A stretch of DNA of 25,575 bases from a virus. The stretch lies in IMG/VR virus record IMGVR_UViG_3300029448_006689, positions 1 to 25,575 of that record; one strand, 5' to 3'. How positions within the stretch are numbered: the stretch's first letter is position 1; each line of letters opens with the position of its first letter. The translations under genes and the position numbers were made by a program. Shown piece by piece: positions 1 through 25,575 of the stretch. Below the pieces are notes generated by a model. It made no database searches and was not told where the DNA came from. It saw nothing but the letters and a program-made list of their open reading frames with translations.

Positions 1-1760
1 CGTAAGTAACCGTATTTACCTGGTATTACTTGTTCTTTTACTATATCTTTTCCAGTGTCATAAAGTTCTTTTTTTGGTTCTCCTTTAAACCATCTTTTTT
101 TACTACGTTTTTCGACTGATGCTGCAGTTTCTTTAAGTATTAGCTCATCTTCTGTAATAGTTTTTACGGTTATTTCATCGGGTGTTGCAAACATATCATA
201 GTTTTCTTTATCATTAACTATTTTTGCTAGTTGAATTAAATATCTTTCATCACCTTCTATTTTACCCTCTGCAAGAGGAGATTGAAGGCTTCCCGGTCTT
301 TCTCTTTCATAAATGTAAGATTTACTTTCAACTGGATAGAATTGTCCTGGCATTATGTGATTATTTATATTTGTTGTTTGTAGTTCAGCATGATTTTTTA
401 TTCTGACACTTTCATATCGACCTGTACCTTTACGCTCTGGTGTTAGTATTTCTTCTATTGACCTAAATTCTGTAAGTATATCAGGATAATCATCAATGTC
501 ATTACGAGGTTTTGTTACCATTGATAAAAACTTTGATAAAATATTATCTTCAAACCATCCCCATCGAACCCACACATTGTTAATGGTTTCATATAGTTTG
601 TCCTCTCTACCTTTCTCCATATCAATCGTTTTGTCTAATAACCATTTATTCTTTTCACCGTAAAAATAATGAACCGGAGAAGTATCACCTAATAAAAGGT
701 CATTACTTGCTGGTTTTTGTGCTTTTTTTACTTTGTCCATTATATAATTATCAAGTTTACTTATCATTAATTTTAAAGATAATGTGGTGTCTAAATCAAC
801 TAATGTATCTTGTCGTTCTGCTTTTGCTTTAGGTGCTTCTGTTTCATCTTCAACACCTTTGTTACCCACTACGTTTGATATTGCTTCGAATACTTCCTCT
901 GTATTTTTATCTACGGATGTGTTATACGCGACACCTGGGTCAAGAGCTACTTCGTTTGGTTCTGGATTGTCGAGTATGCTTGCTCCTACACTTGTTATTA
1001 TGGTTGTACAATCAAACCCACCATCGTCGCGTGTGGTAAATTCAAAGTTTTTAATTATACCAACCATCATATCGAAATCACCATTTTCATCTATAACTTT
1101 GTCTTTATATGATGTGTCGTATGCACTTGCATCTATATATGGTTGATTAAAATTGTCCAGTGATATGAAAGATTGTTGAGCATTAAATTCACTTCCATCA
1201 TAAACCCAACCCCATTCTAATAAAACCGTTTTACCGTGAGCAAGAAAATGCGGCATCAATAGATTTAATTCTTCCCAATCCCAACACGTCCATTGAACGG
1301 TTGCCTCTCGTAAAGCTCTCACCCCACCTTTGAATGAAATGTCAGCTGACTTTACACCAGGCATAGGTCTGTTGTTTGGATTTGAAAACGATTTATTTAC
1401 TCCTGGCAGACCTGCTGCTTCATTGATAATACCTTCCTCATCAAATGGTTCTATATTTTCTCCTGGTAAACCTGCACTTTTATAAGTTCTTGGACCGTAT
1501 ATCTCATCATACCCACCTGGAATATTGTTGTTGTCTTTTAATTTACCACCATGCAACACGACTGGATTTACTTGACCAGAACACATTCGTATAAACGTTG
1601 ACCGAGTTGCCATCTTTCCGTGAGTTAAACCCACGTTAGTATCTTTACTTTTTTGTTTGTTTGTTGAACCAACTTGTTCATTTGGGTCTCTGCCAAGCAC
1701 ACGCATTTTTTCAAATAATCGTCTTTGTATGTTGGCGGCGATTGGTGTTAGATTAATCAT
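1..1760 (-). CDS. Large baseplate-region virion protein, C-terminus beyond window
   Basis: One reading frame runs from an ATG at 1760 to the window edge, about 586 codons without a stop. The protein begins MINLTPIAANIQRR. Around residues 155-190 there is a Trp-rich hydrophobic stretch (QWTCWDWEELNLLMPHF, then LLEWGWVY). The second half is charged and ends in a Lys-rich segment at the window edge. The start codon lies 6 nt after the stop of the gp53/LysM-like gene, so it belongs to the tail/baseplate operon. I do not recognise the family. Its position after the tube initiator and gp53-like gene is where T4-like phages often carry hub or wedge proteins, so a baseplate role is inferred from context only. 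The plus-strand open frames inside it (for example 784-1146) are shadows. Confidence 0.8.
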   Translation of the reverse strand, partial: MINLTPIAANIQRRLFEKMRVLGRDPNEQVGSTNKQKSKDTNVGLTHGKMATRSTFIRMCSGQVNPVVLHGGKLKDNNNIPGGYDEIYGPRTYKSAGLPGENIEPFDEEGIINEAAGLPGVNKSFSNPNNRPMPGVKSADISFKGGVRALREATVQWTCWDWEELNLLMPHFLAHGKTVLLEWGWVYDGSEFNAQQSFISLDNFNQPYIDASAYDTSYKDKVIDENGDFDMMVGIIKNFEFTTRDDGGFDCTTIITSVGASILDNPEPNEVALDPGVAYNTSVDKNTEEVFEAISNVVGNKGVEDETEAPKAKAERQDTLVDLDTTLSLKLMISKLDNYIMDKVKKAQKPASNDLLLGDTSPVHYFYGEKNKWLLDKTIDMEKGREDKLYETINNVWVRWGWFEDNILSKFLSMVTKPRNDIDDYPDILTEFRSIEEILTPERKGTGRYESVRIKNHAELQTTNINNHIMPGQFYPVESKSYIYERERPGSLQSPLAEGKIEGDERYLIQLAKIVNDKENYDMFATPDEITVKTITEDELILKETAASVEKRSKKRWFKGEPKKELYDTGKDIVKEQVIPGKYGYL

Positions 1761-1766
1761 AACTAT

Positions 1767-2060
1767 TTAACCGTTTAGTTGTCGGAATTTCTGTAATATC
1801 TGTTGTACGTTTCCTGGTATTCTAAGTAATTCTTCTGTGCTTACTGCAGTTCTGCCTTTAATTCCATTTGCTTTTGCAATAACCCACCATAACGTAGAAT
1901 CACCATAATATCTGTTTGCTAATAAATCTATTCTATCACCATCTACGGGTCTAACGAATCTATCAGAATCACTAATGGGTATTTCAGGATAATAGGTTGT
2001 AGTATATACCCTTACACCTGATTTATCTAATTTCTGTTTGGTTGAACTATATCTTTTCAT
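1767..2060 (-). CDS. gp53-like / LysM-like baseplate protein
   Basis: This 97-residue protein has the pattern typical of LysM-like phage baseplate proteins: an N-terminal region with VYTTTYYPEIP, then RPVDGDRIDLLANRYYGDST, LWWVIAKANGI and a C-terminal helix. The DGDR...LA..YYGD...WW.IA..N motif is what T4 gp53-type and LysM-containing baseplate proteins share, usually binding neighbouring baseplate or hub subunits rather than peptidoglycan. T4 gp53 is about twice as long, so this is a compact version. The gene begins 4 nt after the stop of the 804-aa baseplate/tube protein and is followed after 6 nt by the large open-ended gene. The family call is good; the exact T4 counterpart is less certain. 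Confidence 0.7.
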   Translation of the reverse strand: MKRYSSTKQKLDKSGVRVYTTTYYPEIPISDSDRFVRPVDGDRIDLLANRYYGDSTLWWVIAKANGIKGRTAVSTEELLRIPGNVQQILQKFRQLNG

Positions 2061-2064
2061 ATTA

Positions 2065-4479
2065 TTAGATTCCTGCCATTGCTAATATATTTTTACTTCG
2101 TTTCGCTAAGTCTTCCTCATCAGTTAAACCTTTGATTCCTGTTAAATCTACTGGTCCATATTTAGTTCGAGCGGTTTTATTAAGTGAACTTATTAAACCT
2201 TTGTCTTTGTCGTAATCAAACTTTTTTTGTAACCAAGGATAATCATAATGTGCTTGGTCTTGTGCAGGTAATTGATTTAGAACAGGAATAAAAGTTACAT
2301 TTGCTTGAATGTATTTAGGTGATTTAGTCCACATTGTTTCCCAAGTTCCGTTATCTTGAACGGTATAAGTTAGGGCTGAAATGTAACCTGGCATTTCTGT
2401 ATACATTTCACCTATTGTTAATTTACTAAAGGGAGCTACCATAAATCCACTTCTCATATCAGGATAAGTAAGTCCTGCTAAATAATTTAATTTTTCCCAT
2501 AATATAGGTAATTCTTCTGCTGACTTTGGATACACATCAAAAGTGAAACTAATAGTTCTGGTTGTTCCCGTGTAAACATATACTTTATCTGGCCTTCCAA
2601 CATACTTTTCTTCTGCGTAATCAGGAGTAAATGAATCTGATATACCACTTAGTATAGCTCTAAATACAATATGATTACCTTTCATATCAACAAATCTAAA
2701 TGGGACAAAATCTAATTCTTCTTCATTTTGTCCGTTGTATTGTGCCTCTTCCCGTGTACCATAAGGAATAAGATTAACTCTGTCTCTACCGACATCAGCA
2801 AAAGCATTTAAATCTTGAGTAACAGCTGTCTTTTTATCATAATCTACAGGAACTTTATCTATATTTACAACTGCATTAATCCCTTTTAGATTTTCTTTTA
2901 TAGCAGTTAATACGTCTGTTGCTTTTTCAGCAAAACCTTGCACTCCCGAGAAGTCGAATGAATTTGAAACACCTGCTCCGAACGAACCTCCTATTCCATT
3001 GAATGGATTTTTTACTTTAGGTAATGAAAAACTCTTACCCAAATTAGGAAGACCTATGTTAATCTTAGGACCTCTTAAATTCCTTAAATATCTTACACCT
3101 CCACCTGCTATCCTTGAAATAGCATCTGCTACTGGAGCTATTTTACTTAACAACTTATCAGTAGGGAAGTCTAATTTTGAATCGACCGTTATATTATATC
3201 TTCTTTGTACATCGGGTGAATTAATATTGATTCCGTTTTGTGACCAATTACTTGGAAACTTTTTTAACACTTCGAGTGGAACACTACCATTTTGTGTTTC
3301 TATTGATAAGTTGTATTTATTAACACTTTTTAGACCTACTTGAGTTAATGCACCAAGGGTAGCATCAAAAGGTTTATTTATACTTAATTGTAAACTACGT
3401 ATACCTGGTTGACTTGCTAAAGATAAAGGATTATACTTCTGTAAATTTACACCTGTTTGTTTGACATCACCAGATTCAGAACCAAATGTTCCTCCTTTAT
3501 AACCCTCACGGAGTGTATTATCTCTGTTGATTTTAGAGAAAGCTTTATTACTATTTAATGCTGCAGGATAAACACCACTGATAGGACCTCTAACTGAACC
3601 TAAATTACCTTGAGGATTTGTTCTTTTCAGTATTCGTTGTTTTTCTAAAAATCCTAAACCTTTAGTTGATGCTAAGAACATTCCCATCCTAAACAAATCA
3701 GTTCCTGCTCTATCGATATATACTGAAGGTTGTCTACCGAGTACAGCACCTCCTAATTCATCTAAAGCATTAACTCCTATTCTAATTACACTTAATGCGC
3801 TTCCTATATTAACTCCTTTTATATCACTTAAAGAACCTGTAAATTTATCCACACCCCATCTATTACCTATATCTCTAACGACAAATGGCTGTTTGAATCC
3901 CAAGCTGAGTGGTCCTGTACCATTAGGTGGACCTTTGATACCCAATCTACCATCAGAATCTAATTGTGAGTAATAACTTGCTAAAGGAAAATTACCAATA
4001 CGTGGTGGTGGATTATTGTGTCGCACTTCTATTGGTGGGTTTTGTCTTAAATTATTGTTTCGTGTTTGTACGTATTTTTGAACGTTTGTATCAATTGGAT
4101 TGAAAGCTCCTGAACTATCTAAAAACACCGTATTAGGTATAGCATCAGGTACGAAAGCATCAAGAGGTGTGGTTGTTGGTCGTTTTGCAAGTGGAGCTGT
4201 AGGTTTGAAGAAACCTATCTCTCTACTAGGTACTTTAGATTTTCTGAGAGCTTGGGTAGCTGCTTGAAAAGTCCTAGTGTCTTGTGTTTTATTGATAAGG
4301 TTGATTTCTCGTAGTTTAGCTGATTGTTGTTCAAGTTTACGTTTAGCGTCAACCCTTTTTTGAGCGTCTAATTGTGCTTGTTTTCTTTGTTGAGCACGTT
4401 GTTTGCTTGCCTCGATTTCAGGGTCTTTAGCTCGTCCTGGTCTCCCTCCTAAATTTGATTTAAAATCTACTACACCCAT
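2065..4479 (-). CDS. Baseplate tail-tube initiator-like protein (T4 gp48/gp54 type), with long N-terminal extension
   Basis: An 804-residue protein. The first ~90 residues are rich in Lys, Arg, Gln and Ala (KQRAQQRKQAQ and similar) and look like a helical or disordered leader. The middle ~450 residues are Gly/Asn/Pro-rich low-complexity sequence without recognisable motifs. The last ~230 residues hold the recognisable part: FVPFRFVDMKG, then RPDKVYVYTGTTRTISFTFDVYP, then ELPILWEKLNYLAGLTYPDM, then a beta-rich ending. This pattern recurs in tube-fold baseplate proteins of T4-like phages (gp48/gp54), which cap the hub and start tube polymerisation. T4 gp48 is much shorter (~360 aa). The ATG shares one base with the upstream tape-measure stop (TAATG), which suggests translational coupling. 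The tube-initiator role is inferred from the C-terminal pattern and gene order. Confidence 0.6.
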   Translation of the reverse strand: MGVVDFKSNLGGRPGRAKDPEIEASKQRAQQRKQAQLDAQKRVDAKRKLEQQSAKLREINLINKTQDTRTFQAATQALRKSKVPSREIGFFKPTAPLAKRPTTTPLDAFVPDAIPNTVFLDSSGAFNPIDTNVQKYVQTRNNNLRQNPPIEVRHNNPPPRIGNFPLASYYSQLDSDGRLGIKGPPNGTGPLSLGFKQPFVVRDIGNRWGVDKFTGSLSDIKGVNIGSALSVIRIGVNALDELGGAVLGRQPSVYIDRAGTDLFRMGMFLASTKGLGFLEKQRILKRTNPQGNLGSVRGPISGVYPAALNSNKAFSKINRDNTLREGYKGGTFGSESGDVKQTGVNLQKYNPLSLASQPGIRSLQLSINKPFDATLGALTQVGLKSVNKYNLSIETQNGSVPLEVLKKFPSNWSQNGININSPDVQRRYNITVDSKLDFPTDKLLSKIAPVADAISRIAGGGVRYLRNLRGPKINIGLPNLGKSFSLPKVKNPFNGIGGSFGAGVSNSFDFSGVQGFAEKATDVLTAIKENLKGINAVVNIDKVPVDYDKKTAVTQDLNAFADVGRDRVNLIPYGTREEAQYNGQNEEELDFVPFRFVDMKGNHIVFRAILSGISDSFTPDYAEEKYVGRPDKVYVYTGTTRTISFTFDVYPKSAEELPILWEKLNYLAGLTYPDMRSGFMVAPFSKLTIGEMYTEMPGYISALTYTVQDNGTWETMWTKSPKYIQANVTFIPVLNQLPAQDQAHYDYPWLQKKFDYDKDKGLISSLNKTARTKYGPVDLTGIKGLTDEEDLAKRSKNILAMAGI

Positions 4480-5717
4480 TATATAGCTCTCGCAATCTTA
4501 TTATTAGAATCTCTAATGTTTTCTAATACAGATAATGATTGGTCATTCGTAGCTCCAGCAACTGCTCCAGGAGCTCCTGCTACGTTATTTCTCACAAGTC
4601 TTGATAATTGTTCCACATTCACACCAACACTATCTGCTAAAGCTTTTCTCTGTATAACATTTAATCTGTTAAACTCTACCTCACCACCTACTTGTTTCAA
4701 TATCTCTCTCATCACACCTTCTTGGTCACCTGTTATGGCTAATTGACGAGCTCTATCAAGATTGATTTGTCTACCGAGCAGTAATGAAGCTTGTAATTGA
4801 TTCTCGATAGAGGATTCAAAGTTTAATAACGATTCTGAAATACTTTCAACTGCACTTAACTCTAATCCTAATTTTCTTGCGGCTATACTTGCATTAAGTA
4901 TATTCATTCCACCATCTTTAGCAAACTTAGCAAAAAACTGAGCATTATCAGCTATGTCTTGCATCACGAGAGCTGGAGCTACACCTGCTTGACCTGCTAA
5001 AGCAGCATTTGTTTGTATTTGATTCAACAATACATCTCTACTTGCAGATGAAACTGATTCCATCACAGAAAGTGTTTTTGATAATTGAGATGCTGTTTGA
5101 CCGGTTGAGGCTGCTGTCCTTGCAAAGTTTAAACTAAGATTTACTGATTCTTGTACACTAGCTCCTAAATCTTGTCTTATAGCGGCTTGAGCTGCTGTAA
5201 TATCCTCTATAGATAATCCGAAACCTTTGGCGACTTCACCCAATACTTTGTTTTGAGCAGTTATAGCAACAGCTTGTGTATATGAGATACCTAATTCTTT
5301 CCTTGTATCAGTAACTGCTTTTTGAATATTTAAAAATGCTTTTCCAATTGCTACACCTATAGCTATCAAACCAACACCTGAAGTAGCCATCAATTTTAAA
5401 TTACCTAGAGTTTTCTTAGCACCAGCTGCCATACTAAAGAATCCAGGTGCTGTTTCCATAATTGCATCTCTCACATTTTCACCAGCTTCTAATTGGTCGA
5501 GTAAAATTTTGACTTGGTCTTTAGATTGTCCAGCTTGAAGTTTACCATCTTCAGTAATAGTTTTTGAAACTTTAGCTAAATCTTCAGTTACTCCAAGTAA
5601 TTTGTTAATTGCTCCAAAGTTTTCTTTACCAAGTTGTACTAATTTCTCCTCAAGACTTACTATTGATTCTAAGTCCTCTGCTTGGCCTTTATATGGTCTG
5701 CCTCTTTTTACGGCCAT
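4479..5717 (-). CDS. Putative tape measure protein
   Basis: A 412-residue, almost entirely helical and Ala/Gln/Ser-rich protein. A basic N-terminus (MAVKRGRPYKG) is followed by heptad-like helices, then a hydrophobic stretch around residues 110-130 (SGVGLIAIGVAIGKAFLNI), then long amphipathic helices to the C-terminus. This composition and the position after a frameshifted tail chaperone and before the tube initiator are the classic setting of a tail tape measure, which fixes tail length and leaves with the genome (T4 gp29 role). It is short compared with T4 gp29 (~590 aa), which would imply a shorter tail. The start is supported by AAAGGAT just upstream of ATG. The downstream gene starts inside its stop codon. 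No family-specific motif is visible, so the call rests on composition and synteny. Confidence 0.6.
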   Translation of the reverse strand: MAVKRGRPYKGQAEDLESIVSLEEKLVQLGKENFGAINKLLGVTEDLAKVSKTITEDGKLQAGQSKDQVKILLDQLEAGENVRDAIMETAPGFFSMAAGAKKTLGNLKLMATSGVGLIAIGVAIGKAFLNIQKAVTDTRKELGISYTQAVAITAQNKVLGEVAKGFGLSIEDITAAQAAIRQDLGASVQESVNLSLNFARTAASTGQTASQLSKTLSVMESVSSASRDVLLNQIQTNAALAGQAGVAPALVMQDIADNAQFFAKFAKDGGMNILNASIAARKLGLELSAVESISESLLNFESSIENQLQASLLLGRQINLDRARQLAITGDQEGVMREILKQVGGEVEFNRLNVIQRKALADSVGVNVEQLSRLVRNNVAGAPGAVAGATNDQSLSVLENIRDSNNKIARAI

Positions 5718-5738
5718 TTTATATCCTTTTAGATTTTA

Positions 5739-5969
5739 TTAAAATCCTGACACTCCAGGGTAACGTTTTTGTAATTCTTTTTTATTTTTTTTGATGTAAG
5801 ATTCTATGTCCTTACGTTGTTTTTCTAGGTCTTTGACTTTTTTTGCAAACTGAGGGTCTTTTGCAGATAAATCGTTTATTGCTTTAGATTTAATTTTTTT
5901 TCCAACAGAACCAAAAATAGCTCCAACAAATTTATCTATCAAACTCTCTTTTACTATAAATTTAGGCAT
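5739..5969 (-). CDS. Small Lys-rich coiled-coil protein between chaperone and tape measure
   Basis: A 76-residue protein, very basic (about a quarter Lys), starting MPKFIVKESLIDKFVG. A short hydrophobic patch (VGAIFGSVG) at residues 15-23 is followed by a long charged helix with coiled-coil character (KKVKDLEKQRKDIESYIKK). A good ribosome binding site (CGGAG, 7 nt from ATG) supports the start. The leader carries a TGATATTTAT motif (6008-6017) also found before the tube and glycosyltransferase genes. I do not recognise the family. Its position between chaperone and tape measure suggests a role in tail assembly, but nothing in the sequence proves it. Confidence 0.7.
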   Translation of the reverse strand: MPKFIVKESLIDKFVGAIFGSVGKKIKSKAINDLSAKDPQFAKKVKDLEKQRKDIESYIKKNKKELQKRYPGVSGF

Positions 5970-6007
5970 TAAAGTCTCCGAATAATATTAAGTATTATAA
6001 CTCAATA

Positions 6008-6017
6008 ATAAATATCA
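6008..6017 (-). promoter_or_regulatory. TGATATTTAT motif in leader of 76-aa gene
   Basis: The coding strand reads CTGATATTTATTATTGAG, 38 nt before the ATG of the 76-aa protein and 13 nt after the stop of the frameshift extension. It is identical over 10 nt to the motifs at 7733-7742 and 24791-24800. A weak AT-only inverted repeat (ATAATA-TTAAG-TATTAT, 5982-5998) lies between it and the start codon. Confidence 0.3.
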
Positions 6018-6030
6018 GATATACGAAAAA

Positions 6031-6240
6031 TTACTTTGTAACTGATGGATTATGTTTATTGAGTTCTTTTTGTAAATCTTCTGCTTCTTTCTTGTAGAAA
6101 GTCTGTAATCGTTTTAGGTAAAACGTGCGAAGATATATGGGTAGGTCGTATGCTTCTCTAAAAGTGAAACCACCTTTAGAATGTAGTATTAATTGAAATA
6201 TCTCTTCGTGTATTCGAAGTTTGTATTCAGGCGGAAGGCC
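6031..6240 (-). CDS. Frameshift extension of the gp26-like tail chaperone
   Basis: A 69-codon coding segment (GLPPEYKLR ... HNPSVTK) follows the gp26-like gene in a different frame. Its frame opens after a TAA just upstream (6258-6256) and contains no ATG, GTG or TTG anywhere, so it cannot easily be started on its own. The upstream gene's frame runs through CGA-TTT-TTT-TGG; shifting +1 or -2 on this run joins the two into a protein of about 311-312 residues. The segment looks real: HSKGGFTFREAYDLPIYLRTFY followed by a charged helix is compact and patterned like the C-terminal extensions of phage tail assembly chaperones. Frameshifted chaperones (lambda gpG/gpGT, Mu with -2) typically sit just before the tape measure, as here. 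A homopolymer sequencing error would give the same picture and simply mean one fused gene. Confidence 0.7.
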   Translation of the reverse strand, partial: GLPPEYKLRIHEEIFQLILHSKGGFTFREAYDLPIYLRTFYLKRLQTFYKKEAEDLQKELNKHNPSVTK

Positions 6241-6967
6241 AAAAAAATCGTACGGTTACAGGAACCGTAATCACCTGTTCCTTTCCAGTTGAATCTGTGA
6301 TTGTTGTACTCATATCTATATCAGGTGTGATTGATGATAAGTATTTTCTAAATTCTAATGAATCAACTGATAAAAACTCATTTTCTACAAAATTATTTAT
6401 ATATGACGGTTCTGATTTACCATCAACTGAAAGTATCATATGCTTTAATCTTGTAGTAAGTTCGAAACCTTGTTCTTTCGAGATTTTTTCTCTGGCTTTT
6501 ATCTCTTCATCAATTTGTTTTTCATCAGTTCCTGTTAATAACTTGAAAGTTACTTCTCTTTTTGAATTAGGTAATGTGTATTCAAATTGATTTTTACCTT
6601 TAGGATATTTAGAAAAATCCAAATCAACTGGTTCGAGTGTTGATAAGTCAATAGATTGTTCTTCATCAGTATACGTAAATTGATAATCTTTACCATAACC
6701 AAGGATACGTGCTGCAACCATAATTGCATTTTTATCACCGATTAACATATCATCTACTTTAACTGATTTATCTACAATTAAAGATTGTAATAGTTTTTCG
6801 ATAACCGTACCTTGTTGTATTAGATTTTGAGAAGTAAGAATATCTTCTTCTTTTGCTGTCATATACTTTATCTCTACTTTACCACTTGATAAAGGGTGTC
6901 CTTGCACGTAAAAATGTCCCTTTGACGGTAAATCAACGATTTCCGTAGGGAATTTGTATTCTGCCAT
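6227..6967 (-). CDS. T4 gp26-like baseplate hub assembly / tail assembly chaperone
   Basis: A 246-residue protein with the pattern of the T4 gp26-type baseplate family (T4_baseplate): an N-terminal LPSKGHFYVQGHPL segment, then the hallmark MTAKEEDILTSQNLIQQGTVIEKLLQSLI at about residues 36-65, then DKNAIMVAARILGYGKDY and a charged helical region. Length is in the normal range (T4 gp26 208 aa, gp51 249 aa). These proteins are needed for hub and tail assembly and are not always present in the mature virion. It sits upstream of the tape measure and ends in FFWPSA with TGA, but a shift on the T7 run gives a longer form (see 6031-6240). The start is supported by AAGGAA, 5 nt before ATG. Plus-strand frames here are shadows. 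Confidence 0.75.
   Translation of the reverse strand: MAEYKFPTEIVDLPSKGHFYVQGHPLSSGKVEIKYMTAKEEDILTSQNLIQQGTVIEKLLQSLIVDKSVKVDDMLIGDKNAIMVAARILGYGKDYQFTYTDEEQSIDLSTLEPVDLDFSKYPKGKNQFEYTLPNSKREVTFKLLTGTDEKQIDEEIKAREKISKEQGFELTTRLKHMILSVDGKSEPSYINNFVENEFLSVDSLEFRKYLSSITPDIDMSTTITDSTGKEQVITVPVTVRFFWPSA
6241..6250 (-). other. Candidate programmed frameshift site (CGA TTT TTT TGG)
   Basis: Seven consecutive T on the coding strand near the end of the gp26-like gene, just before the point where the downstream frame becomes the conserved-looking one. A Phe-tRNA in the P site on TTT can re-pair with TTT after either a +1 or a -2 slip, and both lead into GGC CTT CCG. The zero-frame stop TGA (6229-6227) is only four codons after the second TTT. 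I did not find a convincing stem-loop immediately downstream by eye. Confidence 0.55.
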
Positions 6968-7033
6968 TATTTTTCCTTATGAATATTTTTAATAACCAAT
7001 AATAATTATAACCTTTTAGGTCTAAATAACATT

Positions 7034-7192
7034 TTATTTTTTTGCTGATGGCATCAATTTTTCTTTGATGGGTTTCAATACAGCGTCAAACAAAATATCA
7101 TCGTATTTAGTTGGTGTAAGTTTAACAATCTTTTCGATTGCGTAGAATGCTACTAAAACATACTCCCAATTTTGTGCTAACCATTCACTCAT
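7034..7192 (-). CDS. 52-aa protein with one hydrophobic segment, downstream of tube gene
   Basis: A short gene below usual length cut-offs. ATG at 7192 is preceded by a perfect AGGAG 7 nt upstream (ctaataggagttaaaa), and the frame runs 52 codons to TAA. The protein starts MSEWLAQNWEYVLVAFYAIEKI and continues with KYDDILFDAVLKPIKEKL. Residues ~9-21 form a short hydrophobic helix with aromatic residues, followed by a charged amphipathic helix. It starts 12 nt after the tube stop codon, so it is co-transcribed with the tube. Such small one-helix proteins occur in tail operons and can be membrane-associated (holin-like or assembly factors). No function can be assigned here. Confidence 0.7.
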   Translation of the reverse strand: MSEWLAQNWEYVLVAFYAIEKIVKLTPTKYDDILFDAVLKPIKEKLMPSAKK

Positions 7193-7204
7193 TTTTAACT
7201 CCTA

Positions 7205-7690
7205 TTAGAATTGTAAGATTGCGTAATCATATTTAAGTGTTAGTGTAATTTCAGCTGGGTCACTTGTTGCGTAATCCATATCACCGAAATTAGCATTTTC
7301 TATATATGTACCTTTTAATGTCCATTCTTCGACTTTATCACCGACTGGACCTAACATATTAAAAGTTACATCTTTTTTATAAAAATCTGAATAACCATCA
7401 CGTCCAGTTACGGATTCGTGTGATTGTCTAATCCATTCCATAACTGCTTGAGCTGCTGAAGGGACAACTGGGTCGTAAAGCATAATATCAATAGGTTGCC
7501 ATGCTCCTTTACCCTTAATATATCTTTTCACGTTTATGTGGTCTAAAACAATTTCCTCAAACTGAATCTGTGGTCTGTTTGCTGCTTTAATTAAATAAGC
7601 AGGTACACCTTCAATATACATAATAAACCGATTTTTTGTTTTCGGTTCAAATGGTGTAAACATAATTTCTGAAGGGTCTAATGTAGCCAT
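7205..7690 (-). CDS. gp19: Tail tube protein (T4 gp19-like)
   Basis: A 161-residue protein, essentially the length of T4 gp19 (163 aa). It has the expected tube-protein pattern: FEPKTKNRFIMYIEGVPAY near the N-terminus, RPQIQFEEIVLDHINVKRYIKGK, AWQPIDIMLYDPV, VMEWIRQSHE, VEEWTLKGTYIENANFGDM, and a closing beta strand ITLTLKYDYAILQF. Tube subunits polymerise as hexameric rings on the tube initiator and form the channel for DNA. The start is supported by TTTAGGAG 8 nt before ATG. It lies downstream of a strong terminator after the sheath gene, so it probably has its own promoter; the 139-nt leader contains the TGATATTTAT motif. Confidence 0.92.
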   Translation of the reverse strand: MATLDPSEIMFTPFEPKTKNRFIMYIEGVPAYLIKAANRPQIQFEEIVLDHINVKRYIKGKGAWQPIDIMLYDPVVPSAAQAVMEWIRQSHESVTGRDGYSDFYKKDVTFNMLGPVGDKVEEWTLKGTYIENANFGDMDYATSDPAEITLTLKYDYAILQF

Positions 7691-7732
7691 TCTTTATTCT
7701 CCTAAAAAAAAGTCTTTTATTCGTACTCATAA

Positions 7733-7742
7733 ATAAATATCA
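7733..7742 (-). promoter_or_regulatory. TGATATTTAT motif in tube-gene leader
   Basis: On the coding strand the leader reads TTGATATTTATTTATGAG, 42 nt before the tube ATG and just after the sheath terminator. The same 10-mer occurs before the 76-aa protein (6008-6017) and before the glycosyltransferase gene (24791-24800). Since transcription should restart after the terminator, this is a reasonable promoter candidate, but it is not the T4 late consensus on this strand. Confidence 0.35.
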
Positions 7743-7760
7743 ATTAAACAAATTTTAAGT

Positions 7761-7791
7761 AAAAAACAAAAAACCCCAACCGAAATTGGGG
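7761..7791 (-). terminator. Rho-independent terminator after the sheath gene
   Basis: On the coding strand CCCCAA-TTTCGG-TTGGGG forms a 6-bp stem (plus-strand arms 7786-7791 and 7774-7779), followed immediately by TTTTTTGTTTTTT. It begins 38 nt after the sheath stop codon. The GC-rich stem stands out in this AT-rich sequence. It would separate sheath from tube transcription. Confidence 0.9.
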
Positions 7792-7829
7792 CTTTTCATT
7801 ATACGTTACATCTATTTTATAAGTAAAAC

Positions 7830-10334
7830 TTACTCAGGAAATGTAGCTCCTGTTGGTTGTACGATAAAGTCAAGTACGATGAACTCTGCAGTTCTCGTTG
7901 GTTGAATGAATATCTGTCCAACTAATTGATTTCTATCAACAACATCTGCTGTGTTGTTTGTATCATCCATTACTACTCTGAAAGCACTTAAACCACTATT
8001 TTGTTGTACTTGTTCAAGATATGGATTTACAATATTCAAGAATCTATTTCTCGTTGCCGATGTATTTTGTTCAAATACCAAGAATTGTGATGCACTTGCA
8101 ATGAATTTTCTTAATGCAATCAACAATCTACGAACATTGATTCTATCTAAAGCAGATGGTTTAGATTGTAGTGTTTTTTGACCAAACACAACTACACCTT
8201 GATTTGGGAAAGATGCTATCGGGTTAATTCTACCCTCATACAATCTATCTCTTTCAGCGTGAGTTAATCGTGTTTTAGCCTCTGTTACACCTAATCCAGC
8301 CAATCCTCCTCTGTTCAATCCTGCAGGAGCGAACCATTCGTGTGATACACTATCATTAAATGCTATCACACCAGGTAATACGACTGATGGTGGTACATAT
8401 ACTGGGACTTGTGTTACACTATCTACAAGTTTAACCCAAGGATAATATGTAGCAACATAGTTAGTATCAAGAGAAGCTACAGCATCTACAACGGTATTGA
8501 TACTATCATCGATATCAGCAGTATCCATTATAAATAATGCGTCTGCTCTTGCTTCTACTTTTGTGATTGCGTGATTAGTAACTTGTGAATGTAATCTATG
8601 TAGTACACCAGGTGTTACTAATAAATTGATATCAAATTCATCAGGATTACTTACAGCATTGATTGCTCGTTTGTATGCTAATGTTCCACTTGCTTCAGCA
8701 GAAGATAAATCAAATCCTTGTGTATTAGTATTTGCAATATCTGTGCCTGTTAAAGATGGTGTAGCTGGATTCATACCATCAAAACCAAATTGAAATGGTA
8801 CAGCAAATTTCTTTTGTTCTATTGCCGAACCAGAAACGGTTATGACTTCTGAATCACCAGAGTATATTTCACCATCACCAACAAGTCTTGAAGCATCACT
8901 ATGTCCTGTAGCATGTGTATTTAAATTAAATGCCACATTATCATTTGCTGTCTGTGCACCGTTTGGTACAGGTGCTAACATCATTCTGTTTCCTTCTTCA
9001 CTAAAATCAAATCCAAAGAATACATTTTCATCAAAAGTATTACTTGTATTTACCTGTTCAGATATGAATGATGCTGTAGGTATTGTTGAACCACTGGCTC
9101 CTGAATCTAAACTAGCAAGTCCTACACCAGGTACGACATTTTGTATTGATTCAAATCCGAAAGGTAACATTGTTTCTGGTAATTTAAACGTTGTTCCTTC
9201 AACCATGTCTACAAAATCACCAACTCTGATATATAAACTCTTATTAGGATAATCACCATAATATGTAAGTTTACCATTAGAATCAATAGTTACGTGTCTA
9301 TCACCAATTCTCTTAGCAAAGAAATCAGGATTCAATGGGTCGAATGATAATCCGTCAAATTGTTCAACTATCTCATTATCATTAGCCTCACCTGGAGCGT
9401 TTCTTACCACTTGAACTGAAAATGTACCAAAGTTTTGGTCGCTAACGTCTGATGCCTTTACATTTAAAATATGTATCTTGTATTTTGAGTTAGCATTTGT
9501 ACCGTGTGACCGGGTGTATATTCTAAACAAGTTGTTCACTTCAGCCGCACCATTTAATACATAAGATTGTCCATCAATTGGTTGTGATTGAATATAAGGT
9601 GTACGAGCTGTAGAGTAGTCTTTATTACCACTATATGTACTTGCGTTACCTTTTGCATCAAATCCAGTTGAACCACCTGCAAAATCTAATCCTACAGCCG
9701 TGTGTATGATTGATGCTGAAACTGCCAATTCATTAGCAGCTGCATCAACTCCAAATTTTCTATGTGAAGCTTCTGAAAAATGTTTATATAAATAAACAGA
9801 AGAAGTACTACCACCTTTTTTAGTTGATGTAGGTTCTTGACTAAATATTTCAGTAAGATAATTCGTACTACCAGTATCGAAAGAAGCACTATATGATTCT
9901 TGTATACCACTACCACTAACGTTAACAACAAATGCGTTCCAATTACCTAAAATTGTTGATTGAGATAAATCACCATCTCCATCAGAACCACGAGATGATG
10001 CTAATATTCCTAAAGAAGCAGATGTAGTAGCACTTGCTCCTAAAAGTTGAAGTGTGTGTGATTGATATCCTCCGATTCCTAAAACCCTTACTACGGTTAC
10101 AACCCCCGCACTTTGTAAATATTGTTCAACGGTGTACGGTGTGTAGAATTTAGCATCAATACCACCAAACAGCTCTTCAAATTCTTGAAATGATGTTATT
10201 TGTGTAGGTGTAAAAGCAGGACCTGAATGTGTTGGTCCGATTATTGCTGCTCCTATTTCACCTATTGCCTGGGGTAGAAATGATAAATCTCTTTCACGGG
10301 TAAATACACCTGGCGAAACGATTCTTTCTGCCAT
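7830..10334 (-). CDS. gp18: Tail sheath protein (T4 gp18-like)
   Basis: An 834-residue contractile sheath protein. The N-terminus MAERIVSPGVFTRERDLSF and the following IGAAIIGPTHSGPAFTPTQI, FEELFGG and YTPYTVEQYLQ are the usual sheath start. The C-terminal third has LNRGGLAGL, LYEGRINPI, QGVVVFGQKTL, RINVRRLLIALRKFI and the closing GQIFIQPTRTAEFIVLDFIVQPTG, which form the core joined between neighbouring subunits. T4 gp18 is 659 aa; the extra length lies in the Ser/Thr/Asn-rich middle (about residues 120-560), expected to form outward-facing domains. A strong AGGAG lies 8 nt before ATG. A candidate late promoter is upstream and a terminator downstream, so it may be expressed as a single-gene unit, as suits the most abundant tail subunit. 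Confidence 0.95.
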   Translation of the reverse strand: MAERIVSPGVFTRERDLSFLPQAIGEIGAAIIGPTHSGPAFTPTQITSFQEFEELFGGIDAKFYTPYTVEQYLQSAGVVTVVRVLGIGGYQSHTLQLLGASATTSASLGILASSRGSDGDGDLSQSTILGNWNAFVVNVSGSGIQESYSASFDTGSTNYLTEIFSQEPTSTKKGGSTSSVYLYKHFSEASHRKFGVDAAANELAVSASIIHTAVGLDFAGGSTGFDAKGNASTYSGNKDYSTARTPYIQSQPIDGQSYVLNGAAEVNNLFRIYTRSHGTNANSKYKIHILNVKASDVSDQNFGTFSVQVVRNAPGEANDNEIVEQFDGLSFDPLNPDFFAKRIGDRHVTIDSNGKLTYYGDYPNKSLYIRVGDFVDMVEGTTFKLPETMLPFGFESIQNVVPGVGLASLDSGASGSTIPTASFISEQVNTSNTFDENVFFGFDFSEEGNRMMLAPVPNGAQTANDNVAFNLNTHATGHSDASRLVGDGEIYSGDSEVITVSGSAIEQKKFAVPFQFGFDGMNPATPSLTGTDIANTNTQGFDLSSAEASGTLAYKRAINAVSNPDEFDINLLVTPGVLHRLHSQVTNHAITKVEARADALFIMDTADIDDSINTVVDAVASLDTNYVATYYPWVKLVDSVTQVPVYVPPSVVLPGVIAFNDSVSHEWFAPAGLNRGGLAGLGVTEAKTRLTHAERDRLYEGRINPIASFPNQGVVVFGQKTLQSKPSALDRINVRRLLIALRKFIASASQFLVFEQNTSATRNRFLNIVNPYLEQVQQNSGLSAFRVVMDDTNNTADVVDRNQLVGQIFIQPTRTAEFIVLDFIVQPTGATFPE

Positions 10335-10360
10335 TGTAATTCTCCTAATTAATTTTTGTG

Positions 10361-10374
10361 TTCAAAGCTTTGAA
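10361..10374. repeat. 14-bp palindrome in the sheath leader
   Basis: TTCAAAGCTTTGAA is a perfect inverted repeat 27 nt upstream of the sheath ATG, between the candidate late promoter and the ribosome binding site. It could fold as a 5-bp hairpin with an AGCT loop at the 5' end of the sheath mRNA, or be a dyad binding site. Function unknown. Confidence 0.5.
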
Positions 10375-10376
10375 TA

Positions 10377-10384
10377 TATTTATT
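10377..10384 (-). promoter_or_regulatory. Candidate T4-type late promoter for the sheath gene
   Basis: The coding strand reads AGAATAAATATATTC, 42 nt before the sheath ATG. T4 late promoters have TATAAATA at -10 and related marine phages tolerate NATAAATA; AATAAATA fits the relaxed form. Its placement in one of the few longer intergenic gaps, before a gene that needs very high late expression, supports the call. Confidence 0.45.
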
Positions 10385-10436
10385 CTATTATAAGTATAAC
10401 GTAAGTTATCCAAAATAAACAATTTACAGACTTTTT

Positions 10437-10712
10437 TTAAGAATTTGGTGTAAATACACCAGTTTCGGGGTCAAGTTGTCCATTACCATACTTTTCACTC
10501 AAAGATGCTACCAAAGTAGCTTCTTCTGCCTGTACTTCTGCGTATTCAGCAGTCAAAGCTTGTTCATTCTCTGATAACTTTGCTAATTGTTGATTTAACA
10601 AAAGTCTTTGAACTGATACTTGTCCAAACCTAACTTGTGTTTCCTGATATTTGGTCTGTAAATCTTGTAAAGATTTTAGTTCCTCTGTAGTGAACTTTAT
10701 TGGTTCAGCCAT
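10437..10712 (-). CDS. Small coiled-coil protein upstream of the sheath
   Basis: A 91-residue acidic protein, MAEPIKFTTEELKSLQDLQTK..., made of one long heptad-patterned helix (roughly residues 9-72, with leucines in LLLNQQLAKLSENEQAL) and a short tail GNGQLDPETGVFTPNS. The tail resembles the ends of small phage proteins where residues after the coiled coil carry a short hairpin. The start is supported by AAGGAG 7 nt before ATG. It begins 23 nt after the SDR stop, so it marks the return from the sugar cassette to tail genes. No family is recognised; a virion-assembly role is only suggested by position. Confidence 0.7.
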   Translation of the reverse strand: MAEPIKFTTEELKSLQDLQTKYQETQVRFGQVSVQRLLLNQQLAKLSENEQALTAEYAEVQAEEATLVASLSEKYGNGQLDPETGVFTPNS

Positions 10713-10735
10713 AATTTATCTCCTTATTGTTTTAA

Positions 10736-11521
10736 TTACCATGCACTCCAACCACCATCAATTACTATATTTTGTCCTGTAACGTATGATGACGCTTCAG
10801 ATGCCAGAAAGACAGCAGCTCCTGCTACTTCGTCTGGTTGTCCTACTCGTTTCATTGGAGTCCTTTTACTTAAATCTACTATGTAACCAGGTCTTTCTGG
10901 TACACCTGGTGTCTTTTTAGGGAAATTACCAGGACTAATTGTATTAACCCGAATCCCCTTTGAAGCATACTCTGTTGCTAATCTTTTTGTCATTTGTAAA
11001 ATACCACCTTTTGCAACTGAATAAAAAACACTTGCACTTTTTACTTCTTGATACAAACTTTGGTCGTGTCCTAAAAAACCATATATTGATGAGACATTTA
11101 TAATCGACCCATTACCTTGTTTTAACATTTGAGGTATAACTGCTTGACTACAAAAAAAGTTATGTGATAAAATATTATCTAAACCAATGTCCCACTCTTT
11201 TTTTGTAATCTCGTCTACTGGTTTTCTATCTTCACAAAACGCATTATTAATAAGTATATCTATAGTCCTATACTTGTTAATAATTTCATTAATTTTTTGT
11301 TTAACTTTTTCTGTATCAGTTACATCACATTGTACATACGAGATATAACCATCAAAATCTATAGTTTTTCTTACAGCTCTACCAAATACGATAACTTTAG
11401 CACCAAAAGAAGTTAAAGCCTTAGACATTGATGAACCTAGATGTCCATATCCACCCGTAACTATAGCTACTTTGTTTCTTAAATTAAATAAATCTTTATA
11501 TTGTTGTGGTTTTTCCATCAT
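10736..11521 (-). CDS. Short-chain dehydrogenase/reductase (SDR)
   Basis: A 261-residue classical SDR. The NAD(P)-binding TGGYGHLG lies at residues 22-29, the NNA segment at 92-94, catalytic Ser in VSSIYG at ~144-145, and the YSVAK motif (Tyr167, Lys171) follows. [12 protein letters not shown] and the C-terminal [14 protein letters not shown] are standard for the 3-oxoacyl-ACP reductase-like branch. The usual NNAG is NNAF here, a mild departure. It is the last gene of the cassette and overlaps the thiamine-enzyme gene by 26 nt (start codons MM at 11521 or 11518), so the two are translationally linked. It probably reduces a carbonyl made by an upstream enzyme, perhaps on a nucleotide sugar; the substrate cannot be read from the sequence. 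Confidence 0.88.
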
Positions 11522-12719
11522 AACAACTTTTTCTTTCTACAATCATAACTGGTCCCTTTGCCATCTGAGCTTTTTTATAATCTCTTAACACTTCAGTAGG
11601 TGTGGTGGGTTCAAATATAGGAAAATCTACTAATTCTCTAAAGACTTTTGTAAAATCTTGTGAATGTGTAGGTCCAGAATAAAATGGTCCACCATCAGCA
11701 ACTACCGTTCGTAAAATTACAGGTGCATTATACTCTCCGTGTGATAATCTTTCTACGTGATTAATGTGATTTCCTATTGCATCTGCTCCAACTAACATAA
11801 AGTCGTGTCTTTCATAATAAACAACTGCCTTTATACCTTCAAACGACATACCTAATGCTAAACTACCCATCAAGTTTTCAGTAACGGGTGTTTCAAGTTT
11901 TTTATCTTCGTCCACTCCTACTAACGTACCCATAGCATTACCAAACTCTCCACCAAGATTATAACCTATAAACATTGTGTTATCTCTTCCAAGTTCTGTC
12001 ATAGCCTGAGTAACTGCTTCTTTATATGTTAGTGTCTCTCCATTAATCTCATCAAAATCAGGAAATGTTTCTTGTGGAAAGTATGGAAAATATTCTTCAT
12101 CAGTTTTTTTAATTTTATTACTTTCTGATAAATCACAAAAATCTTTTGTACGAGCATGTGGAAATGGTAATGTATAATGATATTTTATCACACACGATTC
12201 GGGCCATTTTTGTTCTGCTGCTTTACCCCATCTTGTTTTTTTATTTGCTATAATAGACATATCATTATCTTCAATCACAAACGTACAAGGTAAATCCCAA
12301 CCATCAACGTATCTAACAGCTTCTGAAAAATTTCCTGTATCTTCTGCACCATCACCAACAAAACACCACACTTTCTTATCAGATTTTTTCTTTTTCAAAG
12401 CCCAAGCAATACCAGCTGCAATACCTGGAATACCACCAACAATAGCAGAAGCGAAAAAGTTTTTCTCTCTATCATACATAAACATACTTCTACCATCTAA
12501 TATCTTTTGTTCCATATCATCTGGTGATAGTCCATGTAAGAGTGCATGATAATGATTTCTATGTGTGGCTAAAACGTAATCACCTGTTTTTATATCTTTA
12601 AAGATATCAATTAATTGTGTCTCGTTACCACCACTTAAATGAAATAAAAATGGTAATTTATTGTTGTTATAATGATTGATTATTTTTGATTCAAAATCAA
12701 TTAATTGTTGTTTATTCAT
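11496..12719 (-). CDS. Fused, compact E1-type thiamine diphosphate enzyme (dehydrogenase alpha/beta)
   Basis: ATG at 12719 is preferred (407 aa) because GGAG lies 8 nt upstream and the preceding gene ends at 12722; an upstream frame start at 12749 would overlap that gene. The N-terminal half matches E1 alpha subunits: [14 protein letters not shown] (~52-65), [15 protein letters not shown] (~93-107), the thiamine motif GDG (122-124) ending in EDND (150-153) where NN is usual, and a short linker. The C-terminal half matches the E1 beta pyrimidine-binding domain, with [20 protein letters not shown] containing the conserved catalytic Glu. The beta C-terminal transketolase_C domain is missing. No lipoyl E2 or E3 gene is visible, so it is unlikely to be an ordinary oxo-acid dehydrogenase; a lyase or acyl-transfer step on a sugar or small oxo-acid is more plausible. 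Confidence 0.85.
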
Positions 12720-12721
12720 AT

Positions 12722-13327
12722 TTATCTCCAAGTTGGTCCTTCTACCCAACCAACTAAAGCATAACGTGTACCTCTTGTTATTGGGGTTACTTTATGTCTT
12801 AACCAAGAAGGAAAAACCGTTAAACATCCTTGTTTTCTTATCTTATTAGCATCAGGATTTCCTGATTCTATTACGTCATTTGGATTTAATATAAGATTAC
12901 ACCCTTCATATTTACTCGGGTCTGATAATTGTAACGTAAAAGAAAGTTTACGATGTTTAGGGTCAGTCTCTAAATTTGAATTATCATTACACCACATTAC
13001 ATCAATATGTTCATTATATTTACCAGTATATTTTTCATCATATTCTGTAAAATCTATGCCTCTTAAAGTATCAATATCAATATTACCGAACCAAGTTTGA
13101 TTTGCACCCTCTACTGCCTGTATTATTTTCTGAAAAATCTCAGGGAACTCCTCATATTGCATACCAACAACTCTACAACTTCTAAAATCTTTATTAAGTT
13201 CTCCATCGTGACCTATCCCTCCATCTTGAAAACCTTTTGTTAGTCCTGCATTTAAACACTTTAACGTAATGATATCACACTCTTCGGGTGTAAAATAATC
13301 TTCAAAATATGACCATAAACTTTTCAT
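12722..13327 (-). CDS. 2-oxoglutarate/Fe(II)-dependent oxygenase (prolyl-hydroxylase-like)
   Basis: A 201-residue protein with the double-stranded beta-helix oxygenase signature: iron ligands HID (His107, Asp109) in YNEHIDVMW, a distal His178 in SWLRHKV, and Arg185 or Arg188 in TRGTRYALVGW for the 2-oxoglutarate carboxylate. The core runs through HRKLSFTLQLSDPSKYEGC, GCLTVFPSWLRH and VGWVEGP, as in PKHD-type hydroxylases, which are common in marine T4-like phages. It would hydroxylate a protein side chain, lipid or sugar using O2 and 2-oxoglutarate. It lies 6 nt after the alcohol dehydrogenase stop and 2 nt before the thiamine enzyme, so it belongs to the same operon. The substrate is unknown. 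Confidence 0.88.
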   Translation of the reverse strand: MKSLWSYFEDYFTPEECDIITLKCLNAGLTKGFQDGGIGHDGELNKDFRSCRVVGMQYEEFPEIFQKIIQAVEGANQTWFGNIDIDTLRGIDFTEYDEKYTGKYNEHIDVMWCNDNSNLETDPKHRKLSFTLQLSDPSKYEGCNLILNPNDVIESGNPDANKIRKQGCLTVFPSWLRHKVTPITRGTRYALVGWVEGPTWR

Positions 13328-13333
13328 AATTAT

Positions 13334-14377
13334 CTACATTTCCACAATACATCGACCTGATAGTCCTTGTCCAGAACGAACCACATCGAGAGCATTATTT
13401 ATTTGATATAAATCAAATTTATTTGTTATTAGTTTATCGAGATTTAATTTATCTCGTTTATAAAGTTGTAGATACCTATTTATATCTACAGATGGATTTG
13501 TCAATCCTCCATCACTATCCATTAAAACTTTACCTTTAAAGTGCTGTAATACTGAATGTAAAGTTAAATGTTCATTTGGTTTGGGTTGTCCTACCATTAT
13601 AGTTTTTCCACCACCTGTTGTTAAATTACACGCCATCTCTATCAACTCAGTATGTCCAGTTGTGTCTATAAATACATCAACTCCTAAACTACCCACTATT
13701 TTTTTAACACTATCACGAACATCTTCTTTACTTGTATTAATAGTGTGTGTTGCTCCAAATTCTTTTGCTAATTCTAACTTGTGGTCGTGAATATCAATTG
13801 CAATAATAGGATTTCCTGACACGAGAGAAGCCCCTTGTACTATATTCAACCCAACACCCCCAGAACCAAATATTGCTACTGACTGACCTATTTTTAATTT
13901 TGCCTCATTATTAATAATACCTAGACCCGTAGTTACACTACAACCCATAAGAGCTGCAATATCATAAGGAATATCATCATCTATTTTAGTAATTCTATTT
14001 TCAGAAACAATAGCCTCTTCATTAAAAGTTGTAACTAATCCTCCCCCTACAATTTTACGACTACTTTCAGAAACATATCTTGGAAATTCAGATTCTATAC
14101 CATCTCCTTTTCTCCAGTGCATAACAACTTTATCACCCGGACTTACCGTTGTTACTCCTTCACCTACTTGTAAAACTTTTGCTCCCCCCTCGTGTCCTAA
14201 CAAACAAGGTAAAAATTCTTTTTTAATCTTTACACCTGATATATGACCTAACTGAGCTCCACATATACCACTACTACGAACTTCAACTAATACTTGTCCA
14301 CATTTAAGTTGGTCTTTTAAATATAGTTTTTCTACTACAAGAGGTTCATCAAACTTATAAATTACAGCTGCTTTCAT
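13334..14377 (-). CDS. Zinc-dependent alcohol dehydrogenase (MDR family)
   Basis: A 347-residue medium-chain dehydrogenase. Catalytic zinc ligands are visible as Cys39 in SSGICG and His62-Glu63 in LLGHEGG. The segment GEGVTTVSPGDKVVMHW follows, but the cysteine-rich structural-zinc loop normally found after it is absent, so the enzyme probably carries only catalytic zinc. The Rossmann domain has VAIFGSGGVGLNIVQGA and IIAIDIHDHKLELAKEFGATHTIN; the Asp after the second strand suggests NAD(H) rather than NADP(H). It begins 2 nt after the methyltransferase stop without a clear ribosome binding site, so translation is probably coupled. It may interconvert an alcohol and an aldehyde or ketone used by the thiamine enzyme or SDR next to it. 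Confidence 0.9.
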   Translation of the reverse strand: MKAAVIYKFDEPLVVEKLYLKDQLKCGQVLVEVRSSGICGAQLGHISGVKIKKEFLPCLLGHEGGAKVLQVGEGVTTVSPGDKVVMHWRKGDGIESEFPRYVSESSRKIVGGGLVTTFNEEAIVSENRITKIDDDIPYDIAALMGCSVTTGLGIINNEAKLKIGQSVAIFGSGGVGLNIVQGASLVSGNPIIAIDIHDHKLELAKEFGATHTINTSKEDVRDSVKKIVGSLGVDVFIDTTGHTELIEMACNLTTGGGKTIMVGQPKPNEHLTLHSVLQHFKGKVLMDSDGGLTNPSVDINRYLQLYKRDKLNLDKLITNKFDLYQINNALDVVRSGQGLSGRCIVEM

Positions 14378-14379
14378 AT

Positions 14380-15765
14380 TTATTTCACTTTATAAAGTGA
14401 TAAGTATTCTGAAGGCATTTCAAAACACAAATCTCTGTTTACTTCCATTTCTTTGAGGTTACGTCTGTATATTTCAGATGATTCCTCGTGTCCTTCTAAA
14501 AACCATTCTTGAAATAAAAAACTATGTGTGTAACTATACCAAGAATTATTAAATGATTGGTCCTCAATAAAATGGTCTACGAAATCTTCATATTGTAAAT
14601 AACTCTCTACAGGTTCAGGTATACTAAATGGATATTGTTCCAAATCTAATGGTCGAAAAATACTAAATTTTCTATAAAAATCCATAGGACACGCTTCTAC
14701 ATTCCAATTATAATCAGCTTTGTTCTTCCAGTTTGACAATAATAAATACTTTGCACCACTCCTTACAAAATTTGTAAGGCCTTTTTTTATTTGTGTATTG
14801 GTTAAATGTTGAAATGTCTGACGGCATATTATCAAATCAGCCGGTTCACTTATCTCTTGTGTTAAATCAAATTGTGAAAATTTTACATCGGGAAAATCTT
14901 TTTTATTTTGTTCAACCATTGCATTAACAATTTCATATCCGTGATAATCAATTCCCATATCTTCATATTTTACGTTATGTTCCCAATTACCATACAAACC
15001 ACACGCAATGTTATTAACAGATTTGATATTATGTCTGTTACATATATCTCTAATTAACTCTTGTAATGTAATATTCGTTTTATCTTCAAGACTTAAAATT
15101 TGTCCATCTACACTACCAGTACCACAAGGTACTCCTGCTCTCGATTCAATTTCAAATACGTTTTCAAAAGCCTCTACATTATTTTCACTTTTCATTTCAG
15201 TAATAGGAATGTATTCAACTTGATAATCACCTTTTAAATCATTGACCACTTCAGTTGCTGGTATTGGAAAATATACATACTTACCAAGAATTAATAAATC
15301 AACTCGTCTTTCATATAAACACGACATAGCAGTATTTTCATCAACGACTAAAGTAGAAGATGAATCAATAAAAGGAAAAAATACTAATTCATCTATACCA
15401 GATATATTATGATATTCTTTCACTATATTAGATAACCAAGTATTAGCATTTGAATGTGTTGAAATTATTGGAAATTCTACTTGATTTTCTATTTTTAATT
15501 TATTCCATAATTTTTCTTTCGACATTTTTCTAACTAAAATATGTCTAAAAGAACCATTTTGATGTTTATCAAAGTCATATTGACCATCAACTATACCTAT
15601 TACGTAACCAAAATTTAACCAAGAAGCTATCATATCAGTTGTGAATTCTACTCTACTGATAAAAGCATTCTCAGTTTGATATTCATTATATTTAGAATAT
15701 TCTATATCACACAATTCCTCCGTGATATTATAATTTATTTTTGTACGGTCAAAATTAAATTTCAT
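14380..15765 (-). CDS. SAM-dependent methyltransferase with an unrecognised N-terminal domain
   Basis: ATG at 15765 is preferred (461 aa): it overlaps the kinase stop as ATGA and MKFNFDRTK is a natural beginning. A longer frame from 15816 would lie inside the kinase gene. The first ~240 residues match nothing I recognise: beta-rich, aromatic, with FGYVIGIVDGQYDFDKHQNG and a long stretch that may form a barrel or sugar-binding domain. Residues ~248-358 look like a class I methyltransferase: VNNIACGLYGNWEHNV in place of the usual glycine loop, YHGYEIV for the acidic ribose-binding strand, then FSQFDLT and PADLIICRQTFQHL for motif IV. The C-terminus FFPLDLEQYPF-like region may bind acceptor. It probably methylates a sugar, given its neighbours. 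Confidence 0.75.
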   Translation of the reverse strand: MKFNFDRTKINYNITEELCDIEYSKYNEYQTENAFISRVEFTTDMIASWLNFGYVIGIVDGQYDFDKHQNGSFRHILVRKMSKEKLWNKLKIENQVEFPIISTHSNANTWLSNIVKEYHNISGIDELVFFPFIDSSSTLVVDENTAMSCLYERRVDLLILGKYVYFPIPATEVVNDLKGDYQVEYIPITEMKSENNVEAFENVFEIESRAGVPCGTGSVDGQILSLEDKTNITLQELIRDICNRHNIKSVNNIACGLYGNWEHNVKYEDMGIDYHGYEIVNAMVEQNKKDFPDVKFSQFDLTQEISEPADLIICRQTFQHLTNTQIKKGLTNFVRSGAKYLLLSNWKNKADYNWNVEACPMDFYRKFSIFRPLDLEQYPFSIPEPVESYLQYEDFVDHFIEDQSFNNSWYSYTHSFLFQEWFLEGHEESSEIYRRNLKEMEVNRDLCFEMPSEYLSLYKVK

Positions 15766-16520
15766 TTCTGAGTAACAACCTCCACACCGTGTTTTTGAAT
15801 GACTTCTACAGAACATTCTTGTGCGAACTTTATTGAAGTATTAGGATTATTATTCTTGAGATAATGTATCGTAAAGGCAGCTAAAAAAGTATCACCTGCT
15901 CCCGAAACGTCTCTTACTTCTACTTTTTTAAAAACAGGATATGTTTTGTTCTGAAATTTACAACCTTTAGCTCCTAACGTAACAATTAATTTAGAATCTA
16001 TACCTGGAAAATTATTGTAATAAAGTTTGTCTAATAAATGTTTTGTTTTTTCGTACTCGTATTCATTTAGTTTTATAAAATCAGCTTCTACACACCAATC
16101 ACCTAATAACTTATTTGTTTGAAGAAATGTAGGTGTGTCTGTCTCTAAAATCAGTTTTAAATCTTTAACATTTAAAAATCCTTTATCGTAATCAGATATT
16201 ATTATACCATCATAACCTTTAAGTACATCTTCGTTATGTTCATATTTTTCATCTACGTAATCGTGTTTATCAACTCTTATTATCATTTGATGAGTTCTCG
16301 CGTCAACGTATCTTATTTTTTCTATCGTGTTTTTATTTGTGATAATATCACATTCATAACCTAAAGAACGAACATTAGCAGCAACGTTACCTGCCATACC
16401 CATATTTGATTTTTCTTTAACTGGTTGAAAAACAGGCACTGGAGCTTCTGGACACATTCTATCACATAACCCGTAGATATACTTATCTTTACAACTATCA
16501 CCTATAACTAATATTTTCAC
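15762..16520 (-). CDS. rfaE1: PfkB-family heptose-7-phosphate kinase (RfaE/HldE domain I-like)
   Basis: A 252-residue kinase starting with GTG inside a GTGA overlap with the epimerase stop. Motifs of the heptose 7-phosphate kinase domain are plain: MKILVIGDSCKDKYIYG, the family-specific RMCPEAPVPVF, GMAGNVAANVRSLG, IISDYDKGFL, then DVSGAGDTFLAAF with the catalytic Asp, near the C-terminus. In HldE this domain makes D-glycero-D-manno-heptose 1,7-bisphosphate from heptose 7-phosphate; the E. coli domain is ~318 aa, so this copy is shorter, mainly in the middle. The adenylyltransferase domain of bifunctional HldE is absent. With the adjacent HldD-like epimerase it points to phage-encoded heptose synthesis; another sugar-phosphate substrate is possible. 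Confidence 0.87.
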   Translation of the reverse strand: MKILVIGDSCKDKYIYGLCDRMCPEAPVPVFQPVKEKSNMGMAGNVAANVRSLGYECDIITNKNTIEKIRYVDARTHQMIIRVDKHDYVDEKYEHNEDVLKGYDGIIISDYDKGFLNVKDLKLILETDTPTFLQTNKLLGDWCVEADFIKLNEYEYEKTKHLLDKLYYNNFPGIDSKLIVTLGAKGCKFQNKTYPVFKKVEVRDVSGAGDTFLAAFTIHYLKNNNPNTSIKFAQECSVEVIQKHGVEVVTQK

Positions 16521-17305
16521 TTTAAATATTCCTTGTAATCTTTTATACCCTTTTCTAAATCATACTTCGGTTTCCATCCAGGTAACCATTTATTTTTATC
16601 TGATTGAGTATAGTATTGATACCAATCAGGTATTTCTAACTCATTTTTATATGAGTAAGGTATTTCCATTAAATCTAAAACATCTTCAAATAATCTGGCC
16701 TGACCACTACCAACCTCATAAACACCAGGTGTTACTATATTAAATAGTGGATAAATTGTTGCGATTACAATATCTTTTACGTATACAAAATCTCTTCTAG
16801 GTTTTTTAGGGAATAGTCGAAATGAACCAAGTCTGTGTGCTTGATAACCGACAGAAGCCATTTTACCTTTTCTTTCTTCTCCTGGACCATAAACATTAAA
16901 GTATCTCAAAGCTATAAAATCAAAATCTAATGCTACACCATATTGTTCTGCTAATAATTTAGACCAACCATATATGTTAGTTGGTGTACCATCAACACCA
17001 TCATTAGCAGCAGATGATGCATAAATAACTTTTTTATTGTGTTTCTTTGCAAAATCAAATAGTTTTTTACTAAAATCATAATTATACTTTAACATTTCAT
17101 TTTGGTCTTGTAAAGTTGTATCTGATATAGCTCCAATATGCAGTATTACATCTGTGCATTCTACACTATATTCAAGTTCTTTTTCCCAATCAGGTCTTTC
17201 TATAAAATCATTTTCTATTAGAATCAATTCAAAATCCTCTTCTAATTTCATTTTTATATTACGACCTACAAAACCATTCCAACCTGTTAATATAACACGT
17301 TTCAT
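16517..17305 (-). CDS. hldD: ADP-heptose 6-epimerase-like NAD-dependent epimerase (HldD/RfaD-like)
   Basis: A 262-residue extended SDR. It has LTGWNGFVGRN (NAD-binding TGxxGFxG), VILHIGAISDTT, the YASSAA strand, NIYGWSK (Tyr and Lys of YxxxK), and RYFNVYGPGEERKGKMASV followed by RDFVYVKD. The combination YASSAA, NVYGPxExxKGxMASV and RDFVYVxD is characteristic of HldD, whose Lys in KGxMASV is an active-site residue. E. coli HldD is ~310 aa, so this one lacks ~50 residues. HldD converts ADP-D-glycero- to ADP-L-glycero-manno-heptose, the donor used by heptosyltransferases. It is coupled by ATGA to the gene before and by GTGA to the kinase after. Another nucleotide-sugar epimerase activity cannot be excluded. 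Confidence 0.87.
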   Translation of the reverse strand: MKRVILTGWNGFVGRNIKMKLEEDFELILIENDFIERPDWEKELEYSVECTDVILHIGAISDTTLQDQNEMLKYNYDFSKKLFDFAKKHNKKVIYASSAANDGVDGTPTNIYGWSKLLAEQYGVALDFDFIALRYFNVYGPGEERKGKMASVGYQAHRLGSFRLFPKKPRRDFVYVKDIVIATIYPLFNIVTPGVYEVGSGQARLFEDVLDLMEIPYSYKNELEIPDWYQYYTQSDKNKWLPGWKPKYDLEKGIKDYKEYLK

Positions 17306-17877
17306 CTATTACTCCTCTCTGTATCAAAAAAGAAAACTTGAAAAAGTCTACCGTTTTGTAATGTATCTCCAAAATAATCTAAACTACTATGATATAACTT
17401 ACTATCATAGACCACTATCTTATTGAATTCATTCGACACACTTTGAATCATTTCCCATTTGAAATTTTCTTGACCTTCTGATTCTATTTTTTTATCAAGT
17501 ATAGTTTTTCCATTTATAGGTTTCATCATACCAGTTTTTCGATGTTTAAAAAATCCTGTTCCAGCAGATGATGGTGCATTGGGGGTCAAATAACATACGG
17601 CTGCCCAAGTGTTATGGTTATCTGCGTGTATCCAAGATTTATCCCAACTATATGTTATTTGAAACGCCCCATTATATTCTTCGTTAAATTTAGTAATTTT
17701 TCCACCATATGGATATACTATTTGTTCTATTGAATTTTTTACAGATTTACTTAAATAAGGTTTAGTCCTACCTCCAGGAAAATTTCCTGTTACGTTGTAA
17801 TCTAATTTTAATGCCATTTCCCTAACTTCATATGGATTATCATAAAAATTTTTTAAACTAATTACATCTAACTTCAT
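17302..17877 (-). CDS. DUF6445-like putative 2-oxoglutarate/Fe(II) oxygenase
   Basis: ATG at 17877 is preferred (191 aa) since it overlaps the previous stop as ATGA; an in-frame GTG at 17886 is the alternative. The sequence has a beta-helix oxygenase layout: FQITYSWDKSWIHADNHNTW with HAD (His84, Asp86), AAVCYLTPN, TGFFKHR, then IVVYDSKLYHSS (distal His163) and GRLFQVFFFD (Arg177). This spacing matches the DUF6445 type of small phage and marine bacterial oxygenase-like proteins, in which the co-substrate role is predicted rather than widely tested. It is unlike the other oxygenase in the cassette (12722-13327), so the two probably act on different positions or substrates. Confidence 0.72.
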   Translation of the reverse strand: MKLDVISLKNFYDNPYEVREMALKLDYNVTGNFPGGRTKPYLSKSVKNSIEQIVYPYGGKITKFNEEYNGAFQITYSWDKSWIHADNHNTWAAVCYLTPNAPSSAGTGFFKHRKTGMMKPINGKTILDKKIESEGQENFKWEMIQSVSNEFNKIVVYDSKLYHSSLDYFGDTLQNGRLFQVFFFDTERSNR

Positions 17878-18260
17878 AGTTCCCACTTATCTCTCATATT
17901 GTACGATTTTACAAATATATCTGCAAAACCATAACTTGGATGAAATTGTTTAACCACAATATACCAATTACGATAATCTTGATTTGCTGTTCGGAACCAA
18001 ACAAAACCACCTTCTGGTTGTGCAGTAAGTGCTCTGGAATCTACATATTTTATTTTATTTGTTTTTACATCAAAGTCATACCAACACACTAAATAATGTT
18101 TTCTTATTTTTTGTCCATTAACTACCGTATCAATTTCACCATCAGAATGTATTGTTACTTTAGGACTTTTACCGAAGGTAACTTCAATTATAGGAGGAGT
18201 TTGTTTTTCAAATCTACTATCAATCGTAGTACCTTCAATTGGTTTGATAGGATTATTCAT
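17874..18260 (-). CDS. Stand-alone beta-domain protein related to the heptosyltransferase beta domain
   Basis: A 128-residue protein with a polar N-terminus (MNNPIKPIEGTTIDSRFEK) and a beta-rich body. Its C-terminal half, CWYDFDVKTNKI ... NWYIVVKQFHPSYGFADIFVKSYN, aligns with KWYVEVKMWNPDYGFIVVDSHTYN in the 245-aa protein (18823-19560), and more weakly with DWKVQVVDIKTNKIIIDYTLD in the glycosyltransferase (beta domain of TibC/Aah-type enzymes). So three cassette proteins share this domain. There is no catalytic motif. It overlaps the preceding gene by 8 nt (AGAGG lies upstream of ATG) and the following one by ATGA. It may be a binding or targeting subunit that recruits acceptor proteins or the glycosyltransferase; that is inference. 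Confidence 0.65.
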   Translation of the reverse strand: MNNPIKPIEGTTIDSRFEKQTPPIIEVTFGKSPKVTIHSDGEIDTVVNGQKIRKHYLVCWYDFDVKTNKIKYVDSRALTAQPEGGFVWFRTANQDYRNWYIVVKQFHPSYGFADIFVKSYNMRDKWEL

Positions 18261-18822
18261 ACATATTTACCTCTCGTGCCCAATTCAAATCATTTAATCT
18301 TTGTCTTAGTTTTATATTATTAAAGATATCACCTTTTACTGCTATATTAAGATACTCAGGATATAATTGGTGTAAATGATTAAAGTATTCAACTATTCTG
18401 TTTTCTAAAAATAATTGTGTATTGTATGCTAAATTAGCAAGTCTCTGAGTATCAAATTTATGTATCGCTTTAATATCTAATAAGTAATTAAAAACTATAG
18501 ATATACCTTCGTCTGAATTTGTTATTCCTACAGGTCCAAATGTTTTTGTATCTTTGTGATAATAACATAGTTTTTCAAATGCAGAATATATTCTTTCATC
18601 GTATTCTCCACTATTTACTAACTCTATAAATTCTGTTTCATCTATATATTCTAACCAATTTAATACGTAAAAATACAAACGTGTAATTTTACCACTTGTA
18701 GAGGTATACATTGTATTTACAATATTTTTTATATTATTTTCAGCTAAATAAAATTTACCACATATAAATTCATCTTCACATAAAGACACAACTAAAGTTT
18801 TTTCTTGAAATAGTGTATTCAT
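18253..18822 (-). CDS. Degenerate partial copy of the carbamoyltransferase
   Basis: A 189-residue protein homologous to residues ~111-308 of the neighbouring carbamoyltransferase (19547-21193). Shared segments are EKTLVVS, LAENN.KNIVNT, GEY...Y.AFEKLCYY, and above all LAYNTQLFLENRIVEYFNHLHQLYPEY. It starts in the middle of the parent protein and ends before its C-terminal domain. The HHxxH metal site lies outside the copied region, the D-A-G-G turn is replaced, and the nucleotide-binding SGGVFANVKLN has become VKGDIFNNIKLR, so it cannot be active as a carbamoyltransferase. The frame is intact and it abuts its neighbours (0-nt gap upstream, 8-nt overlap downstream), so it may be retained as a regulatory or scaffold subunit rather than a decaying remnant. 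Confidence 0.75.
   Translation of the reverse strand: MNTLFQEKTLVVSLCEDEFICGKFYLAENNIKNIVNTMYTSTSGKITRLYFYVLNWLEYIDETEFIELVNSGEYDERIYSAFEKLCYYHKDTKTFGPVGITNSDEGISIVFNYLLDIKAIHKFDTQRLANLAYNTQLFLENRIVEYFNHLHQLYPEYLNIAVKGDIFNNIKLRQRLNDLNWAREVNMYE
18355..18434 (-). repeat. 80-bp duplicated segment, copy in the truncated gene
   Basis: This stretch aligns without gaps to 20369-20448 in the carbamoyltransferase gene, with about 12 differences (near 85% identity by eye). It encodes the AYN.QLFLEN.IVEYFNHLH.LYP peptide. It shows that the smaller gene arose by duplication inside this locus. Confidence 0.8.
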
Positions 18823-19560
18823 CTAAACGATACTCCAATCTTGTGATAATCCCAATATATCTTCTGCCACTTGTTCGGTAGTTAAATTTGTCCAGTCTCG
18901 AGGATTTTTATACGAAAACATCATATTACCAGTAACTAATCTTACACCACTTGGATATGCATCTGGATATGGATTTAGAATTTTTTTCTCTTTATCGCCA
19001 TCCAGTTCGTACATATAGTGATTTGTATTACGATGTGGGTCAAATCTTCCTATATCGTATGTAGCATATGGTGAATTTTTACCATATGGTTTTCTGTTGT
19101 CCCAAGGCACTGGGAAGATTCCAAACTCTGCTTGTAGTTTTTTACTTATTGTTTCGTCCTCTACAGAAAAATGGACATTACACCTATGTATTTCTTTATA
19201 TTTAAGTCCAACTAACATCCAAGTGTAGATATCATCATAGTCTTTCGAATGTAAACTAATTAATACATCTTTACCACAATCATTATAAGTGTGAGAATCT
19301 ACCACTATAAATCCATAGTCTGGATTCCACATTTTAACTTCCACGTACCATTTAGCATATATTGAGTACATTGCTTCAGTTTCTGCAAATGGTACTCTCC
19401 AGTGTTGACCTGATATCTTAACTGGTTGATTAGTTTTTTCATCTATTATATAAAAATTTAATAATACTAATTGACCACAATAGTTTTCATTTAGGTGTCT
19501 AATCTCTACCTCTGGATATGGTCTAAACTTATAATCTATGGTAATATTATCGATTAACAT
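18823..19560 (-). CDS. 245-aa protein with an N-terminal heptosyltransferase-type beta domain
   Basis: The N-terminal ~110 residues carry the cassette's shared beta domain: LNFYIIDEKTNQPVKISG, then AKWYVEVKMWNPDYGFIVVDSHTYN and GKDVLISLHS, which corresponds to GKTILVHLDS at the domain border in the glycosyltransferase. The C-terminal ~130 residues (CNVHFSVEDETISKKLQAEFGIFP ... TGNMMFSYKNPRDW) are unlike anything I know, with many aromatic and Pro residues and the motif YATYDIGRFDPHR. It overlaps the carbamoyltransferase by 14 nt and directly abuts the truncated carbamoyltransferase. I infer a partner of the glycosylation machinery; no catalytic residues are recognised. Confidence 0.65.
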   Translation of the reverse strand: MLIDNITIDYKFRPYPEVEIRHLNENYCGQLVLLNFYIIDEKTNQPVKISGQHWRVPFAETEAMYSIYAKWYVEVKMWNPDYGFIVVDSHTYNDCGKDVLISLHSKDYDDIYTWMLVGLKYKEIHRCNVHFSVEDETISKKLQAEFGIFPVPWDNRKPYGKNSPYATYDIGRFDPHRNTNHYMYELDGDKEKKILNPYPDAYPSGVRLVTGNMMFSYKNPRDWTNLTTEQVAEDILGLSQDWSIV

Positions 19561-21193
19561 AATATATAAAATCCTCCATCACTAAATAATCTACAACACC
19601 GTCCATTAAATGATTTATAGCCTGGTCAGGTCCGTCTATTATAGGTTCTCCATGCACATTAAACGATGTATTCAACAAGACAGGTATGTTTGATAATTTT
19701 TCATATTCAACTAATACATTATAAAATGGATTATTTTCATATACTAATTGAGGTCTTGCACTTTTATCAACTTCGTGTATCACTGCTGGTATTTTATCTA
19801 CCCATTCTTTTCTTGTGTCGTAACACATTGTCATAAATTCAGCAGTATAATGTGATTTATTATTTGTTATAAATACATCATTTGCTTTTTCACCTATCAC
19901 TATTGGTGCAAAAGGCATTATTTCAGTTCTACCTAATCTTTTATTTAAATTTTCGTGAGTTTCTGCATCAGTAGGTCTAACTAAAATACTTCTGGCACCT
20001 AAAGCTCTTGGTCCAAATTCAAATCTACCTTTAAACCAACCCACGATAGAACCCTCGTTAAGGTGTTTTGATATTAACTTATCATCGTATTCAATTCTTT
20101 GAATATCTGTAGTTGTTTTTGTGTTGATACCATTAATCAAAGTATCTATGTGAGTTTGAGTATATTTAGTACCATAGAATAAATTATCAAATCGTTTAGT
20201 TTCCCATTCACCCAACTCTACAGCTTTCTTTATGGTTGTTCCTAATGCTAATCCAGAATCTGACATTGCAGGATATACGTATGTTTCATCGACCCAATCT
20301 AACTCATTTAACTTTTGATTTAACTTTACGTTAGCAAATACACCACCAGATAATACAATTTTTTTATAGTCTGGATATAGTTTATGTAAATGATTAAAAT
20401 ATTCTACTATTTTGTTTTCTAAAAATAATTGCATATTATAAGCTAAATCTGCTCTTGATTTTTTATTTGTAGAGATATCTTTCAAAATTCCTGTAGTTCC
20501 GAAATAATCTAAAACTATATTTGTTCCAGTTGCAGATTCTACTTGATGTGGTGGTCCAAATTTCTTTTGTTCTTCATCATACCAACACATCTTTTCAAAA
20601 CTTTCATATACATCTTTATTATACTCACCATAACCTGCTAAACCAGTTACTTTACCTTCATCTTTATTTATTCTCCAACCTAACCATCGTGTTATCATAG
20701 CATACATACAAGGTATACTCGCACTCGTTCCCATTGGCCAAGTGTTAACTATATTCATTTTATTGTTTTCTGCTAAAAATGTTCTACCAAACGTACTATT
20801 ATATCCTCTTGACCTAGATATACCTCCAGCATCATACGATACAACTAAAGTTTTTTCATTAAAACCAGATGTATAATATGCACCATAACAATGTGCATCG
20901 TGATGATTAGTAATTGAAATTTTTTCCTTATCTATACCATATTGCATCCAATACTCAGAAGTAATACCCATAGGTGTAGCAGTACAAAAATAATCTATCT
21001 CGTCAAAGTCTAAATTAAATTCTTTTTTAATTCTATCTAAAGATAAAATAGGACTGGCATCTGGGTCATCTGCTACCTTTACTCTACGAGGTCTTTCTTC
21101 TTGCACTATAGATTGTATTTGACCATCTTTTATGTAAACAGCACCAGCATCGTGTGCTACTGGACCACCGTATAAACCAATTAATTTACTCAT
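19547..21193 (-). CDS. Carbamoyltransferase (NodU/CmcH family)
   Basis: A 548-residue protein with the full architecture of O-carbamoyltransferases. The N-terminal Kae1-like part has AHDAGAVYIKDG and EERPRRVK, the metal-binding NHHDAH (His97, His98, His101), VVSYDAGG, and the nucleotide-binding LSGGVFANVKLN (~281-292). The C-terminal part has GWFKGRFEFGPRALGARSI, MPFAPIV and NTSFNVHGEPI. Members transfer a carbamoyl group from carbamoyl phosphate, through carbamoyl-AMP, to a hydroxyl of a sugar or antibiotic. It begins 3 nt after the radical SAM stop. The likely acceptor here is a sugar made or transferred by the cassette. A partial copy of this gene lies two genes downstream. Confidence 0.93.
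   Translation of the reverse strand: MSKLIGLYGGPVAHDAGAVYIKDGQIQSIVQEERPRRVKVADDPDASPILSLDRIKKEFNLDFDEIDYFCTATPMGITSEYWMQYGIDKEKISITNHHDAHCYGAYYTSGFNEKTLVVSYDAGGISRSRGYNSTFGRTFLAENNKMNIVNTWPMGTSASIPCMYAMITRWLGWRINKDEGKVTGLAGYGEYNKDVYESFEKMCWYDEEQKKFGPPHQVESATGTNIVLDYFGTTGILKDISTNKKSRADLAYNMQLFLENKIVEYFNHLHKLYPDYKKIVLSGGVFANVKLNQKLNELDWVDETYVYPAMSDSGLALGTTIKKAVELGEWETKRFDNLFYGTKYTQTHIDTLINGINTKTTTDIQRIEYDDKLISKHLNEGSIVGWFKGRFEFGPRALGARSILVRPTDAETHENLNKRLGRTEIMPFAPIVIGEKANDVFITNNKSHYTAEFMTMCYDTRKEWVDKIPAVIHEVDKSARPQLVYENNPFYNVLVEYEKLSNIPVLLNTSFNVHGEPIIDGPDQAINHLMDGVVDYLVMEDFIYYVNR
20369..20448 (-). repeat. 80-bp duplicated segment, copy in the full carbamoyltransferase
   Basis: The partner of 18355-18434. 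The encoded peptide lies at about residues 249-275 of the carbamoyltransferase, just before the nucleotide-binding SGG loop. The region beyond it is also homologous at protein level but more diverged in DNA. Confidence 0.8.
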
Positions 21194-21196
21194 ATA

Positions 21197-22309
21197 TCAC
21201 TCGACATCGTTTATTGCTTGTATATCAGTACACATTTTACATATAAAATCTGGTGGACTTTCTATGTAACCATGTCCCATATACATAAATTCTTTATACT
21301 CTCTACTATTAAATAATTCAGTTATTGTTTGTGTTTCTAAATTACCTAAAATATTTCTTTTTTGCCAATCATTACAACAAACCGTTACACTACCATCATA
21401 TAAAACGTGTAATCCTCTACCATCAAAAAATCTTGCACAATTAAATTCATTCTTTGGTCCTATTTCTCTAACAGGTCTATTTCCTCTCCACTCATCAAAT
21501 AAACGAAGGTCACCAGACCTATTTTGAAACAACGTTGAAGAACTTTGATACTGACCATATGCACCAAAAAGTTTTTCTATGTGATTATACCAATCTTGTG
21601 GGTCATAAAATTTTATTGACAAATCAGCCTCTGTAGGATTTCTATCTGTTAGACCTGGGTCGTTACCGTGATATCCCATAAAAAGAATAGGAATTATACC
21701 TCCACGTTGAGTATTATAACTCATTATAGACCTTATGTTATCTATCGTTTTTTCGTATTCATATTTACTTCCCATTATTTCTTGCCAAGATTCTTTATCT
21801 GTTCCTGCAAAATGAATGAATAAACCATAACGATTTTTTCCATCACCCCAATTTTCATATTTCATCATTAAGTCAATTAATTTCCTACCTCTTTCTGGGT
21901 CTAAAAGATTAGCATTTGTAGGAAAATTCATTCTTGTATTGGGTAACATTTTATAAAAAAATTCAATTCGTTGTAAAAATTTAGGGTCTGCTGTAGGTTC
22001 ATTACCATTTTGATAACTATAATGTCCATCAAAATCAGGATAAGTATTTTTTATATCTAAAACTATTCTTTCATATAATTCATCTTTCATATATCCTGGA
22101 TTTAAAGTTGTCCATGCATATGGATAAGGACAATAAACACAATTAGAGGTACATACTGAAGTTGTCATTATTGATATATACTTTAACGGATATAATTTTA
22201 ATTTAGATTCATCGATAAAATCTACTAACGAATTTTTAACTTTATTCTTTTTTAATAATGAATCTATTCGTTTATCTAAATCCATATCATTTACTCTGGA
22301 CTCTTTCAT
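21197..22309 (-). CDS. Radical SAM enzyme with a SPASM-like C-terminus
   Basis: A 370-residue protein with the radical SAM cluster motif CTSNCVYC (Cys53, Cys57, Cys60; CxxxCxxC) after a ~40-residue helical leader. NGNEPTADP is the glycine-rich SAM-binding strand. Cysteines in the C-terminal part (FNCARFF, VTVCCNDWQ, then FICKMC) match an auxiliary iron-sulfur SPASM/Twitch-type domain, with ILGNL and TITELFNS typical of that region. Such enzymes carry out radical chemistry on peptides, sugars (dehydration, epimerisation) or methyl groups. Its start overlaps the glycosyltransferase stop as ATGA, with AAGGG 5 nt upstream, so it is translated with it. The substrate is unknown; a sugar or acceptor protein in the same pathway is plausible. 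Confidence 0.88.
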   Translation of the reverse strand: MKESRVNDMDLDKRIDSLLKKNKVKNSLVDFIDESKLKLYPLKYISIMTTSVCTSNCVYCPYPYAWTTLNPGYMKDELYERIVLDIKNTYPDFDGHYSYQNGNEPTADPKFLQRIEFFYKMLPNTRMNFPTNANLLDPERGRKLIDLMMKYENWGDGKNRYGLFIHFAGTDKESWQEIMGSKYEYEKTIDNIRSIMSYNTQRGGIIPILFMGYHGNDPGLTDRNPTEADLSIKFYDPQDWYNHIEKLFGAYGQYQSSSTLFQNRSGDLRLFDEWRGNRPVREIGPKNEFNCARFFDGRGLHVLYDGSVTVCCNDWQKRNILGNLETQTITELFNSREYKEFMYMGHGYIESPPDFICKMCTDIQAINDVE

Positions 22310-24765
22310 TTTAACCCTTCGTATAAATTATTTTCTGTCATATATTCTTTTATTTTACTTATTACCATTTTAGGTGTAATAGTTGTACTGCATTCAAATT
22401 CTCTTTCAGTATCATAATGTCTCGGACACATCATCCATAAATCTCTCTTGAATGGATATTCTACACAACAATCAGTACAAATATTTTCATCGTATTGATG
22501 ATTTTTTGAACGAGAGATTGATTTTACGGCAGGAAAGAAAAATTCAGGTGGTTGTAAATTTACAATATTAATCACTGGTGTTCCTACTGCCCAGGCTATC
22601 CAAGACATACCTGAATTCAAACCCATATAAAAATCAGCATATTTTAAATCAGATATCCGGTCCTCAATAGTATAGTTGGGTCCTGTTTTGTTGATAACAT
22701 TTTTAAAGTTGTGGTCATTCCACATTACTCTTTTATCGTACCCATCACCTTTATAACCATAAACTCTATCTTTATTTAATACTACGACTTTATATCCTAT
22801 AGAATTTAAATAATATACTACTAATTGCCAACCCAAACCATAATCATACTGAGGAGATTCACCGCGTTGATAACCATAGTTCCAATACTTTGATTGTGCC
22901 GTAGACATTGTGTTTATACATACATATCGTTCTTGAATATTTCTTTTATATTTTGATATATTAATTATAGGTTTTATTGGTTTATAATCAATACCTAATT
23001 GGTCTGAAGCTGTTTTTCCTAATGGTTGAGTTTGATAATTTATAGGACTATGTGTCGTGTCGAATGGTTGGTCTTGTCTATCTTCTTCAGTTTTAGTTTC
23101 GTGATTCCATCCAATCCAACCTAGTTTATATTCAAGATGTGCTTCAACCTCATATTTATTCCCATAGATAAAATCAATATCGGGATAATTTTCCATCCAT
23201 AAAGGCATATACTTATTATTTGTCCACCAACAAATAACCTTACACTTTTTTTGTTTTCTAAGTTCTTCTATTTGAGGAAACCAAATTACATTATCTCCAA
23301 GTGAACTGCTATCTAAATGTACTAAAATAGTTTTTCCTTCTAAACTATCAAGTGTGTAATCTATAATTATTTTATTTGTTTTAATATCTACAACTTGAAC
23401 TTTCCAATCTGTATGATAGGTTCTTTCAGTTGAAGTATATTCACCTGGTTTCATTGTAGTACTAAATAAGTTATTACCATCAAAAAATTTAACTTCAAAT
23501 GTATCGTTATGACTACCTACATAATCTGGTATTGATACTCTAAAACCCGTACCTCTATTTTTCCAATTTCTTGTTGTTAAATCTTTCCCATCACACTTGA
23601 TTAAATTACGTAATTCTTTTGTTCTATCAAATTCATAAGTTTTATCTATATCTGATAATATATCATATGCTTGGTTTACACTATTACTCCAACTAAATTT
23701 TTCTCTGATTGTACGTGATTCTTCTATTGCTTTCTTTTTATATTCTTTATTATTTTCATATAAATTTCGCATTGTAACGGAAAGATGATTAAAATCTGGT
23801 TCGTAAAAATTTTCACTTGAATCTGGTCCAATAATATCAATCGGATGTCCTTTTCCTTTTGCAAACTCAAGTTGTCCACTACAATTAGAATAAATTGACG
23901 GGATTCCACATGCCATTGCTTCAATCAAAGGTAAATTCCAACCTTCACTGCGAGAACAAGATAAAAATACATCACTTGTTATTAATTCTTCAATATATTC
24001 TTCTCTATTCAGAAAAGGTAGACTTTTTATTCTAAAATCTTCAATTTTATACTTTTTAAGTATGTCTTGAGTATTTTTTATACCATCTTTAGCATAAATG
24101 TTATTAGTTAATAAAACTAAATCAATAGGTTCAGTATTTTTAAATGTTTTTAAAAATGTTTCTATAATTTCTTTTGTTGCTTTTCTATATTCCCAACGTC
24201 CTACAACAATAAATTTAAATCTACCATTTTTATTAGTTGTTTTTCTTGGATAATAAATTGATGAATCAACACCTTCTCTTACTACTTTTATTTTTTCTTT
24301 AGGAATACCTTGTTTGATATAAATATTTTTTTGCCACTCACTTGCAACCCATATTTGATTAAATTTTAATAATCTTTGTAAAAATTCTGAATGTATCTTT
24401 TTCTCTTCAGTTATTATATATGCTATATTGAATCCTAAATAATTATTATAGAAATAAGTGTGATTCTGTGATACTAAAACAATGTTTATATTTGGAATAA
24501 AATTTTCATCGTAACCATATATGAAGTGATTTGTAGATTCTTCGTTTGCACCTATTAGAGTTTGTTCAGATAACATATCCCGTAACTCATTTGTCATATA
24601 GGGTTCACCTTCGTGAGGTGTGGATGATATTCCATTCCACGAATCACCTACGGTAAAGTTTCTTATCTTTATTGGAACAAATTTATTTAAAGTAGTTGTA
24701 AATGCTCTAGCGTGATTATTGTAACCATTATTACCTATAACACTTGTATGTACTTTTATTTTCAT
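22306..24765 (-). CDS. Bifunctional glycosyltransferase: GT4 domain fused to a TibC/Aah-like heptosyltransferase
   Basis: ATG at 24765 (819 aa) is preferred over an in-frame ATG at 24801 because AAGAGG lies 9 nt upstream and MKIKVHTSVIGNNGYNNHARAF starts a GT-B fold. Residues ~1-400 are a GT4-type transferase with VVGRWEYRK and SRSEGWNLPLIEAMACG holding the EX7E motif (~274-282). A beta domain follows (~422-476). Residues ~478-819 resemble bacterial autotransporter heptosyltransferases: TILVHLDSSSLGDNVIWFPQIEELRK, MGLNSGMSWIAWAVGTPVI, then ICTDCC ... MMCPRHYDTEREFEC, five cysteines at ~763, 766, 767, 780 and 792 matching the iron-binding cysteines of TibC. That family moves heptose from ADP-heptose to Ser/Thr. 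With epimerase and kinase genes nearby the heptose donor is likely. Phage fusions of this kind are unusual. Confidence 0.85.
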   Translation of the reverse strand: MKIKVHTSVIGNNGYNNHARAFTTTLNKFVPIKIRNFTVGDSWNGISSTPHEGEPYMTNELRDMLSEQTLIGANEESTNHFIYGYDENFIPNINIVLVSQNHTYFYNNYLGFNIAYIITEEKKIHSEFLQRLLKFNQIWVASEWQKNIYIKQGIPKEKIKVVREGVDSSIYYPRKTTNKNGRFKFIVVGRWEYRKATKEIIETFLKTFKNTEPIDLVLLTNNIYAKDGIKNTQDILKKYKIEDFRIKSLPFLNREEYIEELITSDVFLSCSRSEGWNLPLIEAMACGIPSIYSNCSGQLEFAKGKGHPIDIIGPDSSENFYEPDFNHLSVTMRNLYENNKEYKKKAIEESRTIREKFSWSNSVNQAYDILSDIDKTYEFDRTKELRNLIKCDGKDLTTRNWKNRGTGFRVSIPDYVGSHNDTFEVKFFDGNNLFSTTMKPGEYTSTERTYHTDWKVQVVDIKTNKIIIDYTLDSLEGKTILVHLDSSSLGDNVIWFPQIEELRKQKKCKVICWWTNNKYMPLWMENYPDIDFIYGNKYEVEAHLEYKLGWIGWNHETKTEEDRQDQPFDTTHSPINYQTQPLGKTASDQLGIDYKPIKPIINISKYKRNIQERYVCINTMSTAQSKYWNYGYQRGESPQYDYGLGWQLVVYYLNSIGYKVVVLNKDRVYGYKGDGYDKRVMWNDHNFKNVINKTGPNYTIEDRISDLKYADFYMGLNSGMSWIAWAVGTPVINIVNLQPPEFFFPAVKSISRSKNHQYDENICTDCCVEYPFKRDLWMMCPRHYDTEREFECSTTITPKMVISKIKEYMTENNLYEGLK

Positions 24766-24790
24766 TAAATAAAACCTCTTAGATACACAT

Positions 24791-24800
24791 ATAAATATCA
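24791..24800 (-). promoter_or_regulatory. TGATATTTAT motif in leader of glycosyltransferase gene
   Basis: The third exact copy of the 10-mer, in the 64-nt gap between the tail-fibre stop and the glycosyltransferase start, 25 nt before the ATG at 24765. It could drive the whole sugar cassette. On the opposite strand the same bases read TATAAATATCA, which resembles a T4 late promoter pointing away from the cassette, so the direction is uncertain. Confidence 0.3.
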
Positions 24801-24829
24801 AATAAAATGTTAAAGATTAATTATTTTTA

Positions 24830-25575
24830 TTATCCTTCAAGTGTTGTAATTCTACCTCTTAAAGTTTCTACTCTTTTAGTTAAATCAATTAAAGCTTGTG
24901 TAGAAATAGTTGATAATCCTTTATAATCTAACTGATATAATGAACCTGAAGCAAACGGGTCAGTTCTCACTAAATCTTCATCCTCAACGTTTCTATGAAC
25001 TAATTTGTGTATGTAATCACCAGAACCAGTTACATCACGTAAATCTTGTGCTATATAACCAGTACTGATATTCCAATCCATTGAGGCACTTACTGATTTT
25101 TCTTTTAATTCAGCAGGAGCATCATTAGAACCACTTGGAAGTAAATCCATACTAAAAGTATGTAGTTTTCCATCGAGTTTTTTGATTTCATCCATTGCAC
25201 TCTGACTTAAAGATGCAGATAATGGTGATATATTTCTTTTTAATCTTCTATCTGATAAATCAGCTGGTGATGTGTTTCCATTATGCCAAAAATAAAACAG
25301 AGCAGTTCCAGCACTATTCTGTAAAATTAAGGGTCTTTGAGGTGAATTACATTGAAGTCCATCATTAGAGTTGTTTATACTAAGATTATAATTGTAGTTA
25401 CCTGCAGATTGTAATTGTTTTTGACCAGTCCAACTCAAGGCATCATTGTTTTCCCAAGCTGTAGGTCCATCAGCTCCTGCACCACCAGTTCCGCCTGCTC
25501 CGCCAGTTCCACCTGTTCCACCACCGCCACCAGTTGCTCCAGTTCCGCCAGTTGCTCCAGTTCCACCAGTTCCGC
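24830..25575 (-). CDS. Tail fibre C-terminus: collagen-like repeats and S74 chaperone domain (5' end beyond window)
   Basis: The frame is open to the right edge; the annotated-looking TTG at 25438 is not needed because the frame continues upstream. From the edge inward come ~36 residues of (Gly/Ala)-Thr-Gly triplets (collagen-like), then ADGPTAWENND, a ~55-residue stretch with NYNYNLSINNSNDG, and the S74 domain beginning at SDRRLKRNISPL. In S74 fibres the protein is cut before that Ser, and the Ser with the Lys five residues later form the catalytic dyad; both are present. The C-terminus is a coiled coil (LIDLTKRVETLRGRITTLEG). The domain trimerises the fibre, then is released or kept. It is the gene just before the sugar cassette and a likely acceptor for its glycosyltransferase. 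Confidence 0.88.
   Translation of the reverse strand, partial: GTGGTGATGGTGATGGGGGTGGTGGAGGTGGAGADGPTAWENNDALSWTGQKQLQSAGNYNYNLSINNSNDGLQCNSPQRPLILQNSAGTALFYFWHNGNTSPADLSDRRLKRNISPLSASLSQSAMDEIKKLDGKLHTFSMDLLPSGSNDAPAELKEKSVSASMDWNISTGYIAQDLRDVTGSGDYIHKLVHRNVEDEDLVRTDPFASGSLYQLDYKGLSTISTQALIDLTKRVETLRGRITTLEG
25466..25575 (-). repeat. In-frame collagen-like Gly-X-Y tandem repeat in the tail fibre
   Basis: Short GC-rich 9-nt units (GGNACTGGN, GGAGCAACT variants) encode Gly every third residue with Thr usually before it: GTG GTG ATG GTG ATG GGG and so on. The run continues past the window edge. It is much more GC-rich than the surrounding sequence. Such repeats form triple helices in phage fibres and change length by slippage. 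Confidence 0.9.

Follow-up and report, generated by a model that had tools for sequence, protein, structure and literature searches.

Our analysis began with the question of whether a gp26-like gene and the open frame that follows it, offset by one nucleotide, encode a single protein in two forms. The stretch of DNA examined (the window) comprises 25,575 bases and is a virus fragment recorded in IMG/VR. The gp26-like open reading frame (ORF) 6967..6227 finishes with CGA TTT TTT TGG CCT TCC GCC TGA, and the +1 frame has no stop between 6255 and 6034 (74 codons, 69 of which lie past the putative shift); its stop is at 6033..6031. The features that define the locus are as follows.

6227..6967, minus strand: candidate TAC-N, the short form of a gp26-like tail assembly chaperone (TAC); 246-amino-acid ORF, frame 0
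6238..6247, minus strand: putative shift site UUU UUU UGG C, with heptamer UUU_U.GG_C; the run of seven T (T7) occupies 6247..6241
6227..6229, minus strand: frame-0 stop codon TGA of the short form, four codons past TGG
6031..6240, minus strand: candidate TAC-C, the +1-frame extension, based on purifying selection, the lack of a start codon, an hhalign match, and an AF2 model

As developed below, we conclude that this gene very probably produces a two-form TAC of the T4-like gp26 family by means of a programmed +1 frameshift.

The arrangement is not peculiar to the window. We initially used the protein to retrieve 80 IMG/VR loci, at 50-92% identity, and in these loci the frame-0 stop falls a few codons past TGG and the extension is in the +1 frame wherever it can be aligned. 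Broader scans of IMG/VR and phage sequences expanded the collection to 270 distinct homologous loci. The break occupies the same position in 268 of these, and the extension is +1 in all 268. Because position and frame recur in this manner, the break is confirmed as a real feature far beyond chance expectation. The same layout is found in the annotated records of Microcystis phage Mel-JY01 and Flavobacterium phage immuto and in the metagenomic record LR756508, and 42 additional loci that lie near the exceptional lineage (L176 and L181) agree with this picture. The first-pass annotation had described a programmed frameshift (+1 or, equivalently, -2) ahead of a 69-codon extension. Its coordinates and description proved correct, and the alignment of homologues that it had suggested recovered both the shared break and the slippery run.

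The sequence at the break varies within narrow limits. The site reads TTT TTT TGG CC in 177 of the 270 loci and TTT CTT TGG CCT in 64, where the longest T run is only three nucleotides. Rarer forms are TTC TTT TGG CCT (about 13 loci, four of them non-redundant, in one clade), TTT CTA or TTT TTA (6 loci), TAC or TAT at the position of TGG (7 loci), and CTT TTT TGG (a single locus). The frame break is the same where the T run is interrupted as TTCTTTT or TTTCTAT.

Selection and codon usage were evaluated with 175 non-redundant loci that are less than 90% identical to each other. The frame-0 stop lies 3 to 6 codons past TGG in these loci. Over codons 8-52 of the +1 extension (a 44-codon segment), none of the 175 loci carries a stop codon, whereas 94% and 100% of loci contain stops in the other two frames of this segment. 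Among the window and ten near relatives, the +1 frame has a median dN of 0.080 and a median dS of 1.36 (dN/dS of about 0.06), which indicates purifying selection, and the other two frames lack this pattern of constraint. Among 31 diverse TAC-C members, residues G1, P34, and R38 are invariant. The slip codons themselves are also constrained at synonymous positions. Of the 174 loci that encode Phe at codon 1, 170 use TTT, compared to a background of 77% (p=2e-14), and codon 2, when it encodes Leu, is CTT in 44 of 49 cases, compared to 19% (p=7e-27). CCT is likewise preferred at codon 4 (p=2e-62), for which the +1 reading accounts in part. These p-values are rough because related loci were counted as independent.

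Given these data, we propose the following sequence of events. Most ribosomes would terminate at 6229..6227 to yield TAC-N, whereas a minority would shift by +1 on UUU-UUU-U.GG-C. During slow decoding of the next codon, the peptidyl-tRNA on UUU (or CUU) would re-pair one base forward to UUY. The codon GGC would then be decoded as Gly and be followed by 69 further codons to give TAC-NC, whose predicted junction peptide is RFFGLPPEYK. At each of the sites observed, Phe-tRNA on UUU at codon 1, codon 2, or both can re-pair fully with a UUU or UUC one base ahead. Several observations count against this best explanation: a stimulatory hairpin occurs in a subset of loci and is missing from the window, the structural Z scores are modest (4 to 5), the direct comparison of the TAC-N profile with T4 gp26 alone gave no significant match, L176 and L181 carry TAC-C with an ATG of its own, and no single P-site codon accounts for all site variants. 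Sites with CTA or TTA are compatible solely with a shift at codon 1, and sites with TTC-TTT solely with a shift at codon 2. Therefore, the P-site codon may vary among groups. It is also possible that +1 recognition occurs without re-pairing.

The first-pass annotation had placed +1 and -2 on an equal footing. The +1 frame has held, but the site variants favor +1 over -2 slippage. In a -2 event, the tRNA at codon 2 would move back by two bases and generate the same long product with the junction RFFFGLPPEYK. There is a precedent for this in phage Mu (PMC5009743), and the TTT-TTT sites found in about two-thirds of the loci would permit it. However, at TTC-TTT sites and in phage GXN1, Phe-tRNA would need to pair with UCU, which creates a mismatch at the middle base, and sites with CTT would require wobble pairing at the first position. 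We therefore regard -2 slippage as an improbable source of the long product, even though it is the best of the alternatives to a +1 shift.

Less probable still is independent expression of TAC-C from an overlapping gene that has a start codon, perhaps a non-canonical one, of its own. Mel-JY01 is annotated in this way, and L176 and L181 carry a stand-alone TAC-C that begins with ATG in another frame. These two loci are nested within the +1 clade of the tree, adjoining immuto, and this lineage appears to manage without a shift, which qualifies the first-pass suggestion that the extension is an essential product. An independently started homologue of this kind had been named in advance as evidence against frameshifting. 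Two have been found, but the slip codons are altered in both, which argues against a separate gene at the other loci, as does the synonymous constraint on these codons described above. Furthermore, the 74-codon +1 ORF of the window contains no ATG, GTG, TTG, or CTG codon (only four ATA codons), precisely as the first-pass annotation had claimed, and ATG, GTG, and TTG are all absent from the +1 ORF in 67 of the 175 loci.

A T7 run is in principle long enough for transcriptional slippage, which would create a mixed pool of mRNAs. We consider this highly unlikely, since the same break is present in the 64 loci that read TTTCTTT, and also at TTCTTTT and TTTCTAT sites. For the same reason, neither polymerase slippage nor a homopolymer error can be the general cause of the break. 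A sequencing or assembly error that splits a single fused gene would fit the homopolymer at the break, but this explanation is refuted by the nearest relative (L001), which has a T7 run identical to that of the window, and by the 268 loci from independent assemblies and isolate genomes that share the break, and its chance of being right is vanishingly small.

We also looked for signals that might stimulate a +1 shift. No general stimulatory RNA structure was found across the loci, and no conserved Shine-Dalgarno-like element upstream of the site was seen by eye in column frequencies. There is a weak excess of folding directly 3' of the site, where z falls below -2 in 19-21% of loci, compared to 8-13% elsewhere. 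A covarying hairpin that may be stimulatory is restricted to a subset (11 of 175 loci) and is absent from the window. In seven loci (L025, L033, L039, L049, L065, L066, and L074), a G+C stem of 6 bp is located 5 nt past the U run, around the frame-0 stop; pairing is retained in 42 of 42 cells, and three of the six pairs exhibit compensatory changes. A similar stem is placed differently in L128, L137, and L153.

Several lines of evidence bear on the identity of the protein. Over residues 5-243, the short form can be assigned to phrog_150 ('baseplate hub'; E=4e-11), and this family includes both gp26 and gp51 of T4. The match of T4 gp51 to phrog_150 spans its whole length, and its C-terminal part also matches phrog_634, as does the -1-frame extension of one cyanophage. 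Through phrog_634 and phrog_150, the extensions of other groups can be tied to this part of gp51. When the +1 extensions were compared by hhalign with those of other T4-like groups (eight -1 and two +1 sequences), homology was indicated with a probability of 95.3% (E=2e-8). Thus, both domains are homologous to those of other T4-like TACs, which supports the long and short chaperone forms proposed in the first-pass annotation. Some searches gave no match: PHROGs alone provided no significant name for the extension of the window, Pfam and NCBIfam yielded nothing useful for TAC-N or the extension, the TAC-N profile did not match the single sequences of T4 gp26 or gp51 significantly, and neither did the extension profile match T4 gp51.

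TAC-N and the extension were folded separately with AF2, which produced models with pLDDT values of 91.8 and 89.8, respectively, the latter with three helices. When the TAC-N model was aligned with 445 PDB chains by using VIA-align, the top two matches were YqbN (Z 4.5), itself an XkdN-type tail chaperone from a prophage, and the TAC of HK97 (2ob9; Z 4.2), both with Z values below 8. Foldseek returned T4-like baseplate hub or assembly proteins from BFVD and nothing from the PDB at E<=0.001. These weak fold matches, together with the placement of the gene between those for the tail tube and the tape measure, suggest that the gp26-like gene most likely encodes TAC-N and, by frameshifting, TAC-NC. 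The relevant neighbors are listed below.

4479..5717, minus strand: tape measure protein of 412 amino acids, the expected chaperone client (BLASTP)
7205..7690, minus strand: tail tube protein, with which TAC-C is expected to interact (phrog_4542, E=1e-27)
7830..10334, minus strand: large ORF 5' of the tube gene, tail sheath by position (gene order)

The claim that the extension lies just before the tape measure gene is borne out by BLASTP matches of ORF 5717..4479 to the protein annotated as tape measure in immuto (E=1e-21) and to its Mel-JY01 counterpart (E=6e-25). The tube ORF matches Pfam gp19 at E=2e-4, which is under the cut-off for that family, and the putative sheath ORF has no match in NCBIfam. 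The order sheath-tube-TAC-tape measure is annotated in both immuto and Bacillus phage SP-15. By analogy to gpG and gpGT of lambda, the tape measure protein would be coated by many copies of TAC-N and few of TAC-NC, and recruitment of the tube protein would fall to TAC-C.

The surrounding DNA has other features. The tape measure protein, at about 412 amino acids, is short compared to those of immuto (1006 amino acids) and Mel-JY01 (1348 amino acids). Tape measure ORFs are similarly short in the near relatives L009, L010, and L012, and hence we expect the tail to be very short. Positions 10736-24801, flanked by the tail genes and a fibre end with an S74 peptidase, hold a block of genes for enzymes that act on sugars and small molecules (SDR, E1/transketolase-like, Zn-dehydrogenase, PfkB-like kinase, epimerase, carbamoyltransferase, radical SAM, and glycosyltransferase), which is perhaps a surface-glycan cassette. 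Within this block, the carbamoyltransferase ORF (19547-21193; Pfam Carbam_trans N and C) adjoins a truncated paralogue of 189 amino acids (18253-18822; 42% identity over 198 columns, E=6e-48), which points to a partial duplication.

The idea that T4-like gp26 genes are TACs, frameshifted by -1 in some groups, was already proposed in 2022. In Virology that year, Vladimirov, Gautam and Davidson reportedly identified the T4-like TACs and found frameshifting to be conserved in several T4-like groups, with T4 itself said to use genes 26 and 51. Frameshifted tail chaperones of the -1, -2, or +1 kind are known in tailed phages, and a 2016 review still treated T4 as an exception (PMC5009743). Two papers that cite this work describe separate short and long TAC genes in some T4-like phages (PMC10885494) and poly-T signals for -1 shifts in T4-like TAC-N genes (PMC12846349). 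What appears to be new is the +1 direction at the Ty1-like heptamer U/CUU_U.GG_C, the switches of direction within one gene family, and a lineage in which the shift has been lost and the extension given its own ATG.

Extensions in the -1 frame occur in Synechococcus phage Sf-FS3, in Rhizobium phages IC12 and RL38J1, and in phiAS5, Cygsa01, XacN1, RAS14, and LR756511, and the match coordinates of the two parts are offset by -1 in several more cyanophages and in Vibrio phage CZ01. The aquatic clade has its extension in the +1 frame, and so do SP-15, Listeria phage LIS04, and GXN1. When placed on a 30-row TAC-N tree, these labels require at least two changes of direction on well-supported branches, and several long branches make finer claims unsafe. 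On balance, it seems more likely than not that the window belongs to a large clade of T4-like phages from water, as yet undescribed, that uses the Ty1-like +1 heptamer to make its long tail chaperone, that the shift has changed direction at least twice within one gene family, from -1 to +1 or the reverse, and that one +1 lineage lost the shift by acquiring its own ATG.

If so, a programmed shift can flip direction or vanish while the two-part protein strategy persists, and the approximately 175 non-redundant variants offer a natural series for testing the rules of +1 slippage in bacteria. Our reading also restores the full length of an assembly chaperone gene. In databases, this gene is misread in hundreds of aquatic phages, and the usual annotation is a 'baseplate hub' with a separate hypothetical fragment. 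The expectation that gene finders would miss the extension is only partly right: it is often called as a fragment and labeled 'hypothetical protein', and is thus misread rather than always missed. Deposited examples are immuto gp038, SP-15 SP15_046, and Mel-JY01 WWT39326; these fragments lie at 6839-6949 (L082), 3821-3940 (L392), and 6776-7012 (L081) of the deposited genomes.

The closest known systems are the -1 T4-like TACs (gp26 plus a small 'hub assembly catalyst'), which we compared in cyanophages, Rhizobium, Vibrio, and Pseudomonas phages, and jumbo phages. TAC-N (phrog_150) and TAC-C are homologous, the break mostly falls at the same FF-coding T run, and the two-form logic is common to both. 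However, the extension is -1 there and +1 here, with a site such as GATTTTTTC there and TTTTTTTGGC here. T4 gp26 and gp51 likewise belong to phrog_150, and gp51 covers the N and C parts, but unlike the window locus these are two separate genes without a frameshift. In lambda (gpG/gpGT) and HK97 (gp13/14), a short and a long chaperone also precede the tape measure, and the HK97 TAC is the weak fold match noted above. Lambda uses a -1 shift, in contrast to +1 here, and our analysis found no sequence similarity to the chaperones of either phage. The TAC loci of SP-15, LIS04, and GXN1 have a +1 extension at the same FF codons, but lack TGG-CC after the site and instead read TTT CAC, TTT AGT, or TTT CGT. 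In GXN1 (L343), the last ten codons of the coding sequence that ends at 3250 include the shift region TTC TTT CGT C. UUU CGU C likewise forms the core of the +1 site of influenza A PA-X, which looks like a case of convergence. Finally, the +1 site of yeast Ty1 is CUU_A.GG_C (PMC12661321). There, as here, CUU or UUU would occupy the P site ahead of a +1-frame GGC, and the common heptamer UUU/CUU_U.GG_C differs from that of Ty1 by one or two bases, with U for A at position 4. Gene and host are unrelated, and the resemblance is one of mechanism only.

Follow-up and report, generated by a model that had tools for sequence, protein, structure and literature searches.

A TibC/Aah-type heptosyltransferase beside a collagen-like fibre suggests self-glycosylation of tail fibres in many phages

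The window analysed here (25,575 nt) is the entire IMG/VR record IMGVR_UViG_3300029448_006689, a genome fragment. It holds a cassette of minus-strand genes between the end of a tail-fibre gene and a T4-type tail sheath gene (Table 1). The genes for a bifunctional glycosyltransferase (GT4-BAHT), an HldD-like epimerase and a kinase are co-directional, the latter two overlapping by 4 bp; an earlier note on this DNA had given their positions, order and overlapping starts correctly. Beyond that note, we observed the collagen-like fibre end upstream, the NodU, radical SAM and 2OG genes of the cassette, and a second, partial BAHT. The sheath gene ties the locus to the tail module. Among 80 BAHT loci, 54 have a sheath on the locus, which lies downstream and on the same strand wherever it was placed, often with the BAHT just upstream of it. 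Essentially the whole cassette, from fibre end to sheath, is kept in order in the sister contigs L398 and L399, and all genes except the ORF5 remnant are under purifying selection across the sisters (dN/dS 0.07-0.38).

Table 1. Features of the glycosylation cassette and its borders, listed from the fibre to the sheath.
Position	Strand	Feature	Evidence
24830..25573	-	C-terminal end of tail-fibre gene, open at contig edge; candidate acceptor	PF13884 (S74), Gly-X-Y run, L398 end 62% identical
22306..24765	-	Bifunctional glycosyltransferase, 819 aa: N-terminal GT4, C-terminal TibC/Aah-type BAHT	TIGR04414, PDB TibC, model, PF00534
21197..22309	-	Radical SAM/SPASM protein	PF04055 and PF13186; L398/L399 70-71% identical, same place
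19547..21193	-	NodU-type carbamoyltransferase, 548 aa	PF16861 177 bits, PF02543 105 bits
18823..19560	-	Half-BAHT: beta-barrel and N-lobe only	TIGR04414 positions 53-163, 34 bits; hhalign probability 97%
18253..18822	-	Partial NodU paralogue	43% identity with residues 111-307 of NodU; L398 copy longer (367 aa), same place
17874..18260	-	Remnant of second half-BAHT, 128 aa	32% identical to half-BAHT over 68 aa; L398 copy here 262 aa
17302..17886	-	2OG-Fe(II) oxygenase-like protein (DUF6445), HAD metal motif	PF20043; sisters 59-60% identical
16517..17305	-	HldD-like ADP-heptose 6-epimerase, 262 aa	TIGR02197; PDB HldD matches; sisters 73-76% identical
15762..16520	-	Short HldE-domain-I-like PfkB kinase, 252 aa	TIGR02198; HldA 4e84; sisters 84-91% identical
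14380..15765	-	Degenerate NodU C-terminal part fused to methyltransferase	Insertion, missing from sister phages
13334..14377	-	Zinc alcohol dehydrogenase	PF00107; sisters 90-93% identical; homologue in S-SM2/P-TIM68 cassettes
12722..13327	-	2OG-Fe(II) oxygenase, HxD motif HID	PF13640
11496..12749	-	TPP enzyme (E1_dh and Transket_pyr)	61% identical to S-SM2 homologue
10736..11521	-	Short-chain dehydrogenase	PF13561
10437..10712	-	Small coiled-coil gene, sheath-side cassette border	Many loci have a homologue between BAHT and sheath
7830..10334	-	T4-type tail sheath (gp18), directly downstream of cassette	PF04984/PF17482; 44% to Microcystis phage Mel-JY01

By family assignment from its sequence, the 819-aa protein carries a TibC/Aah-type heptosyltransferase (BAHT) as its C-terminal half. 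The ATG start at 24765 is backed by the start of the sister-phage genes. The GT4 half matches PF00534 and has its EX7E motif as EGWNLPLIE, and the BAHT domain (approximately residues 406-819) comprises a beta-barrel, GT-B lobes and a Cys4 iron finger. The protein scores 204.0 bits (E 3e-60) against TIGR04414, above the curated equivalog cut-off of 200; the L398 and L378 proteins reach 230.7 and 342 bits, and all 58 members of set A3 match the model. The TibC structure 4rb4 was matched with an E-value of 3e-36. In the AlphaFold model (pLDDT 82.6), a TibC-like N-terminal beta-barrel and a GT-B fold are present, and the fit to TibC (4rap) has a Z-score of 36.6 and an rmsd of 2.4 over 365 residues. 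Identity as a GT9 LPS heptosyltransferase was ruled out, with Z-scores of 19-21 and far lower profile scores.

The TibC catalytic base D110 (D491 of the 819-aa protein) and the donor residues T226, K230, R286 and W305 are all identical in the window protein. Across the phage rows of the alignment, D110 and W305 are invariant (70/70), and K230 and R286 are kept in 69 and 57 of 70, respectively. The cysteine set that the earlier note had matched to the TibC iron site is present as C763/C766/C780/C792 (819-aa numbering), corresponding to TibC C339/C342/C358/C370, and all four coordinating positions of a putative iron finger are kept; the four cysteines recur in 70 of 70 phage rows, conservation of the fourth being biased among relatives by the FEC motif in their search pattern. 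The position of TibC P300 is occupied by Asn in the window and by Gly in 65 of the 70 phage rows. Sequence, active-site residues and predicted fold, together with the profile search that had been suggested along with structure prediction as a check, all bore out the TibC/Aah-type identity first proposed from the letters alone.

The NodU, 2OG oxygenase and radical SAM genes and the half-BAHTs belong to the glycosylation cassette. A NodU gene stands immediately before the BAHT in ten other phage loci. The half-BAHT has neither C-lobe nor iron finger and is probably a pseudo-enzyme; its model matches TibC residues 21-200 (Z 17.4), the input alignment having contained BAHT halves. The start of the NodU-methyltransferase fusion gene was moved from 15816 to 15765, because the 17 codons removed lie over the kinase gene in a different frame. 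Carbamoyltransferases of 7-O-carbamoyl-heptose may have a precedent in P. aeruginosa; a search of one paper collection for such enzymes returned none.

HldE and HldD make ADP-heptose, and TibC and Aah attach heptose to Ser/Thr of autotransporters; a dodecameric assembly is a further hallmark of the BAHT family. The proposal that an ADP-heptose-like pathway is partly phage-encoded is supported at the family level only, as both enzymes fall below the equivalog cut-offs. The HldD-like protein scores 175.4 bits (E 2e-51) against TIGR02197 (curated cut-off 274.6) and only 39.5 bits against the best non-HldD model, which makes HldD by far its best family. HldD proteins take the first four places among its PDB matches, and it keeps the motifs TGWNGFVG (NAD-binding GxxGxxG), YGWSK (YxxxK) and KGKMAS (the lysine of KGxMAS). 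The kinase matches TIGR02198 in two stretches (122 bits, E 3e-35; cut-off 345), the model segment of approximately 70-96 being missing, and fits HldE domain I better than other PfkB families (ribokinase, 42 bits). Its top PDB match is HldA 4e84, and the PEAPVPV and GAGD motifs are present. A renewed search of the 25.6-kb window for GmhA, a GmhB-type phosphatase and an HldE-II nucleotidyltransferase found none, in agreement with the earlier note, so that the window does not hold a complete ADP-heptose pathway. Searches of the genomes of S-SM2, P-SSM2 and P-TIM68, which carry the kinase module, gave no GmhA and no GmhB-type phosphatase.

The proposed link between heptose genes and BAHT was seen, for the kinase, in four settings, namely the window, the sisters L398/L399, L378, and L042, where the kinase is adjacent to the BAHT and accompanied by a nucleotidyltransferase and a cupin. 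T4-like cyanophages and marine phages commonly carry related kinases and HldDs, in most cases with no BAHT nearby. A BAHT lies within 10 kb in just 1 of 80 kinase loci, which rules out the kinase and HldD as obligatory partners of the BAHT; few BAHT contigs have an HldD or kinase, and most BAHT loci are without the module. Because the kinase/HldD module usually occurs without a BAHT, the identity of the donor is the weakest link of the heptose reading. The BAHT could perform the same decoration with another ADP- or NDP-sugar, the short kinase and HldD making a non-heptose sugar or serving another transferase. We consider this unlikely: the scores well below cut-off, the lack of GmhA and of a GmhB-type phosphatase in the window and the three cyanophages, the mostly BAHT-free module and the Asn or Gly at the P300 position would fit such a donor, but the TibC residues that bind ADP-heptose are all kept, the epimerase reaches at most 40 bits with non-HldD models, GmhA is above cut-off in another BAHT phage, and a third has a strong HldE-I (306 bits, cut-off 345).

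In the fibre fragment at the contig edge, a run of at least 12 Gly-X-Y triplets (GGT/GAT type), all that is visible before the edge, precedes an S74 chaperone domain. Phage BAHTs adjoin giant Ser/Thr-rich collagen-like S74 fibres, and the window fibre ends in the same way; Ser and Thr make up 69-81% of the X and Y positions. Collagen-like ORFs were found in 32 of 40 BAHT loci of at least 14 kb and in 46 of 80 GT4-BAHT loci, whereas among 80 loci retrieved from that collection by the kinase search, a single one has such an ORF. Among dereplicated sheath-sharing loci with 6 kb upstream, a collagen-like fibre is present in 20 of 25 with BAHT versus 1 of 15 without, and among loci retrieved by sheath alone, in 9 of 13 versus 1 of 16. 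After correction for sheath phylogeny the direction agrees, with only three independent pairs, for which a sign test is powerless. Autotransporter-type strand-loop-strand repeats were rejected for the neighbouring giant proteins, for which NCBIfam gave collagen-like models only. Known BAHT acceptors are beta-helical autotransporters, not collagen (PMC4358343), while SgtA O-glycosylates Thr/Ser of the collagen-like BclA3 and its gene adjoins that of the target (PMC7157674).

The earlier note had placed the acceptor either in the virion of the phage itself or among the surface proteins of the host. This choice can be narrowed: the late tail-module position and the association with collagen-like fibres rich in Ser/Thr favour a virion fibre. 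Where phage sugar clusters contain PfkB kinases, nucleotidyltransferases, epimerases and glycosyltransferases, they are commonly read as host-surface modification (PMC7824862, PMC7029224), and the kinase, HldD, TPP enzyme, alcohol dehydrogenase and short-chain dehydrogenase are common to the window and such cyanophage clusters. On that reading the cassette would build or modify a host LPS or capsule glycan in infection, e.g., as a superinfection block, with the BAHT acting on the glycan or a host surface protein. It appears improbable, since BAHTs are protein O-heptosyltransferases, the BAHT gene sits co-directionally with fibre and sheath and tracks collagen-like fibres across distant phages, and the model is matched far less well by GT9-type LPS heptosyltransferases. 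Another virion acceptor, either the sheath, as the most constant downstream neighbour, or one of the small Ser/Thr-rich structural proteins that several loci encode between the BAHT and sheath genes, is quite doubtful, as BAHT-less phages of the same sheath clade keep a similar sheath and mostly have no collagen-like fibre.

A single-sequence scan of IMG/VR gave no direct relatives of the window BAHT, and alignment-based searches were therefore used. They yielded more than 500 IMG/VR matches to phage BAHTs; only 4 of 50,697 deposited phage records carry one, and the cyanophage records of marine Synechococcus and Prochlorococcus gave none. In the BAHT tree the phage rows lie apart from the bacterial clade as a branch of their own, and the window BAHT is a long branch with no fixed place. 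A cultured relative, Microcystis phage Mel-JY01, encodes a GT4-(FkbM-type methyltransferase)-BAHT fusion with a long Ser/Thr-rich Gly-X-Y frame upstream. BAHTs, described as enzymes that sugar bacterial adhesins, have an offshoot in several hundred phage loci, often beside collagen-like fibres; a search of one paper collection found no relevant paper joining phages and O-heptosyltransferases. Tentatively, the viral branch may represent a large, previously unrecognised group of collagen O-heptosyltransferases, with which T4-like and jumbo phages would heptosylate Gly-X-Ser/Thr of collagen-like fibres, some lineages using a phage-made carbamoylated, oxidised or extended heptose and dead half-BAHT subunits aiding acceptor binding or site choice.

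Most likely, the phage of the window O-glycosylates its own collagen-like fibre with a modified heptose. With moderate confidence, we regard the cassette as a whole as a late glycosylation locus by which a T4-like phage decorates its virion, and in which the GT4-BAHT would heptosylate the fibre with a donor that the cassette helps to supply. What we infer about sugar, acceptor, order of steps and benefit draws on family, fold, active-site residues, gene order, conservation and the association with collagen-like fibres. The BAHT half would move heptose from an ADP-heptose to Ser/Thr of the Gly-X-Y fibre encoded just upstream, and the GT4 half would add or prime another sugar. The kinase and HldD may supply or boost the L-glycero-D-manno donor, while the host, or genes elsewhere in the phage genome, would provide the isomerase, phosphatase and nucleotidyltransferase. 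NodU could then carbamoylate and the 2OG oxygenases hydroxylate, while the dehydrogenases and the TPP enzyme may further modify sugar or backbone. The benefit might lie in host-range tuning, fibre protection or receptor interactions. Should the fibres prove to be heptosylated, host recognition by phages would depend on a post-translational sugar code ignored by genome-based host prediction, phage glycosyltransferases dismissed as "LPS modification" would merit re-examination, and a compact enzyme would be at hand for O-glycosylating collagen-like proteins in E. coli. Mel-JY01 makes the hypothesis directly testable by glycoproteomics.

Compared with TibC and Aah (TIGR04414; PDB 4RAP/4RB4), the window enzyme shares the N-terminal barrel, the GT-B lobes, the Cys4 iron finger, the catalytic Asp and the Thr/Lys/Arg/Trp donor site. 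It differs in being phage-encoded, fused behind a GT4 and placed beside a collagen-like fibre, with no autotransporter in the window, and in the selectivity residue (Pro300 in TibC, Ser in Aah, Asn here). The kinase and epimerase resemble HldE domain I/HldA and HldD in best family, best PDB matches and key motifs, but are shorter, with no fused adenylyltransferase. The sugar clusters of the cyanophages S-SM2, P-TIM68 and P-SSM2 contain homologous kinase and HldD genes, in the first two within one block with a TPP enzyme and an alcohol dehydrogenase, and P-SSM2 has an annotated NodU-like carbamoyltransferase; unlike in the window, no BAHT was found with these clusters, and they are read as host-surface modification (PMC7824862). 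The enzymes SgtA of C. difficile (BclA3) and L230/R699 of mimivirus are unrelated to the window enzyme, and their sugars are GlcNAc on Thr and glucose on hydroxylysine/galactosylhydroxylysine, but they likewise illustrate O-glycosylation of collagen-like proteins by glycosyltransferases (PMC7157674, PMC9546862).

The transferase is a secure member of the TibC/Aah-type bacterial autotransporter heptosyltransferases (BAHTs). About the first 380 residues form a GT4 glycosyltransferase with an EX7E motif, and the C-terminal half, for which TibC/Aah type had been claimed from sequence, scores 204.0 bits against the NCBIfam autotransporter O-heptosyltransferase equivalog (cut-off 200) and matches TibC in the PDB (E 3e-36). 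Residue comparison with the TibC paper (PMC4358343) places the catalytic base D110 at D491 (819-aa numbering), the donor residues T226, K230, R286, and W305 at T622, K626, R703, and W722, and the iron cysteines 339/342/358/370 at C763/766/780/792; none of these residues is missing. The predicted structure (pLDDT 82.6, pTM 0.85) superimposes on TibC with Z 36.6 and rmsd 2.4 over 365 residues, barrel and finger included, compared with Z 19-21 for WaaC, WaaF, and another GT9. The likely start is ATG 24765 rather than an upstream TTG, because the sister genes begin there.

The window, an entire 25,575-bp IMG/VR record, is a T4-like phage fragment in which a 14-kb co-directional block separates the sheath side from the fibre end, all genes lying on the minus strand (Table). 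The transferase, kinase, and HldD-like genes were found where the earlier note had placed them. A scan with the GT4 half retrieved two sister phage contigs, L398 and L399, that match the cassette in gene content and order; the S74 end of the fibre is visible in L398. The dN/dS values over the cassette genes are 0.07-0.38, with 0.51 for the ORF5 remnant; several of the underlying dS estimates are above 1 and therefore rough. Given this shared order and dN/dS, the cassette is a maintained unit and no chance assembly. The sole cassette gene missing from both sisters joins a degenerate NodU C-terminal part to a methyltransferase, inserted between the kinase and ADH genes; the start listed for it, 15816, probably lies too far upstream.

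Table. Features of the window (minus strand), in the gene order of the sister contigs, with sister identities
Feature	Position	Identity (%)	Remark
Tail fibre, S74 end	24830-25573		opposite side from sheath
GT4-BAHT transferase	22306-24765	60	819 aa
Radical SAM		70-71
NodU		69
Half-BAHT	18823-19560
Second NodU copy
Second half-BAHT	17874-18260		remnant in window
2OG oxygenase		59-60
HldD-like	16517-17305	73-76	262 aa
Kinase	15762-16520	84-91	252 aa
NodU part + methyltransferase	14380-15765		window only
ADH		90-93
Second 2OG oxygenase		54
TPP enzyme		85
SDR		78-79
Small coiled-coil gene
Tail sheath	7830-10334		baseplate/tail side
Tail tube	7205-7690		baseplate/tail side

A NodU-type carbamoyltransferase directly precedes BAHT in ten other loci. 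Behind NodU, the window and its sisters carry a half-BAHT that stops at the N-lobe boundary and has neither donor lobe nor iron finger; in the sister copies, Q or E replaces the catalytic Asp. The modelled half-BAHT aligns to TibC 21-200 with Z 17.4. The NodU/half-BAHT pair is tandemly duplicated, the second copy being eroded in the window. The half-BAHT could plausibly be a helper in acceptor binding or site choice. The half-BAHT genes of L398 (5975-6721 and 7802-8587) and their L399 counterparts are only 52-53% identical, against 98% for the flanking NodU and 96% for GT4-BAHT, marking a local hotspot of divergence or gene exchange. Weak partial BAHT-like ORFs also occur near full BAHT genes in two other loci (L079, 202-1140; L083, 585-1547), and degenerate partner copies may therefore be common.

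An alignment-based scan of IMG/VR confirmed at least 539 BAHT-encoding stretches. Among the best 80 of these, 54 carry a T4 sheath on the locus, and the sheath, wherever placed, lies downstream of BAHT in the same orientation, in most cases at a distance of 0.1-1.3 kb; in most loci, the positions directly upstream of BAHT are filled by GT-type genes related by sequence. Among deposited phage records, BAHT was found in 4 of 50,697 (Microcystis phage Mel-JY01, two versions of a 735-kb phage, and a 636-kb phage). In a BAHT tree that included 50 cellular-genome rows, a split with support 99 groups the window, itself a long branch, with the 44 phage rows. The only cell-labelled rows to join them are two short MAG contigs, one with sheath and tube. 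A Winogradskyella MAG contig (L110, JABDKL010000107.1), with BAHT, sheath, tube, and a collagen-like gene together, is a phage contig; its Flavobacteriaceae binning hints at a Bacteroidota host for part of the clade.

The proposed heptose-synthesis genes held up by family and motif but not by score. The kinase is closest to HldE domain I (122 bits; ribokinase next, 42) and the HldD-like protein to HldD (175 bits; next non-HldD model, 40), the top PDB matches are HldA and four HldDs, respectively, and the family motifs are intact; both proteins nonetheless score under the curated cut-offs, for which their shortness is at least part of the reason. By sequence, they are likely a heptose kinase and an ADP-heptose epimerase. 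Searches of the 25.6-kb window for GmhA, a GmhB-type phosphatase, and HldE-II found none, in agreement with the earlier note.

The heptose interpretation loses strength when approached from the kinase: eighty viral loci from a kinase search contained HldD in 44 cases, a nucleotidyltransferase in 40, a cupin in 40, a small HAD in 35, and a TPP enzyme in 21, and BAHT in one. The kinase/HldD module, known from cyanophages and interpreted there as LPS modification (PMC7824862), normally supplies transferases other than BAHT. A recurrent phage sugar module (L085, L086, L087, L318-L397) comprises cupin, short HldE-I kinase, small HAD, nucleotidyltransferase, and HldD, all five together in 21 of the 80 loci; these functions would mirror GmhA-HldE-GmhB-HldE-HldD, with cupin and small HAD replacing GmhA and GmhB. 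Cyanophage annotations call the HAD 'phosphoheptose isomerase' and the cupin 'cysteine dioxygenase', neither supported by Pfam.

On BAHT contigs other than the sisters, L042 has overlapping genes for GT4-BAHT, cupin, nucleotidyltransferase, and kinase in one row, a kinase is linked to BAHT in L378, and further kinases lie elsewhere on three contigs. The 636-kb phage (LR756504) encodes GmhA above the curated cut-off (430182-430640), 27 kb from its stand-alone BAHT; in the 735-kb phage, a strong HldE-I is present together with an HldD-like gene. As such genes are rare on BAHT contigs, most BAHT phages would depend on host ADP-heptose. Pro300 confines TibC to D,D-heptose, whereas Aah, with Ser there, takes both; the window has Asn at this position and 65 of 70 phage rows have Gly, which would be compatible with an L,D donor.

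The mechanism with the best support is that BAHT decorates the virion at a collagen-like fibre; overall it is somewhat probable, and the sugar identity is its least certain step. The giant genes that neighbour BAHT operons encode collagen-like proteins, four of those tested scoring 444-554 bits against PF01391, and several end in S74. Collagen-like ORFs, defined by at least 12 consecutive Gly-X-Y triplets, occur in 32 of the 40 BAHT loci that are at least 14 kb long and in 46 of the 80 GT4-BAHT loci, each of these 46 having BAHT, but in 1 of 80 kinase-search loci. Within one sheath clade, among dereplicated loci that extend 6 kb or more upstream, they accompany 20/25 BAHT-positive versus 1/15 BAHT-negative loci (Fisher p 8e-6), and among loci retrieved by sheath alone 9/13 versus 1/16 (p 0.001), the rows in both comparisons being related and a tree-aware test having only three independent pairs. 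The link reappears in distant lineages (Mel-JY01, the 735-kb phage, L042, L077, L063). Ser and Thr make up 69-81% of the X and Y positions; the window fibre shows 12 triplets at the contig edge, mostly Gly-Gly-Thr and Gly-Ala-Thr.

Beside the sheath of L063, one protein (15705-18158) joins GT4, GT25, and two 2OG-Fe(II) oxygenase-like domains, with two collagen-like fibres adjoining; it looks like a collagen hydroxylation and glycosylation enzyme and fits collagen modification, GT25 being the family of collagen galactosyltransferases. A precedent is SgtA, a GT that O-glycosylates Thr/Ser in the collagen-like region of a protein encoded beside it (PMC7157674); mimivirus, too, modifies collagens of its own (PMC9546862).
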